NCBI RefSeq assembly: GCF_000368565.1
Contig: NZ_KB849543.1
Location: 124,001-188,000, forward strand
Reading direction: 5' to 3'
Source of the DNA: Acinetobacter gerneri DSM 14967 = CIP 107464 = MTCC 9824
GTDB taxonomy: Bacteria; Pseudomonadota; Gammaproteobacteria; Pseudomonadales; Moraxellaceae
Length of the DNA stretch: 64,000 nucleotides
The notes under the pieces were generated by a model that did not search any database, was not told the origin of the DNA, and saw only the letters and a list, made by a program, of their open reading frames with translations. Below, piece by piece: positions 1 through 64,000 of the stretch; position 1 is the stretch's first letter; each line of letters begins with the position of its first letter. The position numbers and the translations under genes were made by a program.

Positions 1-217
1 TAATTTGGTTTTTAGAAAAACCGCACGTAACTTTAATCCAGATTGTGCTGTAGCTGGGAAAATAACTATTGTTGAAGTTGAAGAACTCGTTGAAGTCGGT
101 GAAATTGATCCAGATGACGTACATTTGCCTGGAATCTATGTACAAAGAATTGTTCATGTGCCAAATCCTGTAAAACGGATAGAACAAATCAAACTAAAAG
201 AAAATGTCGGAGTATAA
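1..217 (+). CDS. 3-oxoacid CoA-transferase subunit A, C-terminal part
   Basis: This is the C-terminal end of the A subunit of a two-subunit succinyl-CoA:3-oxoacid CoA-transferase (PcaI/ScoA type); the gene starts before the window and its frame is open from base 2. The visible part has the family's conserved end: an N-L-V-F-R-K-x-A-R-N-F-N-P block, then V-E-x-x-E-x-V-E-x-G-E-I-D-P-D and an L-P-G-I-Y-V block. The B subunit follows after two bases, as is usual for this heterodimer. The enzyme moves CoA from succinyl-CoA to a 3-oxoacid. Whether the substrate is 3-oxoadipate or acetoacetate cannot be decided from this fragment. A second, full-length A subunit lies at 49130-49873. Confidence 0.9.
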
Positions 218-219
218 AA

Positions 220-849
220 ATGGGCTGGACGAGATTAGAGATGGCGCAACGCGCTGCCCAAGAATTAGAAGATGGCAATTATGTAAATTTAGGCATAGGT
301 TTGCCGACCTTGGTGGCAAGTTATATTCCTCAAAATTTTCAAATTTGGTTGCAATCTGAAAATGGTCTATTGGGTATGGGTGATTATCCGACCGAAGAAA
401 ATGTGGATGTTGATTTAATTAATGCAGGAAAAGAGACGGTTACCACCATTCCCGGCGCTTCTTTTTTTGAAAGTTCAGCTTCTTTCGCAATGATTCGTAG
501 CGGCAATATAGATGTTGCGATCTTGGGTGGAATGGAAGTTTCCGAACAGGGTGATTTAGCGAACTGGATGATTCCAGGGAAAAAAGTAAAGGGCATCGGC
601 GGAGCTATGGATTTAGTTTCAGGCGCTAAAAAAATTATTGTTTTGATGGAGCATCTTTCTCGAGCAGGTCAACCGAAACTTTTGCAACAGTGCCAACTTC
701 CGTTAACAGGTAAACAAGTCGTAGACCGAATTATTACTGATTTAGGCGTTATAGATGTTACGCCGCAAGGTTTTAAGTTAGTTGAACTCGCAAAAGATGT
801 AACCCTTGAACAGATTCAACAAGCGACAGCAGCAGAGCTGATTATTTAA
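220..849 (+). CDS. 3-oxoacid CoA-transferase subunit B
   Basis: The B subunit (209 aa) of the CoA-transferase carries the glutamate that forms the enzyme-CoA thioester. The signature S-E-N-G-L-L-G-M-G is present, with Glu47 as the catalytic residue, preceded by the G-I-G-L-P-T loop near residue 27. Length is normal for PcaJ/ScoB. It follows subunit A with a two-base gap, so the two are translationally coupled. A thiolase gene lies 155 bases downstream; together they would convert a 3-oxoacid such as 3-oxoadipate into succinyl-CoA and acetyl-CoA. The exact acid substrate is inferred only. Confidence 0.92.
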
Positions 850-1004
850 TTGCTCCAAATATTTCATTATGTTTTAAATCGAAAATATAGATTTACCATG
901 AAAATTAATAAGTTAAATCGATATTTTTGATGTTTGAAAAACTTCATCGCTGCGTATAAACATGCATAACTCAGCCTAAAGTTGATAGAAAAGAGGAAAA
1001 AGAT

Positions 1005-2189
1005 ATGCGCGAAGCCGTAATTGTTTCAACTGCTCGAACTCCTATTGGTCGGGCTTTTCGTGGTGCATTTAATGATATTAAATCGCCGACGTTGCTAGGA
1101 CATGCCATACAAGCAGTTGTTGCTAAAACAGGGCTAGAGGGTGATATTTTCGAAGATGTTATTATCGGTTCAGTTTTAAACGCAGGTACAGCAGGCAGTA
1201 ATATTGCACGTATGGGCTCTTTCGCTGCAGGGCTTCCCGTATCAGTTCCAGCCCAAACTATAGATCGACAATGTTCATCAGGTCTTATGGCTATCGCGAC
1301 AGCAGCAAAACAGATTACTTTTGATGGAATGGATGCTGTAATCGCAGGTGGACAAGAAAATATCAGCGCGGTACAAGTTCCTTATTTTGAGTGGACCAGC
1401 CGAGAAATTGACCCAAATGTAGTAAAACTTGTGCAAAATGCTTATATGCCAATGCTACAGACTGCAGAATATGTTGCAAAGAAATATGGGATTAGTCGAG
1501 AAAAGCAAGATGAATATGCTTTGCAATCCCAAATAAGAACAGCAAATGCCCAAAAAAATAAGATCTTTGATGACGAAATCATCTCTGTGACTTCACAAAT
1601 GAAAATTAAAAACAAAGAAACAGGTGAAGTTTCTTATAAGCAAATTACTTTATCCCAAGATGAGGGCAATCGCCCTGAAACTATTTTATCTGATTTAAGT
1701 AAACTTAATCCTGTCATTGAGGGTGGAGTAATTACAGCTGGAAATGCTAGTCAATTGTCAGATGGAGCATCAGCATGTGTTTTACTTGAGGCAAAAAATG
1801 CAGAAAGACTCGGTTTACAGCCATTGGGTGTGTATCGAGGTATGACTGTTACAGGTTGTAGCCCTGAAGAAATGGGAATTGGCCCTATCTCAGCTATACA
1901 AAAATTATTGAAACTGAATGGTTTGAAAATAGATGATATTGGTGTTTGGGAGCTAAATGAAGCTTTTGCTTGCCAAGTATTATATTGCAGAGATTTTTTA
2001 GGGATTGACCCTCAAAAATATAATATTAATGGCGGAAGTATATCTATCGGACATCCTTATGGAATGACTGGATCGCGTATGGTTGGTCATGCGCTTTTAG
2101 AAGCAAAACGCCGTAAAGAAAAGTATGCAGTTGTCTCTATGTGTATTGGCGGTGGAATGGGGGCAGCAGCTTTATTTGAAGTTTTCTGA
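1005..2189 (+). CDS. Thiolase (acetyl-CoA or 3-oxoadipyl-CoA acyltransferase)
   Basis: A 394-residue cytosolic thiolase of usual length. The catalytic set is visible: nucleophile Cys90 in D-R-Q-C-S-S-G, His350 in I-G-H-P-Y-G, Cys380 in M-C-I-G-G-G-M-G, and the N-E-A-F-A motif. It cleaves a 3-oxoacyl-CoA with CoA to acetyl-CoA plus a shortened acyl-CoA. The start ATG has GAGGAAAA upstream. Position behind the CoA-transferase subunits fits a role as the last step of an oxoadipate-like lower pathway. Substrate preference (acetoacetyl-CoA versus 3-oxoadipyl-CoA) cannot be read from the sequence. A strong terminator follows the gene. Confidence 0.9.
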   Translation: MREAVIVSTARTPIGRAFRGAFNDIKSPTLLGHAIQAVVAKTGLEGDIFEDVIIGSVLNAGTAGSNIARMGSFAAGLPVSVPAQTIDRQCSSGLMAIATAAKQITFDGMDAVIAGGQENISAVQVPYFEWTSREIDPNVVKLVQNAYMPMLQTAEYVAKKYGISREKQDEYALQSQIRTANAQKNKIFDDEIISVTSQMKIKNKETGEVSYKQITLSQDEGNRPETILSDLSKLNPVIEGGVITAGNASQLSDGASACVLLEAKNAERLGLQPLGVYRGMTVTGCSPEEMGIGPISAIQKLLKLNGLKIDDIGVWELNEAFACQVLYCRDFLGIDPQKYNINGGSISIGHPYGMTGSRMVGHALLEAKRRKEKYAVVSMCIGGGMGAAALFEVF

Positions 2190-2226
2190 TTTTAAACTTT
2201 GTAATAGATTGCTGATTTTAATAAAT

Positions 2227-2261
2227 AAAAGAATCATGCTGTTATACAGCATGATTCTTTT
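2227..2261. terminator. Bidirectional intrinsic terminator
   Basis: A perfect 15-bp stem (2227-2241 with 2247-2261) closes a five-base TTATA loop; A-rich and T-rich arms on both sides let it act in both directions. It sits between the convergent thiolase and MHS transporter genes. Confidence 0.9.
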
Positions 2262-2278
2262 TGTGATTGATTTAAATA

Positions 2279-3667
2279 TTAATCCTTCTGCCATGAAAAT
2301 GGATTAGCACGTTGTAATGCTTCATGGTCTGGATCTAAAGGAATATCTTTTCTATCTCGAAGGCATGTGATTGCCACTAAAGAAAGAATGGTCATTGCCG
2401 CAAGATAATAAGTCACAGAAGCACTCTCTCCAGTTTTTGCAATGAGCCATGCTGCGATCATCGGTGAAAATGCTCCACCTAAAATCGATCCCAAAGCATA
2501 AGCGATGGACACTCCCGAAAATCGAATAGAGGCAGGGAACAGTTCAGAATAGAAAGCAGATTGAACACCACAGGCCAAGCCAACGCTAATCGAAAGTAAG
2601 ACTAAAGCTAAACCGATTGAAAAAACAGTACCGTGATTGACCAATGGGAATAGCATGAATACCGTGATCAATTGCAAAATATAGCTTGCATAATAGATTT
2701 TTTTACGACCAAATTTATCTGCCCAACCGCCTGCAAGCCATGTAAAAATAAGCCAAATAAATGCAGCAAAAGTGACAACCAATAGCATCGTTGGTCGGTC
2801 CATACGGATTGAACCATTTGGATCAGTGGTATAGTTTTGGATAAACCCACCCGTAGTCATATAGCCCACGGCTTGAGTTCCAGCCAATAACAATGCAGCT
2901 AGCATCAGTATTGGAAAATGTTGCGTAAATAGATTTTTGATCGGTGTATGGGTTTCGACTTTACGTTTTTTTATTTCTTTAAATACAGGGGTTTCATCTA
3001 AAGAAATACGAATCCAGTGACCAATCACTACAAGGACGATACTCAATAGAAACGGGATACGCCAGCCCCATTCAAGAAAAGCATCCCCTGGAGAAATAAC
3101 ACCAGTCATAAGCACCAGTACTGCTGAAGAAAGTAAAAGACCTAGTGGTACACCCAGTTGAGGAAAAGATCCAAAACGTCCACGTTTACCTTCAGGTGCA
3201 TGTTCTACCGCCATTAAAATCGCGCCACCCCATTCTCCACCAGCTGAAATTCCTTGCAAAATACGCAAGAAAATTAACAGTGCGGGGGCGAGCAAGCCGA
3301 TACTTGCATAAGTTGGTAATAAACCAATCAGTGTGGTACTTCCTCCCATCAAAACCAGAGAAAGCACAAGCATGGTTTTACGACCAAGCTTATCGCCATA
3401 GTGACCTGCGATAAATGCACCTAATGGTCTAAATAGGAAACTAATTCCGACAGAAGCAAAGGCAAGAATTACGGCAAAGCTTTCCCCAGCAGGAGAAAAG
3501 AACGTGTGCTTGAATACCATGCCTGCAATTGCTGCATAAATAAAATAATCATAAAATTCAATCGCTGTGCCTATCATGGTAGCAAGAGCAACTTTTCTTT
3601 CTGATTTTCGATCATATTCATGAGTATTGGTCTGGACTAGATTTACATCCGGGCTGTTAACGCTCAT
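2279..3667 (-). CDS. MFS transporter, metabolite:H+ symporter type
   Basis: A 462-residue, 12-helix inner-membrane carrier. The N-terminal region T-A-I-E-F-Y-D-Y-F-I-Y and the loop G-H-Y-G-D-K-L-G-R-K are typical of the metabolite:H+ symporter group (shikimate, dicarboxylate and aromatic acid uptake), and the block P-L-G-L-L-L-S-S with W-G-W-R-I-P-F-L fits the same group. The start has a strong GGAGGAAAT ribosome site. The gene is convergent with the thiolase and separated from the next gene by a long AT-rich spacer. It probably imports the substrate of the neighbouring catabolic genes, but the solute cannot be named. Confidence 0.85.
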   Translation of the reverse strand: MSVNSPDVNLVQTNTHEYDRKSERKVALATMIGTAIEFYDYFIYAAIAGMVFKHTFFSPAGESFAVILAFASVGISFLFRPLGAFIAGHYGDKLGRKTMLVLSLVLMGGSTTLIGLLPTYASIGLLAPALLIFLRILQGISAGGEWGGAILMAVEHAPEGKRGRFGSFPQLGVPLGLLLSSAVLVLMTGVISPGDAFLEWGWRIPFLLSIVLVVIGHWIRISLDETPVFKEIKKRKVETHTPIKNLFTQHFPILMLAALLLAGTQAVGYMTTGGFIQNYTTDPNGSIRMDRPTMLLVVTFAAFIWLIFTWLAGGWADKFGRKKIYYASYILQLITVFMLFPLVNHGTVFSIGLALVLLSISVGLACGVQSAFYSELFPASIRFSGVSIAYALGSILGGAFSPMIAAWLIAKTGESASVTYYLAAMTILSLVAITCLRDRKDIPLDPDHEALQRANPFSWQKD

Positions 3668-4139
3668 AAATGATTTCCTCCGTGATCATCATTTAACGAT
3701 TAGTCTGATAAGTACTGGTTTTACTGATCATTAAAATAATTTAATAAAATCAGATATATATTTCATATTTTGGAGTGTTTAACTTTCCAAAAATATTTTA
3801 GCGAACATCGCTTTTAAAACAGAAAATATCTATAACTCATATATTTGAAAAATTCCAAAATGCGGGATATTTGTTTTTATTTTTTTATTTCCATATGGAA
3901 AAATCCCTGATAGTGGAAATCAGTGAATATTAATTAAGCATATATTTAAAATAAAATAAAGAAAAATTTTAAAAATTCCATATTGTGAAAAATTATTAAA
4001 ATAATATTGTTAAATTTTATAAATAATTATATATATCCCTTTATATGGGAATTTATTTATTTTGTATTTCTTGGTTTTGCTGGTGTGGTCAAATTATAAA
4101 TTTATTCAATATTTCAATTGAGCGAGTGAGGAGAGTGAA
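3668..4139. promoter_or_regulatory. AT-rich divergent promoter region with IclR-type repeats
   Basis: This 472-base spacer holds no credible gene. It carries a perfect 14-bp palindrome TTTCCATATGGAAA at 3888-3901, a 7-bp inverted repeat TTTTGGA/TCCAAAA at 3768-3792, and several copies of an 18-bp partly palindromic motif of form ATCCC-n7-GGAAAT: clear ones at 3903-3920 and 4035-4052, weaker reverse ones at 3851-3868 and 3974-3991. The same motif flanks the IclR gene at 5.4-5.55 kb, so the spacer is probably the control region for the PcaC-like gene at 4140 and perhaps for the MHS carrier. Confidence 0.6.
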
Positions 4140-4523
4140 ATGGGATCTGAAAAATACATGCAAGGGCTAAAAATCCGAAAGCAAGTTTTAGGTGAGGAAT
4201 ATGTCAATCAAGCCATCCAAAACATGGATGAGTTTTCAGGACCATTGCAGCAGCTTGTGACGGAATACTGTTGGGGAACGATCTGGAGTGATGAAACTTT
4301 GAGTTTGCAACAACGCAGTTTAATCAATATTGCGATGATCTCCGCGCTGAATCGACCAAATGAATTAAAACTTCATATCAAAGGCGGACTTAGAAATGGT
4401 TTATCTAAAGAACAGATTAGAGCAACGCTGATGCAAGTTGCGATTTATTGTGGAGTACCGGCAGCAGTAGATAGTTTTAAACTTGCTAAACAGGCATTTT
4501 TAGAGTTTGAAGAGCAAGGCTGA
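4140..4523 (+). CDS. Carboxymuconolactone decarboxylase family protein (PcaC-like)
   Basis: A 127-residue single-domain protein of the carboxymuconolactone decarboxylase/AhpD-like family. The core matches PcaC: R-S-L-I-N-I-A-M-I-S-A-L-N-R near residues 60-73, then E-L-K-L-H-I-K-G-G-L-R-N-G and Q-V-A-I-Y-C-G-V-P-A-A. PcaC decarboxylates 4-carboxymuconolactone to an enol-lactone; the other pca genes are absent here, so a lactone decarboxylase or similar role on another ring-cleavage product is more likely. It has a good site (GAGGAGAG) before the ATG, is a one-gene unit ended by a terminator, and shares a promoter motif with the large operon starting at 5571. Confidence 0.8.
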   Translation: MGSEKYMQGLKIRKQVLGEEYVNQAIQNMDEFSGPLQQLVTEYCWGTIWSDETLSLQQRSLINIAMISALNRPNELKLHIKGGLRNGLSKEQIRATLMQVAIYCGVPAAVDSFKLAKQAFLEFEEQG

Positions 4524-4572
4524 TTTTTAAATTAGTAATTGTAGCTAATTTATTATTTTATATGTATTCGTT

Positions 4573-4606
4573 AAAAAACTCCTTATACGGGATATAAGGA
4601 GTTTTT
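4573..4606. terminator. Bidirectional intrinsic terminator
   Basis: A 10-bp stem ACTCCTTATA/TATAAGGAGT around a CGGGA loop, flanked by A and T runs, lies between the convergent PcaC-like gene and the IclR gene. Confidence 0.88.
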
Positions 4607-4609
4607 TTA

Positions 4610-5416
4610 TTATAAATGGTCAACCTCATCAGCATTGATCAGATGTAAGCGATCAAGCGCATGTTTTTGCTCACTTTGTACAGAAATTTCAGTCAATTTT
4701 GCGGATGTATCGACTAACATTTCAATGATTGTTTCGAGGCGTAATAATTCAAATTGTTCTAAAGAACCGACCACACTGATACTGGTATGTGTTTCTTTTG
4801 AATTCGGTTCAATAAAGATCGGCGTCGCGATCCCTGTTTGCCCCTTATTTAATTCATTGTTCGTTAAACAATAACCATCTTTGCGTATTTGTTTGGCTTG
4901 TTTCAAGATTTCTTCTAATGAATATTCATTTTGGGGATCATATTGAATTTTCTTTTCATATAAATCTTTAATTTTTTTAACACCTTGATAAGACGTTAAA
5001 ATTTTTGCTTGTGCACCTCTAAATAAAGGTAATGGACGACCTCGCCCAAATGAATAATTGAGTGCGTTATTTGGAGAAAGAATATAAGTATTGATGATTT
5101 TATCATCATAAAAAGCACTGACAAATACGGTTAAACCTGTTCTTTGGCTCAATTGCTCAATATAAATTCGTCCTGTACTGAGTACGGGGTCATATTTGCG
5201 CATCATCCAGTCAAGCTCAATGAGTCGTGGACCCAATACATATCCGCCCGGACCGCGTTTTGCAATCAAACCTGCATCACAAAGCTCCTTAAGGTAGCGA
5301 TAGGATGAGGTTCTGGATAGATCATATTCTTCTGCAATCACTTCTGCATCAATCACCAAGCGTTCAGGCGTAAACAAATTTAACACGCTTAATATTCTAG
5401 AAAGGCTGCTGCTCAT
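4610..5416 (-). CDS. IclR-family transcriptional regulator
   Basis: A 268-residue IclR regulator: N-terminal winged helix-turn-helix (about residues 5-65, with L-S-R-T-S-S-Y-R-Y-L-K-E-L recognition helix) and a C-terminal effector domain containing G-R-G-R-P-L-P-L-F-R-G-A-Q-A-K-I. It is divergent from the ten-gene operon at 5571 and very likely controls it together with the PcaC-like gene, since copies of one 18-bp motif occur upstream of both and also right over its own start codon (5418-5435), suggesting autoregulation. The effector-domain signature is shared with the IclR at 43871-44623, so the two are paralogues. Effector unknown. Confidence 0.88.
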   Translation of the reverse strand: MSSSLSRILSVLNLFTPERLVIDAEVIAEEYDLSRTSSYRYLKELCDAGLIAKRGPGGYVLGPRLIELDWMMRKYDPVLSTGRIYIEQLSQRTGLTVFVSAFYDDKIINTYILSPNNALNYSFGRGRPLPLFRGAQAKILTSYQGVKKIKDLYEKKIQYDPQNEYSLEEILKQAKQIRKDGYCLTNNELNKGQTGIATPIFIEPNSKETHTSISVVGSLEQFELLRLETIIEMLVDTSAKLTEISVQSEQKHALDRLHLINADEVDHL

Positions 5417-5417
5417 A

Positions 5418-5553
5418 ATTTCATATAGTGGAAATAATGCAGATAAGTTAGCATTAAATGGAAAATAAAGAAATATTTAAAAAAATACCGTATTATGGAA
5501 ATAATTGTTGATTTATTAATTTATAAATTATATAAATCTCTTAATAAGGGAAA
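5418..5553. promoter_or_regulatory. Divergent promoter with three IclR-type operator repeats
   Basis: Three copies of an 18-bp motif lie between the IclR gene and the big operon: ATTTCATATAGTGGAAAT (5418-5435), ATACCGTATTATGGAAAT (5485-5502) and ATCTCTTAATAAGGGAAA (5536-5553). They match ATCCCTGATAGTGGAAAT at 3903 and ATCCCTTTATATGGGAAT at 4035. The spacing and the partial symmetry fit binding sites of a dimeric regulator; assignment to this IclR is inference. Confidence 0.55.
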
Positions 5554-5570
5554 AATTGGAGTTTCTTTAA

Positions 5571-7115
5571 ATGATTGGTGCTGAATATTTAGTCAAAGTT
5601 GCAGCAAATTTGGGATTTGAGTACTGTTTTGCCAATCCAGGGACGACAGAAATTCCTATGGTTGCAGTCATGGATCGAGAAACTCGTATTAAGCCTATTT
5701 TGAGTTTATTTGAAGGTGTGTGTTCAGGGGCTGCGGATGGCTATGGTCGTGTTGCAGAAAAACCGGCATTGACGCTGACCCATCTTGGACCGGGTTTCGC
5801 AAATAGTTTGGCCAATTTGCACAATGCCCGTCGTGCCAATACACCGATTGTGAACATTATTGGTGATCATGCTTCTTGGCATGTCAATTATGATCCACCA
5901 CTTGCAAGCGATATTGAAGCAATGGCTAAAACTGTCTCAGGATGGGTTCGAGTCACAAAAAATGCTGAAAGCATTGGTGCAGATTTGCAGGCAGCGATGC
6001 AAGCTGCATGGCAATCCAAAGGGCAAGTGGCAACTTTGGTGATGCCTATGGATTTTCAGGCAAAAGAAATCATCAATCCTGATTTAAATTTATCGGTAAA
6101 AGCGCCTCAACGTCATTTTATTGCTCAACGAGCAGAGCAAATTGCTGAATTATATAAAGCAGGGAAAAAGCTAGTTTTTATTGTGGGGGATTCTGGTGTC
6201 TATGAAGAAGGACTAAAAGCCGCAGGGCGGTTGGCAAGTTTGGATGGCATCAAAATGTTTGCGGAAACATTTCCACGGATTAGTCATCGAGGGGGTGGGC
6301 TTCCAGATCTAGATCGTCTGCCATATTTCCCAGAAGTTGCAATCGAGATTTTGGATCAATACGACTATGTCGTTTTGGCAGGTGTGATTGAGCCGATTAG
6401 TTACTTTGGTTATGAGGGTATTCCATCTCGTTTAGCTGAACCTGATCGTCTGCTTTTATTGGCAGATGTTGGGGAGGATGTCACTGGCGCTTTAAATACT
6501 TTGGCAGATCAGCTCGAAGCCAAACCATATCACTTGGCTGAGCCTCAAGCGATTGCTATGCCAAATCCGCAAGAAGCTTTAGTTCCCCAATCAGTAGCGG
6601 CTATTTTGGCAAACAATCTTCAAGAAAATTCTATTGTTTCTATTGAAGGTGGAACTTGTGGTTATCCATTTTTTACGGCTTCAAATCATGCAGTTAAACA
6701 TCGTGTTATGACCAATACTGGTGGCGCAATTGGGCAAGGAATCCCTGCTGGTTTTGGTGCGGCTTTGGCTGAACCGGGTACGCGAGTGTATTGCTTACAA
6801 TCTGATGGCAGCGCGCAATATACCATCCAAACTTTGTGGAGTATTGCCCGTTCAAATCTTCCGATCACAATTTTAATTTCTGCAAATCATCGTTATGCCA
6901 TTTTACAAAATGAGTTGCGACGCTTTGGAATTGAAAAATTTAGTGATACGGCACTAGAGCTCACTGAGTTAAATCAGCCCAAGATTGATTGGACCGCATT
7001 ATCTCAAGCTTATGGTATTGCTTCGACGGTTGCTCGTAGCAATGAAGATTTAAACAGAATCTTAAATATGACCAATCAATCACAACAACCTCACTTAATC
7101 GTAATGGAACTATGA
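5571..7115 (+). CDS. Thiamine diphosphate-dependent enzyme, acetolactate synthase/benzoylformate decarboxylase-like
   Basis: A 514-residue ThDP enzyme with the three usual domains. The N-terminal part has F-A-N-P-G-T-T-E (near residue 20), as in the benzoylformate decarboxylase branch, and the activating Glu in L-F-E-G-V-C-S-G-A-A-D-G-Y-G-R. The metal/diphosphate motif is S-D-G-S at 411-414 with Asn439, 27 residues after Asp412; it starts S-D-G instead of G-D-G. It probably decarboxylates a 2-oxoacid, and the aldehyde dehydrogenase immediately downstream (ten-base gap) would oxidise the product. It is the first gene of the operon, with GGAG before the ATG. True acetolactate synthase is unlikely because no small subunit is present. 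Confidence 0.82.
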   Translation: MIGAEYLVKVAANLGFEYCFANPGTTEIPMVAVMDRETRIKPILSLFEGVCSGAADGYGRVAEKPALTLTHLGPGFANSLANLHNARRANTPIVNIIGDHASWHVNYDPPLASDIEAMAKTVSGWVRVTKNAESIGADLQAAMQAAWQSKGQVATLVMPMDFQAKEIINPDLNLSVKAPQRHFIAQRAEQIAELYKAGKKLVFIVGDSGVYEEGLKAAGRLASLDGIKMFAETFPRISHRGGGLPDLDRLPYFPEVAIEILDQYDYVVLAGVIEPISYFGYEGIPSRLAEPDRLLLLADVGEDVTGALNTLADQLEAKPYHLAEPQAIAMPNPQEALVPQSVAAILANNLQENSIVSIEGGTCGYPFFTASNHAVKHRVMTNTGGAIGQGIPAGFGAALAEPGTRVYCLQSDGSAQYTIQTLWSIARSNLPITILISANHRYAILQNELRRFGIEKFSDTALELTELNQPKIDWTALSQAYGIASTVARSNEDLNRILNMTNQSQQPHLIVMEL

Positions 7116-7125
7116 GGACTCAATC

Positions 7126-8613
7126 ATGACTGCAAATGTGATTTTAAAAGAAGTACAGGCTTTTTTAGACCAGCCGAGTCAGCTTTTTATAGGTGGACAA
7201 TGGCAGGATGCCAAAAGCAAACAGACCTTTATGATCGAAAATCCTGCAACAGAACAGTCTTTAGCTGTCGTTGCAAAAGGTAATGCAGATGATGTCGATC
7301 TCGCAGTTGAAGCGGCACAACAAGCCTTTAAATCTTGGCGCTATGAAGCCCCTGTGGTCCGTGCAAAATTGTTAAATAAGCTTGCTGATTTGATTGAGCA
7401 GAAAGCTGAAGAATTGGCACAAATCATAACTTTGGAAAATGGTAAACCGTTATTGTACTCACGTCGTGAGTGTCTAGGAGCGATTAATTTACTTCGATAT
7501 TTTGCTGGGTTTGCGACAAAGATCGAAGGTCGTACCGTGCCTGTATCTACCGCACCTACAGCTAATTTTTTAAATTATACCTTGAGAGATCCCGTTGGGG
7601 TTTGCGCTCTGATCGTACCGTGGAATTTCCCATTGACCATGTGTGTGGGCAAATTAGCGCCTGCAATGGCAGTCGGGTGTACCACCATTTTAAAACCTGC
7701 TGATCAAACACCATTGATTGCAATTCGTTTGATGCAACTTTTTGAAGAAGCAGGTTTTCCTAAAGGCGTAGTCAATCTCGTTACTGGCTCTGGACGAGAT
7801 GTGGGAGAACCACTGAGTTCACACATGAAAGTCAATAAAGTGACATTTACAGGCTCTACCGATGTTGGTAAATCCATTGCCCAACAAGCCACTTCTAATA
7901 TGAAACGTGTGACTCTCGAATTGGGTGGTAAATCTCCAAATATTATCTTGCCAGATGCTGATATAGATAAAGCAGTTGCAGGTGCAGCAAGCGCGATTTT
8001 TTATAACCAAGGTCAAGTGTGTACAGCAGGTTCACGACTCTATGTGCATGAAAGCATTTTAGATGAAGTATTGGAAAAATTGAAAATTGCTGCACAGTCG
8101 ATGACCATCACAAATGGTCTAGATGAATCTTCTACGATGGGTCCACTCGTTTCAAAACGTCAATATGAAACAGTGATGAGATATATCGAACGTGCTCAAG
8201 AAGATGGTGCCGAGTTGATTGTCGGCGGTCAACGTCCAGAAGGATTGGAAAAAGGGTATTACGTACAACCGACCATTTTCCTTGATAAAGACGAGAAAAC
8301 GTGTATCGCAAAAGAGGAAATTTTTGGACCAGTCTTAACAGTTATGCCGTGGACAGATATTGATGATCTCGTTGAACGAGCAAATAACTCCGTATATGGC
8401 TTGGCGGCAGGAATTTGGACCAAAGATCTTGCAAATGCACACACGATCGCAGCACGTTTAGAGGCAGGATCCGTTTGGATTAATTGTTATAACGTTGTCG
8501 ATCCAGTTTCTCCATTTGGTGGCTATAAACAGTCAGGATGGGGACGTGAAATGAGCCATGATGTGATTGAAGCATATACAGAAACCAAAAATGTCTGTGT
8601 AAATTTAGTTTGA
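7126..8613 (+). CDS. NAD(P)-dependent aldehyde dehydrogenase
   Basis: A 495-residue aldehyde dehydrogenase of usual length. The catalytic general base Glu265 (E-L-G-G-K-S-P-N) and nucleophile Cys299 (G-Q-V-C-T-A-G-S-R) are both present, as is the nucleotide-binding F-T-G-S-T-D-V-G-K block. It is closest in style to broad-range betaine/benzaldehyde-type dehydrogenases. It follows the ThDP enzyme by ten bases, so the pair most likely converts a 2-oxoacid to the one-carbon-shorter acid through an aldehyde. A second dehydrogenase of a different subfamily closes the operon at 14963. Confidence 0.9.
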   Translation: MTANVILKEVQAFLDQPSQLFIGGQWQDAKSKQTFMIENPATEQSLAVVAKGNADDVDLAVEAAQQAFKSWRYEAPVVRAKLLNKLADLIEQKAEELAQIITLENGKPLLYSRRECLGAINLLRYFAGFATKIEGRTVPVSTAPTANFLNYTLRDPVGVCALIVPWNFPLTMCVGKLAPAMAVGCTTILKPADQTPLIAIRLMQLFEEAGFPKGVVNLVTGSGRDVGEPLSSHMKVNKVTFTGSTDVGKSIAQQATSNMKRVTLELGGKSPNIILPDADIDKAVAGAASAIFYNQGQVCTAGSRLYVHESILDEVLEKLKIAAQSMTITNGLDESSTMGPLVSKRQYETVMRYIERAQEDGAELIVGGQRPEGLEKGYYVQPTIFLDKDEKTCIAKEEIFGPVLTVMPWTDIDDLVERANNSVYGLAAGIWTKDLANAHTIAARLEAGSVWINCYNVVDPVSPFGGYKQSGWGREMSHDVIEAYTETKNVCVNLV

Positions 8614-8644
8614 AAATGAATGTATTACTTAAAAGGATGTTGAA

Positions 8645-9439
8645 ATGAATCTCGAATTACAAGATCGCGTTGCTATTGTTACTGGCGGTGGAATGGGGAT
8701 TGGTAAAGAAGTCGCAAGACTACTTTCTCAAGAAGGTTGTAAGGTTGTTGTCTGTGCTCGTCGTATGAGTTATTTGCAACAAGCAGCGCAAGAAATTTCA
8801 GAAGAAACAGGCAATGAAGTATTGGCATTGACTTGTGATACGACCGATATGGCAACGGTTCAAGAGATGGTCAATAAAACCGTCGAAAAATTTGGTCGTA
8901 TTGATATTTTGGTCAATGGTGCTGCTGCGCCATCAGGTGTAGTACGTAATGATATTGAATTTGCAGAAGATCATGAATTATTGGGTGATTTAGATACCAA
9001 AGTGATTGGTTATTTCCGCTGTGCAAAAGCTGTAGTTCCTCATATGAAGAAAAATGGTTTTGGTCGCATTATCAATATCGGTGGCTTAACAGGTCGTGGC
9101 AGTAAAGTGATGTCAGGCATGCGCAATTTGGCAATTGTGCATATGACTAAAACACTTTCAGACCAACTTGGTCCAAATGGAATAACTGTTAATTTGATCC
9201 ATCCGGGTGTCGTCGATACACCTCATATTGAAGAGCTTTATGAGCGCGAAGGAATTAAACAAAACAAAACTCCAGAACAAGTTCGACAAGGCTATATCGA
9301 CAATACCCCGATTCGTCGCACCTTAGCACCGATTGAAATGGGTTATCTCATCGGATTCTTGGCATCTCCTAAAGCTGGTGCAATCACTGGGGAATCTATT
9401 GGTATTGATGGCGGTTTGACACGCGGTATCTTTATCTAA
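8645..9439 (+). CDS. SDR-family protein lacking the YxxxK catalytic pair
   Basis: A 264-residue short-chain dehydrogenase fold. The Rossmann motif T-G-G-G-M-G-I-G-K is intact near residues 13-21 and D-I-L-V-N-G-A-A replaces the usual NAG. The segment that normally reads Y-x-x-x-K before the H-L-T-K stretch reads S-G-M-R-N-L-A-I-V-H-M-T-K, so both the catalytic Tyr and Lys appear to be absent (Ser and Asn at those places). The C-terminal G-I-D-G-G-L block is normal. It may therefore be a non-oxidoreductase member, for example a lyase-, isomerase- or decarboxylase-like enzyme, or use another acid/base. Fifth-gene-or-earlier position in an aromatic-type operon suggests a pathway step. Confidence 0.8.
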   Translation: MNLELQDRVAIVTGGGMGIGKEVARLLSQEGCKVVVCARRMSYLQQAAQEISEETGNEVLALTCDTTDMATVQEMVNKTVEKFGRIDILVNGAAAPSGVVRNDIEFAEDHELLGDLDTKVIGYFRCAKAVVPHMKKNGFGRIINIGGLTGRGSKVMSGMRNLAIVHMTKTLSDQLGPNGITVNLIHPGVVDTPHIEELYEREGIKQNKTPEQVRQGYIDNTPIRRTLAPIEMGYLIGFLASPKAGAITGESIGIDGGLTRGIFI

Positions 9440-9466
9440 CAGTCCAAGTAATAAAGGAGGTTGCTC

Positions 9467-10504
9467 ATGTCGAACGGAACGATTTTAGTGGCAACAGCGG
9501 GGCAGGCGGTGATTCGCTCTGGGGATGATGGAAAAACTTGGCATCGCTTAGGTGTAGGTCAAGCCATTGAGTTCGATGCGATTACACGTTCGCTATCCCA
9601 AGACCCTGTTCACCATGAAGTTAGTTATGCTGGTACAGATGTTGGATTGTGTGTCAGTAAAAACTGTGGCGGATTGTGGGAGATTGTTGATTCGCCATTC
9701 AATGGTGAAACGGTCTGGAAAGTCGCAGTTGATCCAAAAAACAATCAACGTATTTTTGTGGGAACAGGAGCACCATCTAGAGCAGTTTTATGGCGCACAT
9801 TGGATGGTGGCAAAACTTGGACTCGTGCCAATGTTGAGATTCCTGAGTTCTGTGCAGGGGTAAATCGACCACGATTATTGGCTTTTGCCTATGATCCAAC
9901 GGATGCAGATCAGTTATGGTTTGGTCTAGAGGAAGGGGGCTTATTCCATTCAACGGATGGTGGTGGAAATTGGCAGCGAGTCGATGATCGTCTACTTTGG
10001 GACTTCAATTCCGATATTCATAGCATCGCGGTATTGCCAAATCATGGTCAAAAAGTCGTGATCGTGCTCTGTGTAAACGCAATTTATCGTAGTGTTGATA
10101 ATGGCGAAACTTGGACAGGAATTGTTGGTAAAGAGCAATTTGATTTGTATTACGTTCGGGCGATGTCGGTTCACCATGCTGCCGAAGATACCGTATTTGT
10201 CAGTATCTCAGATGGGACACCAGGAAGTACCAGCAAAATTTTGCGTTCTAAAGATGCTGCTCAAACTTGGGAAATCCTACCTTTGCCAGTTCAACCCAAT
10301 TCTTGTATTTGGGCGATTCAGCAAAATTTTGATGATCCAAATAAAATTGTGATTGGCACAAAATATGGACATTTATTTACTTCTGAAAATGGTGGAAATA
10401 GCTGGATCAAACAATGGCGAGAGTTTAGTGAAATCAGCGATGTGCTGTGGACACCAGCTCGTACAGAAATCAAAGCATTACACCAGTCTGTGATAGAAAA
10501 ATAG
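9467..10504 (+). CDS. Asp-box (BNR/Ycf48-like) beta-propeller protein
   Basis: A 345-residue protein built from Asp-box repeats. At least six S/T-x-D/N-x-G-x-T-W-like boxes are readable: S-G-D-D-G-K-T-W near the N-terminus, T-L-D-G-G-K-T-W, S-T-D-G-G-G-N-W, S-V-D-N-G-E-T-W, S-K-D-A-A-Q-T-W and S-E-N-G-G-N-S-W, plus a degenerate S-K-N-C-G-G-L-W. That spacing predicts a six- or seven-bladed propeller. There is no signal peptide or membrane segment, so it should be cytoplasmic, unlike sialidases or Ycf48. The ATG is chosen because AAAGGAGG lies six bases upstream. No function is known to me; its operon position suggests an enzyme, such as a lactone or isomer-acting one, or an assembly factor. 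Confidence 0.78.
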   Translation: MSNGTILVATAGQAVIRSGDDGKTWHRLGVGQAIEFDAITRSLSQDPVHHEVSYAGTDVGLCVSKNCGGLWEIVDSPFNGETVWKVAVDPKNNQRIFVGTGAPSRAVLWRTLDGGKTWTRANVEIPEFCAGVNRPRLLAFAYDPTDADQLWFGLEEGGLFHSTDGGGNWQRVDDRLLWDFNSDIHSIAVLPNHGQKVVIVLCVNAIYRSVDNGETWTGIVGKEQFDLYYVRAMSVHHAAEDTVFVSISDGTPGSTSKILRSKDAAQTWEILPLPVQPNSCIWAIQQNFDDPNKIVIGTKYGHLFTSENGGNSWIKQWREFSEISDVLWTPARTEIKALHQSVIEK

Positions 10505-10512
10505 GAGCGCGT

Positions 10513-10971
10513 ATGAATATTAAAGTGATTCGTACCCATCTATCGCTTTTTGTCAGTGATCCAGAATATTCGGCGAAATGGTATGCCGATGTACTAGGAA
10601 TGGTCGAACATGCCCGTGGTGCACAGTGGATAATGATGAGTTTTGGTGAAAAGCATCATGATATTGCTTTAATCAAAGCTCCCGAAGGCGCACAGCAAGG
10701 TGGTCTTGGCTTACAGCACTATGGGATTGAAATAGATGGGACATTTGAAACATTGCAGCGCTTACACGGCATGTTGCTTGATAAAGGCGTACAAATCGTA
10801 AAAACAACCGATCATGCTGTTGGAAATGGATTGTATTTCAATGATCCAGATGGAAATCGACTTGAATTCTTTTTAGAAACGGTACATGACAATCAACAGG
10901 CGATTGATCTGTTTAGAGAAACCTGTGCCCCAAGTAATCCAATTGAAATTCCTCCTATTTTTGAGAAATAA
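10513..10971 (+). CDS. VOC-family protein, single-domain extradiol dioxygenase-like
   Basis: A 152-residue vicinal-oxygen-chelate protein. Residues line up with type I extradiol dioxygenases: His9 and His69 (L-Q-H-Y-G-I-E-I) and Glu118 (G-N-R-L-E-F-F) as metal ligands, and His49 in H-H-D-I-A-L at the place of the catalytic base. It is only one VOC module pair long, shorter than BphC-type enzymes, so a dimeric enzyme or a glyoxalase-like isomerase is also possible. It starts at an ATG nine bases after the propeller gene with GGAG upstream. Next to an FAD hydroxylase and alpha/beta hydrolase it is a candidate ring-opening enzyme. Confidence 0.78.
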   Translation: MNIKVIRTHLSLFVSDPEYSAKWYADVLGMVEHARGAQWIMMSFGEKHHDIALIKAPEGAQQGGLGLQHYGIEIDGTFETLQRLHGMLLDKGVQIVKTTDHAVGNGLYFNDPDGNRLEFFLETVHDNQQAIDLFRETCAPSNPIEIPPIFEK

Positions 10972-10972
10972 C

Positions 10973-11575
10973 ATGAAAAAAGCAAATTTTGAAAATTATC
11001 ACATTCGTAAATGGTTTAGTTTTACCGAAGAAACTTTAGCCAATGAAACAGGTCAATTGGCTGATGGAGAACCCGTTTATAAATATGCAATTGCGGCGGC
11101 TATTCATAATCTATATGCAGGACGATTTTCAGAAGATTTAAGTGAGTTGATTGAGCATTCTCCTGATTTGGGGCGAGAGTTTGGTCGCCGAATTCAAGAA
11201 CTTGCCAATGGTCGTGAAATTGTCAGTTATGGGAAATCTATTTTGGTTGGCATGAACTGTGAATATGAACATGGCAATGCATTTTTAACCAATCCTGCGG
11301 CAGATCCAATCCGTGTGGCTTTAGGCGGTGGTAAATCATGGGTTCCTTCAACAGGAAAACGTGGTGTAGCAGGAACAATTATTGATGTGCCTTTAGCACA
11401 TAAAGATGCACTTTATGTACGCTCACATTATGACAGTATTTCCCTATCTTTTAATGATGGACCGGGAAATGATGAACTGATTATTATCTGGGCTTTTGCA
11501 ACGCGAGGACGTTTGCATGCTCGATTAGGTGGATTAAAAGCTGAAGAAATTCAGGGTGAAAATGGTCTTATCTAA
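10973..11575 (+). CDS. AA_synth-family protein of unknown function
   Basis: A 200-residue protein resembling the so-called amino acid synthesis family (PF06684), a group without a settled activity. Visible conserved blocks are P-V-Y-K-Y-A-I-A-A-A near residue 27, L-Y-A-G-R-F-S-E-D-L-S-E-L, S-Y-G-K-S-I-L-V-G, E-Y-E-H-G-N-A, A-L-G-G-G-K-S-W-V-P-S, a V-P-L-A-H-K-D-A block and V-R-S-H-Y-D-S. The conserved Lys, His and Glu residues suggest an enzyme. The start ATG is two bases after the VOC stop, with GAG-rich upstream sequence, so the two are tightly coupled. Earlier in-frame starts lie inside the VOC gene and were not chosen. Confidence 0.75.
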   Translation: MKKANFENYHIRKWFSFTEETLANETGQLADGEPVYKYAIAAAIHNLYAGRFSEDLSELIEHSPDLGREFGRRIQELANGREIVSYGKSILVGMNCEYEHGNAFLTNPAADPIRVALGGGKSWVPSTGKRGVAGTIIDVPLAHKDALYVRSHYDSISLSFNDGPGNDELIIIWAFATRGRLHARLGGLKAEEIQGENGLI

Positions 11576-11584
11576 GTAAAAGTT

Positions 11585-11612
11585 TTGAGGAGAAACCCAT
11601 TTTTCTCTTCAA
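11585..11612 (+). other. Intercistronic hairpin
   Basis: Arms TTGAGGAGAAA (11585-11595) and TTTCTCTTCAA (11602-11612) pair with one mismatch in the 72-base gap before the alpha/beta hydrolase. No T run follows, so it is probably an mRNA processing or stabilising element and not a terminator. Confidence 0.4.
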
Positions 11613-11647
11613 ATTGTTCATTCCATGTTTGAAGAGGTTTTGCCCAA

Positions 11648-12490
11648 ATGAACCATTCGCAAAGTCATTATTTAAAGTCCCGTGATGGACTAAATTTGCA
11701 TTATTTAACTTGGGGCGATCGTGCATCTCCTGCGATTATTTTATTACATGGCTTAAGATCATACGCACTCACTTGGGCACCATTGGCTGAAATACTCTCC
11801 CAGCAATTTTATGTTATCGCACTAGATCAGCGTGGTCGTGGCTTAAGTGATTGGGCTGAAAATTATGAAACATATCAAACCAAAGTGTATGTCGAAGACT
11901 TAGAAGATTTGGTGAAATGTGAAAATCTAGAAAAGTTCATCATTGTTGGGCATTCATTAGGCGGGACAAATGCACTCGAATATAATCGCCTGCACCCTGA
12001 AAAAGTAAGCGCTTTGATTATTGAAGATATTGGTCCGGGTTCATCTATACAAGGGGATGGTGCAGAACGAATTCGACGTGAAATGCAGAATACGCCTTTG
12101 GAATTTGCTACTTGGCAACAAGCCATCGATTTTTGGAAAAAATTAAGACCTTTGATTGGTCAAGAAGGGATTCAATCTCGTGTTGAAAATACGCTTGTTG
12201 AGAAAGATGGAAAAATTATTTGGAAACATGATCAGCAAGGTATTGCAAAAGCTCGATTGAATATCGCATCAACGGATCTTTGGCCTGCCGTAGAGCAAAT
12301 TGATTGCCCGACATTATTTATCAAGGGTGGGTTATCTGATTTTTTACCTTCAACAACGCTAGAAGCAATCAGATTTAAAAAACCTGATATTGAGTTTATA
12401 GAAATTGCAGATGCATCTCATTATGTTCATGATGACCAAGCAGAAATGTATAACCAAGCCGTAATTCAATTTTTAAGCAAAATAGACTGA
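11648..12490 (+). CDS. Alpha/beta hydrolase
   Basis: A 280-residue alpha/beta-fold hydrolase. The nucleophile elbow G-H-S-L-G-G, oxyanion-hole H-G-L-R-S, the acid in the L-S-D-F-L-P loop and the C-terminal D-A-S-H-Y-V-H-D histidine are present. It looks like the MhpC/BphD/lactonase group, so hydrolysis of a C-C bond in a ring-cleavage product or of an enol-lactone are the main options. It sits between the AA_synth gene and the FAD hydroxylase in one operon. There is no signal peptide. The family does not settle the substrate. Confidence 0.85.
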   Translation: MNHSQSHYLKSRDGLNLHYLTWGDRASPAIILLHGLRSYALTWAPLAEILSQQFYVIALDQRGRGLSDWAENYETYQTKVYVEDLEDLVKCENLEKFIIVGHSLGGTNALEYNRLHPEKVSALIIEDIGPGSSIQGDGAERIRREMQNTPLEFATWQQAIDFWKKLRPLIGQEGIQSRVENTLVEKDGKIIWKHDQQGIAKARLNIASTDLWPAVEQIDCPTLFIKGGLSDFLPSTTLEAIRFKKPDIEFIEIADASHYVHDDQAEMYNQAVIQFLSKID

Positions 12491-12522
12491 ATTTAAAATA
12501 GACGTAATAGGGAAAATTGACC

Positions 12523-14133
12523 ATGAGAAACGAGCAAACGGATGTTGTGATTGTCGGTGGTGGACCAAATGGTATCGCACTGGCTCATTACATGGGCATT
12601 TATGGAATCAAAACGATTGTTTTAGAAGTGAACCCAGATATTTTACCTTATCCCCGTGCAGTGGGTATGGATGATGAAGCGCTTCGCGTTTTACAGACAA
12701 CTGGGGTGACTGATGAAGTCGTTAAAGACATGATTCACAACGTTCCATTACGTTATTTTAATGCTGCGGGTGTTTGTTTTGCTGAGGTCAAACCGACTGT
12801 TGCTGATTATGGTTGGCCCATGCGAAATATTTTCATGCAACAACTCTTTGAAAAAAGTATGCGTGAACTGCTAACAAAATATTCAAATGTTGAATTGCGT
12901 TCAGGGCACGAAATGCTTGATCTCGAACAAAACGATCAAGCGGTTCAGGTACAAGTCAAAGATCAAAATGGTGAAACTTATCAGATCACTGCACGTTACC
13001 TGATTGGTGCAGATGGCGGAAGATCTGGCGTACGTAAAAAAGTCGGTATCCAACTTGAAGGATTGACCCATCCTCGAAAATGGGTCGTTGTTGATGCTGC
13101 AAATGATACATTAGATGCACCTTATACAGCTTTGCATGCTGATCCTAGTCGTCCTTTTGTCTGTATTTATCTTCCGTACCAACAACGACGTTGGGAGTTT
13201 ATGCTCTTTGAAGGTGAAGACGAGGAGCAGATGTGCCAAGAGGAAAATATTCGAAAGCTCATTCGTACACATATCGGCGATGATGTTGATCAATTAAACA
13301 TTATTCGCATTCGTGCTTATACCCATAATTCACGAGTTGCCAACCGCTTTATCGAAGGTCGAGTCGTTTTAATTGGCGATGCCGCACATATTACACCGCC
13401 GTGGGCAGGTCAGGGTTTAAACTCAGGCATTCGTGATGTTGGAAATATTGCTTGGAAACTGGCTGCTGTCATCAAGGGCTATGCTGCTGAAAAAATCATC
13501 GAAAGCTATGATGTTGAGCGACGTGGGCATGCGACTGATTTGGTTGCACTCGCGGATAATATGGGCATGGTCTTGGGGCTGACAAATCCATTGGTGGCAG
13601 GAATCCGTGACTGGATTTTCCAAGCATTTAACAATGTTGATGCATTACGCAGTCATTTAGTTGAATTTAAATTTAAACCGAAACCATTTTTAAGCAAAGG
13701 GCTGGTATATCACCCACGTAATAGCGTCCAAAAAGACGATATTGTCGGTAAGATTTTTATCCAACCTGATGTTCAGACCGTTGATCAGCAGCGTATAAAA
13801 TTTGATGAAGTTTTGGGTAAATGGTATTCCGTTATTGCATTTAGAAAAAATCCAATGCAAGGATTATCAAGTGAAATGCAACAATTTTGGCGCGACCGAG
13901 AAACCAATTTTATCCAAGTTAATCGTTCAAAAAGTGGTTTGACTCGAAACCAACCTTTGCTTTCTGGTGAAAATGTAATCAGTGTTGAAGATATAGATCA
14001 TAAACTTGAAAATTGGTTTGTAGATGCGCGTGACGAGGTTGTGATTGTACGTCCTGATCGTTTTATTGCTGCGACATGTTCTATCGAACAACTGAATGCA
14101 ACTTTGGAGAAGCTCGCATGCCAACTCCAGTAA
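12523..14133 (+). CDS. FAD-dependent aromatic hydroxylase (MhpA-like)
   Basis: A 536-residue group A flavin monooxygenase. The FAD motif V-I-V-G-G-G-P-N-G lies near residue 10, the second FAD motif G-D-A-A-H-I-T-P-P-W-A-G-Q-G near residue 285, and the D-G-G-R-S-x-V-R block in between. Length and the C-terminal thioredoxin-like domain match 3-(3-hydroxyphenyl)propionate hydroxylases. It should hydroxylate a phenolic or heteroaromatic acid using NAD(P)H and O2. The ATG at 12523 is used because an upstream TTG has no better ribosome site. The downstream hydratase gene starts inside its last codons. Two further MhpA-like hydroxylases are at 40248 and 46227. Confidence 0.88.
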   Translation: MRNEQTDVVIVGGGPNGIALAHYMGIYGIKTIVLEVNPDILPYPRAVGMDDEALRVLQTTGVTDEVVKDMIHNVPLRYFNAAGVCFAEVKPTVADYGWPMRNIFMQQLFEKSMRELLTKYSNVELRSGHEMLDLEQNDQAVQVQVKDQNGETYQITARYLIGADGGRSGVRKKVGIQLEGLTHPRKWVVVDAANDTLDAPYTALHADPSRPFVCIYLPYQQRRWEFMLFEGEDEEQMCQEENIRKLIRTHIGDDVDQLNIIRIRAYTHNSRVANRFIEGRVVLIGDAAHITPPWAGQGLNSGIRDVGNIAWKLAAVIKGYAAEKIIESYDVERRGHATDLVALADNMGMVLGLTNPLVAGIRDWIFQAFNNVDALRSHLVEFKFKPKPFLSKGLVYHPRNSVQKDDIVGKIFIQPDVQTVDQQRIKFDEVLGKWYSVIAFRKNPMQGLSSEMQQFWRDRETNFIQVNRSKSGLTRNQPLLSGENVISVEDIDHKLENWFVDARDEVVIVRPDRFIAATCSIEQLNATLEKLACQLQ

Positions 14134-14894
14134 ATGATCAAGTGATAAAAAATTTATTAGATGCCCGCCTACACAATCGAAAAGTTGAAACTTCACAGTT
14201 TTCATCTATAGAAATGCAGCAAGCTTATGAGATTCAACAGCGTTTAATCGCAGGGTATCTCAAACAAAATCAAGCGAAACACAGCGGTTGGAAGGTCGCT
14301 TTATCTGGTGCACCTGCCCAACATAAATATGCAATTGATGAGCCTGTATATGGTCGATTAACCACTGATATGCAACTGAACACAGGCGATACGATCTACT
14401 GTTCTCAAGATGAATTGCCAAAATTTGAGATCGAACTTGCTTTTCGATTGAAGCAGGATTTGCTCGCTCAGCAAATATATACAGACCAGTCACTTATCCA
14501 AGCGATTGATGAGGTTATTCCTGCTTTAGAAATTGCCAATGTGCGTTGGCAAGATTGGAATTTTAGTTTGGGGCAATTTATCGCGGATAATTCTGCTGCA
14601 TCAAAGTATGTTTTAGGCAAGCCATTAAGCATGACACTTGATGAAGTGATGGCAAATATTGAGATAGAGCAAAGTAGTCATGCGCTTGTCCTGACATTTT
14701 CAGAGCAAGACAATGCTCTAAAAAATTATTTATGGCTGGTCCGTAAATTATTATCCCAAGGGATGACTTTAAGCGTAGGTGAAATTATTTTGACGGGTTC
14801 ACTGATTCGACCTTTAAATATGGATCGTGCTAGCTACGAAGTACAATTGTTTGGGCAGACATTATCGATTGAAATCGCCAATGCAGTAAGCTGA
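14118..14894 (+). CDS. 2-keto-4-pentenoate hydratase-like protein
   Basis: A 258-residue member of the MhpD/XylJ hydratase and 4-oxalocrotonate decarboxylase group. Family blocks K-V-A-L-S-G-A near residue 58, the E-I-E-L-A-F-R strand and the P-A-L-E-I-A-N-V-R-W-x-D-W region with D-N-S-A-A-S are all visible. It probably hydrates a 2-hydroxydienoate to a 4-hydroxy-2-oxoacid. The ATG overlaps the previous stop by 16 bases, a strong sign of coupling. No partner aldolase (MhpE type) is in this operon, so the product may go to the ThDP decarboxylase instead; that is inference. Confidence 0.85.
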   Translation: MPTPVNDQVIKNLLDARLHNRKVETSQFSSIEMQQAYEIQQRLIAGYLKQNQAKHSGWKVALSGAPAQHKYAIDEPVYGRLTTDMQLNTGDTIYCSQDELPKFEIELAFRLKQDLLAQQIYTDQSLIQAIDEVIPALEIANVRWQDWNFSLGQFIADNSAASKYVLGKPLSMTLDEVMANIEIEQSSHALVLTFSEQDNALKNYLWLVRKLLSQGMTLSVGEIILTGSLIRPLNMDRASYEVQLFGQTLSIEIANAVS

Positions 14895-14962
14895 TTTGCA
14901 TCAAACAATGATTTTAGTACTCTTGAATATTCAAAATAAAAACTCATGCAGGTAGGGATTAG

Positions 14963-16420
14963 ATGCAATATGAAAATTTAACATTATTACGCTCGCAAGC
15001 CTTTATCAATGGTGAATGGCGAGATGCAGATGATGGCTCCACGCTAGAGGTATTTAATCCAGCAAATGCAGAAAAAATTGCCACTGTACCCAAGATGGGA
15101 AGATCAGAAGCATTGTCTGCTGTAGACGCTGCACAGAAAGCATTTAAAAGTTGGAGTCGAAAAAGTGCCAAAGAGCGTGGTCAGATTTTAAGAAAATGGT
15201 TTGATTTATTGATTGAGCATCAAGATGAATTGGCGACCATTTTGACTTTGGAACAAGGTAAACCTTTATCCGAGGCAAAAGGTGAAATTCTTTATGGTGC
15301 CTCATACCTAGAATGGTATGCAGAGGAAGCCAAAAGAATTTATGGAGATATTATCCCATCTCCAGGAAATGATCGGAAAATTTTGGTAAATAAACAAGCA
15401 ATTGGGGTGTGTGCTGCGATTACCCCTTGGAATTTTCCAAATGCAATGATTACTCGTAAAGTGGCTCCAGCTTTGGCAGCAGGTTGTACGATCATTGTGC
15501 GTCCTGCATCTCAAACACCTTTTTCAGCATTTGCAATCGCAGCATTGGCTGAGCAAGCAGGCATACCTAAAGGGGTATTTAATGTAATCACTGGATCATC
15601 AAGTGAAATAGGTCAAGTTTTGACAGAAGATGATCGAGTAAAAAAATTTAGTTTCACAGGTTCTACAGAAGTCGGCAAAAAACTCATTGCGCAATGTGCT
15701 TCAACAGTTAAAAAAGTTTCCATGGAACTTGGTGGAAATGCGCCTTTTATTGTTTTTGATGATGCCGATCTCGATGGTGCTGTAAAAGCAGCGATTGCAT
15801 GTAAGTTTAGAAATGCAGGACAAACCTGTGTTTGCGCCAACCGACTTTATGTCCAATCTGGGATTTATGACACGTTTGTAGAAAAGTTATCAGTGGCTGT
15901 TCAGGGCTTAAAAATAGGCAATGGACTCGATCAAGGAATTGATTTTGGTCCAGTGATAGATGCGTCAGCGATTAAAAAAGTGGAAGAGCATATTTCTGAT
16001 GCGGTATCTAAAGGCGGAGATATTGTATTAGGTGGACATAAACATCATTTAGGTGGATTGTTTTTTGAACCAACGATTATTCGTAATGCTACGCAAGCAA
16101 TGAAAGTGGCCAAGGAAGAAACATTTGGACCATTAGCGCCTGTGTTTAAGTTTGAAACTGAGCAAGAGGTGATTGACTATGCAAATGACACCGAGTTTGG
16201 TTTAGCAGCTTATTTTTTCACTAAAGATTTAGGTCGAGCGATGCGTGTTTCCGATGAATTGGAATACGGTATGGTCGCACTCAATACCGGTTTATTATCC
16301 AATGAAGCTGCACCATTTGGCGGAGTGAAACAGTCTGGATTGGGCAGAGAAGGATCAAAGTATGGGATTGAAGATTATTTAGAAATTAAATATTTTTTAA
16401 TGGCTGGTTTGACTGACTAA
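14963..16420 (+). CDS. NAD(P)-dependent succinate-semialdehyde-type dehydrogenase
   Basis: A 485-residue aldehyde dehydrogenase of the GabD subfamily: catalytic Glu255 in E-L-G-G-N-A-P-F, and Cys289 in G-Q-T-C-V-C-A-N-R, the double-Cys signature seen in succinate-semialdehyde dehydrogenases. Length matches GabD. It would oxidise succinate semialdehyde or a related omega-oxo acid such as glutarate semialdehyde. It is 68 bases behind the hydratase and is the last gene of the operon, ended by a terminator at 16466. Its presence suggests that the pathway ends in a dicarboxylic semialdehyde. Confidence 0.88.
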   Translation: MQYENLTLLRSQAFINGEWRDADDGSTLEVFNPANAEKIATVPKMGRSEALSAVDAAQKAFKSWSRKSAKERGQILRKWFDLLIEHQDELATILTLEQGKPLSEAKGEILYGASYLEWYAEEAKRIYGDIIPSPGNDRKILVNKQAIGVCAAITPWNFPNAMITRKVAPALAAGCTIIVRPASQTPFSAFAIAALAEQAGIPKGVFNVITGSSSEIGQVLTEDDRVKKFSFTGSTEVGKKLIAQCASTVKKVSMELGGNAPFIVFDDADLDGAVKAAIACKFRNAGQTCVCANRLYVQSGIYDTFVEKLSVAVQGLKIGNGLDQGIDFGPVIDASAIKKVEEHISDAVSKGGDIVLGGHKHHLGGLFFEPTIIRNATQAMKVAKEETFGPLAPVFKFETEQEVIDYANDTEFGLAAYFFTKDLGRAMRVSDELEYGMVALNTGLLSNEAAPFGGVKQSGLGREGSKYGIEDYLEIKYFLMAGLTD

Positions 16421-16465
16421 TATAGGGTCTTAATACATCCTCTATTTACCAACCTCAAATACTAA

Positions 16466-16501
16466 AAAGACAAGAAAATGATGATTCATCTTCTTGTCTT
16501 T
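16466..16501. terminator. Bidirectional intrinsic terminator
   Basis: The arms AAAGACAAGAA (16466-16476) and TTCTTGTCTTT (16491-16501) pair perfectly, with further pairing in the loop. It separates the convergent dehydrogenase and acyl ligase genes. Confidence 0.85.
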
Positions 16502-16524
16502 ATGTTTTGAAGAAAATATTTCCC

Positions 16525-18051
16525 TCACCCTAATATTTTACTTTTAATCTCTGCTTTCAATACTTTACCGACCTTAGAACGTGGTAGATCTTCCCAAACT
16601 TCAATATGTTTTGGCGTTTTGACACTGCCGATTTTAGCTTTTACAAAAGCCATTAATTCATCAGTATCAATGCTCATATTTGCACGTGCCTGAACCACAG
16701 CAACGATACGCTCCCCCCATTTTTCATCAGGCAAACCAATGACTGCACAGTCTTGAACATTTGTATGGGCTTGTAATGCTTGTTCAACTTCAATTGAATA
16801 GACATTAAAACCACCTGTGATAATCATATCTTTGGCACGATCCACGATATACAAATAATTGTCAGCATCCAAATAACCAATATCTCCTGTGTGATGCCAA
16901 CCGTGTTGTGAAACATCCTCTGTCGCTTGAGGATCTTTATAATATCCCGCCATAACCAAAGAGCTACGCACTACGATTTCACCACGTTGATTTTGTGCCA
17001 AAGGCTTCCCTTCAGGACTTAAAATAGCAACTTGTACCAATGGACTTGGATGTCCAGCCGAATATAAGCGCTGAAAAGCAATAGAACCATCAGCAAGATA
17101 ATGATCTTTGGGCGACATGGTTGAAATCATCATCGGAGCTTCGGTTTGACCAAATAATTGAGCCATCGGTCCAATTTTTATGAGCGCATCATTTAAGCGA
17201 GCAGTGGAAATAGGTGCAGCGCCGTACCAGAAACATTGCAAGGATGTGAGATTAGTCAAGGCAAGTTTAGGATGATCAAGCAACATATAAATCAGAGTAG
17301 GCGGTAAAAAGGTGTGGCTCACTTGATGGCGTTCAATCAAATCTAAAAATTCATCCAAATTAGCCTGCGACATAATCACGATTTGCCCACCCAAAGCCAT
17401 GATGGGAAAACACAGCACACCAGCAGCATGGGTGAGTGGAGCAAAAGCCAGATAAGTCGGACGAGACTCGAAGGGATAACTCATCAAAGTGATCGCCGTC
17501 ATGGTTTCTATGTTTTGCCCTGAAAGCATGACGCCTTTCGGACGACCAGTTGTTCCTCCCGTTCCTGCAATCAGTGCAATGTCATCGACAGGCTCAACTT
17601 GAAAGAATGAATCATCGACCTTATCAAGCCATACATCAAAATTTTGTGCATACAAAAATGTGTCATCTAAACAAATCATGGTATGAACTTTGGGTAAAGC
17701 TTCCCGAATTTTTTCAACCATAGGCGCATAATGACTATGGAAAATCAGTACATTACAATCAAAGCGATCCAAGATAAAACGATTTTCAGCCGCTTCATTT
17801 CTCGGGTTAATTGGGCACCAAACTGCGCCAGCACGAGAGATACCAAAGACACAGCTAAATGCAACAGGATCATTTGCCGACAAAATTGCGACTTTATCGC
17901 CAGCTTTGATGCCAGACTGGACTAAAGCACGGGCGATTTTGTAGCTCAGGCGTTGCACATCGGCATAGCTATAAACAACATCATTTTTGACTAGGCAAGG
18001 GGCGTCTACTCCGAGAGATGCACCTTTGTCTAAATAATCGATCAAACGCAT
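16525..18051 (-). CDS. AMP-forming acyl-CoA/aryl-CoA synthetase
   Basis: A 508-residue adenylate-forming ligase. The P-loop I-A-G-T-G-G-T-T-G-R-P-K-G-V is near residue 165, the core motif Y-L-Y-I-V-D-R-A-K-D-M-I-I-T-G-G-F-N-V near residue 400, and the C-terminal catalytic Lys in R-S-K-V-G-K-V-L-K. It activates a carboxylic acid with ATP and CoA. The ATG at 18051 is preferred over an upstream TTG because GGAGTGG precedes it. It is the last gene of a minus-strand unit with a reductase and an SDR, suggesting metabolism of a CoA-linked acid. Acyl chain or ring specificity is unknown. Confidence 0.88.
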   Translation of the reverse strand: MRLIDYLDKGASLGVDAPCLVKNDVVYSYADVQRLSYKIARALVQSGIKAGDKVAILSANDPVAFSCVFGISRAGAVWCPINPRNEAAENRFILDRFDCNVLIFHSHYAPMVEKIREALPKVHTMICLDDTFLYAQNFDVWLDKVDDSFFQVEPVDDIALIAGTGGTTGRPKGVMLSGQNIETMTAITLMSYPFESRPTYLAFAPLTHAAGVLCFPIMALGGQIVIMSQANLDEFLDLIERHQVSHTFLPPTLIYMLLDHPKLALTNLTSLQCFWYGAAPISTARLNDALIKIGPMAQLFGQTEAPMMISTMSPKDHYLADGSIAFQRLYSAGHPSPLVQVAILSPEGKPLAQNQRGEIVVRSSLVMAGYYKDPQATEDVSQHGWHHTGDIGYLDADNYLYIVDRAKDMIITGGFNVYSIEVEQALQAHTNVQDCAVIGLPDEKWGERIVAVVQARANMSIDTDELMAFVKAKIGSVKTPKHIEVWEDLPRSKVGKVLKAEIKSKILG

Positions 18052-18130
18052 AAATATCCACTCCAAAAAGTGGAAGAAGATCTTCCACTGGGTTTGGGAT
18101 CTGCTTAAACATCTATAATGTCAGCAGCCT

Positions 18131-19261
18131 CTATACATTGACCGTAAGAATAGGGGCTTGGACTAAACCAAATGCACGTAAGGCACCCAATAACTCATGA
18201 TGACCAAATGCTTGGCAGCCAGAGGCAAAACCATATTTTTTCGGTGCTTGCTGTAACAACCAAGAGGCTGCAAAGGCATTGAGTAAGCCTGTTTGTTTAT
18301 AATTACAGTTCCCAAAAATCACACAATGTGCTCGTCCAAGAGGTCCTTGCGCATGAACCGAATCCACTGATTTATTGATACGAGGATTTTCACGAGGCGG
18401 CATGGTATTCATGACACCTGCTGCTGTTTCCGCTAGTGCTGCATAGCGTTCCTCAGCATTCATATGTTTGGTTGCTTCAAGCGCAGCTTCAACGATTTTG
18501 GGTACACCGAGCATCAGTGGTTTATTAAATACACCACCTAAGACTTTGACATTGCTGACACGTGGGTCACGCTTAAACCAAACAGGGTGTGAAGTACCTC
18601 CCCAAGGCAGTGCAAGTGCTGTTTCATGTTGTCCGGGAATGGCTAAGGTATAAAGTCCTGCATCGGGTTGCCATTCTTTATATTGATTTTGTTCCAAATA
18701 AAATGCTTTAGAGGTCGCAGCATTGACCAAGATGGTTTGTGTCGATGCGATGGTTGGGCTACCGCCCCAAAACACTGCGATATCAAGTGTGTCTAAGCCG
18801 GGATGTTCTAAGCAAAGCTGTGCTGCAATTTCACCAATGGTATACATCTGTGCCAGACCGGGGCAGAGCAATAATCCAGCATTGGCAAATTGCGCACCAT
18901 AGTTTTCATCTAAAGTGATCAGCCAATCTTGTTCACCAGTGGTATCGGTATAGTGACATCCTGCCTCTAAACAAGCTTCAACGACTTCTGGGCCAAATTT
19001 TGAAAATGGACCAACGGTATTGATGACGACTGAAGCGCCTTTAAATAAATGGCTCAGTGCTTCGACATTGTGTTCTACAGAAAGCACTTCAAAATCAGCG
19101 GATTCAATACCGGGAACATTGGATTTCATTGAGGCATCCAATTTTTCCTTGTTTCGTCCTACTGCAAGATACGGAATGCCATATTCACGTAAATATTCAC
19201 AAACTAATCGACCAGTATAGCCACTGGCACCATAGACAATAACGGGCTTTTTACTATTCAT
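18131..19261 (-). CDS. Saccharopine dehydrogenase-like NAD(P)-binding reductase
   Basis: A 376-residue protein with an N-terminal Rossmann fold, V-I-V-Y-G-A-S-G-Y-T-G-R-L-V, of the saccharopine dehydrogenase/trans-acting enoyl reductase superfamily. The following V-G-R-N-x-x-K-L stretch and the N-T-V-G-P-F-x-x-F-G-P-E-V-V-E-A-C block, with H-Y-T-D-T-T-G-E, are typical of that group. It is not a lysine-pathway enzyme in context, as its neighbours are an acyl ligase and an SDR. A reductase or isomerase step on a CoA ester or free acid is plausible. No exact relative recognised. Confidence 0.78.
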   Translation of the reverse strand: MNSKKPVIVYGASGYTGRLVCEYLREYGIPYLAVGRNKEKLDASMKSNVPGIESADFEVLSVEHNVEALSHLFKGASVVINTVGPFSKFGPEVVEACLEAGCHYTDTTGEQDWLITLDENYGAQFANAGLLLCPGLAQMYTIGEIAAQLCLEHPGLDTLDIAVFWGGSPTIASTQTILVNAATSKAFYLEQNQYKEWQPDAGLYTLAIPGQHETALALPWGGTSHPVWFKRDPRVSNVKVLGGVFNKPLMLGVPKIVEAALEATKHMNAEERYAALAETAAGVMNTMPPRENPRINKSVDSVHAQGPLGRAHCVIFGNCNYKQTGLLNAFAASWLLQQAPKKYGFASGCQAFGHHELLGALRAFGLVQAPILTVNV

Positions 19262-19310
19262 TGTTGTATTTCCATATATTTAAGTTATTGATATTTTATA
19301 AAATAGGACA

Positions 19311-20114
19311 TTACATTCCCATTCCACCGTCCACAGAAAGCCCTACGCCCGTAATGAAACTGGCATTGTCAGAGCATAAAAATACGGTTGCATTGGCAAT
19401 ATCTTCAACAGTTGCTAAACGTCCAAGTGGCGTTTGCTCAACGACTGAATTGACCGCTGCATTGAAGTCAGGTGCGAGTTGATTCCTGACGATATCATTG
19501 GCTAACTGCATGCCCATTTCGGTCGGAATAAGTCCGGGATAAATACAATTTACACGGACCCCATAACCTAGTTTTCCAGCCTCCATAGCCGCTACACGGG
19601 TCAAACGATCGACAGCAGATTTTGTTGCGGAATATCCCGCGATCGCAGGAAAGGCGATGGTGGCTGCAACAGAAGAAATGTTGATGACAACACCACCTTT
19701 GCCAGCAGCACCATTGGGTTGCATATTTAAAAATGCATGTTTCATCCCAAGTCCGACCCCGACGATGTTGACATCACACATGTGGCGTAAGTCTTCAGCT
19801 TTGATATTTGCAACCAAGGATGTGACTTCAATCCCTGCATTGTTGATTAATATGTCAAAGCCCCCAAGTTGTTGAATGACTTGGGAAATGGCATTTTCCC
19901 ATTGCACGTCATCAGTGACATCAAGTTGAACAGCACTGGTTTTAACGCCTGATTTGGCCAGTTCATTTGCAGTTTCTTTGGCAAGATCCAGCAAAATATC
20001 CCCAATGACAACATCTGCGCCAGCTTGAGCTAAGGCTTGTGCAATAGATGCACCGATTCCTCTCGCTCCCCCAGTTACAAATGCTTTACGACCTAAAAGA
20101 TACTTATTTTCCAT
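19311..20114 (-). CDS. SDR-family oxidoreductase
   Basis: A 267-residue classical short-chain dehydrogenase with an intact active site: T-G-G-A-R-G-I-G-A (cofactor), N-N-A-G, the Ser of I-N-I-S-S, and Y-S-A-T-K. The Asp after beta-2 (I-G-D-I) suggests NAD preference. The G-L-S-V-D-G-G C-terminus is standard. It is probably a hydroxyacyl-CoA or hydroxysteroid/alcohol dehydrogenase. It is the first gene of the minus-strand unit, which continues into the saccharopine-like reductase and acyl ligase, and is divergent from a TetR gene that very likely controls it. Confidence 0.87.
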   Translation of the reverse strand: MENKYLLGRKAFVTGGARGIGASIAQALAQAGADVVIGDILLDLAKETANELAKSGVKTSAVQLDVTDDVQWENAISQVIQQLGGFDILINNAGIEVTSLVANIKAEDLRHMCDVNIVGVGLGMKHAFLNMQPNGAAGKGGVVINISSVAATIAFPAIAGYSATKSAVDRLTRVAAMEAGKLGYGVRVNCIYPGLIPTEMGMQLANDIVRNQLAPDFNAAVNSVVEQTPLGRLATVEDIANATVFLCSDNASFITGVGLSVDGGMGM

Positions 20115-20192
20115 GTCACATCTCCGTGTTGATAGATCTTTTTTATTGCATTTTGCTTATTATTTTTTGATCATTAAATTTATTTAACCAAC

Positions 20193-20277
20193 TGTCAAGT
20201 TTTTTCTATACAAGTGGTTAATTTTTTTTATACGAGTGGTTAGAGATTTTGACAAAAAGTATGCGACATGGCAGTAT
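20193..20277. promoter_or_regulatory. Divergent promoters with tandem TetR-type repeats
   Basis: Two 21-bp direct repeats (20200-20220 and 20222-20242) differ at only two positions and share the core TATAC(A/G)AGTGGTTA with a 22-bp period. They lie between a minus-strand promoter (TTGACA at 20193-20198, AATGAT at 20170-20175, spacer 17) and a plus-strand promoter (TTGACA at 20249-20254, CAGTAT at 20272-20277, spacer 17). This layout fits repressor sites controlling the SDR operon and the TetR gene together. Regulator assignment is inference. Confidence 0.6.
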
Positions 20278-20315
20278 GGTGCTATAAAAATGAGCAATAG
20301 TGATAAGAGCAAAGC

Positions 20316-20963
20316 ATGGTACAACGGGACGTAGTGGAACTAGATGCACCTCCACGCAAAACACGGGTGCGCCAAGATCCTATAGACAAATATGAAATGC
20401 GACGTATAGAGCTTGCAGAAGCAGGGCTGAAAACACTCGCAAAGCTTGGCTATGCAAAAACTAGTATGCGTGAAATTGCTGAAAATTCTGACTTTACCCA
20501 CGCCGTTTTGCACTATTACTTTGCCGATAAATCTGACCTAATTTGCTACAGTATTAAGCACTTCAAAGCCAAGTGTGTGACTCGTTATGATGTGGTTGTG
20601 GCTGAATCGGGTACATCCGATGAACTGTTGCAGGGATTTATTGAAAAATTAAAAGAAACGATTGTGAATGAAACGCAGCTGCATTGTTTGTGGTATGACT
20701 TACGTTCTCAGGCTTTGTTTGAACCTACGCTACGAGATGTCGTTACAGAAATTGATGAAAGTTTAGAAAAAATGATCTGGCGTATCGTGCTTCGTTATGC
20801 AGAACTCAAAGGTGGTGTGCCATCGATCAGCTCTAGCTGTGCTTATGCGACTTTAGATGGTTTATTTCAAATGTATTTGCTTCGCATCGTGTCTGGAGAT
20901 GCAGAAAATGTTGAGCATTTTTTGGATGAGATTCGCAATATTGTGCCGTTGTTGGTGAAATAA
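20316..20963 (+). CDS. TetR-family transcriptional regulator
   Basis: A 215-residue TetR regulator. The helix-turn-helix spans about residues 35-70: A-K-T-S-M-R-E-I-A-E-N-S, then H-A-V-L-H-Y-Y-F-A-D-K-S-D. The N-terminus has an unusual Arg- and Pro-rich extension of about 25 residues. The C-terminal ligand domain resembles BetI-like members. It is divergent from the SDR/reductase/acyl-ligase unit, with tandem repeats in the spacer. Ligand unknown; an acyl-CoA made by the ligase is a reasonable guess. Confidence 0.86.
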   Translation: MVQRDVVELDAPPRKTRVRQDPIDKYEMRRIELAEAGLKTLAKLGYAKTSMREIAENSDFTHAVLHYYFADKSDLICYSIKHFKAKCVTRYDVVVAESGTSDELLQGFIEKLKETIVNETQLHCLWYDLRSQALFEPTLRDVVTEIDESLEKMIWRIVLRYAELKGGVPSISSSCAYATLDGLFQMYLLRIVSGDAENVEHFLDEIRNIVPLLVK

Positions 20964-20983
20964 TCTGATTCTATTTAAGTAAA

Positions 20984-21019
20984 TTTAAGCACTGCTTTAA
21001 GGCTAAGGCAGTGCTTAAA
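20984..21019. terminator. Bidirectional intrinsic terminator
   Basis: The 12-bp arms TTTAAGCACTGC (20984-20995) and GCAGTGCTTAAA (21008-21019) pair perfectly between the convergent TetR and M20 deacylase genes. The T run is short, so efficiency is uncertain. Confidence 0.75.
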
Positions 21020-21097
21020 ATAAATTTGAAGATCTACTTTGATTTATTGATAGATCAGAAATTTAGATCCATTTACCCAAATCAAATTGCAAATAGC

Positions 21098-22240
21098 CTA
21101 GGTACAAATCTCTTTGATAATTTTGGCATAAATTTCCGTGGCGGCAGTCAATTGACTGAGTTCAATCGACTCATCAATGGTATGTGCATCTTCTTCTGCC
21201 CCCGGTCCTAGCCCGATAGTCGGGATCTGACGTTTACCTGCGGACTCAGAACCATTGGTACAAAAAGGCCATGCACCAATTTCAGTATCTAAACCAATTT
21301 CTTGCAAAGCTTGAAGTGCCGCTTCTAATATCTGTGAATCCTCTTTGGTTTTCCATGCTGGTAACCATCTTTCAGGACTTATTTTTTGACCTGTAAAAGT
21401 ATCAATCGCATCTTGGGTAAATTGGATAGAAAAGTCAGAAATATCAGCTTGATGTAAACAGTTCTTAATCTGCTCAATGACAATTTCTTGTGTTTCATTG
21501 ACCAAAATACGTCGATCAAATCGGATAGTGACAGCATTTGGAATCATAGAAATCGAAGGATATGGATCTGAAATAATATCCGTAGGCACGAGTATAGCTG
21601 CGCCTAAAACTTCGTCTTTGGGAAGTTGAATATTTTCAAGGGCGAGCAAAGCCTTCGATGCAATTAAAAGTGGATTGATACCGACTTCAGGATTGGCTGC
21701 ATGAGCAGGTTTACCGTGTAAAGTCAGCAATATTTCCGCACGACCTTTTTGTGCAGATTTCAGTTTTAATTTTGAAGGTTCGCAAATCACCACAGATTTA
21801 GGCTGATGAATATCTAAAATGTGTCCGAGTGCAAAACCTTCGATGACTTCCTCTAAAACACTTGCTGAAATAGCCACACGTTTTTTTAAAGTATGATGTT
21901 GGGCAACGTGGGAAATGGCACAAATCGCTGAAGCCAATCCACCTTTCATATCGGTTGTCCCTCGACCATAGAGACGACCATTAAAAATTTCACCGCCAAA
22001 TGGATCAAATTTCCATTCGCCTATCACAGGTACAACATCCATGTGCCCATCGAACAAAATTTCGATTTCTTGATTTTTAGGTCCCATGACGCCAACAACT
22101 GAACCATTTTGATCCGTGTAAACTTCATCAAAGCCAAAATCTTGCATGATGTTTTGAATATAACTTGAAACTTTATTTTCTTGACTTGGAAAACTCGGGA
22201 TTTGTACCAGTTTTCGGGTCAGTTCGATGACATTATCCAT
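21098..22240 (-). CDS. M20 metallo-deacylase, YgeY/ArgE/DapE-like
   Basis: A 380-residue M20 zinc hydrolase of usual length. The metal and catalytic motifs D-G-H-M-D-V-V-P, G-R-G-T-T-D-M-K-G-G, L-E-E-V-I-E-G, I-C-E-P-S and the C-terminal A-H-T-I-D-E-S are all readable. It most resembles YgeY, which in enterobacteria sits next to the diaminopropionate ammonia-lyase gene ygeX; the same pairing occurs here in one operon. It would deacylate an N-acyl amino acid or a 2,3-diaminopropionate derivative. It is the last gene of the RpiR-led unit and follows the ACS carrier by 13 bases. Confidence 0.85.
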   Translation of the reverse strand: MDNVIELTRKLVQIPSFPSQENKVSSYIQNIMQDFGFDEVYTDQNGSVVGVMGPKNQEIEILFDGHMDVVPVIGEWKFDPFGGEIFNGRLYGRGTTDMKGGLASAICAISHVAQHHTLKKRVAISASVLEEVIEGFALGHILDIHQPKSVVICEPSKLKLKSAQKGRAEILLTLHGKPAHAANPEVGINPLLIASKALLALENIQLPKDEVLGAAILVPTDIISDPYPSISMIPNAVTIRFDRRILVNETQEIVIEQIKNCLHQADISDFSIQFTQDAIDTFTGQKISPERWLPAWKTKEDSQILEAALQALQEIGLDTEIGAWPFCTNGSESAGKRQIPTIGLGPGAEEDAHTIDESIELSQLTAATEIYAKIIKEICT

Positions 22241-22253
22241 ATGATCATTGCCT

Positions 22254-23579
22254 TTATTTAACTGTTTTATTGACTAAATCTTTTGGAATGAGGTAAACCA
22301 AAATCGCGCCAATGACGGTAAAACTTGCTAAGAAATACATTCCCAAATCTGTTGAACCCGTTGTTTGTTTGATCCAGCCGATGATAAAAGGGCTAAAAAA
22401 TGCAGCTAAACCAGCAAAAGAATTGATTCCTGCAATCCCTGCAGCAGCGCTTCGACCATCTAAAAAGGCAGTTGGCAGACTCCAAAATAATGGCGAACAG
22501 ACCATCGTTCCAGCTGCGGCGACAGAAAGCATTGCGATCGCCAAAGTTGGATTATGTCCAAATAAAGTACTTAAGGTTAATCCAACCCCACCGACTAAAA
22601 ATGGGATGATCATATGCCAGCGACGTTCACCTGTTTTATCTGAATGCCCGCATACACAGATCATTGAAATAACAGCGAAAATATAGGGAACAGCGGTGAG
22701 CATACCGACATGTAAAATCGAGTTTACCCCTGTAGATTTGATAACGCTCGGTAACCAAAACGATAAACCTGATAGGCTTGAAACAGTGCAATAACAAATC
22801 AGTGCCATGTGGATCACACGTTTATCTTTCAATAAACTGAACAGTGATACATGTTCGATTTGGTTTTTCTTTTCTAAGATGATTTTTTCATTTAAATACT
22901 GTTTTTCTTGTGTACTTAACCATTTGGCATCTTGGATTTTATCATTCAATAATTTGAAGACCAATAATCCTAAAATCAAAGAGGGTACAGCTTCAATGAT
23001 AAACATCCACTGCCAACCTTGAAAGCCATGCGTATTATGCATATCTTGCATAATCCAACCAGATAATGGTCCGCCCAAAATACCTGCCATCGGTACAGCT
23101 GTCATAAAAATAGCAGTGATTTTCCCTCGACGATTGGATGGAAACCAATAGGTTAAATATAAAATAACCGCTGGATAGAAACCTGCTTCAGCTGCACCTA
23201 GTAAAAAGCGTGCGATATAAAATTGGGTGGGGGTTTGTACAAAAGCCATAGCAGCAGAAATGATGGCCCATAAAATCATAATTCGTGCGATGGTTTTTTT
23301 CGCGCCTATTTTGTGCATCAATAAATTACTGGGCACTTCAAATAAGAAATATCCAATAAAAAAGATCCCTGCACCTAAGCCGTAGACGGCTTCACTAAAT
23401 TGTAATGCATCAAGCATATGCAATTTAGCAAAGCCAACATTGACACGGTCTAGATAGGCTGCGATATAACAGATCATTAAAAATGGAACGAGTTTAAAGG
23501 CGACTTTCCGATATAAATTGTTTTCGAATTCCGTTTCTGTAACTAAGTTGGATGGTGCATACGTAACTTTATTTTCCAT
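22254..23579 (-). CDS. MFS transporter, anion:cation symporter (ACS) family
   Basis: A 441-residue carrier with 12 predicted helices. The ACS signature Y-L-D-R-V-N-V-G-F-A is in helix 1, and H-K-I-G-A-K-K and A-G-F-Y-P-A-V-I-L-Y-L-T-Y-W-F-P occur where ACS members have them. Such carriers import organic anions: hydroxy- and oxoacids, N-carbamoyl or aromatic acids. It lies between the D-carbamoylase and M20 genes of the operon, so it probably imports the N-substituted amino acid that these enzymes process. Confidence 0.87.
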   Translation of the reverse strand: MENKVTYAPSNLVTETEFENNLYRKVAFKLVPFLMICYIAAYLDRVNVGFAKLHMLDALQFSEAVYGLGAGIFFIGYFLFEVPSNLLMHKIGAKKTIARIMILWAIISAAMAFVQTPTQFYIARFLLGAAEAGFYPAVILYLTYWFPSNRRGKITAIFMTAVPMAGILGGPLSGWIMQDMHNTHGFQGWQWMFIIEAVPSLILGLLVFKLLNDKIQDAKWLSTQEKQYLNEKIILEKKNQIEHVSLFSLLKDKRVIHMALICYCTVSSLSGLSFWLPSVIKSTGVNSILHVGMLTAVPYIFAVISMICVCGHSDKTGERRWHMIIPFLVGGVGLTLSTLFGHNPTLAIAMLSVAAAGTMVCSPLFWSLPTAFLDGRSAAAGIAGINSFAGLAAFFSPFIIGWIKQTTGSTDLGMYFLASFTVIGAILVYLIPKDLVNKTVK

Positions 23580-23627
23580 GTGTAGTACTCCTGTGCCTTT
23601 GTTTAGCTCAGCTCATTGGATAAAACC

Positions 23628-24590
23628 TCAATTTAATGATTCAATTTTTTGTACTGGGGATGCTGGTTTGATCACGCCACGTTGTGAAGTAATCAGTCCA
23701 TAGGCTTCAGGGCGACGATGTTTTTCAAAGTTGAAAGTGGTATTTTTATATGAGTTACAAAGGTCAAGATCACAGCGCGCAATCGCAAGTTCATCACCTT
23801 TGGTTGAGCAAGCCGCAACGATTTCACCTGATGGCGCAATAATGCAAGTCCCACCAATCATTTCACAATTTTCTTCATTACCCGCTTTAGCAACGCCAAT
23901 GACCCAAGTGCCATTTTGGTATGCACCCGCTTGCATCACTAAGTGATTATGAAACATGGATAAATCGTCATGCTCAGGTGCAGGAGGATTGTGCACAGGT
24001 GTGTTATATCCAAGTAGGATCATTTCAGCACCTTGAATCCCCATTACACGATAAGTCTCAGACCAGCGACGGTCATTGCATAGAGCCATACCAAAACGAC
24101 CACCAAAAGCATCCCAGACATCAAAAGATTGACCATATTCAAAATAGTATTTTTCTAAGTGCTGGAAGCGGCGCCATGGTTCATTTTCAGCATGACCCGG
24201 AAGATGAACTTTGCGATATTTACCGATGATCTGACCTTGCTGTGAGACTAAAATGGCACTGTTATAGCGATGCGTTCCTTGACTGCTTTGTTCAAGTTCG
24301 GCATAACCTAAATAAAAGCCTATTCCTAGCTTTTGCGCTGTATCAAATAAAATCTGCGTGTCAGCATTTGGCATTGATTTTTCATAATAATGATCAAAAT
24401 CAGCAATATTTTCAGCATACCAACGTGGAAAGAAAGTGGTGAGCGCAAGTTCTGGGTAGACAATCAAATCACATCCCATTTTTTTTGCATCGATCATGAG
24501 CTGCACTAAACGCTCAACGACTTCTTTTTTACTATGACTATTTTGAATAGGGCCAAGCTGTGCAGCAGCGACATTTACGATACGTGTCAT
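23628..24590 (-). CDS. N-carbamoyl-D-amino acid hydrolase-like nitrilase
   Basis: A 320-residue carbon-nitrogen hydrolase. The triad is clear: Glu47 (Y-P-E-L-A-L-T-T-F-F-P-R-W), Lys127 (Y-R-K-V-H-L-P-G-H) and Cys171 (L-C-N-D-R-R-W). These blocks, plus the E-L-A-L-T-T-F-F-P-R-W stretch and H-N-P-P-A-P-x-H-D, match D-carbamoylases of hydantoin pathways almost word for word, though specificity could differ. It releases CO2 and ammonia from a carbamoyl group. The start ATG has CAAGGATG upstream. No hydantoinase is present in the window. Confidence 0.88.
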   Translation of the reverse strand: MTRIVNVAAAQLGPIQNSHSKKEVVERLVQLMIDAKKMGCDLIVYPELALTTFFPRWYAENIADFDHYYEKSMPNADTQILFDTAQKLGIGFYLGYAELEQSSQGTHRYNSAILVSQQGQIIGKYRKVHLPGHAENEPWRRFQHLEKYYFEYGQSFDVWDAFGGRFGMALCNDRRWSETYRVMGIQGAEMILLGYNTPVHNPPAPEHDDLSMFHNHLVMQAGAYQNGTWVIGVAKAGNEENCEMIGGTCIIAPSGEIVAACSTKGDELAIARCDLDLCNSYKNTTFNFEKHRRPEAYGLITSQRGVIKPASPVQKIESLN

Positions 24591-24621
24591 ATATTTTCAT
24601 CCTTGTAAATAAATTTGAAGT

Positions 24622-25845
24622 TTATGCAGTTGCCAAGTGGACCAAGCTATTGATTAAAATATTTGCCCCAGCTGCAATGTCTTCTGCCGATGTAAACTCT
24701 GCTACATTGTGAGAAAGCCCTTTAACACTTGGTACAAAAATCATGCCTGAAGGACACATCGCCGCTAAGATTTGCGCATCATGTCCTGCGCCACTGGGTA
24801 AATGCATATGTGAAAATGAGTGAGAATCTGCAAAACTTTCAACTAAATTGATAATTTCTTGATTAAAATTAACAGGTTGAAAATCTGCTAAATTGCGATG
24901 AGTAATTTCTACGCCGTGTTTGCTTGCTATTTCATTTGTATAAGAAAACAGCAGCTCTGATGCTTGTTTGAGTACTGCAGCATCGACATTGCGTAAATCG
25001 ACGGTGAATGTCACTTTATTTGGAATGACATTGATCAGATTTGGGGAGTATTGCACCATTCCTGTGGTCGCCAATTGCCCTAAACCCAAGCGTTCTGGCA
25101 AGCTTTGTGCAAAATGAATAATCGCAGCACTGGCTGCTCCTGCATCATGGCGTAAATGCATAGGCGTTGTGCCTGCATGGTTTGAAACACCTGTGACAGT
25201 AAATTCGGTCCAGTAAATTCCTTGCACACCTGTAACCACACCAATGGTTTTTTGTGCTTGTTCTAAGACGGGACCTTGTTCAACATGCAACTCCATAAAG
25301 GCATGGACTGGATGATTGCCGACCGAACGTGGACCTGCATAACCGATTTTGTTGAGATTGTCTTTTACAGTACTGCCATCAATACCTACGGTATTTAAAG
25401 CATCTTCGAGATCTAAACCACCTTGAAATACCAGACTTCCCATCATATCTGGGGCAAATCTGGCACCTTCTTCGTTGGTAAAAAAGGCGACCGTGATCGG
25501 GTGATCTGTTTCGATGTTGTGGTCATTTAGAGTCGCAATGACTTCTAAACCAGCCAATACACCGAGATTGCCATCATATTTCCCGCCAGTTCTCACGGTA
25601 TCGATATGTGATCCAGTCATGACAGGAGGCAGATCCAAGCGACCTTTTCGGGTCGCAAAAACATTGCCGATCGCATCAATTTCAACATCTAAATGTAGGT
25701 CATGCATCCATTGAACAACCAGATCTCGTCCTTGCTTATCAGCATCCGTCAATGCCAGACGACAGCAACCACCACCTTCTATTTCACCGACTTTGGCTAA
25801 ATCAAAGATATAACGCATCAATCTTTCTTGATTAATTTGATACAT
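24622..25845 (-). CDS. Zn-dependent amidase/L-carbamoylase of M20 type (HyuC/AmaB-like)
   Basis: A 407-residue zinc hydrolase of the allantoate amidohydrolase/N-carbamoyl-L-amino acid hydrolase/beta-ureidopropionase group. Metal-ligand motifs T-G-S-H-I-D-T-V, K-Y-D-G-N-L-G-V, N-E-E-G-A-R-F, M-E-L-H-V-E-Q-G and the G-A-G-H-D-A-Q block are all present. It hydrolyses an N-carbamoyl group or a ureido acid. Together with the D-carbamoylase-like gene next to it and the diaminopropionate lyase upstream, it points to a carbamoylated diamino acid as substrate. A strong AGGGATAGG ribosome site precedes the ATG. Confidence 0.87.
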   Translation of the reverse strand: MYQINQERLMRYIFDLAKVGEIEGGGCCRLALTDADKQGRDLVVQWMHDLHLDVEIDAIGNVFATRKGRLDLPPVMTGSHIDTVRTGGKYDGNLGVLAGLEVIATLNDHNIETDHPITVAFFTNEEGARFAPDMMGSLVFQGGLDLEDALNTVGIDGSTVKDNLNKIGYAGPRSVGNHPVHAFMELHVEQGPVLEQAQKTIGVVTGVQGIYWTEFTVTGVSNHAGTTPMHLRHDAGAASAAIIHFAQSLPERLGLGQLATTGMVQYSPNLINVIPNKVTFTVDLRNVDAAVLKQASELLFSYTNEIASKHGVEITHRNLADFQPVNFNQEIINLVESFADSHSFSHMHLPSGAGHDAQILAAMCPSGMIFVPSVKGLSHNVAEFTSAEDIAAGANILINSLVHLATA

Positions 25846-25867
25846 GACCTATCCCTTTTTTTTTAAA

Positions 25868-27103
25868 TTATGCGAATACTTCTTCTGCTACTTTTCCAAC
25901 GATTTGTGCATATAGCTCAGGATCTGTGGCACCTTCGCTACCAAAGATCAGCACACGGCTATTTTCATTTAGCGCAAGCTTTTCTCGAAGATCGGAACTA
26001 TTTGCACTTGCCAAGACCGCGGCTAAACCAGCGACAGCAGATTCTCCTGCAACAATTTTTGCATTGTCCTCTTCATCACCTTTGGCAAGCAGGCGTACAA
26101 CATCAAGTGCCGATTCATCATCAATTTGGATAAAATCACTGACCGCAGGTTTTAAAACTTCCCAAGCCAATAACGAGATCTCACCACAAGCAAGTCCAGC
26201 CATGACAGTGTCTAAATCTCCTTTGATCGCAACAGGTTCGCCAGCGACAGCACTTTCAAATAAACATGCTGCTTTATCAGGTTCGACCACGATAAAACGA
26301 GGATGTTCTTTGCCTAATTTTTCCCATAAATGGGCAACGACTGCGGCAGCAAGTCCCCCGACACCACCTTGTAGAAAGACGTGTGTCGGTAGGGCAGCAT
26401 GCGTTGCTTTAAATTGTGTTAGTGCTTCTTCAGCCATGACTGCATAGCCTTGCATGACATCTTTTGGCACTTCCATATAGCCTTCATAGGATGTATCTGA
26501 AACGACGAAACGACCGTATTTTTCAGCATCGACAGCGGCTTGATGAACAGCATCATCATAATTTCCATCAATACGTACCACTTCTGCGCCGTATTTTGCG
26601 ATGGCATCTTTACGACCTTCACTAACTGTGGCATGGATATAAATGACGCATTTACAATGGAAACGCTGTGCGCCCCAAGCGACTGAGCGACCATGATTGC
26701 CATCAGTTGCGCATGTGACCGTAATTTCTTGGGTAATGTCACGATATTTACCACTGGTTAGATCGCTTGCTGAAACTTCTATATTTCCCAATTTGGACTG
26801 GATGGCTTTGATCAATAAGCGACTCACCGCATAAGCACCACCAAGTGCTTTAAAACTCCCTAAACCAAATCGCCCACCTTCATCTTTATATGAAATACTT
26901 GCAATGTTGAGGTCTTGAGCCAGATGATCTAATTCAACCAAAGGGGTGTGTTGATAACCGGGCCAATTTTGAATTTGCTTGAGTGCGCTCGTAAATTTTT
27001 CGCCACCCAAGATGTCTAACAGTGCTTCTGGATAAGCATTTTTCGCACTAAAATTTTGATTTGAATGATATTTAACTTGAGCGTTAGGTAGGTGTTTTTT
27101 CAT
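25868..27103 (-). CDS. Diaminopropionate ammonia-lyase
   Basis: A 411-residue PLP enzyme of the tryptophan-synthase-beta fold. It has the diaminopropionate ammonia-lyase pattern: P-L-V-E-L (residue 54), Y-K-D-E-G-G-R-F-G-L-G-S-F-K-A-L-G-G-A with Lys85 as the PLP lysine, and T-D-G-N-H-G-R-S-V-A-W-G. It cleaves 2,3-diaminopropionate to pyruvate and two ammonia. It is the second gene of the operon, 27 bases after rpiR, and the M20 gene related to ygeY is in the same unit, as in the enterobacterial ygeX-ygeY pair. I am confident of the family, less of the physiological substrate. Confidence 0.9.
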   Translation of the reverse strand: MKKHLPNAQVKYHSNQNFSAKNAYPEALLDILGGEKFTSALKQIQNWPGYQHTPLVELDHLAQDLNIASISYKDEGGRFGLGSFKALGGAYAVSRLLIKAIQSKLGNIEVSASDLTSGKYRDITQEITVTCATDGNHGRSVAWGAQRFHCKCVIYIHATVSEGRKDAIAKYGAEVVRIDGNYDDAVHQAAVDAEKYGRFVVSDTSYEGYMEVPKDVMQGYAVMAEEALTQFKATHAALPTHVFLQGGVGGLAAAVVAHLWEKLGKEHPRFIVVEPDKAACLFESAVAGEPVAIKGDLDTVMAGLACGEISLLAWEVLKPAVSDFIQIDDESALDVVRLLAKGDEEDNAKIVAGESAVAGLAAVLASANSSDLREKLALNENSRVLIFGSEGATDPELYAQIVGKVAEEVFA

Positions 27104-27130
27104 TACATTTTCCTTTGTATTGAATCAAAT

Positions 27131-27991
27131 TTAATTGCTTAGATCATCGTAAATATCATGTAATAATTCGATATTTTCTAAGCGTTTATGGGCAGCAACT
27201 TCGATTTTGCTATAGACAGAACCACAGAAATAATTGATTAAACTCATCGCGCTGCTATAAGAGTCAAATAACAAAGCAGCATTGCTATAACAGCTCAATA
27301 CAATGCTGGTCGGAGGCGCAGTTTGTTTATCTTGAGATTTACCATCAGTGAAAATCACTGTTTTGGTTTTGGTATATTTGGTGAGTTTGAGTAATTGATC
27401 GAGTTGTGTCGTTCTACGACGAAAATCCATAATAATCAGTAGGTCTTCAGGATTAATGTCGGAAAGTGTTTCGACCAAACGGTTTGACTCAGGAGGGAGA
27501 TTGATCACATCTGGGCGTAATTGTAGTAATAAAGTCCAGCAATATTGAGCCAACATTGAGCCATTTCTAAAACCGACAACATAGACTTTTCTAGCCTGAC
27601 TGGCGAGATTGGCGGCTGTATCGACCAAACTTGGGTCAATATTTTCAAAAGTATTTTTAATATTATTGAGATCATTATTTAAATGATCGGTGACTTGATG
27701 GTTTAATTGCGGGTGATTAAATAATTTACGTTCCTCAATTTCATATAGGGGAGAGCCTTCATGAAATTCTTGTTTCAGTTCTTTTTTGAGATCTGAAAAA
27801 TTTTCATAACCCAAGCGTTGAAAGAAACGCGAAGTTGTGGCTTTGGAAACACCAGCTTTATCAGCAATTTCACTTGCAGTAAATGTGACGAGTGCAGTGT
27901 TGTACTCTAAAATGACTTTGACCAATTGCTGCTCACTTTCTGTGAGCTGCTCAGTGAGTGAAAAAATTTTTTCATGTAATGATGTTTGCAT
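27131..27991 (-). CDS. MurR/RpiR-family transcriptional regulator
   Basis: A 286-residue RpiR regulator: N-terminal helix-turn-helix (about 1-75, with T-A-S-E-I-A-D-K-A-G-V-S-K-A-T-T-S-R-F-F) and a C-terminal SIS domain (V-Y-V-V-G-F-R-N-G-S near residue 135, and a phosphosugar-type loop later). It is the first gene of the minus-strand unit with the ammonia-lyase, carbamoylases, carrier and M20 deacylase, so it probably autoregulates the whole operon. RpiR proteins usually sense sugar phosphates; here the effector may be a different anion. The ribosome site is weak. Confidence 0.88.
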   Translation of the reverse strand: MQTSLHEKIFSLTEQLTESEQQLVKVILEYNTALVTFTASEIADKAGVSKATTSRFFQRLGYENFSDLKKELKQEFHEGSPLYEIEERKLFNHPQLNHQVTDHLNNDLNNIKNTFENIDPSLVDTAANLASQARKVYVVGFRNGSMLAQYCWTLLLQLRPDVINLPPESNRLVETLSDINPEDLLIIMDFRRRTTQLDQLLKLTKYTKTKTVIFTDGKSQDKQTAPPTSIVLSCYSNAALLFDSYSSAMSLINYFCGSVYSKIEVAAHKRLENIELLHDIYDDLSN

Positions 27992-28339
27992 AATATTCTT
28001 TGAAAAAGTATTTTCATTAAAAATAGTTTAATGAAAAATAAATTTCAATGGTTTTTTCAAAAAAAACATCATATTTTTTTAAATTGTTGATATTAAATAT
28101 AAATATTGTTGAATGCATTTGTAACAGAGCAAAGCGAAACTAAGCCCAAAGCATAAAATTAGACTTGAATGACTGTGAAAGAGATTTTGAGAAGGGGTGT
28201 CAGAGGATATGTGCTGCGATTATTGGCTGCGTATATTTAGCCCCAAAAGAGTAAAAATCTGCTCAAATTATTAGAATAAATTTCCAGCAGATTTTTACTT
28301 GATATGTGCAATTTTAGATGGATGATAAGTGTTTATATA
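27992..28339. other. Intergenic region with no gene
   Basis: A 348-base spacer between RpiR and the broken LysR gene. It is AT-rich near the RpiR start (probable promoter) and otherwise featureless except for a hairpin at 28250-28299. I see no gene and no clear operator. Confidence 0.6.
28250..28299. terminator. Intrinsic terminator-like hairpin
   Basis: The 14-bp arms AGTAAAAATCTGCT (28250-28263) and AGCAGATTTTTACT (28286-28299) are perfect; additional pairing in the 22-base loop (AAATT with AATTT) gives a long stem. It lies 41 bases past the natural LysR stop and probably terminates LysR transcription on the minus strand. Confidence 0.65.
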
Positions 28340-29254
28340 TTATTCAAAATTGTCATTGCGGTATTCAGAAAATAATTTAAAACAGGTCTGTCTAAACCAC
28401 TGATTCACAGGGGTTTGGTGAACACGGGCATGCCAGTGCTGCTTCACACTATAGTTCGGTATTTCATAAGGCAATTTGAAGATTTCTATATCGCATTATT
28501 TGAGTAAAATTTGACTCAAATAATGCGGGACAGTCGCAATCGCATCGGTTTCTTGTACCACTAATCCTACCCCAAGATAGCCCGGAAGTCTGACTAAAAC
28601 ATTGCGTTTGACCCCATATTTTTGCAACTCATGTTCCAAAACATAGTGCCCGCCAGTCGCCAAGACATCGACATGCAACTCATTACAATACTGTCTTTTA
28701 GTGATTTCAGGAAGTTGTAATCGTGGGTGATTTTTCTTTGCAACACCGATGTAGTGCTGAGGAAATAAGGTTTGCTGATAAAAACCCGCTTCTAACTGTG
28801 GAATAAATCCAATCGCTAAATCAATCTCACCATTGGACATCATTTTTGCTGTATTGGCGCTGATAGGAAGAATTTCGATACGAATATTGGGTGCATGTTC
28901 ACGTAAATAATTCATCAATTTAGGTAATAAAACCAGATGACTAATATCTGTCATGCTGATTTTAAATTCATAATCTGAGCGTTTCGGATCAAAACCAATA
29001 TTATAATTTTGGATGAGTTTTAATCTGTTTAAAACCTCATTGACCATAGGATAAATTTGATTGGACAACTCTGTTGGCTGCATTTTATTTTCAATGCGAA
29101 TAAACAGCGGATCATTAAAATGTTCACGTAATTTATTGAGAGCAATACTTAATGTCGGCTGTCCAATGCCGAGTTGTTCAGCCGCTTTAGACACACTGTT
29201 TTGTTGATAGATCTCAAAAAAAATAACTAGTAGTCGTGTATCGATATCAAGCAC
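28340..29254 (-). pseudogene. LysR-family regulator with in-frame nonsense codon
   Basis: A LysR-family gene divergent from the gentisate operon. The N-terminal helix-turn-helix (S-V-S-K-A-A-E-Q-L-G-I-G-Q-P-T-L-S) is intact. A TAA at 28496-28498 stops the frame at about residue 253. After it the same frame continues 51 sense codons in good LysR style, with F-K-L-P-Y-E-I-P-N-Y, H-W-H-A-R-V-H and N-Q-W-F-R, to a natural stop at 28340-28342, giving a full length of about 305 residues. So one nonsense change removed the last sixth of the effector domain. The truncated protein might still bind DNA. The GTG at 29254 has AGGGA seven bases upstream; GTG at 29260 is an alternative. Confidence 0.85.
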
Positions 29255-29264
29255 ATTCACATCC

Positions 29265-29287
29265 CTGTATTGATATTTTCAATACAG
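29265..29287. promoter_or_regulatory. LysR-box palindrome in divergent promoter
   Basis: A perfect palindrome CTGTATTG-N7-CAATACAG of the T-N11-A LysR-box type lies between the LysR gene and the gentisate dioxygenase gene. A plausible plus-strand promoter follows: TTGTTT at 29292-29297 and TAAATA at 29315-29320, spacer 17. A copy with 21 of 23 positions identical occurs at 42839-42861. Confidence 0.72.
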
Positions 29288-29399
29288 CATATTGTTTTTC
29301 AAAAATAGATTCAATAAATATCGTTTGTTACATTGCTTGAAACGGACAAAAAACCCAGTCGTAAAATTTTACATGGGGATGCTGTCAGGGAGAAAGATG

Positions 29400-30434
29400 A
29401 TGGAACAATTAGCGACACTTGATGACTTACCAAAAAACTATGTAAATCAACTCACCGAATCCAATCTTGTACCACTTTGGCCAAGTTTGAGAAATGTCTT
29501 GCCACCGCAAAAACCTGTTCCTGCAACGATTGAAACAGCTTGGTATTTTAAAGATATCAAACCGCTTTTGCTTGAAGCAGGTGAACTCACGCCGATCGAA
29601 AAAGCTGAACGTCGCGTTTTGGTTTTAGCCAATCCCGGACATGGCTTGGAAAATATGCGTGCAAGTGCAGTGATGTATTTGGGGATGCAGTTGTTGTTGC
29701 CAAACGAATGGGCGCCATCGCATCGACATACTCCAAATGCTGTACGCCTGATTGTAGAAGGTGAGGGGGCATATACCACAGTTGAAGGTCAAAAATGTGT
29801 GATGGAACATGGTGATTTGATCCTGACCCCATCCGGTTTATGGCATGAGCATGGACATGATGGCGATCAGCCTGTGATTTGGTTGGATGTTTTGGATCTG
29901 CCATTGGTTTATTACATGGAAGCTTCTTATGTTCAAGGTGGTGATGTTCAGGAAGTGACCAGTGTCGGACATGCGCATCGCTATGGTGTGGGGATTGCGC
30001 CAACAACAGATTTTGTCCGTGAAAAAAATGCTTATCCGATCATGCGATATTCATGGAAAGAAACCAAAAAGGTTCTACAAGCGATTGCACAAGATCCTAC
30101 GCAAAAAGGTCCTATCTTGGTCAGCTATATCAATCCTGAAACAGGTCAAGATTGTCAAAACATTATCGGTTACTCAGCTTTGATGCTCAAACCGAAGCAA
30201 ACTGTTCAATTGCAAGCTCGATCAACTGCACAGATTTTTCATGTGATTGAAGGTCATGTGCATTTACAAATCAATGCCAAAACATTTGATTTGGATAAGG
30301 CGGATACCGCATGTGCTCCTTGTTTTGCACATATTGATTTAATCAATAATACGGATCAAGAAACCTTTATTTTCATTGCTGATGAATCGCCTTTGCAAAA
30401 GAAATTAGGCCTGTACTCAGTTCGCCCACGTTAA
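29400..30434 (+). CDS. Gentisate 1,2-dioxygenase
   Basis: A 344-residue bicupin. The N-terminal iron-binding cupin has His108 and His110 in S-H-R-H-T-P-N-A-V-R and His149 in L-W-H-E-H-G-H, all matching gentisate dioxygenases. It opens gentisate to maleylpyruvate with O2. Two ATGs overlap; the second, 29400, is used because AGGGAG lies seven bases upstream (29397 is possible). It is the first gene of the unit 29400-33065 with the hydroxylase, isomerase and hydrolase of the 3-hydroxybenzoate/gentisate route. Only the regulator is damaged. Confidence 0.92.
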   Translation: MEQLATLDDLPKNYVNQLTESNLVPLWPSLRNVLPPQKPVPATIETAWYFKDIKPLLLEAGELTPIEKAERRVLVLANPGHGLENMRASAVMYLGMQLLLPNEWAPSHRHTPNAVRLIVEGEGAYTTVEGQKCVMEHGDLILTPSGLWHEHGHDGDQPVIWLDVLDLPLVYYMEASYVQGGDVQEVTSVGHAHRYGVGIAPTTDFVREKNAYPIMRYSWKETKKVLQAIAQDPTQKGPILVSYINPETGQDCQNIIGYSALMLKPKQTVQLQARSTAQIFHVIEGHVHLQINAKTFDLDKADTACAPCFAHIDLINNTDQETFIFIADESPLQKKLGLYSVRPR

Positions 30435-30461
30435 GACAAATTTCAAAATAAGGATATTGTG

Positions 30462-31682
30462 ATGTCAAATTTAGATCAGCCAATTTTGATTGTTGGTGGT
30501 GGTATTGGTGGTTTTGCAGCAGCACTAGCATTGGTTAAACAAGGTTTTAAAGTTCAGGTTTTTGAACAAGCACCTGAAATTGGTGAAATCGGTGCAGGGA
30601 TTCAGTTGGCTCCAAATGCCTTTAATGCTTTTGATGCGCTAGGCATCGGTGAGCGTGCCAGAGCACGTGCTGTCTATACCGACTATATGGTGATGCATGA
30701 TGCGCTTGATGAATATTGTGTCGGGCGAATTGATACTGATGAAGATTTTATAAAGCGCTTTGGCAATCCTTATGCAGTGATTCATCGCGCTGATATTCAC
30801 ACTTCATTGGTTGAGGGTGCCCAAGAATACGGTGATATCGAAATTATCACCAACTGCCATGTCCAATCTGTTGAGCAAGATGAGCACGAGGTTCGTATCA
30901 CAGATCAACATGGTCGTACTTATACAGGTCAGGCTTTGATTGGTGCTGATGGGGTTAAATCCATCGTCCGTGAAAAATATGTTGCAGATCCTGCTTTGGT
31001 TACAGGGCATGTGGTTTACCGCGCGGTGGTTCCAAAAGAAGAATTTCCTGAAGATTTACAATGGAATGCAGCAAGTATCTGGGTGGGTCCAAACTGCCAT
31101 TTGGTTCATTATCCATTGCGTGGTGGAAAAGAATATAACGTCGTCGTGACATTCCATAGCCGTGAAAAAGAACAATGGGGTGTCAAAGATGGTTCTAAGG
31201 AAGAAGTGCTGTCGTATTTCCAAGGCATTTGTCCTAAAGCTCGCCAATTGATTGAATTACCAAAATCATGGCGACGTTGGGCGACGGCAGATCGTGAGCC
31301 TATTGAGCAATGGACCTATGGACGGATTACTTTACTTGGTGATGCGGCGCATCCGACCACCCAGTACATGGCACAAGGTGCATGTATGGCGATGGAAGAT
31401 GCAGTGACTTTAGGTGAGGCACTTCGCATAAGCCAAAACAATGTCGCTCAAGCCTTTGATTTATATCAACGTGCTCGTGTCGCAAGAACGGCTCGCATCG
31501 TTTTATCGTCACGGGAAATGGGCAAGCTTTATCATGCCAAAGGTGTCGAACGTATGGTTCGCAATGATCTATGGCGTGGTCGACCAAATGAACGTTTCTA
31601 TGATGCGATGGAATGGCTATATAGCTGGAATATCCATAACTGTTTGGATGCTGCTAAAAACTATACAGGGGATGCAGCATGA
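30462..31682 (+). CDS. 3-hydroxybenzoate 6-hydroxylase
   Basis: A 406-residue group A flavin hydroxylase resembling 3-hydroxybenzoate 6-monooxygenases (gentisate-forming): G-G-G-I-G-G-F-A-A-A near residue 12, then A-G-I-Q-L-A-P-N-A, and the late FAD motif G-D-A-A-H-P-T-T-Q-Y-M-A-Q-G. Salicylate 5-hydroxylase or another related hydroxylase is less likely given the neighbouring gentisate genes. The ATG at 30462 has AAGGA upstream. It overlaps the isomerase gene by four bases. Confidence 0.88.
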   Translation: MSNLDQPILIVGGGIGGFAAALALVKQGFKVQVFEQAPEIGEIGAGIQLAPNAFNAFDALGIGERARARAVYTDYMVMHDALDEYCVGRIDTDEDFIKRFGNPYAVIHRADIHTSLVEGAQEYGDIEIITNCHVQSVEQDEHEVRITDQHGRTYTGQALIGADGVKSIVREKYVADPALVTGHVVYRAVVPKEEFPEDLQWNAASIWVGPNCHLVHYPLRGGKEYNVVVTFHSREKEQWGVKDGSKEEVLSYFQGICPKARQLIELPKSWRRWATADREPIEQWTYGRITLLGDAAHPTTQYMAQGACMAMEDAVTLGEALRISQNNVAQAFDLYQRARVARTARIVLSSREMGKLYHAKGVERMVRNDLWRGRPNERFYDAMEWLYSWNIHNCLDAAKNYTGDAA

Positions 31683-32335
31683 CATTGAAAATGTATGGTT
31701 TTTTTCGCAGTGGAACCTCGCATCGAACCCGAATTGTTTTAAATCTGAAAAATATTGAATATGCGTTTGAAGGGATATCATTGGCAAAAAATGAGCATAA
31801 AACTGCTGATTTTAAAATGAAAAATCCTCAAGGCTTTGTCCCAGTTTTAGAAGTTGATTTGGCGCATGGATCAGAAACGCTTTTACAAAGTCCAGCCATG
31901 ATTGAGTGGTTGGAAGAACAATATCCTGAACCTGCTTTACTGCCTAAAGATGCGCTTGGTCGTGAGAAAGTCCGTGCGCTTGCTGCGATGATTGGATGTG
32001 ATATGCATCCAATCAACAATAAACGCATTTTGGAATATCTGCGAAATTCAGCAAATTTTGATGAATCAGCCATAGAACAATGGTGTCAGCACTGGATCGA
32101 AGAAGGTTTTCAGGCTTTGGAACAAATTTTGTCTGCTGATACTGAGCGTGGAGATTATTGTTATGCAAATCAAGTTTCTATCGCTGATGCCTATCTGATT
32201 CCTCAAGTAGATTCGGCTAAACGCTTCAAAGTCGATATGCATCAATATCCAAATATCCAAAAAATTTATACGACATGTATGGCACTTCCAGCATTTCAGA
32301 AAGCTGCGCCACAAAATCAACCAGATGCCATTTAA
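31679..32335 (+). CDS. Maleylpyruvate isomerase (zeta-class GST-like)
   Basis: A 218-residue glutathione S-transferase of the zeta group with thioredoxin-like N-terminus: F-F-R-S-G-T-S-H-R-T-R-I-V-L near residues 7-20, and Q-G-F-V-P-V-L-E and Q-S-P-A-M-I-E-W-L-E glutathione-site blocks. It isomerises maleylpyruvate to fumarylpyruvate with glutathione. Maleylacetoacetate isomerase is the close alternative; the gentisate context favours maleylpyruvate. The ATG overlaps the hydroxylase stop (ATGA), so translation is coupled. Confidence 0.87.
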   Translation: MTLKMYGFFRSGTSHRTRIVLNLKNIEYAFEGISLAKNEHKTADFKMKNPQGFVPVLEVDLAHGSETLLQSPAMIEWLEEQYPEPALLPKDALGREKVRALAAMIGCDMHPINNKRILEYLRNSANFDESAIEQWCQHWIEEGFQALEQILSADTERGDYCYANQVSIADAYLIPQVDSAKRFKVDMHQYPNIQKIYTTCMALPAFQKAAPQNQPDAI

Positions 32336-32360
32336 AGATTTATTTTATAAGGAAATAGTC

Positions 32361-33065
32361 ATGAGTTATGTTTTTGAACCAATGCCAGTTGTGGGTATTC
32401 CAGTACAAGGTACAGAGCAATTGTATCCTGTGCGCCGTATTTATTGTGTAGGGCGTAACTATGCTGCCCATGCCCGTGAAATGGGTTTTGATCCTGACCG
32501 TGAGCCACCATTTTTCTTCTGTAAACCAAATGATGCTCAGTCTGTTGTTCCTGTATTTGAAAACCAAGCTGTTGATTTACCTTATCCAAGCCAAACTTCA
32601 AATTATCACTATGAGATTGAACTCGTTGTAGCGATTGGCAAAGATGGCAAAGATATCTCAGTCGAAGATGCAGCAGATTATATTTATGGTTATGCCGTGG
32701 GGCTCGACATGACACGCCGTGATTTACAAATGGCAATGCGTGAAAAAGGCAGACCTTGGGAAATCGGTAAAGCATTTGATTATTCAGCACCTGTTGGTCC
32801 GATTCATCCAATTTCGACTTTGGGTAAACTCAATACAGGTGATATTCATTTGACGGTCAATGGTAAGACAGTTCAGCGCAGTGACCTGACCCATTTGATT
32901 TGGAATGTGGCAGAAGTGATCTCAAATCTTTCGTCACTATTTGAACTAAAAAAAGGTGATTTGATTATGACTGGTACGCCTGAAGGGGTGGGTGCAGTTG
33001 TGAAAGGCGATCAAATGAAAGCTGAGATTGCTGGCTTAACAGGAATCACTGTCAATGTGAAATAA
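32361..33065 (+). CDS. Fumarylpyruvate hydrolase (FAH family)
   Basis: A 234-residue fumarylacetoacetate hydrolase family protein. Metal-binding Glu residues sit in Y-H-Y-E-I-E-L-V-V-A-I-G, and Asp in G-L-D-M-T-R-R-D-L-Q, as in the family. It splits fumarylpyruvate into fumarate and pyruvate and completes the gentisate route. The ATG at 32361, with AAGGAAA upstream, is chosen over an earlier one inside the isomerase gene. A terminator hairpin follows before the transporter gene. Confidence 0.9.
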   Translation: MSYVFEPMPVVGIPVQGTEQLYPVRRIYCVGRNYAAHAREMGFDPDREPPFFFCKPNDAQSVVPVFENQAVDLPYPSQTSNYHYEIELVVAIGKDGKDISVEDAADYIYGYAVGLDMTRRDLQMAMREKGRPWEIGKAFDYSAPVGPIHPISTLGKLNTGDIHLTVNGKTVQRSDLTHLIWNVAEVISNLSSLFELKKGDLIMTGTPEGVGAVVKGDQMKAEIAGLTGITVNVK

Positions 33066-33092
33066 CAACATTGCATGAGTTTGAATGAAATG

Positions 33093-33133
33093 GGTACTCA
33101 ATTTTAATAACAAAAACAATTGAGTACCTTTTT
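33093..33133 (+). terminator. Intrinsic terminator between hydrolase and transporter genes
   Basis: The arms GGTACTCAATT (33093-33103) and AATTGAGTACC (33118-33128) pair perfectly and are followed by five T residues. It separates the gentisate enzymes from the transporter gene, which is on the same strand. Confidence 0.82.
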
Positions 33134-33177
33134 GCTATGGAGAGCAAGTCAGTTGATGAACTGGCTAGGGAATCGTT

Positions 33178-34521
33178 ATGTCTCAAAAAACTATGGATGT
33201 ACAAAGTTTTATCGATGAAACCCCACTATCTTTTACCCAAAAATTGATTATGTGGCTGTGTTTCCTCATTGTTGCGATTGATGGTTTTGATACTGCTGCT
33301 GTTGGATTTATCGCACCTGCATTAAAAGCTGAATGGGCATTACAGGCGACAGATTTGGCTCCATTATTTGGTGCGGGATTGTTTGGTTTAATGGCTGGCG
33401 CAATGGTTTTTGGTCCACTTTCAGATAAGTTGGGGCGTAAACCGATCTTAATTGGCTCAGTGATGATGTTTGGTTTAGCCAGTGTCTTTGCTTCTTTTTC
33501 GGCTGATTTGGAGGCGCTCATTATCTGGCGCTTTTTGACGGGCTTGGGCTTGGGTGGAGCATTGCCAAATGCGATTACTTTAACGTCTGAATATGCACCG
33601 ACCTCACGTCGATCAAATCTTGTGACTTTAATGTTTTGTGGATTTACCATTGGTTCTGCTTTGGGTGGAATTTTTTCAGCTCAATTACTTCCGCATATTG
33701 GCTGGCATGGCATTTTATTGATGGGTGGGATCATGCCTTTATGTACGGTGCCATTTTTATATTTTTTATTGCCAGAATCAATTCGCTTTTTGGTACTGAA
33801 AAAGAAAAGTGTGGAAAAAATAGAGCAGATCGTTCGTAAAATTGCACCGAAAATCCAGCAAATTCCAAAGTTAACGCCTACGATCAATGAAGTTGAAAAA
33901 TCCAGTCTAAAAGATTTATTTGAAAAAGGTTATGCACTTGGGACCTTTTTGATCTGGTTTACTTTTTTCATGAGTCTTTTGATTATTTATATGATTTCAA
34001 GTTGGATGCCCACTTTATTGACCAATCACGGTTTCAATCTTTCCAATGCATCTTGGTTAACGTCCATTTTCCAAATTGGTGGAACGATTGGCGCAATTGT
34101 GTTGGGCTTGCTCATGGATAAAAAAGGCGCAACCACGATTTTGAGTATTGCTTATGTTTTTGGCGCAGTATTTTTGATTTGTCTTGGTTTGGGAATAGAG
34201 CAATCCAATACTATTTTACTGATGTTTGCGATGTTTGGCGTCGGTGCAGGGATCAGTGGATCACAAGTTGGAGCAAATGCTTTTGCTGCAAGTTTTTATC
34301 CAACACATTGTCGTGCGACGGGTGTAAGCTGGGCAAATGCGATTGGGCGTTCAGGTTCTATCGTGGGTTCGATTATGGGGGGTTGGCTCATGTCATTAAA
34401 TTTATCGAGTTTAGAAATCATGAGTCTTTTGGCTGTACCTGCTTTTTGTTCTGCAATTTCATTGTTATTGATTAAATTTTTGAAAAAAGAACATGCTTCT
34501 GTGGTGTCGAGTTTAGGTTAA
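33178..34521 (+). CDS. Aromatic acid:H+ symporter (AAHS family)
   Basis: A 447-residue MFS carrier of the aromatic acid:H+ symporter family. The helix-1 motif A-I-D-G-F-D-T-A-A-V-G-F and G-P-L-S-D-K-L-G-R-K-P are typical of PcaK/BenK-like importers. Adjacent to the gentisate genes, it should import 3-hydroxybenzoate or gentisate. Because a terminator stands before it (33093-33133), it may have its own promoter or receive only read-through transcripts. A terminator follows. Confidence 0.88.
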   Translation: MSQKTMDVQSFIDETPLSFTQKLIMWLCFLIVAIDGFDTAAVGFIAPALKAEWALQATDLAPLFGAGLFGLMAGAMVFGPLSDKLGRKPILIGSVMMFGLASVFASFSADLEALIIWRFLTGLGLGGALPNAITLTSEYAPTSRRSNLVTLMFCGFTIGSALGGIFSAQLLPHIGWHGILLMGGIMPLCTVPFLYFLLPESIRFLVLKKKSVEKIEQIVRKIAPKIQQIPKLTPTINEVEKSSLKDLFEKGYALGTFLIWFTFFMSLLIIYMISSWMPTLLTNHGFNLSNASWLTSIFQIGGTIGAIVLGLLMDKKGATTILSIAYVFGAVFLICLGLGIEQSNTILLMFAMFGVGAGISGSQVGANAFAASFYPTHCRATGVSWANAIGRSGSIVGSIMGGWLMSLNLSSLEIMSLLAVPAFCSAISLLLIKFLKKEHASVVSSLG

Positions 34522-34569
34522 TTTATGGCTTAGTGATCATAAAAGTATTTGAAATTTAATATCTCGATG

Positions 34570-34599
34570 AAAAGAGCCTTTTATGTAAAAGGCTCTTTT
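34570..34599. terminator. Bidirectional intrinsic terminator
   Basis: The arms AAAAGAGCCTTTT (34570-34582) and AAAAGGCTCTTTT (34587-34599) form a 13-bp stem with an ATGT loop and flanking A/T runs, between the convergent transporter and metallo-hydrolase genes. Confidence 0.92.
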
Positions 34600-34633
34600 T
34601 TTGTGAGTTCACTTTGGCTTTTAAAAGACTGCC

Positions 34634-35599
34634 TTAGTCGATAATCACCTTGTCATCTGCAAGGATAACTTTTCCAGCGTATTGATCTGTCACTTCTTTA
34701 AGTAATCCTGATTCTGATTGGCTTAGAAAAATAGCATGATTTAGAACCAAGGTTTTAGGTTTGACGACATTTGCAATATCAGCAAGTTGTTGTGTTGTGG
34801 TATGCGCACCGAGCATATAGTTTTGCCAGTCCTTCGGCAGTTTTTTATAGGCTACATCACTCATTACCTCATGAATCAGAACATCTGCACCTTGATAGTA
34901 TTTTAAGTTATTTTCATCAAAACGAGTGTCGCCACTCATCACGATAACTTTATCAGGTGTTTCCACGCGATAACCAAAAGCGATTTTCCAACTGCTATGT
35001 GGAACTTTAAAGGCAGTGACTTTGATATTTTGATCTTGGTAAATGAGCCCTGTATTAGCAATCTCGTGTACCTTGGCTTTAAAACCAGTTGGATTGGAAG
35101 GCTGAGGTCCACCAGTACGGTGATCTATATCGGATTTGAAAGCTTTGATTGTATAGTCGACCAAGTTTTTAGTTCCGGGTGGTCCATATACATCAGGTTG
35201 GCTGGAACGACCCTGCACCCATGGTCTTAATAAAAACTCTCCAATTCCTAGAGTATGATCAGAATCTAAATGCGTGATAAACAGTTTATCAATCGCACCA
35301 TATACGGACTGATTGGAAAAAATGGTATTGGATGGCATCCATTTTTGATCACTTAGATAGTTTATGTTTTTCATAAACCCGGGACCAGCATCAAACATAT
35401 ATAGCTGTTTGTTGACCACGATCAGGATGTTTTGTCCATCCCTTTTATAGTCAAAGCCTGGATTGCCTGTTCCAAGCATGACTACTCGGGTTTTATTCTC
35501 GGTTTCATTGATCTTTGTTTCATTGTTTTCAGTTGCATGACTCAACTGAACCGTTGCTAAAATAAGACTCAGGGGTATAAATAAATTCTTTAATTGCAT
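34634..35599 (-). CDS. Secreted MBL-fold metallo-hydrolase
   Basis: A 321-residue metallo-beta-lactamase-fold protein with a signal peptide (hydrophobic core about residues 7-18, cleavage near L-S-H-A, residue 22), so it is periplasmic. The first metal motif reads His110-L-Asp112-S-Asp114-His115, i.e. H-x-D-x-D-H in place of the usual H-x-H-x-D-H; S-G-D-T-R and V-L-N-H-A motifs follow. The ATG at 35599 is used because AAAGGAT precedes it. It is 31 bases after mhpE, at the end of the mhp unit. The substrate is unknown; an ester or thioester of an aromatic acid would fit the position. Confidence 0.75.
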   Translation of the reverse strand: MQLKNLFIPLSLILATVQLSHATENNETKINETENKTRVVMLGTGNPGFDYKRDGQNILIVVNKQLYMFDAGPGFMKNINYLSDQKWMPSNTIFSNQSVYGAIDKLFITHLDSDHTLGIGEFLLRPWVQGRSSQPDVYGPPGTKNLVDYTIKAFKSDIDHRTGGPQPSNPTGFKAKVHEIANTGLIYQDQNIKVTAFKVPHSSWKIAFGYRVETPDKVIVMSGDTRFDENNLKYYQGADVLIHEVMSDVAYKKLPKDWQNYMLGAHTTTQQLADIANVVKPKTLVLNHAIFLSQSESGLLKEVTDQYAGKVILADDKVIID

Positions 35600-35630
35600 G
35601 ATCAATCCTTTGTATCCTTGCATTTTTTTA

Positions 35631-36647
35631 TCAATGGCTTTGTTTCGCCAACAAATCTAAAGCAACATCAACAATCATATCTTCCTGCCCACCGACCATA
35701 CGACGTTTACCAAGTTCAACGAGGATATCGACCGTTTTCAGTCCATATTTTTCAGCAGCACGTTCTGAGTGACGTAAGAAACTTGAATAAACGCCTGCAT
35801 AACCGAGCGCTAAAGTTTCACGATCGACACGCACAGGACGATCTTGTAATGGACGGACGATATCATCGGCAGCATCCATCAAGGCATAAAGATCAGTGCC
35901 GTGTTGCCAACCCATTTTTTCAAAAGCTGCAATACAGACTTCAAGCGGTGCATTACCTGCTCCAGCGCCCATACCTGCCAAGCTTGCATCGACACGGTCA
36001 CAACCTTCTTCAACGGCCATGATAGAATTTGCAACACCCAGACCTAGATTGTGGTGTGCATGAATACCTGTTTGTGTACTTGGATCAAGTTTGTCTTTTA
36101 CTGCGCGGAAACGATCACGGATATCATTCATATTCATCGCGCCGCCAGAATCCACCACGTAGATACAGGTCGCGCCATAACTTTCCATCAGTTTTGCTTG
36201 TTCAGCCAAACCTTGTGGACTAATCATATGACTCATCATCAAAAAGCCAACGGTATCCATCCCCAATTCACGGGCATATTGGATATGCTGTTTTGAAACA
36301 TCTGCTTCGGTACAGTGAGTTGCTACACGGACTATACGTGCGCCAGCTTGATAGGCATTTTTCAGATCATGAACTGTGCCGATGCCGGGTAATAACAGTG
36401 TTGCAATTTGAGAATGTTCAATCACATCGGCAACAGCCTCGATCCATTCCAAGTCAGTATGTGCTGCAAAACCATAATTAAAACTAGAACCTTGTAGGCC
36501 ATCACCGTGTGCGACTTCAATTGAATCGACTTTGGCTTTGTCTAAAGCTCGGGCAATATCTTGAACATTTTGGATCGAATATTGGTGACGAATCGCATGG
36601 CAACCATCACGTAATGTGACATCAGAAATATAGATTTTTTTTGACAT
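35631..36647 (-). CDS. mhpE: 4-hydroxy-2-oxovalerate aldolase
   Basis: A 338-residue DRE-TIM metallolyase: [12 protein letters not shown] near residue 7 with Arg13 and Asp14, H-A-H-H-N-L-G-L-G metal-binding histidines, and the C-terminal communication-domain part of MhpE/BphI type. It cleaves 4-hydroxy-2-oxovalerate to pyruvate and acetaldehyde, passing acetaldehyde to MhpF in a complex. The ATG at 36647 (nine bases from AAGGA) is used over 36656. It follows mhpF with minimal gap. Confidence 0.92.
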
Positions 36648-36658
36648 TATTCTCATCC

Positions 36659-37585
36659 TTAAGATGGGTTGGCAAGTGCCATGCGTTCAGCAGTCGCAAG
36701 GGCAGCAGAGGTCATGATGTCGAGATTTCCAGCATAGGCTGGTAAGTAATGAGCAGCACCTTCAACCTCTAGGAAGACTGAGGTTTTTAAACCATTAAAT
36801 GTGCCTAAACCTGCAATATTTAAATCAGAAACAGGGTCAAACTGAACTTGTTGTTTTAGGCGATAGCCCGGAACATAGCGATTGACTTCTTCGACCATTT
36901 TTTCGATTGAAGCAGTGATGAGTTTTTCATCGACTAGATCAGAAAGGATGTAAACCGTATCTCGCATGATCAAAGGTGGTTCAGCAGGATTTAATACAAT
37001 AATGGCTTTACCTTTGCTTGCTCCACCAATGACTTCAATGGCTTTAGAGGTTGTTTCGGTAAATTCATCAATATTTGCACGTGTGCCCGGACCTGCCGAT
37101 TTACTCGAAATTGAGGCAATGATTTCGGCATAATGTACTTTGGCGATTTGCGATACAGCAGCGACGATTGGAATAGTCGCTTGACCGCCACAGGTCACCA
37201 TATTGACATTGAGCTGCCCAAGGTTTTCTTGCAAATTGACCACAGGTACACAATAAGGACCGATTGCTGCTGGAGTTAAATCGATCAGTTTAATGTTGGC
37301 TTTATGTTGGCGTAAAAACTGGTCATTGTAGCGGTGTGCATTGGCAGAGGTGGCATCAAATACGATGTCGATATCTGCAAATTCGGGCATTTTAACCAAG
37401 CCTTCAACACCTTGATGTGTGGTATTGACGCCCATGCGTTTTGCACGTGCTAGACCGTCAGAGTTTTCATCAATTCCGACCATTGCTGTGATTTCTAGGT
37501 TGTTCGAATTACGCAAAATTTTGATCATCAAATCTGTACCGATATTGCCTGATCCGATAATTGCCGTTTTAATTTTTTTGCTCAT
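36659..37585 (-). CDS. mhpF: Acetaldehyde dehydrogenase (acetylating)
   Basis: A 308-residue CoA-dependent acetaldehyde dehydrogenase: Rossmann start [11 protein letters not shown], catalytic Cys132 in V-T-C-G-G-Q-A-T. It forms acetyl-CoA with NAD+ and CoA. It partners MhpE in a heteromer; the gene order mhpD-mhpF-mhpE is as in other mhp operons. It starts 20 bases after the hydratase gene. Confidence 0.92.
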
Positions 37586-37604
37586 GATTTATTTCTCACC
37601 CAGA

Positions 37605-38390
37605 TTAATGGCTAAATGAAACAGCAACTTGACCGATTCCTTCGATCACTGCTTCAAAATGATCGCCTGCTTGTACTGTTGCCATAGGTCCTAATGCACC
37701 TGTCAGGATGATGTCGCCTGCTTTAAGTGGTGTATTCATTTCGACCATTTTTCGTGCTAACCAAAGGGCAGCATTGAGTGGATGACCTAAGCATTCAGCA
37801 CCACTTCCGCTAGAAACGACTTGTCCATTTTGGCTCATGCTCATTTGTGCATTTCGTAGGTCTAAACCTTGGATTGATCTGGCTGGACCACCCAATACAT
37901 AACAACCACTTGATGCGTTGTCAGCGACAGTGTCGACAAAGCTAATTTTCCAATTTTCGATACGGCTTCCCACGATTTCTAAGGCAGGCACCACCCATTC
38001 AATCGCTGAAATCAATTCGCTGATACAGAGATCTTTTTGAGTTAAATCTTGTTTTAAAATCAGGGCAATTTCAGCTTCAATTTTGGGTTGTAATACACGA
38101 TTAAATGGAACGACTTGGTTGTCGCCATAACACATATCACTAAAAAGTGTACCGAAATCAGGCTGATCTACACCAAGTTGGGCTTGTACTTTGGGGTTGG
38201 TTAATCCGATTTTTCGTCCAATGACTCGTCGACTATTGGCAGTAGCATAAGCGACGTTGATTTGTTGGATGGCATAGGCTGCCTCAGCATTATTTTCACC
38301 AATAATATTTTTTAAAGGTGCAATCGCCGTAGCTTCTGATTCGGCATGACGTAAGCTTTGTGCAAGAGCGTCGATATCTGGTGTCGTCAT
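37605..38390 (-). CDS. mhpD: 2-keto-4-pentenoate hydratase
   Basis: A 261-residue hydratase: K-I-G-L-T-N-P near residue 65, the E-A-E-I-A-L-I-L strand (I-E-A-E-I-A) and the [10 protein letters not shown] block are family-typical. It adds water to 2-hydroxypenta-2,4-dienoate to give 4-hydroxy-2-oxovalerate for MhpE. The ATG at 38390 (seven bases from AAGGA) is chosen over 38396. A relative is at 14118 in the unassigned operon. Confidence 0.9.
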
Positions 38391-38453
38391 TTTCATATCC
38401 TTTGAAAAAAATCCCCCAATGCTTCGAGCAAAGATTGGGGGGCAAGAGGGAAA

Positions 38454-39296
38454 TTACTGTTTGAGGAATTGAGTCACCAGATTGTTAAATTCATCTTCAT
38501 GTTCGATCATTGCCCAATGACCACATTGGTTGATGAGCACTAAGCGTGAATTTGGAACATGTGCGGTTAACAATAATGATGTTTCATAAGACACGACACG
38601 GTCATCACGACCATGAATGAACATGGAAGGTACTTTGATTTCATGTAATTTATTGACATCGACCCATTTTGGTAATGGTGCGCCTTTAGGCAAGCCCGCA
38701 ACATAATTTTGTAGATGTTCAGGACGTGCCATCGCTGCATCAGAGCGAGCTTTGCAAAGTTCAGGTGTTGCAAATTTAGCTTTGTCAAAACACATGATTT
38801 CAACAAGCTTTTGCATATTGTCAGGGCTTGGATCTTGGTAGGCTTTGATTAATACTTTTAAGCCTTCAGATGGCCCATCGCCTGCACCAAATAATGTGGG
38901 GAATTTACCTACAGGAGGACCCATAGTGATGAGGTGCGAGATACGGTCAGGATGTTCTGTGGCAAAGCGCAGTGAGGTTTGACCACCCATTGAGTTACCG
39001 ATAAATGCAGCTTTTTCGATACCCACGGCATCCATAAATTGCAGTACGGCTTCAACATGATCAAGTTGCTCAACTGTTGCAGCATCTGATTCACCCCAAC
39101 CCGGCATATCGACAGCATAGACATGGAAATGCTCAGCCAATGCACCAATATTGCCTTTAAAATTACTCCAGCCAGTTGCACCCGGACCACTACCATGCAA
39201 CATGATGACAGGTAAACCCTGACCAGCTTCGTAGTAACGCAAAGTCCAATCTTTAGTTTTTACTTCACGTGAAATATTGTCTTTTTCGATTTGCAT
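38454..39296 (-). CDS. mhpC: Meta-cleavage product C-C hydrolase (MhpC-type)
   Basis: A 280-residue alpha/beta hydrolase of usual MhpC/BphD length: H-G-S-G-P-G-A-T-G-W oxyanion region, nucleophile Ser102 in G-N-S-M-G-G, acid in H-G-R-D-D, and His in Q-C-G-H-W. It hydrolyses the ring-cleavage product 2-hydroxy-6-oxonona-2,4-dienedioate-type compound to a dienoate and a C4 acid. It is between the extradiol dioxygenase and the hydratase genes. Confidence 0.9.
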   Translation of the reverse strand: MQIEKDNISREVKTKDWTLRYYEAGQGLPVIMLHGSGPGATGWSNFKGNIGALAEHFHVYAVDMPGWGESDAATVEQLDHVEAVLQFMDAVGIEKAAFIGNSMGGQTSLRFATEHPDRISHLITMGPPVGKFPTLFGAGDGPSEGLKVLIKAYQDPSPDNMQKLVEIMCFDKAKFATPELCKARSDAAMARPEHLQNYVAGLPKGAPLPKWVDVNKLHEIKVPSMFIHGRDDRVVSYETSLLLTAHVPNSRLVLINQCGHWAMIEHEDEFNNLVTQFLKQ

Positions 39297-39309
39297 TTTG
39301 ATTCCATCC

Positions 39310-40224
39310 TTAGGGTTTTACATTTGCTAAAAGTTTTTCGGCGACCACTTGACCAGAGCGATGTCCCCAAGCGCTGAGTTGATCTAAGTGTTTCACTTGC
39401 CATGTATTTTCATCAATAATCAAGCCACCCCAGCCGAATTCGATGCTAAAGCCAGAAGGGGTTTTGACATAAAAGCTAAACATCTGGTCGTTAGGGTGCA
39501 TTCCCAATGTCATTTCAAAGTCATAGCCTGCATCCATACAGCGATCATAGGCAGAGCCGACATCACTGATATCTGCAACTTCGATCATGAAATGATGCAA
39601 ATTCATTGGTAATGGCATATTGGCAAGTGCCAGACTGTGGTGACGACCATTGCAATGTAAGAATGCAACGGAGGCCTTAATCTCAGGGGTAATTTGTTCT
39701 TCAATGATATCGGTCAGTTTGAAGCCGAGTAGCGCGTACCAATCCATAATTTTTTTACGGTCTACGCCTTGCTCAACCAAAACTTCGTGTCCAGCACCGC
39801 CACGACCTGTCACAAACTGCGAACGAATTTTTGTTGAATGAAAGGGCGTATCTGCATCTTGTAAGCCGTAAATCAATTCGACACAGTTTCCGATTGGGTC
39901 AAGGGTGGTATAGATCTGTTCGACTTTACGATCTGCTGCAAGATTTGCATCACCCTCAAGTACTTCATAACCCTGTTCACGTAATGCTTTGACGAGTTCT
40001 TGCAATGCATTTTCATCAGCGCAGGCAAAACCTGTAAAAGCATGACCATTTTCTTGATCAAAGTTGATCAAGAAACGATGGGCTTTTTGATCCATTCTCA
40101 AGCTCAGTTGTTGATCTGTCTTTTTGGCAAGTTGCATGCCGAGCATATCAACAGCAAAGCTTTCCCAAGCATCAAGATCAGTTGCCGACACACCAAGGTA
40201 GGCAAGTTCAGTCACATGTCCCAT
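39310..40224 (-). CDS. Type I (VOC) extradiol dioxygenase
   Basis: A 304-residue two-domain extradiol dioxygenase of the BphC/catechol 2,3-dioxygenase line. Iron ligands are His146 (G-A-G-H-E-V), His210 or His211 (N-L-H-H-F-M-I-E-V) and Glu262 (S-I-E-F-G-W-G-G); the base His195 in G-R-H-H-S-L-A-L is also present. The E. coli mhp operon uses the unrelated LigB-type MhpB at this step, so this is a non-homologous replacement. Substrate is presumably 2,3-dihydroxyphenylpropionate or a close catechol. Confidence 0.9.
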   Translation of the reverse strand: MGHVTELAYLGVSATDLDAWESFAVDMLGMQLAKKTDQQLSLRMDQKAHRFLINFDQENGHAFTGFACADENALQELVKALREQGYEVLEGDANLAADRKVEQIYTTLDPIGNCVELIYGLQDADTPFHSTKIRSQFVTGRGGAGHEVLVEQGVDRKKIMDWYALLGFKLTDIIEEQITPEIKASVAFLHCNGRHHSLALANMPLPMNLHHFMIEVADISDVGSAYDRCMDAGYDFEMTLGMHPNDQMFSFYVKTPSGFSIEFGWGGLIIDENTWQVKHLDQLSAWGHRSGQVVAEKLLANVKP

Positions 40225-40247
40225 ACGATATTCCTTATTTAAAAAAA

Positions 40248-41807
40248 TTAAGCTAAAGCAGGAACAGCAAGACCATGTACATCATTGGCAGCAATAAATT
40301 TGTCTGGTCGAATGGCGATGACTTTTACGCCATAACGCTCCATCCAAGGCAAGATTGCTTGACCGATATCCACCAAGTCATGCGGTGTTTGAGTGTGTTT
40401 ATCTTTCGGGCGCATGGCGATATAGCGGGTGTTCAATGCATCCCAAGCTGATTTTTCTTCTTCGGTGAGGAAGCTTGCAGGATCACAGTCAGCACCGAGT
40501 AGTACAAAACCTTCTCCTAAAATGTCGTCTAAACGTCCAATTTTCCCGATCGCAGTACCAATGATCGGTTGTGGCAACATGCGTCCCACGATACTGGCGT
40601 CTGAGATTTCACCACGTAACCAACCTGCAACCATCACAGGTGGGGCGCTAAGTGGCGGTTCAAAAGGAGTTACGGTATTTTTAGGCGCATCATTCATAGC
40701 TTTGATTTCAGCTTCTGATGCTTCTTGTTTGATAATGCGACCTAAGCCGACTGCGAGATTGGTATAAAATTCGGCATTTGGGCGACGCTCAGTTTCATAG
40801 GTGTCGAGCCAAGCTTCAGGGAGCTGATTTTTAATCACTGCTGCCATTTTCCAGCCTAGGTTATATCCATCACGCATGCCTGTTTGCATCCCTGCACCAG
40901 CCCAAGGTGGCATAAGGTGACATGCATCTCCTGCAAGGAAGACACGGTTCACACGCCAAGTTTCTGCCATACGGGTGTGATGTCGATAAAATGCAAATTG
41001 ATGAATTTCAATGTCATTTTCATCATGACCTAATGCTTTGAGTAGCGGCCAAACTTTTTCATTTGAATCAAAATCTGCTTCTGTTTCACCCGGTTTTAAT
41101 GGAATTTCCCAGCGATGGTTACCCGCAGACAATGCAATGTCGACCACTGGACGTTCTTTATCGGTCCAAAAGGTCAGTAAATCACGATCTGGCCACCAGC
41201 GTTTTACACGGCAGTCGATCACGATCCAAACTTGTTCCAAAGTATCGCCGTGCATTTTGATGCCAAGTTGGTGGCGGACAGCACTAGAACCACCATCGGC
41301 AGCGATTGCGTATTTGGCACGGGTTTTCTTCAACTCACCCGTATTTATACATTTTGAGGTGATTGTCACACCTGCATCATCTTGCTCTATGGCTGTGACT
41401 TCATAACCAAATTTGACCTGCAATTGATCGCCATATTGAGTGGCGCAATCACGCAAAGTTGATTCCATAATTGGTTGATAAATATTGTAAAAACGTGAAA
41501 CCACACCAAGTGTTGAATCTGGATGATCAAAGCGTAAAACTTCTTTACCGTCATAGGTCAACCAACGTAAAGCACGTTGCGCTTCTACAACACGAGTGAC
41601 TTGTTGATCTATACCCAAATTTTGCATGATGCGCATGGTCCAATCATTGATCGTGACCGCTCGTGCACGAGGATAAATGGATTGCTCTCTTTCAAATGCC
41701 GTGACCTGAACACCGTTTTTGGCAAGGGTCATGGCAGAAATGATCCCTGTTGGACCATAGCCAATCACCGCAACATCGGTGTCATAATCTTGTTGTGCAC
41801 TTTGCAT
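40248..41807 (-). CDS. mhpA: 3-(3-hydroxyphenyl)propionate/3-hydroxycinnamate hydroxylase
   Basis: A 519-residue group A flavin monooxygenase: V-A-V-I-G-Y-G-P-T-G near residue 15, D-G-G-S-S-A-V-R near residue 165, and G-D-A-C-H-L-M-P-P-W-A-G-A-G for FAD ribityl binding. It hydroxylates 3-hydroxyphenylpropionate or its cinnamate analogue to the 2,3-diol with NADH. First gene of the mhp-type unit; the spacer upstream contains a palindrome for the divergent TetR. Naming follows the complete mhp set downstream. Confidence 0.88.
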   Translation of the reverse strand: MQSAQQDYDTDVAVIGYGPTGIISAMTLAKNGVQVTAFEREQSIYPRARAVTINDWTMRIMQNLGIDQQVTRVVEAQRALRWLTYDGKEVLRFDHPDSTLGVVSRFYNIYQPIMESTLRDCATQYGDQLQVKFGYEVTAIEQDDAGVTITSKCINTGELKKTRAKYAIAADGGSSAVRHQLGIKMHGDTLEQVWIVIDCRVKRWWPDRDLLTFWTDKERPVVDIALSAGNHRWEIPLKPGETEADFDSNEKVWPLLKALGHDENDIEIHQFAFYRHHTRMAETWRVNRVFLAGDACHLMPPWAGAGMQTGMRDGYNLGWKMAAVIKNQLPEAWLDTYETERRPNAEFYTNLAVGLGRIIKQEASEAEIKAMNDAPKNTVTPFEPPLSAPPVMVAGWLRGEISDASIVGRMLPQPIIGTAIGKIGRLDDILGEGFVLLGADCDPASFLTEEEKSAWDALNTRYIAMRPKDKHTQTPHDLVDIGQAILPWMERYGVKVIAIRPDKFIAANDVHGLAVPALA

Positions 41808-42180
41808 AACTGTCGTCTCCTTCGACTAAGGCATGTTTTTATGTTTTGTACCTATCGGTCCAATACGTTTATAATTTGTTCTAAATTGATCACAAGCAAT
41901 AAGACTATTGTTGAATTGAAATTTTTATTAAAAAATGATAGTTATTTTTAATATTTACTTAATTTAATGATTTTATTCATTTTTATTTAAATGATCGCGA
42001 CCTCATGCGTTTTTATTCTTGAGTGGTTAATGCGGTTGAAAAAAACTGAAATATGAACGATGACTGAAAAATACTACCTCGATCGTGTAAAATATTGAGG
42101 CTTAGAAAGACTTTAACGAACTCAAATAAATACGATTAATTTGTATTAAATCTTTGTTTTATAAACAATATGGAATGTGT
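41808..42180. promoter_or_regulatory. Divergent mhp/TetR promoter region
   Basis: A 373-base spacer without genes. At 41846-41863 lies an 18-bp imperfect palindrome TTGTACC-TATC-GGTCCAA (6 of 7 arm positions pair), overlapping a minus-strand TTGGAC -35-like hexamer, so it is a good candidate for the repressor site controlling mhpA. A smaller AATAC-N8-GTATT repeat lies near 42130-42147, close to the TetR start. The rest is AT-rich with nothing obvious. Confidence 0.6.
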
Positions 42181-42825
42181 ATGCAGACTGATCAGCTTCA
42201 AGCAGGAAATAGGCGAGGGCAACGATCTCGTAAAGAAATACTAAACGTTGCAGTGCGTTTGATGGCAGAGAAGGGTTATGCCGCAACTTCAGTTTCGACA
42301 CTTTGTCAGGAAACAGGCTTGCCTAAAAGCGCGATTTACCATCATTTTCAGTCCAAATCGGGTTTGTTGTCAGCTGTTATGGATCATAACGCACGTAGAT
42401 TCTTTGATGCGATGCAACAATCTTATGCCAACATTCCTCCCTTAGATACTGATTTTGAACGTTTAAATTGGTACTTGCAAAGAACAGGTGAAGTGTTTTT
42501 GTCGCATGCGGATTTCTTACGTTTGCATTTGATTTTATTGATGAGTGATGAAGCACCAGAGATCAGCGATATGATCACTCAGGTACGTCAGGATGGTCGA
42601 AAATGTATGCATCAAATGCTTCAAGATTCATTTTGTGATTATGATGCTGAGTTGAAAAAAGCCATAGCTGATCGCTTGGTTTACTTTGCTGTTGCAGGCT
42701 TTGATGGGGCAGTCATCGAGTTACAAGCGGATCCAAATCAAACCTTGGAAGAGTCAATGACTTTGTTGGCAGAATCAATTGCTCTGATGGGAAAAAACTA
42801 CGCAGAAAAACATGTAACAAAATAA
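42181..42825 (+). CDS. TetR-family transcriptional regulator
   Basis: A 214-residue TetR regulator: Q-R-S-R-K-E-I-L-N-V-A-V-R near residue 12, then the helix-turn-helix Y-A-A-T-S-V-S-T-L-C-Q-E-T-G-L-P-K-S-A-I with Y-H-H-F-Q-S-K. Divergent from the mhp operon and likely its repressor, in place of the IclR-type MhpR of E. coli. ATG at 42181 is preferred over the in-frame ATG at 42175 because TATGGA is at the right distance. Confidence 0.86.
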   Translation: MQTDQLQAGNRRGQRSRKEILNVAVRLMAEKGYAATSVSTLCQETGLPKSAIYHHFQSKSGLLSAVMDHNARRFFDAMQQSYANIPPLDTDFERLNWYLQRTGEVFLSHADFLRLHLILLMSDEAPEISDMITQVRQDGRKCMHQMLQDSFCDYDAELKKAIADRLVYFAVAGFDGAVIELQADPNQTLEESMTLLAESIALMGKNYAEKHVTK

Positions 42826-42835
42826 TACTAAGGTG

Positions 42836-42872
42836 AGTCTGTATTGATATTATTAATACAGACTATTGTTTT
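42836..42872 (+). terminator. Hairpin: terminator or second LysR-box copy
   Basis: The arms AGTCTGTATT (42836-42845) and AATACAGACT (42855-42864), followed by ATTGTTTTTT, look like the TetR terminator. However, 42839-42861 matches the LysR-box palindrome at 29265-29287 at 21 of 23 positions, so it may also or instead be an operator for the barrel gene at 43108. Confidence 0.6.
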
Positions 42873-43107
42873 TTAGATATAGACGAAAAAAAAAGCTTTG
42901 TTAAATTGGTGACAAAATAAGCATCGCTAGCGGAATGGCGATAACACATTTTCTAGGATAGGAAATTATCAATGTCACAGTCGGGAACGCTCCGTTTTTA
43001 ATACGCTGAACTTATAAAGATTATTTAAGTTTGACTTGTTGCTTTTTGCAATGAGAGCCCCCTTTTGTCCTTGAAAATTTATTATTTCATCAATTAAGGA
43101 TAGCAAA

Positions 43108-43764
43108 ATGAAAAAATTAAGCCCTAAATTATGTTCTTTATTGGGACTGGCATTGCTGAGCAGTGCCGCATATTCAGAAGACATTCACGGCTATATCGGC
43201 ACCTATATCGTTCCTCAAGCCGGAATCAAAATTAAAAATCCGGGAGCTGAAAGGATTAAAGATAGCGGTAGAGCTTATGGTGCTGTTGCTGAGATTTCCA
43301 AAAATCAATGGTTCGGTTTTGTGCACTATGAAACGGTTTCTGTTGATATCAAAGCTTTACCGCAACCGGGAGTGGATGGTGAAGAGTTTAGAGCTGGGTT
43401 AGGTTGGCGTCAAAAAATAGGCAGAGGTTCTGTTCAAGCAGATGTCGAATATTTTAAGCAAAAACAAGAATATGACTTTGTCATGATTCCGACTTGGAAA
43501 GATGATGGCGTTGCCATGCATGTGGGTGGTGAATATCTACTCGGTGTAATTGGAGGTCAAGTTCCAGTGGTTGGATTTGCTGATTTTGGCTATTTTGATT
43601 TGGATAAAAGTGATGCGACAGAATATCGTTTTGGACTAAAAACGATGCTCACTAAAAATGTCGGTTTAATGTCGGCTTATCGTATTTTTAAACAGGAAAA
43701 AGATCAGTCAAATGAGAAAACGACATTGAAAGCGATGAATATTGGTCTGTCATACGTATTTTAA
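43108..43764 (+). CDS. Outer-membrane beta-barrel protein, unclassified
   Basis: A 218-residue exported protein: signal peptide (about 1-23, Ala-rich end S-S-A-A-Y-S) then alternating hydrophobic strands with a C-terminal aromatic residue (S-Y-V-F), as in outer-membrane barrels of 8-10 strands. I do not recognise the family. It stands alone, with AAGGATAG before the ATG, between the mhp TetR and the second IclR. A small pore or a surface protein is likely. Regulation by a LysR-box-like site upstream is only a suggestion. Confidence 0.7.
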   Translation: MKKLSPKLCSLLGLALLSSAAYSEDIHGYIGTYIVPQAGIKIKNPGAERIKDSGRAYGAVAEISKNQWFGFVHYETVSVDIKALPQPGVDGEEFRAGLGWRQKIGRGSVQADVEYFKQKQEYDFVMIPTWKDDGVAMHVGGEYLLGVIGGQVPVVGFADFGYFDLDKSDATEYRFGLKTMLTKNVGLMSAYRIFKQEKDQSNEKTTLKAMNIGLSYVF

Positions 43765-43870
43765 TGATCAATTATGATCTCATTTAAGTGGTGCTTGGGG
43801 CTATTTACAACCCCATTCATCTAGAAATTTTATAAAAAATATAGATATACGCATTCTATGCGATATAGGA

Positions 43871-44623
43871 CTAATCTATTTTCTTACCTAACATATTGTT
43901 TTCAATCTCTGTTGCTGCATTTTTTAAAAGATCAACAATCACATTAATATTGGTCAGTTTTAAACGCTTAGCAGAACTCACCACAGTGAGAGCAATTGGA
44001 TTGGATTTGGTCGAATACACAATTGGAACAGCGATTGCGCCTAGATGAGATTCCAATTCACCAATCGAAAAATAATAACCTTGTTTCTTAATATTGGTCA
44101 TTTTTTTGAGAAATTCAGCTTCGTTTTGACTAAATTCAGTCAAAGAAAACTGTTCACGGTATTTTTCATAAAAAATCTTTTGTGTTTTTGCTGGGCTAAA
44201 TGCCAGCATAATTTTCGGCGCGCCTCCTGCATAAGGCGGGCGAGGGCGACCTCGACCATAAGCCAGCAAATCAGAGTCCTTAAAGCTTTGATGATGAATG
44301 TCTAAACAATAATCTTCATGTAATTGGGTTAAACAACAATCCATTTCTGTTTGTTCAGCGATTTCCTGCATCAACGGAACACTATAGTGAATCAACGGAT
44401 TACCACGTTGGGAAATATAATCCAAGACAGAAATTTGCGGACCGAGCGTGTATTGCCCACCATGTAAGCGTTCCAACAAGCCATGATTGACCAAATCTTT
44501 GATATAGCGATAGCCTGTTGGAATGGAAAAACTCAATTTTTCACAAATTTCGTCTGCATCCAAAATAGGTTGTTCTATTGAAAATAAAGTCAAAATATTC
44601 AACATATTATTTGATGTAGACAT
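43871..44623 (-). CDS. IclR-family transcriptional regulator
   Basis: A 250-residue IclR regulator: helix-turn-helix (about 15-55, S-F-S-I-P-T-G-Y-R-Y-I-K-D-L) and effector domain with G-R-G-R-P-R-P-P-Y-A-G-G-A-P-K-I, the same signature as the IclR at 4610-5416. It lies downstream of the VOC gene (12-base gap, same strand), and both are divergent from the FAH/hydroxylase operon at 45295, which it probably controls. Effector unknown. Confidence 0.86.
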   Translation of the reverse strand: MSTSNNMLNILTLFSIEQPILDADEICEKLSFSIPTGYRYIKDLVNHGLLERLHGGQYTLGPQISVLDYISQRGNPLIHYSVPLMQEIAEQTEMDCCLTQLHEDYCLDIHHQSFKDSDLLAYGRGRPRPPYAGGAPKIMLAFSPAKTQKIFYEKYREQFSLTEFSQNEAEFLKKMTNIKKQGYYFSIGELESHLGAIAVPIVYSTKSNPIALTVVSSAKRLKLTNINVIVDLLKNAATEIENNMLGKKID

Positions 44624-44635
44624 GAAATTCTCAGT

Positions 44636-45181
44636 TTAGTTGAGTGACATTAATTGCTTCATTTTACCCTCCCATTCGGCTCTTTGGCAAAAGCCGGGAA
44701 GTTTTCGTGCATGAGCTTCAACCTCAGCCATCAATTCTGCTGCAGCTTTAGCTAAATTTACTGGAATTTTCATAGGTTGAGACACATACCAAGGCGTATC
44801 AATAAACAATTCTAAGCGGTTTCCTTCAGGATCGGGCGCATAAAAAGAAATCGCATTGCCATGTGTGATCGCATCAATATTTGGCACATTGAGTTCAGTA
44901 AAATTGTGATAAATCTCTTGCAAGGTTTCTAAACTATCTGCTTCTAAAGATATCTGGTTGATTGGATTGAAAATATTTTCATCAGGTCGGCCACTTGCCA
45001 ATACGATTTGGTGATGTGTTTTAGGGTCACGGCTCAAGAAAACCAACTGAACCTCACCTTTTGGTGTATTGAGGTGTCCGCGATCAGTGACAAAAAAACC
45101 AAGAACTTTTGTATAAAATTCTTCCATTTTTTCAAGATCTTTCACATATATTCCGATATGGCTAAAACTGAGTCCTTTCAT
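44636..45181 (-). CDS. VOC-family protein with a substituted metal ligand
   Basis: A 181-residue VOC protein with features of single-domain extradiol dioxygenases: His8, the T-H-H-Q-I-V-L block (His56/His57) and Glu124 in G-N-R-L-E-L-F. At the place of the second iron-binding His the sequence has I-N-Q-I-S-L-E, with Gln76, so metal coordination differs from true extradiol enzymes. C-terminal ~50 residues are helical. It is the first gene of a two-gene unit with the IclR regulator. It could be an isomerase, epimerase or an atypical dioxygenase for the divergent pathway. Confidence 0.75.
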   Translation of the reverse strand: MKGLSFSHIGIYVKDLEKMEEFYTKVLGFFVTDRGHLNTPKGEVQLVFLSRDPKTHHQIVLASGRPDENIFNPINQISLEADSLETLQEIYHNFTELNVPNIDAITHGNAISFYAPDPEGNRLELFIDTPWYVSQPMKIPVNLAKAAAELMAEVEAHARKLPGFCQRAEWEGKMKQLMSLN

Positions 45182-45203
45182 AAATATTTCTCAATAATTG
45201 ATA

Positions 45204-45256
45204 AAAATGTTGACATTAAATTATAACTATACAATTATTATGTCAATAATTATTGA
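45204..45256. promoter_or_regulatory. Divergent promoter with AT-rich inverted repeats
   Basis: Between the VOC/IclR unit and the FAH operon are two opposed TTGACA hexamers (45210-45215 on plus, 45241-45246 on minus) and nested inverted repeats: AATTATT-ATGTC-AATAATT (45233-45251) and the palindrome CAATAATTATTG (45245-45256). They are candidate sites for the IclR protein. Confidence 0.5.
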
Positions 45257-45294
45257 TAATTGATAATTATGTTTTTAGATAAAGGAATGCTTCT

Positions 45295-46146
45295 ATGAAA
45301 TTGTTAAGTTTCAGCAAAAATGGTCAAAGCTCTTTTGGACTGGTAAAGGATGACGCGGTCATTGATCTTAAATCCAAATTTAATCAGCAATATGCGAGTT
45401 TAAGAGATTTATTGGCTGTTGATAATTATCTTGAAAAAATTCAGTCTGTTGCAGATTCAACACCTGATTATTTACTTGCTGAAATTCAATTTGAACCTGT
45501 TATTCCAAATCCAGAGCAGATTTTTTGTATCGGTCTGAACTATGCAGATCATGTTCAGGAAACCAAACGTGAAGTAACAGAAAAACCAATGATTTTCATG
45601 CGCTTATCTCCTTCTCAAGTGGGTCATGAGCAAGCGCTTTTACGTCCTGTTGAAGCAGAACAGTTCGATTATGAAGGTGAAATTGCCATCATCATTGGTC
45701 AAGGCGGACGTCGTATTTCTAAGGAAGCGGCTTGGGATCATATCGCGGGCTATGCTTGCTATAACGATGGTTCAGTGCGTGATTGGCAACGTCATACTGC
45801 GCAGTGGGGTCCGGGTAAAAACTTTTATAAAACAGGTGCTTTTGGACCGTGGATGGTCACAAGTGATGAAATCAAAGCCAATGAAGAAATGACTTTGCTC
45901 ACTCGTGTAAATGGTCAAGAAGTTCAACGCGCAACAACTTCTCAACTGATCCACGATATTCCTTCATTAATTCATTACATTTCAACTTTTACACCTTTAC
46001 AAGCAGGTGATGTGATCGTCAGCGGTACACCGGGCGGCATTGGTTTGAAGCGTACTCCACCATTACTTTTATCTGAAGGTGATGTGGTTGAAATCGAAAT
46101 TGATCGTATCGGTACTTTGAAAAATACCGTGAAAAATGACGCATAA
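45295..46146 (+). CDS. Fumarylacetoacetate hydrolase-family protein
   Basis: A 283-residue FAH-family hydrolase with its two parts: an N-terminal alpha/beta stretch (1-70) and the catalytic FAH domain with C-I-G-L-N-Y-A-D-H, metal residues in F-D-Y-E-G-E-I-A-I-I-I-G and in Y-N-D-G-S-V-R-D-W-Q. It probably hydrolyses or decarboxylates a ring-cleavage acylpyruvate-type product. First gene of a six-gene operon (45295-51785) of hydroxylase, MFS carrier, CoA-transferase and OprD porin. GAATGC spacing with AAAGGAA upstream supports the ATG. Confidence 0.85.
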   Translation: MKLLSFSKNGQSSFGLVKDDAVIDLKSKFNQQYASLRDLLAVDNYLEKIQSVADSTPDYLLAEIQFEPVIPNPEQIFCIGLNYADHVQETKREVTEKPMIFMRLSPSQVGHEQALLRPVEAEQFDYEGEIAIIIGQGGRRISKEAAWDHIAGYACYNDGSVRDWQRHTAQWGPGKNFYKTGAFGPWMVTSDEIKANEEMTLLTRVNGQEVQRATTSQLIHDIPSLIHYISTFTPLQAGDVIVSGTPGGIGLKRTPPLLLSEGDVVEIEIDRIGTLKNTVKNDA

Positions 46147-46179
46147 AAAAAGCGGGTTGATCATCATTTTGCAGTGATT

Positions 46180-46208
46180 TTGGAGATTTTAAATCGAAAA
46201 ATCTCCAA
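46180..46208 (+). other. Intercistronic hairpin
   Basis: The arms TTGGAGATTTT (46180-46190) and AAAATCTCCAA (46198-46208) pair perfectly. There is no T run; the hydroxylase gene starts 18 bases on. It may stabilise or process the transcript. Confidence 0.45.
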
Positions 46209-46226
46209 TCTAAAAGGAAGAAAGAA

Positions 46227-47720
46227 ATGGAACATTCAAAACATTATGATATTGCAATTGTGGGCTATGGTCCGACAGGCGTAACCTTGGCCAATCTTTT
46301 ACTGAAACAAGGTTTAAGTGTTTTAGTGATAGAAAGGGAAGCCAATATTTTACAGTTACCACGTGCGATTCGTTTTGATGCTGAATGTATGCGTGTGTTT
46401 CAAACGATTGGTATTACTGAGCAATTGTTGCAGGAAATTGCACCAGGTCCGGGCATGAAATTTCAAGATGCCAATGGTGAGCTGTTGATTACTTGGGAGC
46501 GACCTGTTGTAAAAGGCAATCAGCAATGGAGTTCTGCTTATCGGATACATCAACCTGATTTAGAAAAAGTTTTACGTGATCATATTGCGGATCACCCATT
46601 GCTTGATCTGAAGTTGCGTCATGATGTTTATAAGGTGGATCAATCATCTGAATCTTGTAGTATTTATTATGAAGATTTATCAAAAGGAACTTTGCATCAA
46701 GCTCAGGCAAAATTTGTCATCGGCTGTGATGGTGCTCGTTCACTGATTCGTCGTTTGATTGGCACGACATTTGATGATTTAAATCTACATAGTCAGTGGT
46801 TAGTTGTTGATTTTATAGCAAATGAAAAAGAAAATGACTTGGGCGATTATAGTATCCAATACTGTGATCCGAAACGTCCGATGAGCTATATCAAAGGCAC
46901 TGGTCAACGTCGTCGCTGGGAAATCATGGTGATGCCTGAAGATGATGTAAAAAGCTTAACCCATGACGAAAAAATTTGGTCTTTGCTTGAAGATTATATC
47001 CAACCAGAACAAGCCACGATTGAACGTGCAGCGATTTATACTTTCCATGCTTTATTGGCGAAAAATTGGGTCAAAGATCGTTTGATTATCGCGGGTGATG
47101 CGGCACATCAAACTCCGCCATTTATGGGTCAGGGGATGGCAGCAGGGATTCGTGATGCTGCAAATTTGGCGTGGAAATTAAAACAAGTGATTCAAGATCA
47201 ACAAGATATATCGTTGATCCAAAGTTATTTTACTGAACGCTATAGCCATGTTTCTGAGTTTATACAGGGTGCAGTTCAGTTTGGAAAAATTATTCAAAAT
47301 TATTGTGAAGATGCAGAATTTCAAGTTCAAACCGCAAAATTAAAAAACTTTATTACACCTATTCCAAAGTTGGGTGCTGGTTTTTATCGCCCTGAACATC
47401 ATCAGGCTGGATTTATTTCACCCCAGTTTTTATTTGAAAATCAAAAATTAAGTGATGATCTTGTGGGCTATCAATTTGCCTTAGTTACACGAGATGCATC
47501 TATTTTAACTGGCTCAGAGTTGCAACATTTACAAGCTGAATATGCAGGACAAATGACTGTTTTAGCAGCAAATGCTGCGATTGCTGATTGGTTACAAACA
47601 GAGCAAGCCGTTGCCGCAATTATTCGACCAGATCGTTATATTTTTGGCTTTGCTCAAGATCGAGATTCGCTGATTCAACTTTTAGAACATGCAGGGATTG
47701 CCATGTTTGCACAGGTTTAA
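46227..47720 (+). CDS. FAD-dependent aromatic hydroxylase (MhpA-like)
   Basis: A 497-residue group A flavin hydroxylase: I-A-I-V-G-Y-G-P-T-G-V near residue 9, G-C-D-G-A-R-S-L-I-R-R near residue 166, and I-A-G-D-A-A-H-Q-T-P-P-F-M-G-Q-G-M. It is shorter than MhpA (40248) and that at 12523. It should hydroxylate a phenolic acid as the entry step of the pathway. The start ATG has AAAAGGAAG nearby. An 11-bp hairpin precedes it. Confidence 0.86.
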   Translation: MEHSKHYDIAIVGYGPTGVTLANLLLKQGLSVLVIEREANILQLPRAIRFDAECMRVFQTIGITEQLLQEIAPGPGMKFQDANGELLITWERPVVKGNQQWSSAYRIHQPDLEKVLRDHIADHPLLDLKLRHDVYKVDQSSESCSIYYEDLSKGTLHQAQAKFVIGCDGARSLIRRLIGTTFDDLNLHSQWLVVDFIANEKENDLGDYSIQYCDPKRPMSYIKGTGQRRRWEIMVMPEDDVKSLTHDEKIWSLLEDYIQPEQATIERAAIYTFHALLAKNWVKDRLIIAGDAAHQTPPFMGQGMAAGIRDAANLAWKLKQVIQDQQDISLIQSYFTERYSHVSEFIQGAVQFGKIIQNYCEDAEFQVQTAKLKNFITPIPKLGAGFYRPEHHQAGFISPQFLFENQKLSDDLVGYQFALVTRDASILTGSELQHLQAEYAGQMTVLAANAAIADWLQTEQAVAAIIRPDRYIFGFAQDRDSLIQLLEHAGIAMFAQV

Positions 47721-47769
47721 TCGTGAAATGGAGTCGTAAGACACTTTTATATGTTCAGAGGATAGAACA

Positions 47770-49137
47770 ATGGAAACCAAGCAAAATGATTTGCTGCAGC
47801 AAGATGCGTTAAAACTCGACTTAACAGTAAAAAAAGTACATCGTAAGTTGTTATATTTCCTATTGATCCTATTTATTTTTTCATTTTTGGATCGGATTAA
47901 TATCGGCTTTGTGGGCAAACAGCTCAGTGCTGATCTTGGATTGACCGCACTGAGTTTTGGTCTAGCCAACACGATTTTCTATATTTTTTATATTTGTTTC
48001 GGTATTCCGAGCAATATGATGCTCAAGAAATTGGGTACACGGATTTGGATCGGTTTTATTATCATCGTTTGGGGGATTGCATCGAGTTGTACGGCTTTTG
48101 CGACCGATGAAAGATCTTTATATATCATTCGTGCCATCGTGGGGATTGCTGAAGCAGGCTTTTTACCGGGAATGTTGCTGTATTTAACTCAGTGGTTTCC
48201 TGCGACGCATCGTTCACGAGCCAATGCCGTATTTATGTTTGCAATGCCTTTTACCGCAACAATTGGCGCAGTGGTCACGGGTTATATTTTAAATTTGCAT
48301 GGTTTCCACGGTCTCAATGGCTGGCAATGGGTGTTTTTGCTTGAAGGTCTACCTTGTGTGATTTTAGGGGTGATCGTTTTTGCTAAATTGCCGAACACGC
48401 CTAAAGATGCAAAATGGTTAACTGATGATGAAAAAACCATATTGGTCAATGCTTTGGAAAATGAGCAAATAGCCAAGTCACAGCAACTTGGTTCAGCAAC
48501 AGGTAATACTGCAAGTGCAAAACCACAACGCTTTGCATTTTTAAATAGCTCTGTTATCCGCTGTGCGATCGTATATTTCTGTATCGTGACGACCTGCGGC
48601 ATGGTCAATATTTGGGTTCCGCAAATTGTCGCAAACGCGATTCCAAATGCATCTTCTGTATTAACGGGTTTTATCGTCGCGATTCCGCATTTGGTGACGA
48701 TGATCGCACTGTTTTATCTATGTAGCCATTCTGACAAAACGCAAGAACGCTATTGGCATACTTTTGTTCCGATGATTTTAGGTGGCATGGGATGGCTCAT
48801 GGCAGCTTATCTGGATATGGCTTCGCTTAAATTGATTGGGCTGTGTCTGGCATGTATGGCTGGCTTTAGTACCATGGGAATTTTCTGGGCATTTGCTGAT
48901 GAAAGCTTGGACAATGATTCTAAATTTATGGGAATTGCTTTTATCAACGCACTTGGCAATTCGGCAACGATCGTCAGTTCATTCTTGATTGGCTGGCTCA
49001 AAGATATTACCCATTCATTTGCTATAGGCATGGTTTATGGCAGCGTTTTGATGTTTGTAGGTGCGATGGTTATGTTGACCTTTGCCTTGAAAAAAATGTC
49101 TGAAAAAAATCTCAATCGAGGCCTATTAAATGAATAA
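47770..49137 (+). CDS. MFS transporter, ACS family
   Basis: A 455-residue carrier with 12 predicted helices; the helix-1 motif F-L-D-R-I-N-I-G-F-V and A-G-F-L-P-G-M-L-L-Y-L-T-Q-W-F-P are ACS signatures. It has a longer N-terminal cytoplasmic tail (about 35 residues) than the ACS carrier at 22254. Position between the hydroxylase and the CoA-transferase suggests it imports the pathway's aromatic or phenolic acid. The following gene starts inside its last codons (8-base overlap). Confidence 0.87.
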   Translation: METKQNDLLQQDALKLDLTVKKVHRKLLYFLLILFIFSFLDRINIGFVGKQLSADLGLTALSFGLANTIFYIFYICFGIPSNMMLKKLGTRIWIGFIIIVWGIASSCTAFATDERSLYIIRAIVGIAEAGFLPGMLLYLTQWFPATHRSRANAVFMFAMPFTATIGAVVTGYILNLHGFHGLNGWQWVFLLEGLPCVILGVIVFAKLPNTPKDAKWLTDDEKTILVNALENEQIAKSQQLGSATGNTASAKPQRFAFLNSSVIRCAIVYFCIVTTCGMVNIWVPQIVANAIPNASSVLTGFIVAIPHLVTMIALFYLCSHSDKTQERYWHTFVPMILGGMGWLMAAYLDMASLKLIGLCLACMAGFSTMGIFWAFADESLDNDSKFMGIAFINALGNSATIVSSFLIGWLKDITHSFAIGMVYGSVLMFVGAMVMLTFALKKMSEKNLNRGLLNE

Positions 49138-49873
49138 GATTTCCCATTCTATTTATGCTGCACTTGCCAATATTCAAGATGGTGCAAGGATCATGCTGAG
49201 TGGTTTTGGCACAGCAGGTCAACCGGCAGAATTGATTGAGGCACTGCTTGAATGCAATTTAAAAGAACTAGAGATCATTAGCAATAATGCTGGAAATGGT
49301 GATTTTGGTTTGGCTAAGTTGATCAAAGAAGGGGCTGTTCGAAAAATCATTTGTTCATTTCCTCGTGCTGCCGATGCTTATGTTTTTGATGAAATGTACC
49401 GAGCTGGAAAAATAGAATTGGAACTTGTTCCTCAAGGCAACTTGGCTTGTCGAATGCAGGCTGCGGGTATGGGCTTGGGACCTATTTATACGCCAACGGG
49501 TTTCGGAACTTTGCTGGCGGAAAATAAACCGACTATGCATTATCAAGCTAAAGATTTTGTTTTAGAGGAACCTTTACATGCAGATTTTGCATTGATCAAA
49601 GCTGAAAAAGCAGATCGTTGGGGCAATCTGATTTATCGGAAAGCTGCACGAAACTTTGCACCAATCATGGCGATGGCAGCGGATTGTACGATTGCCCAAG
49701 TCAATCAAATCGTTGAACTTGGTGAGCTCGATCCTGAGCATATTATTACGCCGGGGATATTTGTGCAGCATGTTGTGCAAGTTGCACAAACGGCTCAGCA
49801 GCGAGCAAACCCATACGATGCTCAAGGATCTGAACAAATATCGTCAGGGCAAATTTCAGCAGGTGAGAAATAA
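49130..49873 (+). CDS. 3-oxoacid (3-oxoadipate-type) CoA-transferase subunit A
   Basis: A 247-residue A subunit: V-M-L-S-G-F-G-T-A-G-Q-P-A-E-L region near residue 21, and G-N-L-I-Y-R-K-A-A-R-N-F, G-E-L-D-P-E-H with T-P-G-I-F-V in the C-terminal part, the same blocks as in the fragment at 1-217. A Gln/Ser-rich tail of about 25 residues extends past the usual end. It overlaps the MFS gene by eight bases, and the B subunit follows in the next frame. 3-Oxoadipate is a reasonable but unproved substrate. Confidence 0.9.
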   Translation: MNKISHSIYAALANIQDGARIMLSGFGTAGQPAELIEALLECNLKELEIISNNAGNGDFGLAKLIKEGAVRKIICSFPRAADAYVFDEMYRAGKIELELVPQGNLACRMQAAGMGLGPIYTPTGFGTLLAENKPTMHYQAKDFVLEEPLHADFALIKAEKADRWGNLIYRKAARNFAPIMAMAADCTIAQVNQIVELGELDPEHIITPGIFVQHVVQVAQTAQQRANPYDAQGSEQISSGQISAGEK

Positions 49874-49874
49874 T

Positions 49875-50531
49875 ATGTCTTATCAAAAAATGACACGTGA
49901 ACAGATCGCCAAGCGGATCGCTGAAGATATTCCTGATGGAGCATATGTCAATTTGGGCATCGGCTTACCTACCCAAATTGCCAATTATTTACCAGAAGAT
50001 CGAGAAATCATTTTACATTCGGAAAATGGCATCTTGGCTTTTGGTGCAGCACCGATCGAAGGGCAGGAAGATCTTGAACTGATCAATGCAGGCAAAGAAT
50101 TTGTCACCATGCAAACAGGTGGAAGTTTTTTTCATCATGGGGATTCTTTTGCCATGATGCGTGGCGGTCATTTGGATATTTGTGTGCTTGGCGCATTTCA
50201 AGTCGCTGAAAATGGTGATCTTGCAAATTGGCACACGGGAAATCCTGATGCGATTCCTGCTGTAGGCGGGGCGATGGATCTGGCAGTTGGTGCTAAGAAA
50301 GTCTTTATTGCCACTGAACATTTGACTCGGCAGGGACAGTCCAAAATCGTATCAGAACTGAGTTACCCAGTGACGGGGAAAAATTGTGTGGATCGGATCT
50401 ATACTGATTTGTGTGTAATAGATGTGACTGCTGATGGATTGGCGGTGAGAGAAATAGTGTCAGGACTGACATTTGAAGCTTTGCAATCTTTGACGGATGC
50501 CAAGCTGATTGATCTCACAAAAAATCAATAA
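49875..50531 (+). CDS. 3-oxoacid (3-oxoadipate-type) CoA-transferase subunit B
   Basis: A 218-residue B subunit with catalytic Glu50 in H-S-E-N-G-I-L-A-F-G. The ATG lies two bases after the A-subunit stop, with AGGTGAG upstream; longer in-frame starts inside the A gene were not chosen. It is the paralogue of the subunit at 220-849. It yields succinate and 3-oxoacyl-CoA; no dedicated thiolase is in this operon, so the thiolase at 1005 or elsewhere must complete it. Confidence 0.92.
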   Translation: MSYQKMTREQIAKRIAEDIPDGAYVNLGIGLPTQIANYLPEDREIILHSENGILAFGAAPIEGQEDLELINAGKEFVTMQTGGSFFHHGDSFAMMRGGHLDICVLGAFQVAENGDLANWHTGNPDAIPAVGGAMDLAVGAKKVFIATEHLTRQGQSKIVSELSYPVTGKNCVDRIYTDLCVIDVTADGLAVREIVSGLTFEALQSLTDAKLIDLTKNQ

Positions 50532-50561
50532 CAAACTATTTTTCATATTCAGGAAGAAAAC

Positions 50562-51785
50562 ATGAAAATTCAACATATCCTTTATGGGGTAATGGCTTCT
50601 TATTGCCTAAATTCAGTCACCCATGCTGATTTTATTGAAGATGCCAGTGGAACCGTTTATTTAAAAAATTTCTATTTCAATCGAAATTTTGATGACAATA
50701 ACACGAAAACATTGAGTAATTGGTCTCAAGCCGCCAGTTTATTGTGGAAATCAGGCTATACCGATACACCTTTACAATTTGGATTGGACATCAATATCCG
50801 CTATGCCTATCGCTTAAGTTCAGCGAAAAATATCGTGGATAATGTCATGCCTTATGATGTTGACAAGCAACAACAGGCTCAAGATCAGGTCAAATTAGGT
50901 GCGGTTTTACGGATGAAATATTCGAAAACTGAATTGCAAATTGGTGAGCTGAGTCCTCGTTTGCCGATCGTACATACCGATGTGGCAATGCAACTTCCGA
51001 CGACATTTTTAGGCGGAATGCTTGAATCAAATGAGTTGAAAAATACCAAAATTACCTTGGGGCGTTTGACCAAAGTGAGCGGACGAAATTCAGAGGACTA
51101 TAGTAAATTTCAGTTGGTCAACGGCACGACCAAAGCTCAGTCAGATGCGCTAAATTTTGCTGGGATCGATTATGATTTTAAGCAACAGCAGGTGCGATAT
51201 TTTCTCGCTGATCTCGAAGATATCTATTTGCAGAACTTTTTGAGTTATGAACATCGTTTTAAATTGAACGATCAACTCAATCTAAAATCAAATTTTTATC
51301 TCTTTGATACCCAAGATACAGGCGATGCTTTAGAGGGGAAAATTGACAGTCAGGCTTATGCCACTTTACAGACCTTGAGTTATGGCAATCATGCTGTGGC
51401 GGTGGGCTATAAACATATGGCTGGTGATACCAAATTTCCATTATTAGCCAATTGGGTTCCACAGCTTTATCTGGCAAATTGGTCAGTGGGAACCTTTATG
51501 CAAAAAGATGAGCGTTCGTGGCAGCTCCGCTATGACTATGATTTTAAAGGCTTGGGACTGGAAGGCTTGAAAACCACATTACGTTATTATGATGGTGGTC
51601 ATATTGATAATAATGGTGGAAAACGGGGTACTGAAAAAGAGTTTGATTTTATCGTCAATTATGATGTGCAAAGTGGTCCATTAAAAGGAATGGGCATGAG
51701 TTGGTTATATGCCGATTATAAAAACTCACTTGCCAAAGACTATACCGAAAATCGTTTGGCACTGACCTATACCTATAAATTTTAA
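50562..51785 (+). CDS. OprD-family outer-membrane porin
   Basis: A 407-residue porin with a signal peptide (about 1-22, ending T-H-A) and the OprD/OccK style start D-F-I-E-D-A-S-G-T-V-Y-L-K-N-F-Y-F-N-R-N-F; it ends in Y-T-Y-K-F, the aromatic C-terminus of a barrel strand. OprD relatives admit small aromatic or amino acids. It is the last gene of the operon at 45295 and so likely supplies its substrate across the outer membrane. A terminator follows. Confidence 0.85.
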   Translation: MKIQHILYGVMASYCLNSVTHADFIEDASGTVYLKNFYFNRNFDDNNTKTLSNWSQAASLLWKSGYTDTPLQFGLDINIRYAYRLSSAKNIVDNVMPYDVDKQQQAQDQVKLGAVLRMKYSKTELQIGELSPRLPIVHTDVAMQLPTTFLGGMLESNELKNTKITLGRLTKVSGRNSEDYSKFQLVNGTTKAQSDALNFAGIDYDFKQQQVRYFLADLEDIYLQNFLSYEHRFKLNDQLNLKSNFYLFDTQDTGDALEGKIDSQAYATLQTLSYGNHAVAVGYKHMAGDTKFPLLANWVPQLYLANWSVGTFMQKDERSWQLRYDYDFKGLGLEGLKTTLRYYDGGHIDNNGGKRGTEKEFDFIVNYDVQSGPLKGMGMSWLYADYKNSLAKDYTENRLALTYTYKF

Positions 51786-51812
51786 AAGCTTTATTCAGAT
51801 TTAAAATTTGAA

Positions 51813-51844
51813 AACCAGAAGATAGCCTGAGCTGTCTTCTGGTT
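51813..51844. terminator. Bidirectional intrinsic terminator
   Basis: The arms AACCAGAAGATAGC and GCTGTCTTCTGGTT (51813-51826, 51831-51844) pair with one mismatch, between convergent OprD and MFS genes. Confidence 0.75.
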
Positions 51845-51877
51845 AAATCAATATTTTTTCAATGTGAAAGCCAAGGC

Positions 51878-53170
51878 TTAAACATCACTGACTTTTTTTG
51901 ATTCGATCGCTGGATTTGAAGCAGATGCTATGACTTTTCTTGGCGCAGTTTCAACCAAGAATAAACTTAAAATCATCCCAACCACGGTTCCAATCAAACT
52001 TAAATAAAATATATTCTGAATACCATAATGTTCAGCAACCACGCCTGATAAAAATGGAGCAACACCGCCACCAAAAATCTCACCTGCACCAACCACGAGA
52101 CCAATCGAAGAAGCAACCAAGCCAATCGGAGCAGATTCTGCAGCAATCGGACCACTCAAGAGAGCAACCAAACCTAGACTGAAAAATGATAAAACAAAGA
52201 GCAGGCTAAACAATGAAAGTACAGAGGCTTCAGCATTGGCAAATAACCAGATAAAGATCGTTGAACCTAAAAAGCCTAAGAAAGATGCCATTTTACGACC
52301 GATAAAGTCAGAAGCAGCAGGGACTAAGAATTGACCCAAAAATCCACCAAAACCGATGGCTGATACGACGATCCCCATATTTTGTGATGAAAGATTTAAA
52401 TAGTTTTGTAGATAAAGTGGAACCATTGCACTGATTACAAATACACAAGACATGGTACAAAACAGTCCAAGCATACTCAGTAATACATTACGTGTTTTGA
52501 GTAATGCTAACCAATTCACTTTTTGCTTCTCTTCACCAGTCACAACTTCGTGTAAAGCTTGCCCACCTTGGGTGTTCTGAGGTTCACGAATGATAAAGTA
52601 CATAAATACAGAGAGGATGATCCCTGGAATCGCAACGACCCAAAATACTTCACGCCAAGACGGTACAACCAATAAAAGTTGCGTTGCGATAATCGGACCC
52701 AATCCCAAGCCAAACAGAGCGAAACCACTTTGTTGCAAACCTTGTAAAGAACCACGACGTGAGGGTTTGGCTGCGGCAGCAGTTGCAGCAAAACTGGTTG
52801 GACAAAATGCACCTTCGGATACACCCATGATCGCACGGATAAAGATCAGGCTGGTCAGTCCCGCAGCAGCACCAGAAAAACCAGAGGCGAGAGAGAAAAT
52901 GATCAATGATGGGATCAGGATTTTACGATGACCGATTTTATCGGAAAGATTACCTGAGATAATTGCAAATATGCCCCAAGTGATACCTAGCGCACCAAAG
53001 ATCACTCCAACATCTTGATAATTTAATGATAAATCTTTCATGATCGAAGGTAAGAGTGGCGCGATAATCCAGCGATCCAGACCGACTAAACCAAAACCGA
53101 GCGAAAGTAAAAGTACCGCCTTCCATTCATAGGAAGTATCCCATTTTTGAGTTTGCATGTTCGTTTTCAT
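51878..53170 (-). CDS. MFS transporter
   Basis: A 430-residue, 12-helix carrier: G-L-V-G-L-D-R-W-I-I-A-P-L-L-P-S-I-M in helix 1 and G-N-L-S-D-K-I-G-H-R-K-I-L in the loop after helix 2. A Ser/Lys-rich C-terminal tail follows. ATG at 53170 (AAGGATATT upstream) is preferred to the further upstream 53188. It follows the BBP2 porin gene on the same strand, 36 bases on, so the pair forms an uptake unit beside the hydroquinone operon. Solute unknown. Confidence 0.85.
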   Translation of the reverse strand: MKTNMQTQKWDTSYEWKAVLLLSLGFGLVGLDRWIIAPLLPSIMKDLSLNYQDVGVIFGALGITWGIFAIISGNLSDKIGHRKILIPSLIIFSLASGFSGAAAGLTSLIFIRAIMGVSEGAFCPTSFAATAAAAKPSRRGSLQGLQQSGFALFGLGLGPIIATQLLLVVPSWREVFWVVAIPGIILSVFMYFIIREPQNTQGGQALHEVVTGEEKQKVNWLALLKTRNVLLSMLGLFCTMSCVFVISAMVPLYLQNYLNLSSQNMGIVVSAIGFGGFLGQFLVPAASDFIGRKMASFLGFLGSTIFIWLFANAEASVLSLFSLLFVLSFFSLGLVALLSGPIAAESAPIGLVASSIGLVVGAGEIFGGGVAPFLSGVVAEHYGIQNIFYLSLIGTVVGMILSLFLVETAPRKVIASASNPAIESKKVSDV

Positions 53171-53206
53171 GTAAATATCCTTATACAAGATCCGAGAGAT
53201 GAAGCA

Positions 53207-54559
53207 TTAGAAAAAGAATGTTGCATCGAGTGAATAACTGAATTGATCGTCATAACGACCGTGAATTAGAGGTGGGGCATAATTGCCGTCTGCACCATAT
53301 GGTTTGGCATGTCCGCTATACCAGTCGTAACGAATTTCAGGGCGAAGTCGTAAATACGGCACAGGTTGCCAAGAAATGTTGCTGGTCAAAGCACGATAGC
53401 TACCTGAAAATGGCAACAACACATGCACACCATCCGTATCAAAATATTCACCGCGAATAGCTGCTGATACTTTTGGATTAAATTTATGTAAATAGCTCAA
53501 GTCGATACCCGACCATGAGGCATTTTTCCCGCCTGTTTTAGGGGTGCCATAAGGGATTTGATTGAATACATCAGCCAAAAGTGATTTTTCTTGATGACCA
53601 TAAGAGGCTTCTGCGATCAGCGTATTTTTTTCATCAAGATGATGCGTAAGCGTCAAATAACTTTGATAACGCTTTAGTGAATTGTCATGTGCGAGTGTTG
53701 AATCGCTTGGAATAGGCGAGCCACAAGCACAGTCAGACACCGAGTCATCCGCGCTATTTCCATAAATATTTTCAAAATCAATCCACGTTTTAAAATCAGC
53801 ACTACGCCATCGCAGGTTGCCGATGACATCCCAATTGTTGTTGATATCTTGAAGGCTGTTATAGCCTTTGGCTAAACCCAATTCATAAGAGAGTTTGGTG
53901 CTATTGGGTTGATTGAAAATATAACTGCTCCAAAGCGCACCCGCATGTTTGGCTGGTCCGTGGATAAAGCTATAGGTATGTGTATAAAAATCGGTTGGGG
54001 CAGGACTAGGTAGGGCAAAACCAATTTCGTTGGCAAGCGGGGTATGAAATAGACCCAGCATCAAATTGCTGCCACCGAGATATGGAAAATACAACTCGAC
54101 ATAGGCTTGAGTGAGCGTGGAATAATAATCGGTATTGCCGAAGTTACCGACTTTGTTGCCACCCCAGTCATCATCCAAGCCATAAGTACGGAAGAAAAAA
54201 TTGTCCGCCCCGTACATCGCCGTGATATTAAACCCCCAATCGAAGCGATCAGATTTTTCGACAGGGATAGGACCCACACGACTAATCAAATTACTTTTGA
54301 CCTTTTTCTCGATCATGATCCCCATCTGATCGAGGGTAAAACCACTTTCTCGACGAAAAACAGTTGCGGGAGTGAGCTGATCGCCATGATTGCTATCCGC
54401 AACACTGGCCTGCGCCCAACCTGAAACTGTGATGCCATAATCGTTTTGATTGAGATCTTTAAATAACCATTCTTGAGCAGGTTGTTCTGCATGGCACATC
54501 GAAGTAAAGACAACAAACTGACTTACAGCGATTGCGCGTTTTAAGGTAATCTTGTTCAT
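53207..54559 (-). CDS. Outer-membrane beta-barrel porin, BBP2-like
   Basis: A 450-residue outer-membrane protein with signal peptide (about 1-24, ending C-H-A), a body rich in alternating strands with aromatic girdle residues, and a C-terminal F-F-F. The G-W-A-Q-A-S-V-A-D-S-N-H-G start of the mature chain and the N-F-G-N-T-D-Y-Y-S-T-L-T-Q-A-Y-V region fit the BBP2 (OmpL-like) barrel family. It is divergent from the IclR/hap unit across a 108-base spacer with palindromes. It probably lets the pathway's aromatic or sulfated substrate into the periplasm. Confidence 0.75.
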   Translation of the reverse strand: MNKITLKRAIAVSQFVVFTSMCHAEQPAQEWLFKDLNQNDYGITVSGWAQASVADSNHGDQLTPATVFRRESGFTLDQMGIMIEKKVKSNLISRVGPIPVEKSDRFDWGFNITAMYGADNFFFRTYGLDDDWGGNKVGNFGNTDYYSTLTQAYVELYFPYLGGSNLMLGLFHTPLANEIGFALPSPAPTDFYTHTYSFIHGPAKHAGALWSSYIFNQPNSTKLSYELGLAKGYNSLQDINNNWDVIGNLRWRSADFKTWIDFENIYGNSADDSVSDCACGSPIPSDSTLAHDNSLKRYQSYLTLTHHLDEKNTLIAEASYGHQEKSLLADVFNQIPYGTPKTGGKNASWSGIDLSYLHKFNPKVSAAIRGEYFDTDGVHVLLPFSGSYRALTSNISWQPVPYLRLRPEIRYDWYSGHAKPYGADGNYAPPLIHGRYDDQFSYSLDATFFF

Positions 54560-54604
54560 ACGTTTCTCGGTGGACGACCTTGTCCGATGAGTGAATTGTT
54601 ATTT

Positions 54605-54640
54605 TGTTCGTTTGGCGAACATTGTTTGTATATCGCACAA
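54605..54640. promoter_or_regulatory. Two adjacent palindromes, IclR-type operators
   Basis: TGTTCG-TTTGG-CGAACA (54605-54621) has perfect 6-bp arms with a 5-base spacer; the next segment TTGTTTG-TATAT-CGCACAA (54622-54640) has the same spacer length with 5 of 7 arm matches. They lie in the divergent space between the BBP2 porin and the IclR gene. A CGAACA half-site recurs at 55564-55569 upstream of the hap genes. Confidence 0.65.
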
Positions 54641-54667
54641 TTTCTATTCAAGATTAAAGGAGAGACT

Positions 54668-55435
54668 GTGTCAAGCCATGATAATGACAAGGATTTTGTT
54701 TTATCCCTCGAAAAGGGCTTAGCAATAATCCAAATTTATAATGAAATGAATAAAAAAATGACATTATCTGAGACAGCAGAATTACTCGGTATTACCCGTG
54801 CAACTTCACGTCGTTTTCTAAAAACATTAACTGTATTGGGGTATATGCAAACTGATGATAAATATTATTGGTTGAGTCCGAAAGTATTAGAATTGAGTCG
54901 GGTATTTAATCCAGAAAAGCAAAAAGATAATATCTTTGAAAATATGGTTAAAAAGCTCAGTTTATATACTGGAGAAACTTGTTCAATTAATGTGCGACAA
55001 GCTGAAAATAGTGTATGCATTCAGTCATTTTTAAGTGAACGGCTGATGAATATTCATATCCAAAAAGGTGATCAAACGCCGCTATGGTTGAGTGCATCTG
55101 GGCGGGTGTTTTTGGCACAGTTGAACAGTGATGAACTAAATAATTATCTGAAAAATATAGAATATAAGAATTATTCCGAATTTACAGTAAAAGATGAAAA
55201 TTCACTTATATTTAAAATCCAGCAAGTCAAAAATCAAGGTTATTGTTTTTTAGATCAAGAATATGAAAAATCTTTAGTTTCTTTGGCTGTGCCTTTAAAA
55301 GATCAAAAGCAAAATATTATTGCCTCAATGTGTATTTATGGTGCAGATAGTCGTTTTTCTCAAAATGAAATTTCAAAATATTTGGAAATGATGTTGGTTA
55401 TGGCAGAAGATTTTAAAAATAAATATCCGAGTTAA
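54668..55435 (+). CDS. IclR-family transcriptional regulator (PobR/PcaU-like)
   Basis: A 255-residue IclR regulator similar in plan to PobR/PcaU activators of aromatic pathways: N-terminal helix-turn-helix (L-S-E-T-A-E-L-L-G-I-T-R-A-T-S-R-R-F-L) and the effector domain with D-Q-E-Y-E-K-S-L-V-S-L-A-V-P. The GTG start at 54668 is chosen because AAGGAG lies five bases upstream; a longer ATG start would place the coding region over the palindromes. It is divergent from the porin-MFS pair and reads toward the hap operon, which it likely activates. Confidence 0.85.
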   Translation: MSSHDNDKDFVLSLEKGLAIIQIYNEMNKKMTLSETAELLGITRATSRRFLKTLTVLGYMQTDDKYYWLSPKVLELSRVFNPEKQKDNIFENMVKKLSLYTGETCSINVRQAENSVCIQSFLSERLMNIHIQKGDQTPLWLSASGRVFLAQLNSDELNNYLKNIEYKNYSEFTVKDENSLIFKIQQVKNQGYCFLDQEYEKSLVSLAVPLKDQKQNIIASMCIYGADSRFSQNEISKYLEMMLVMAEDFKNKYPS

Positions 55436-55653
55436 TATCATTATTTTGAGTATTAAATAAAAAGATTATTTTAAAATATATTGAGTTTAGCCTTTATTAT
55501 TCATTAAATTCAAAATAATAATATTTGAGAAAATAATACCAAAAAAAGATTGTATGGAAAAAACGAACAGTCTTGTCGAAAATTCTAGCATTGTCTTAGG
55601 GCATGGCATGGCTTAAGTTTTAGTTATGTCATGAAGACAAACAAGGAAATGTA

Positions 55654-56145
55654 ATGAATACATATACAACAAAATTCGGAAGCTTGGACAATTTCGAAAA
55701 AGGCTCGATCCAATTGATCCAAGGTAAAGCATCACATTATGTTTTTTCAAATGTGTTTGAAGTTGCAAGTCAGGCAGCACCTTACGACAAAACAGTCGTG
55801 GGTATCAATCAAAAATACGTAATCGAATCTATTCGAGCAGAAGGAACTTCAGCTTGGTTTACATGTTCTCATGATGAGTTTGTGGTTTCGATGGACAGTG
55901 AAGTTCGTGTGGAATTTTTAAAACTTGAACAAGCCATCGATACTTCTATCGAAGGTAGTCAGCTTGCTGGGGAGCAACCTGACGGTAAACCAATGGGTTA
56001 TGTGGTACTCAAACAAGGACATCAAGCAATTTTACCTGTCGGTACGGCTTATCGTTTCAGTAGCCAAAAGCCAGCGACATTGATTATGCACACGATAAAA
56101 GGACCGCTTTCGATTGAGAAATGGTCTGATATTTGCTTGAAATAA
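55654..56145 (+). CDS. Hydroquinone 1,2-dioxygenase small subunit (HapC/PnpC-like)
   Basis: A 163-residue protein identified by context and length: it pairs with a 334-residue protein downstream, as the HapC (about 165 aa) and HapD (about 338 aa) subunits of two-component hydroquinone dioxygenase in Pseudomonas and as PnpC/PnpD in 4-nitrophenol degraders. A G-Y-V-V-L-K-Q-G-H-Q-A-I-L-P-V-G-T-A-Y-R-F stretch (about 125-146) looks cupin-like. The enzyme opens hydroquinone to 4-hydroxymuconic semialdehyde. Preceded by AAGGAAA. First gene of the structural operon. Confidence 0.82.
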   Translation: MNTYTTKFGSLDNFEKGSIQLIQGKASHYVFSNVFEVASQAAPYDKTVVGINQKYVIESIRAEGTSAWFTCSHDEFVVSMDSEVRVEFLKLEQAIDTSIEGSQLAGEQPDGKPMGYVVLKQGHQAILPVGTAYRFSSQKPATLIMHTIKGPLSIEKWSDICLK

Positions 56146-56158
56146 TAGGAGATTTAGG

Positions 56159-57163
56159 ATGAACTCTGTTAAAAATACATTTGCAAGTGAGCAAGTCGAA
56201 ATCGTTGCTAAAGATGATCTGACTGGATATATCACTTTTAAACTCGGTAACTTTATTTTCAGTCGTGATGAATATTTTGCCAAAGTCACTTGGACAGCGA
56301 AAGGTAGCGAACATTCACATTTAATGTCAGCAGATGCTTTTTTACGTGCTGTGATGCGTGATGTGGCTTGGGGCTTTTTCTACGGCTGGGTGAACTTCGA
56401 TCACGTGATTGGTACACAAAACCATTATGGTAGCGTGGATATGTATGCAGGGACCTTTAATGGTGTACTGAGTGCAGCAGGCGTTGATTACGTCGAAAAC
56501 TTTGAAACACCAAAAATCATGGCAACATTTAAAGCAATTTTACATGATTGGGTAAATGAAGGTTTTGATCCATTTGCAGCACCAGAAGAAACAGGTAGCG
56601 CATTTGGTCGTAAAAATGGTGAAAATATCGAAGCGATTGATCGTTATCGTATTGCCACTAAACGTATGCCAGGTATGGAAGGCGATTCACCATTACGTGA
56701 AGACCTACCTGTTAACCGCCAATTCCTCGATGTGCCTCAAGATGAGCCATTAGTTCACTGCGAACCGGGTTTTGAAGGTCAACTCAGCGCATTCAATTTA
56801 TTTAAATATATGTCGCGTTCTGATGTGACATGGAACCCTTCAGTGACTTCTGTATGTAAAGCCAGCCTTTTCTGCCCAACCACTGAAGAATATATCTTGC
56901 CGATTTTCCATGGCAATGACCGTGTTGAATGGTTTATGCAAATTTCTGATGAAATCACATGGGATATTGCAGACAAAAATGACGGTAGTCCATTTGCACG
57001 TATCATTATGAAAGCAGGCGATATTTGCGCAATGCCAGCCGATATTCGTCACCAAGGTTATTCAACAAAACGTTCAATGTTATTGGTTTGGGAAAATGCG
57101 ACACCTGATTTACCAGAAAAATATGCTTCTGGCGAATTACCACCATATCCAGTGTCGTTCTAA
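56159..57163 (+). CDS. Hydroquinone 1,2-dioxygenase large subunit (HapD/PnpD-like)
   Basis: A 334-residue subunit matching HapD/PnpD in length and order. The block F-G-R-K-N-G-E-N-I-E-A-I-D-R-Y-R, and the C-terminal cupin-like stretch A-G-D-I-C-A-M-P-A-D-I-R-H-Q-G-Y-S, are notable. This subunit should hold the Fe(II) site. It starts 13 bases after the small subunit with GGAG-T upstream. The downstream genes (semialdehyde dehydrogenase, maleylacetate reductase) continue the hydroquinone route, which supports the call. Confidence 0.82.
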   Translation: MNSVKNTFASEQVEIVAKDDLTGYITFKLGNFIFSRDEYFAKVTWTAKGSEHSHLMSADAFLRAVMRDVAWGFFYGWVNFDHVIGTQNHYGSVDMYAGTFNGVLSAAGVDYVENFETPKIMATFKAILHDWVNEGFDPFAAPEETGSAFGRKNGENIEAIDRYRIATKRMPGMEGDSPLREDLPVNRQFLDVPQDEPLVHCEPGFEGQLSAFNLFKYMSRSDVTWNPSVTSVCKASLFCPTTEEYILPIFHGNDRVEWFMQISDEITWDIADKNDGSPFARIIMKAGDICAMPADIRHQGYSTKRSMLLVWENATPDLPEKYASGELPPYPVSF

Positions 57164-57214
57164 AGATATTTTCTCGGGCTAAGCAGCTTAGCCCAATTCA
57201 ACAGGGTGAGAAAA

Positions 57215-58750
57215 ATGAATACGCAATTACGTGTAGATGGGGCAGCTGTGCCTGAACAAAAGACTTCTGATTTGACAAAAATGAATACACAACTTTTTAT
57301 AAATGGTCAGTTTGTAGATGCAAAAAATGGTACAACCATTGATGTACTCAATCCGGCCAATGGTGAACTCATCACAAAAATCGCCGCAGCAGAAGCAGAA
57401 GATGTAGATATCGCTGTTGCAGCAGCACAAAAAGCATTTCCAGCATGGGCTGAAACGCCTGCGGCAGAACGTGGTCGTTTACTATTAAAACTTGCTGATT
57501 TGATCGAAGAAAACTTAGAAGAGCTAGCGCAACTTGAATCATTGGATACAGGGCATCCGATCAAAGATTCACGTCGTTTAGATGTACCGCGTACAGCAGC
57601 ATGTTTTCGTTATTTTGGTGGAATGGCTGACAAAATCGAAGGTAGTGTTATTCCTGTAGAACAAGGCTTTTTGAACTATACAACTCGTGAACCGATTGGT
57701 GTGGTAGGTCAAATCGTACCTTGGAATTTCCCATTGATGTTTACCAGTTGGAAACTCGGACCTGCACTTGCAGCAGGTAATGTCGTGGTAATGAAACCTT
57801 CAGAAATCACACCATTATCGACTTTAAAAATTGCTGAATTGATCAAAAAAGCGGGTTTCCCTGATGGTGTAGTTAACATTGTACCGGGCTATGGACATAC
57901 TGCAGGACAACGTCTAGCGGATCATCCAGAAGTAGGCAAAATTTCATTTACAGGTTCGACGCAAACTGGACGAAATATCGTCAATGCATCTTCTGGCAAC
58001 TTAAAGCGTGTTCAACTTGAACTTGGCGGTAAAGGTGCAAACATCGTTTTTGAAGATGCCAACCTCGAAGCAGCCGTAAATGGTGCAGCATGGGCGATTT
58101 TCCATAACCAAGGTCAAGCATGTATTGCGGGTTCACGTTTGGTTTTACATGAAAAAATTGCAGATCAATTTTTAGAAAAATTTATTGGCTTGGCTAAATC
58201 AATCCGTTTAGGCAATCCACTTGATCCAAATACTGAAATGGGGCCACTAACTTCAGAAGCGCATCGTGACAAAGTATTGGCTTATGCAAAAATTGCTGAA
58301 GAACAAGGTGGCAAAGTTTTATTGGGCGGCACAGCTCCACAAGATGAAAGTCTGAAAAATGGTTACTATGTTTTACCAACCATTGTTGAAGCAAAAGTAG
58401 ATGATCGCGTGGCTCAAGAAGAAGTTTTCGGACCATTTGTAACTGTGATTCGCTTTAAAGATGATGCTGAAGCCTTAGCGATTGCTAACGGTACAGAGTA
58501 CGGCTTAGGCAGTGGTTTATGGACCAATAACCTACAACGTGCACATTTATTTGCGAAAAAGATCAAAGCGGGTATGTGCTGGATCAATAGCTATAAACGT
58601 GTCAATCCGGGTAGCCCATTTGGTGGTGTAGGCAAATCAGGCTATGGTCGAGAAATGGGCTTTGAAGCAATCCATGACTATACAGAAGTAAAATCTGTTT
58701 GGGTCAATGTCGATGCACAAGTTCCTCCTCATTTCCAAAGAGGTGAATGA
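57215..58750 (+). CDS. 4-Hydroxymuconic semialdehyde dehydrogenase (HapE-like)
   Basis: A 511-residue aldehyde dehydrogenase with catalytic Glu269 (E-L-G-G-K-G-A-N) and Cys303 (G-Q-A-C-I-A-G-S-R). It oxidises the ring-cleavage semialdehyde to maleylacetate in the Hap order. The N-terminus is odd: M-N-T-Q-L occurs at residue 1 and again at 23, where other HapE proteins start; the extension of 22 residues seems a small duplication. The ATG at 57215 has GGGTGAG upstream, while 57281 has none. The maleylacetate reductase gene starts one base past its stop. Confidence 0.88.
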   Translation: MNTQLRVDGAAVPEQKTSDLTKMNTQLFINGQFVDAKNGTTIDVLNPANGELITKIAAAEAEDVDIAVAAAQKAFPAWAETPAAERGRLLLKLADLIEENLEELAQLESLDTGHPIKDSRRLDVPRTAACFRYFGGMADKIEGSVIPVEQGFLNYTTREPIGVVGQIVPWNFPLMFTSWKLGPALAAGNVVVMKPSEITPLSTLKIAELIKKAGFPDGVVNIVPGYGHTAGQRLADHPEVGKISFTGSTQTGRNIVNASSGNLKRVQLELGGKGANIVFEDANLEAAVNGAAWAIFHNQGQACIAGSRLVLHEKIADQFLEKFIGLAKSIRLGNPLDPNTEMGPLTSEAHRDKVLAYAKIAEEQGGKVLLGGTAPQDESLKNGYYVLPTIVEAKVDDRVAQEEVFGPFVTVIRFKDDAEALAIANGTEYGLGSGLWTNNLQRAHLFAKKIKAGMCWINSYKRVNPGSPFGGVGKSGYGREMGFEAIHDYTEVKSVWVNVDAQVPPHFQRGE

Positions 58751-58751
58751 G

Positions 58752-59819
58752 ATGCAAGATTTTCATTATAAAGCTTTGCCGATCAATGTTTATTTTGGAA
58801 ATGGCGAATCGAAAAAGACCAAAAGTATTTTGGCGGAAAATGGTTATTCTTCAGTTCTCGTGATCACCACTCCAGAACAGAAAGAAACAGGTTTAAACAT
58901 GGCGAAGCAACTCGGTGAGTTGGTGACAGATGTTTATCCTCATGCGGTGATGCATGTCCCTGTGAGTGTTGCAGACGAAGCTGTTGAATATGCCACCACT
59001 AAAAATATCGATTGTTGTTTGGCTTTAGGCGGTGGTTCAACCATCGGCCTAGCCAAAGCCATTGCATTGAAAACAGGTATTCCCATCGTTGCGATTCCGA
59101 CGACCTATGCTGGCAGTGAGATGACCACGGTATATGGTTTAACTGAAAATAATCTCAAAAAAACTGGCAAAGACATAAAAGTCTTACCGAAAGTAGTGAT
59201 TTATGATCCAGAGCTCAGTCTGACTTTACCTGCTGATATTTCAGCAAGTTCAGGTATGAATGCGATGGCACATGCTGTAGAAGCACTTTATGCACAGGAT
59301 AAAAATCCGATCATTAGCATGATGGCTGTCGAATCGATTAAGGCACTGAGTCAGGCTTTGCCAAAGATTGTCAAAAACTCACAAGATATCGAAGCACGTA
59401 AACAAGCGACTTATGGTGCTTGGCTGGCAGGCATTTGCTTAGGTTCAGTGGGTATGGCGATTCACCATAAACTATGTCATACCTTGGGTGGTACATATAA
59501 CTTGCCACATGCTCAGGCGCATGCGATCACCTTGGCGTATTCAGCGCACTATAATCGCAATGCCGATATCGAAGCGATGGACAAGCTTGCTCAGGCACTC
59601 GGTGGGCAAAGTCATGAACAAGTAGGGCAGTTGATTTATAAACTCAATCAACAACTGGGTATTCCATTGTCCTTAAAAGAAATTGGATTGCCTGAGGATG
59701 GACCAAGTGAAGTCGCACGAATCACCTGTGAAAGTCCGTATTACAACCCGAGAAGTTATGAGCGGTCTGAGTTAGAAGCATTACTACAGTTGGCTTATCA
59801 AGGCTTAGAACCCAAATAA
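58752..59819 (+). CDS. Maleylacetate reductase (iron-type alcohol dehydrogenase family)
   Basis: A 355-residue member of the iron-containing alcohol dehydrogenase family. Typical blocks: G-G-G-S-T-I-G-L-A-K-A-I-A, P-T-T-Y-A-G-S-E-M-T, N-A-M-A-H-A-V-E-A-L and H-H-K-L-C-H-T-L-G-G with L-P-H-A-Q-A-H-A. It reduces maleylacetate to 3-oxoadipate with NAD(P)H. The ATG at 58752 (AGGTGA upstream) is used over one inside the previous gene. The product could enter the CoA-transferase/thiolase route coded at both ends of the window. Confidence 0.9.
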   Translation: MQDFHYKALPINVYFGNGESKKTKSILAENGYSSVLVITTPEQKETGLNMAKQLGELVTDVYPHAVMHVPVSVADEAVEYATTKNIDCCLALGGGSTIGLAKAIALKTGIPIVAIPTTYAGSEMTTVYGLTENNLKKTGKDIKVLPKVVIYDPELSLTLPADISASSGMNAMAHAVEALYAQDKNPIISMMAVESIKALSQALPKIVKNSQDIEARKQATYGAWLAGICLGSVGMAIHHKLCHTLGGTYNLPHAQAHAITLAYSAHYNRNADIEAMDKLAQALGGQSHEQVGQLIYKLNQQLGIPLSLKEIGLPEDGPSEVARITCESPYYNPRSYERSELEALLQLAYQGLEPK

Positions 59820-59847
59820 GCGATTTAATCAAAAAAGGAATTTTGAT

Positions 59848-60705
59848 ATGCATGACGTGACCACAAGCGCAATAAAAAGTTTTGAAAACATCAGCGATGC
59901 GCGCCCGAAAATGCTGATCCAAAAACTGGTCAAAGCCATCCATGAATATATTGATGACGTTGAATTGACTCAGCAAGAATGGGAAATGGCGATTGATTTC
60001 TTGACACGAACAGGGCAACTTTGCCATGAGCAGCGTCAAGAATACATCCTGCTTTCAGATGTACTGGGCGTGTCGATGCTGGTGGATGAAATCAATCACA
60101 GCAAAAATCATGAGCAAACCCCAAGTACTGTTTTTGGACCATTTTTTATTGCAAATATGCCTGTGCGTCACTATGCAGATAGCATTATTGAAGAAAAAGT
60201 TGGCGATGAAATGCCACTTTTAGTCAAAGGGAAAATCTTCAACCAACAGGGTGAAGCGATCAAAAATGCCAAAATTGAAGTTTGGCAAACTGCTGAAAAT
60301 GGCATGTATTCGGGACAAGATCCTGATCAGCCTGTAGCGAACTTGCGTGGTGCATTTATGAGCCAAGAAAATGGTGAATATGCATTTAAATCTATACTTC
60401 CAGTGAGCTATCAGATTCCTTCAGATGGAACAGTTGGCGAATTACTCAATTATTCAAAACGTCATTTTTGGCGACCAGCCCATATTCATTTCATGATCAT
60501 TGCTGAAGGTTATCAACCCTTGGTGACGCATTTATTTATCCAAAATGATGAATATTTACAAGGTGATGCTGTTTTTGGCGTGAAAGACCGTTTGATCGTT
60601 GGGTTTGAACAAAAACAAGCAGATGCGACCAGCAAACAGCAGTTTGGCTTAGATGAAAGCTTCAATTTGATTGAATATGATTTTGTTCTTTCGAAAGGAG
60701 AATGA
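59848..60705 (+). CDS. Hydroxyquinol 1,2-dioxygenase-like intradiol dioxygenase
   Basis: A 285-residue intradiol dioxygenase of the hydroxyquinol/catechol group. Fe(III) ligands are Tyr154 (N-G-M-Y-S-G-Q), Tyr188 (S-Y-Q-I-P), His212 and His214 (R-P-A-H-I-H-F), with usual spacing. It forms maleylacetate from hydroxyquinol, giving the maleylacetate reductase a second feed. The N-terminal helical dimerisation region (1-90) is complete. AAAAGGAA precedes the ATG. The stop overlaps the next gene's alternative start. Confidence 0.88.
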   Translation: MHDVTTSAIKSFENISDARPKMLIQKLVKAIHEYIDDVELTQQEWEMAIDFLTRTGQLCHEQRQEYILLSDVLGVSMLVDEINHSKNHEQTPSTVFGPFFIANMPVRHYADSIIEEKVGDEMPLLVKGKIFNQQGEAIKNAKIEVWQTAENGMYSGQDPDQPVANLRGAFMSQENGEYAFKSILPVSYQIPSDGTVGELLNYSKRHFWRPAHIHFMIIAEGYQPLVTHLFIQNDEYLQGDAVFGVKDRLIVGFEQKQADATSKQQFGLDESFNLIEYDFVLSKGE

Positions 60706-60707
60706 GC

Positions 60708-61040
60708 ATGGATAATCGTATCAAATTATGTGAAATAGACTCATTTTCCGATCGAGATGTATTGAAAGTAGAGCATCCGTTTCAGTCTGAAAAAACGGTC
60801 GTGATCATCAAAAAAAATGGTCAATATTATAGTTATGAAAATGTCTGCCCACATTTTTCGGTACAACTTGATTATCGTTCTGGTCAATTTTCTATTTATA
60901 AAAACGAAGTGATTATGTGTGCACACCATTCTGCACTTTTTGATATCGAAACTGGGCTTTGTATTGATGGACCATGTAAAGGACAACATTTGGTCAAAAT
61001 TGATCATGAATTGATTGGTCAACAACTCTTTATGAAATAA
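60708..61040 (+). CDS. Rieske [2Fe-2S] ferredoxin
   Basis: A 110-residue Rieske ferredoxin: C-P-H-F near residue 47 and C-A-H-H near residue 72 form the CxH ... CxxH cluster site. No partner oxygenase or reductase is nearby, so it may keep one of the two dioxygenases in this operon reduced, or serve an unlinked oxygenase. ATG at 60708 is preferred over 60702 because AAAGGAG is seven bases upstream. The stop of the previous gene lies between. Confidence 0.88.
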   Translation: MDNRIKLCEIDSFSDRDVLKVEHPFQSEKTVVIIKKNGQYYSYENVCPHFSVQLDYRSGQFSIYKNEVIMCAHHSALFDIETGLCIDGPCKGQHLVKIDHELIGQQLFMK

Positions 61041-61058
61041 GTATTTTAAACTTTTGAT

Positions 61059-61146
61059 TGTTCAAAAAAAGTGAACACAGCGTTTAATAAAGCAATATTT
61101 TTCAAGTCGAAATGATCGGCTATTTTAAGCATGTCGAGGACGACAT
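61059..61146. promoter_or_regulatory. Two palindromes upstream of arylsulfatase
   Basis: TGTTCA-N7-TGAACA (61059-61077) and ATGTCG-AGGA-CGACAT (61131-61146) are perfect inverted repeats in the 136-base gap before the sulfatase gene. They indicate possible independent control of the sulfatase, but no regulator is assigned. Confidence 0.5.
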
Positions 61147-61176
61147 TTTTTCATAAAAATTAAGGGAATATCTACG

Positions 61177-62886
61177 ATGAAAAAGATTGCGTGGGCACTC
61201 TTTGTGCCGAGTTTATTGCTCAATCTATCTGCCCAAGCAGCTGAGGTGAAACGCCCCAATGTATTGGTGATTGTAGCCGATGATTTGGGTTTTTCTGATA
61301 CAGAGCCATTTGGTAGTGAGATTAAAACTCCAAACCTTCAGAAACTGGCAAAAGATGGAGCCGTATTAACCAATTTTCATGCAGGACCGACATGTTCAGT
61401 GACACGTTCTATGTTGCTCACTGGAAATGATAGTCATCAAGCTGGTTTAGGGACGATGGCTGAGTATTTGCAACCTGAACAACGAGGCAAGGTCGGCTAT
61501 GAGGGTAAACTCAATCAACAAGTGATGACTTTGCCAGAAATCTTGCATACAAGAGGTTATGCTTCATTTATGTCTGGAAAATGGCATTTGGGTGCAACTG
61601 ATGATAGCAACCCGAAAGCACGTGGCTTTGATCGCTCATTTAGCTTAATGCCGGGGGGAGCAAGTCATATGGATGCAAGCCCAATGTTCCCGGGCAATTA
61701 TAAAGCACGCTATATGGAAGATGGTAAAGATGTGACTCTGCCAAAAGACTTTTATTCAAGTGATTATTACACCGATAAAATGCTGTCATATCTCAAAAAT
61801 GACCGCAAAAAAGATCAACCTTTCTTTGCTTATTTGGCCTATACCGCACCGCACTGGCCACTACAAGCACCAGATGAATTTTTACAGAAATATAAAAACT
61901 CCTATCAAGAGGGATATGAATACATTCGTAAAAATCGTTTAGCGAAACAAATTGCTTTAGGCATCATGCCGAAAGGAACCCAAGCCAACAATCCGATTGC
62001 GAATGAGTTTCCATCTTGGGAGCAACTGACACCTGCGCAAAAAGCGGATCAGATTAAAACCATGCAAGTGTATGCAGCGATGATTGATAGTCTGGATTAC
62101 AACATTGGTCGCGTGATTAATTATTTGAAAGATACTGGAGAATTGGACAATACTTTCATCTTATTTATGTCTGATAATGGCGCAGAATCTGCAACTCCAG
62201 AGTCACTTGGAACCAATGATGATAAAAATGGTATCCGTGAATGGGTCAATGCCAATTTTGACAATAGCTTAGAAAATATGGGCAAAAAAGGGTCTTATGT
62301 CAATTTAGGTCCACAGTGGGCGCAAGTTGCCTCTACACCATTGCCTTATTTTAAAAGCTTTGTCGCCAATGGCGGAATCCATGTGCCAGCGATTGTACGT
62401 TATCCAAAATTGGTCAATGCAGGCAAAATTAAGACAGATGTGATTCATGTTAAAGATTTTGTGCCAAGCGTATTGGAATTAACTCAATCACCTAGACCTC
62501 ACACGTTTAATGGTCATGCGATATTGCCGCTCGAAGGGCGTTCATTTTTACCAGTCTTTAAAAATCAGACTTTGCCAGAGAGATCACTGGGGTGGGAATT
62601 TAATACGCGTCGTGCCTTGTATCGTGGCGATTGGACATTACAAATGCAAGCTCCGCCATATGGAACAGGCAGTTGGGAGTTATATAATCGTAAAAATGAC
62701 CCAAGTTATTTGCACAATGTCGCTGCTCAAAATCCTAAAAAAGTTCAAGAGTTGGCAAAAGAATGGGATCAATATGCACAGCATGTGGGCGTAGTTGAAG
62801 CACCTGTACGTTATAAATATGGTCAGATGAACTGTTTTTATGATACCTGCATAGAGCCTGATTTTTTAAAGAAAATGCGGGATTAA
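61177..62886 (+). CDS. Secreted arylsulfatase (AtsA-like)
   Basis: A 569-residue sulfatase with a signal peptide (1-21, ending A-Q-A). Metal residues Asp35/Asp36 (V-A-D-D-L-G), the formylglycine-site Cys73 in G-P-T-C-S-V-T-R-S-M-L-L-T-G, Lys135/His137 in G-K-W-H-L-G, and Asp333/Asn334 in S-D-N-G-A-E are visible. The signature has Val at the +2 position (C-S-V-T-R), where most AtsA proteins have Pro (C-S-P-T-R). It hydrolyses aryl sulfate esters in the periplasm. Its place behind the hydroquinone genes suggests an aryl sulfate as pathway entry, which is inference. No formylglycine-generating enzyme is in the window. Confidence 0.9.
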   Translation: MKKIAWALFVPSLLLNLSAQAAEVKRPNVLVIVADDLGFSDTEPFGSEIKTPNLQKLAKDGAVLTNFHAGPTCSVTRSMLLTGNDSHQAGLGTMAEYLQPEQRGKVGYEGKLNQQVMTLPEILHTRGYASFMSGKWHLGATDDSNPKARGFDRSFSLMPGGASHMDASPMFPGNYKARYMEDGKDVTLPKDFYSSDYYTDKMLSYLKNDRKKDQPFFAYLAYTAPHWPLQAPDEFLQKYKNSYQEGYEYIRKNRLAKQIALGIMPKGTQANNPIANEFPSWEQLTPAQKADQIKTMQVYAAMIDSLDYNIGRVINYLKDTGELDNTFILFMSDNGAESATPESLGTNDDKNGIREWVNANFDNSLENMGKKGSYVNLGPQWAQVASTPLPYFKSFVANGGIHVPAIVRYPKLVNAGKIKTDVIHVKDFVPSVLELTQSPRPHTFNGHAILPLEGRSFLPVFKNQTLPERSLGWEFNTRRALYRGDWTLQMQAPPYGTGSWELYNRKNDPSYLHNVAAQNPKKVQELAKEWDQYAQHVGVVEAPVRYKYGQMNCFYDTCIEPDFLKKMRD

Positions 62887-62904
62887 TCCATAAAATAATT
62901 TGAT

Positions 62905-62933
62905 AAAAAGAGCGAAATGATTTCGCTCTTTTT
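62905..62933. terminator. Bidirectional intrinsic terminator
   Basis: The 13-bp arms AAAAAGAGCGAAA and TTTCGCTCTTTTT (62905-62917, 62921-62933) with a TGA loop lie between the convergent sulfatase gene and the NTF2-like gene, touching the latter's stop codon. Confidence 0.92.
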
Positions 62934-63298
62934 TATTTGATCGGTGTCGATTGATAAGAGATCAATTTATACTGACCTTGATGATCGACCCAATATGAAA
63001 TAGTTCGATTGTGCATTTGGCGTTGTTCATCAAAATATCTAAGTCCAGAACGATATTCACCTAAAGTCACAATCCCTTGATTTACATTCATAATCTGTTG
63101 GATATCATGTTCGATATCCGTATATAAATAGACTTGATTACACAGTTTTTGATAATAATCATGCAGTGAATCGACTTTGCCACTGCTATGCACATAGATC
63201 AGATCAGGATGGCACAGCGATTTAAAAAGATCATAATCTTGTTGCATCAAGGCTTGGCTTTTTTGTCGTTCTAAATCCAAAATAAATAAATTATCCAT
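62933..63298 (-). CDS. NTF2-like/DUF4440-type protein
   Basis: A 121-residue protein of the NTF2/SnoaL fold: early helix with D-Y-D-L-F-K-S-L-C-H-P-D-L-I-Y-V-H-S-S-G-K near residue 24, then strands ending in Y-W-V-D-H-Q-G-Q-Y-K-L-I-S-Y-Q-S-T. Such proteins are small isomerases, hydratases or binding proteins. The ATG at 63298, nine bases in, is preferred over 63307 because GGA is eight bases before it. It lies in the same direction as the partial LysR upstream. No function assigned. Confidence 0.7.
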   Translation of the reverse strand: MDNLFILDLERQKSQALMQQDYDLFKSLCHPDLIYVHSSGKVDSLHDYYQKLCNQVYLYTDIEHDIQQIMNVNQGIVTLGEYRSGLRYFDEQRQMHNRTISYWVDHQGQYKLISYQSTPIK

Positions 63299-63388
63299 AT
63301 CAATCATCCAGTATTTTTCACACTATTTTAAGAGTAAAAATAGCGCTGAATTGTTGATTATTAACGAACAAAAAATTCATTCGAGTGC

Positions 63389-64000
63389 TTATTGATAATT
63401 TCGGATTTTTTCGGAAAGAAAACCATTTTTGATCAAACGTTCATCCCATTCAGGAATAATCGACAATCGTTCAATTAAAAAGTCCAATAAACTTCTAATT
63501 TTTGAAATATTTTTGGAGTTAGATGGAAATACAGCTCTTAAACCATAATTTGAAAGTGGATAGTCTTTTAACAGCGGAACGAGATCACCCGCCAAAATAT
63601 CCTCATGAATCACTAAAGTTGGCAAACAAACTATCGCGCCATCATTAAGTGCAAAATCACGCAATAAATGGATAGATGAAGACAATACTTTGGCATTGAT
63701 ATTGATTTCTTGGAAATTCTCAGCAAATAAAAATTGAAGTTTATTACGTGAAGGATAGCCAGAGTAATATCCTAAAATATATTGGTTCAAATCATTTGGA
63801 TGCTTGGGATAACCATGTTTTTCGATATAAGCAGGTGTTGCGCAGACAATTCGATTGACATTGAATAGCTTCCTTTCTACTAAGGTTTCACCACTTGGTG
63901 GAAACATTTGAAATACGATATCAAAACCTTCTGAGATCGGATCAATGATTTTATCGTTGACCACGATATCCATCTCAATTTCAGGATATTTTTCTAAAAA
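63389..64000 (-). CDS. LysR-family regulator, C-terminal part
   Basis: This is the effector-binding domain of a LysR regulator; the frame continues beyond the window, so the N-terminal helix-turn-helix is not seen. The visible 203 residues start F-L-E-K-Y-P-E-I-E and have S-E-G-F-D-I-V-F-Q, R-I-V-C-A-T-P-A-Y-I-E-K-H-G-Y-P, typical of LysR substrate-binding subdomain 1, and the stretch up to the end that follows usual family pattern. Target genes lie outside the window or include the NTF2-like gene. Confidence 0.82.
   Translation of the reverse strand, partial: FLEKYPEIEMDIVVNDKIIDPISEGFDIVFQMFPPSGETLVERKLFNVNRIVCATPAYIEKHGYPKHPNDLNQYILGYYSGYPSRNKLQFLFAENFQEININAKVLSSSIHLLRDFALNDGAIVCLPTLVIHEDILAGDLVPLLKDYPLSNYGLRAVFPSNSKNISKIRSLLDFLIERLSIIPEWDERLIKNGFLSEKIRNYQ

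What the first reader, a model, noticed from the sequence alone, without database searches (positions are those of the whole stretch)
5571..16420. Ten-gene IclR-linked operon with an unassigned ring-degradation set
Seen: ThDP decarboxylase-like enzyme, aldehyde dehydrogenase, SDR, Asp-box propeller, VOC enzyme, AA_synth protein, alpha/beta hydrolase, MhpA-like hydroxylase, MhpD-like hydratase and a GabD-type dehydrogenase, tightly packed with short gaps and one terminator. Known: hydroxylase, extradiol-type VOC, hydrolase and hydratase form a classical meta-cleavage route. Missing: no MhpE aldolase or MhpF. Inference: the hydratase product may be decarboxylated by the ThDP enzyme to a semialdehyde, oxidised by the two dehydrogenases, and finished by the CoA-transferase and thiolase upstream. 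I know no pathway with this gene set.
Basis: partly seen in the sequence, partly recalled or inferred. Interest (0 to 1): 0.78.

Follow-up and report, generated by a model that had tools for sequence, protein, structure and literature searches.

The report
Propeller-linked aromatic ring-degradation operon
A ten-gene set that recurs, in nearly the same order, in scattered bacteria from Acinetobacter-like and Pseudomonas genomes to marine genera likely breaks down a still unknown aromatic compound, and it would do so with a propeller-shaped protein and an altered dehydrogenase-like protein that are predicted to be new to such pathways.

Summary
The ten genes are real, intact and packed as described, and not peculiar to this genome. 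The centre of the cassette (SDR, propeller, VOC, AA_synth) is contiguous in 70 of 79 related loci from many proteobacterial genera; in 298 genomes of one Pseudomonas genus the propeller and SDR genes occur, adjacent, in the same 32 and in no other. The VOC protein keeps six extradiol-dioxygenase positions. But the hydrolase is not of the meta-cleavage group, the 'SDR' lacks Ser-Tyr-Lys in 72 of 72 sequences, and the 'missing' MhpE and MhpF lie 19 kb away in the window. Extra propeller-VOC-hydroxylase triplets in three genera that also hold full cassettes tie the propeller to ring opening. Best reading: hydroxylase, dioxygenase and propeller open the ring; hydrolase, AA_synth and SSADH yield succinate; ThDP enzyme and ALDH1 process a 2-oxo acid. 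Every reaction is inferred and the substrate is unknown; flanking genes elsewhere suggest an aryl-alkyl amine or alcohol. I found no description in the papers searched. New variant of a known kind.

The parts
4610..5416 (-). IclR-type regulator, divergent from the operon
   Evidence: ORF; an IclR gene in 66 of 79 loci, directly divergent next to ThDP in 53
5571..7115 (+). ThDP-dependent 2-oxo-acid decarboxylase-like enzyme (named acetolactate synthase by NCBIfam; nearest solved relatives are benzoylformate decarboxylases)
   Evidence: NF005760 617 bits (cut-off 363); PDB 4q9d E 2.6e-28; E48, H71, D412, N439 in 69 of 69 rows
7126..8613 (+). Aldehyde dehydrogenase ALDH1, nearest model phenylacetaldehyde dehydrogenase StyD
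   Evidence: NF045735 609 bits but under its cut-off of 850
8645..9439 (+). SDR-fold protein without the catalytic Ser-Tyr-Lys
   Evidence: PF13561; nucleotide motif kept, Ser-Tyr-Lys absent in 72 of 72 sequences, the window's own and 71 loci
9467..10504 (+). Asp-box propeller, single seven-bladed domain, no obvious signal peptide (by eye)
10513..10971 (+). Single-domain VOC protein with extradiol-dioxygenase residues
   Evidence: PF00903; H9, H49, H69, H101, Y108, E118 conserved (where the numbers are one lower); catechol and homoprotocatechuate dioxygenases among PDB hits, as are FosA proteins
10973..11575 (+). AA_synth (PF06684, formerly DUF1185), family of HcdD and TgnF
   Evidence: 200 bits, cut-off 27; 2qtp and 3byq; PMC7913881 passages
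11648..12490 (+). alpha/beta hydrolase, related among others to (N-acetylaminomethylene)succinate hydrolase
   Evidence: 7c4d, 3bwx, 3kxp (1.4e-21); MenH 91.5 and PcaD 84.6 bits, both under cut-off; S103, D231, H258, Y259 in 64 of 64 rows
12523..14133 (+). FAD-dependent aromatic hydroxylase, MhpA-like
   Evidence: NF004831 738 bits, cut-off 546
14118..14894 (+). Hydratase-like protein of the FAA_hydrolase family (MhpD/HpaH/DmpE)
   Evidence: DmpE 98, HpaH 93, MhpD 89, DmpH 85 bits, all under cut-off; K59, E104, E106, E138 in 53 of 53 rows (numbers one lower there)
14963..16420 (+). Succinate-semialdehyde dehydrogenase (GabD type), ALDH2
   Evidence: TIGR01780 740.7 bits, cut-off 646
4140..4523 (+). 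Carboxymuconolactone decarboxylase-like protein, possibly part of the pathway
   Evidence: PcaC model 140.8 bits, just under cut-off 155.7; a relative in 12 of 79 loci

Best explanation
Window 5571-16420 is a conserved ten-gene cassette that likely encodes the aerobic degradation of a hydroxylated aromatic compound, in which the flavin hydroxylase would add a second hydroxyl, the single-domain VOC enzyme would open the ring in the extradiol manner, and the propeller is predicted to act on the ring-cleavage product. Then (inferred) the alpha/beta hydrolase splits the chain and releases succinic semialdehyde, AA_synth helps the GabD-type dehydrogenase as TgnF is reported to do for TgnE, and succinate enters the TCA cycle. 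The ThDP enzyme is predicted to decarboxylate a 2-oxo acid (an aryl-2-oxo acid before ring opening, or the C5 keto acid made by the hydratase after it) and ALDH1 to oxidise the aldehyde. The SDR-fold protein, lacking Ser-Tyr-Lys, probably does a non-classical step. IclR would control the operon. Shown: gene content, conservation, co-occurrence, kept or lost catalytic residues. Inferred: every reaction and the substrate. In other genomes the substrate likely enters as an aryl-alkyl amine or alcohol.
For: Conservation: of 79 loci (picked by the propeller, the best of 159), propeller 79, VOC 76, AA_synth 75, hydroxylase 73, SDR 72 (71 without an unrelated SDR in L080), ThDP 71, IclR 66, ALDH1-like 64, hydrolase 63, hydratase 52; SDR-PROP-VOC-AAS contiguous in 70 of 79. 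Less dependent on the bait: in 298 genomes of L012's genus the propeller (E 1e-80) is in 32 and the SDR (E 1e-90) in the same 32, adjacent in all, and in none of the other 266; one of the 32 is the centre genome itself. Propeller tied to ring opening: extra PROP-VOC-FMO triplets in L045, L052, L053, L054 (Marinobacterium, Curvibacter, Ideonella); a full cassette lies beside it in L045 and elsewhere in the genomes of L053 (L121) and L054 (L122); the genome of L052 was not searched. Extradiol residues. SSA end: GabD above cut-off; AA_synth-hydrolase pairing also in a trigonelline-type cluster; TgnF link; 3kxp. Entry: aminotransferase 58% or more identical in 23 of 79 loci, ALDH3 62% or more in 41, EutR-like AraC 35% or more in 45 (names).
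Against: No expression, metabolite or enzyme data. The aminotransferase, EutR-like and GMC genes are not near the window's cassette; the best aminotransferase in this genome is 36% identical. The hydratase is absent from L061-L081 and is the least conserved gene (28-39% to the window; 44% in G065). In 15 Pseudomonas loci the hydrolase is not beside AA_synth, though in 5 of them a 53-55% relative lies some kilobases further. SSADH-like genes are in only 21 of 79 loci, and in four of these (L042, L048-L050) at 32-35%, so the SSA end is not universal. The hydrolase also resembles MenH and PcaD. Foldseek ranks GH74 glycosidases second after 3b7f for the propeller, and a propeller fold shows no function by itself. 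VOC relatives include FosA-type transferases.
Confidence: 0.4

Rival explanations
1. Aldolase-free lower pathway: hydratase product 4-hydroxy-2-oxopentanoate is decarboxylated by the ThDP enzyme to 3-hydroxybutanal, oxidised by ALDH1 to 3-hydroxybutyrate, then by the SDR to acetoacetate, and finished by the CoA-transferase and thiolase upstream (220-2189). The gene order ThDP-ALDH1-SDR would then follow the reaction order.
For: ThDP, ALDH1 and SDR are consecutive (ThDP-ALDH1-SDR-PROP-VOC-AAS in 54 of 79 loci); 3-oxoacid CoA-transferase subunit B and an acyl-CoA thiolase family above cut-off upstream.
Against: SDR lacks Ser-Tyr-Lys. ThDP and SDR persist without the hydratase in most of L061-L081. 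CoA-transferase B and thiolase show in none of the 79 loci and adjoin a flavonoid-type cluster here. MhpE/MhpF and HpaI exist in the genome.
Confidence: 0.15
2. Mandelate-like upper pathway: an amine or acid with an oxidised alpha carbon becomes an arylglyoxylate, the ThDP enzyme (benzoylformate decarboxylase-like) gives an aryl aldehyde, ALDH1 an aryl acid, which the hydroxylase, VOC and others degrade.
For: Nearest solved relatives of the ThDP enzyme are benzoylformate decarboxylases, and its E48 and H71 are kept; ALDH1 nearest to StyD; aminotransferase, ALDH3 and EutR-like genes beside the cassette in many genomes.
Against: Only 171 bits against a cut-off of 493 for the benzoylformate decarboxylase model; the SDR cannot be a classical alcohol dehydrogenase; no amine genes beside the cassette in this window. 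Other mandelate-pathway genes were not searched for.
Confidence: 0.2
3. The cassette is part of a flavonoid A-ring pathway like fde of Herbaspirillum or ifc of Variovorax, because such a cluster lies directly upstream in this genome.
For: L086 (G000:C30:115000-124100) holds Phenol_MetA_deg, cupin, Rieske, two-domain VOC, LysR, hydrolase and FAD monooxygenase genes (four of them checked with Pfam, the rest named by eye), the kinds of genes described for fde and ifc (passages).
Against: None of the 79 cassette loci has a close relative of these eight genes within the DNA held: five gave no hit, three only 22-27% matches in 1, 3 and 8 loci.
Confidence: 0.08
4. An N-heteroaromatic pathway (pyridine type), in which the hydrolase splits an (acylaminomethylene)succinate as in vitamin B6 and trigonelline degradation.
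For: Hydrolase related to 3kxp; AA_synth-hydrolase pair shared with the trigonelline-type cluster; SSADH.
Against: An intact extradiol-type VOC and an MhpA-like hydroxylase are not part of those pathways (as recalled); 3kxp is only the third-ranked relative.
Confidence: 0.12

Closest known systems
Mhp 3-(3-hydroxyphenyl)propionate pathway
   Same: MhpA-like hydroxylase, an extradiol-type dioxygenase, a hydrolase and an MhpD-like protein
   Different: Single-domain VOC; hydrolase of another group; no aldolase or MhpF in the operon; propeller, AA_synth, ThDP and SDR-fold genes added
Trigonelline (tgn) cluster of Acinetobacter baylyi (known to me from PMC7913881 passages and recall)
   Same: AA_synth protein next to an alpha/beta hydrolase, with an ALDH, in a ring-opening catabolic cluster of the same genus (cluster identified as tgn-like by recall)
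   Different: There a flavin reductase and an LLM-type monooxygenase; no VOC, propeller, ThDP or SDR in L112
7-hydroxycoumarin (hcd) cluster of Pseudomonas mandelii 7HK4
   Same: Hydroxylase HcdA, dioxygenase HcdB and a DUF1185 protein HcdD in one inducible region (passages)
   Different: No propeller, ThDP or SDR in the passages seen; alcohol dehydrogenase-type reductase and cupin instead
fde / ifc flavonoid A-ring pathways
   Same: FAD hydroxylase followed by a VOC (glyoxalase)-family ring-cleavage enzyme (passages)
   Different: Rieske, cupin and MetA_deg-type genes; not linked to this cassette elsewhere
Homoprotocatechuate (Hpa) pathway (recalled)
   Same: Extradiol cleavage, HpaH-like hydratase, succinic semialdehyde and SSADH
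   Different: No protein of the operon passes the HpaE or HpaH model; HpaI is elsewhere in the genome

Membership tests
Mhp meta-cleavage pathway | MhpA-type FAD hydroxylase | tested here: met
   NF004831 738 bits, cut-off 546
Mhp meta-cleavage pathway | Extradiol dioxygenase with H-H-E ligands and acid-base His/Tyr | tested here: met
   H9, H49, H69, H101, Y108, E118 (one lower): H9 in 67 of 67 rows with a letter (10 gaps), H101 in 76 of 77, the others in 77 of 77; their roles by comparison with XylE, recalled
Mhp meta-cleavage pathway | C-C hydrolase of the MhpC/BphD group | tested here: not met
   BphD 38 of 462 bits, HsaD 52.5 of 400; only 7c4d, 3bwx and 3kxp at E up to 1e-15 in the PDB
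Mhp meta-cleavage pathway | MhpD hydratase | tested here: inconclusive
   89 of 350 bits; hydratase and decarboxylase models score alike; K/E/E/E kept
Mhp meta-cleavage pathway | MhpE aldolase and MhpF in the operon | tested here: not met
   Absent from 5571-16420; present at 35631-37585 in another cluster
Succinate-semialdehyde dehydrogenase | TIGR01780 above cut-off | tested here: met
   740.7 bits, cut-off 646
PF06684 AA_synth / TgnF | Family model above cut-off | tested here: met
   200 bits, cut-off 27
PF06684 AA_synth / TgnF | Stimulates SSA oxidation | not testable with these tools
   Reported for TgnF in PMC7913881 (passages), whose authors could not show a comparable effect for HcdD; primary paper not found in the library
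Classical SDR dehydrogenase | Nucleotide-binding TGxxxGxG motif | tested here: met
   G14, G18, G20 in 73 of 73 rows
Classical SDR dehydrogenase | Catalytic Ser-Tyr-Lys | tested here: not met
   G146, M159 (L in 3) and no YxxxK in 72 of 72 sequences; the 73rd row is an unrelated SDR in L080
Benzoylformate decarboxylase | Equivalog model NF005485 above cut-off | tested here: not met
   171 of 493 bits
Benzoylformate decarboxylase | Catalytic Glu and His of ThDP decarboxylases | tested here: met
   E48 and H71 in 69 of 69 rows; assignment to E47 and H70 of the known enzyme recalled
fde/ifc flavonoid pathway | Linkage of the cassette to fde/ifc-type genes in other genomes | tested here: not met
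   0 of 79 loci with a close relative of the eight upstream genes; flanks of at most 10 kb
BNR glycosidase / Ycf48 | Curated model above cut-off | tested here: not met
   F510_1955 glycosylhydrolase 86.8 of 175; Ycf48 48 of 326 bits
Propeller lactonizing enzyme (CMLE) | Shared catalytic site | tested here: inconclusive

The most novel reading that the evidence does not exclude
A new meta-cleavage route in which a cytosolic seven-bladed Asp-box propeller is the enzyme that turns over the ring-cleavage product, and an SDR-fold protein without Ser-Tyr-Lys has become a non-redox or otherwise unprecedented catalyst, with the AA_synth family as a general helper of semialdehyde oxidation.
Probability: 0.35. 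Interest if true: 0.8.

Novelty: new variant of a known kind. Interest (0 to 1): 0.57.

Why it matters
The cassette occurs in about a tenth of the sampled genomes of one Pseudomonas genus (32 of 298), yet I found no paper that describes it in the library searched. If the reading is right it gives a first enzymatic role to a propeller group now annotated as glycosyl hydrolase, VPS10 or YCF48-related protein (names), a role to AA_synth proteins beyond one report, and a non-classical SDR-fold enzyme, all testable by single deletions in plant-associated Pseudomonas strains.

Tried and rejected
Flavonoid pathway: followed because fde/ifc-like genes lie directly upstream of the window; dropped because the linkage is absent from the 79 other loci. 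Reading P. thivervalensis as evidence for flavonoids: PMC8515041 (passages) reports a naringenin-like cluster in strain SC5, but the flanks held for L012 (another strain of that species) show no such genes. SDR as 3-hydroxybutyrate or hydroxymandelate dehydrogenase: weakened by the missing Ser-Tyr-Lys. Mhp-type hydrolase: rejected. Pyridoxine pathway: considered because of the GMC, aminotransferase and 3kxp similarities, not tested further. Propeller as glycosidase: Foldseek puts GH74 enzymes next after 3b7f; not followed, as curated models stay under cut-off. Promoter scan: 21 sites against 36.1 in shuffles, so uninformative. A first ORF caller chose wrong frames in high-GC loci and was replaced by one scored on codon usage. 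Plasmids: 6 of 72,556 records carry a propeller at E 1e-40, all under 60% identity. A sample of 25 genomes of the genus of G517 (P. citronellolis) has the propeller only in G517 itself. In one search labels for broad families (ALDH, APC, TctC, IclR, SDR, EutR) rest on E 1e-8 and include non-orthologues: the ALDH1 count of 64 contains other ALDHs (54 loci have one between ThDP and SDR within the contiguous run) and the aminotransferase count of 27 contains 4 matches of 29-36%. Profiles used the best hit per locus within 0.7-1.4 of the query length; no rows were dropped afterwards, and the 10 gaps at VOC H9 come, I think, from short gene calls. Paper searches that found no description of the cassette; one search found the PF06684 papers; one search found only PMC7913881.
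Full report
What is there. The window lies in a 4.59-Mb genome, G000:C30:124001-188000; I take it as Acinetobacter from the name of a close protein relative - an inference. Ten + strand ORFs at 5571-16420 are intact and tightly packed, with a divergent IclR gene at 4610-5416. Among the models listed, only three proteins pass a curated cut-off: the ThDP enzyme (NF005760, 'acetolactate synthase large subunit', 617 of 363 bits), the hydroxylase (NF004831, 738 of 546) and the SSADH (TIGR01780, 740.7 of 646).

A conserved cassette. With a propeller alignment as bait, genome contigs gave 79 loci, the best of 159 relatives. SDR-propeller-VOC-AA_synth is contiguous in 70 of 79; the full order ThDP-ALDH1-SDR-PROP-VOC-AAS-ABH-FMO-HYD in 31, and the same without the hydrolase in 15; in 5 of those 15 a hydrolase relative of 53-55% lies further downstream. 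Genera include Pseudomonas, Marinobacterium, Nitrincola, Marinomonas, Amphritea, Pseudomaricurvus, Vibrio, a Methylocystaceae MAG, and, with a diverged form (about 38-70% by gene), Hydrogenophaga, Achromobacter, Janthinobacterium, Burkholderia and Paraburkholderia, where no hydratase was found and a NIPSNAP-like protein (named by eye; 11 loci) or further ALDH genes often follow.

A test that depends less on the bait. In 298 genomes of the genus of L012 (P. thivervalensis), the propeller (E 1e-80) is found in 32 and the SDR (E 1e-90) in 32; the handles are the same, the coordinates adjacent in all 32, and the other 266 have neither at these limits (one of the 32 is the centre genome; the SDR search scored 8 candidates per genome in the rows shown). 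The cassette is patchy elsewhere: propeller in 2 of 149 genomes of the window's genus, in 1 of 369 of the class, the window's own, and in 1 of 25 of the genus of P. citronellolis, the centre itself. Patchiness plus conserved order suggests horizontal spread (inference).

A separable ring-opening module. L045, L052, L053 and L054 carry a PROP-VOC-FMO triplet without the other genes. L045 has the full cassette next to it. I searched the genomes of L053 and L054, two of the three other loci, with AA_synth and found a full Burkholderiales-type cassette elsewhere in both (L121, L122). So the propeller travels with hydroxylase and VOC, which points to a role at ring opening or the next step.

Catalytic residues. 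VOC: H9, H49, H69, H101, Y108 and E118 are conserved, the spacing of the catechol 2,3-dioxygenase ligands and acid-base residues (recalled); extradiol dioxygenases, but also FosA proteins, are among its PDB hits. ThDP: E48, H71, D412, N439 in 69 of 69 rows. Hydratase: K59, E104, E106, E138 in 53 of 53. Hydrolase: S103, D231, H258, Y259 in 64 of 64. SDR: the nucleotide motif is intact, but the Ser and Tyr positions are Gly and Met (Leu in 3), and no YxxxK occurs in 72 of 72 sequences (window and 71 loci); the one row with YxxxK is an unrelated SDR from L080. Its best PDB hit, 6jh7, also shows no YxxxK in the printed alignment.

Hydrolase, AA_synth and SSADH. The hydrolase matches 7c4d (putative esterase), 3bwx and 3kxp, the last being alpha-(N-acetylaminomethylene)succinic acid hydrolase (E 1.4e-21); its best NCBIfam models are MenH (91.5 bits) and PcaD (84.6), under cut-off, and meta-cleavage hydrolase models score far lower. 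PF06684 is found in 20 of 148 genomes of the window's genus; 19 of the 21 matches are not the cassette, and in 17 of those 19 a hydrolase with 23-34% identity to ours lies beside it. The one such cluster whose proteins I read (L112) also has what look like a flavin reductase, an LLM monooxygenase, an ALDH and a transporter, as I recall for trigonelline degradation. PMC7913881 (passages) calls HcdD a DUF1185 protein and its homologue TgnF a stimulator of TgnE-dependent SSA oxidation; its authors could not show a comparable effect for HcdD. PMC2954203 (passages) gives the fold of the family, a chorismate-mutase-like hexamer, without a known function. Together this supports an SSA-releasing end, though SSADH-like genes are in only 21 of 79 loci.

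Entry of the substrate. In other genomes the cassette is flanked by a porin, ALDH3 (41 loci at 62% or more), an aminotransferase (23 loci at 58% or more, 4 more at 29-36%) and a EutR-like AraC (45 loci at 35% or more). One search leaves most of these names under the curated cut-offs (EutR 143 of 319 bits; the aminotransferase passes only PRK07481, a 'hypothetical protein' subfamily, among those listed). In the other genome of the window's genus (G065) the cassette (44-89% identical) sits beside, by eye, an APC transporter, an aminotransferase (58% to that of L012), a EutR-like gene, a deacetylase-like gene and a GMC oxidoreductase. An amine or alcohol that becomes an aldehyde and then an acid fits; the nearest model for ALDH1 and for the Curvibacter ALDH is phenylacetaldehyde dehydrogenase, under cut-off. 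The window itself has no such genes near the cassette, only a transporter nearest to the metabolite/H+ symporters, under cut-off.

Corrections to the finding. MhpE (HMGL-like with DmpG_comm) and MhpF lie at 35631-37585 in a second meta-cleavage cluster, and HpaI is at G000:C31, so a lack of aldolase cannot be argued for the cell. The upstream CoA-transferase and thiolase follow directly on a flavonoid-type cluster (L086), and neither that cluster nor CoA-transferase B and thiolase are linked to the cassette in the loci held.

Papers. PMC11069340: passages and the section on mutants. PMC11303751, PMC8552027, PMC8515041, PMC4440368, PMC7913881, PMC2954203: passages only. The trigonelline primary paper was not found in the library and is cited from recall and from PMC7913881. 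My searches cover only CC-licensed PMC papers, so a description in a subscription journal cannot be excluded.

Noticed in passing
L086 (G000:C30:115000-124100), directly upstream of the window: Flavonoid A-ring type cluster: Phenol_MetA_deg protein, cupin, Rieske, two-domain VOC, LysR, alpha/beta hydrolase, FAD monooxygenase, then CoA-transferase, resembling fde/ifc gene sets (partly named by eye).
   Followed up: partly
window 35631-41807: A second meta-cleavage cluster (aldolase, acylating acetaldehyde dehydrogenase, hydratase-family, hydrolase, BphC-type dioxygenase, FAD hydroxylase) with a TetR-like gene beyond it (by eye).
   Followed up: partly
window 43871-51785: A second IclR-linked set, by eye: VOC, FAH-type hydrolase, FAD hydroxylase, MFS transporter, CoA-transferase A and B, porin. 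The VOC at 44636-45181 seems to have Asn-Gln where the second His ligand is expected.
   Followed up: no
window 29292-34521: Looks like a gentisate-type set (cupin dioxygenase, FAD hydroxylase, GST-type isomerase, FAH-type hydrolase, MFS), named by eye only.
   Followed up: no
window 54587-60705: IclR, two small proteins, ALDH, iron-type dehydrogenase (maleylacetate reductase-like) and an intradiol dioxygenase-like gene; looks like a hydroxyquinol pathway, by eye.
   Followed up: no
window 61177-62886: Sulfatase-like gene (by eye); sulfatase-like genes also lie near cassettes in 7 of 79 loci, which may hint at phenol sulfates.
   Followed up: partly
L084 9448-10581: Class II deacetylase-like gene (by eye) between the amine genes and the cassette in G065, possibly freeing an N-acylated amine.
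   Followed up: no
window 11584-11613: Weak hairpin (12 pairs, 3 G-C) in the 72-base gap between AA_synth and hydrolase genes; the only + strand terminator-like site between genes of the operon in the scan.
   Followed up: no
L063, L076, L080: Propeller-AA_synth-hydrolase without a VOC gene, in Bradyrhizobium and Achromobacter, with TctC-type receptors nearby: perhaps a different pathway sharing this sub-module.
   Followed up: no
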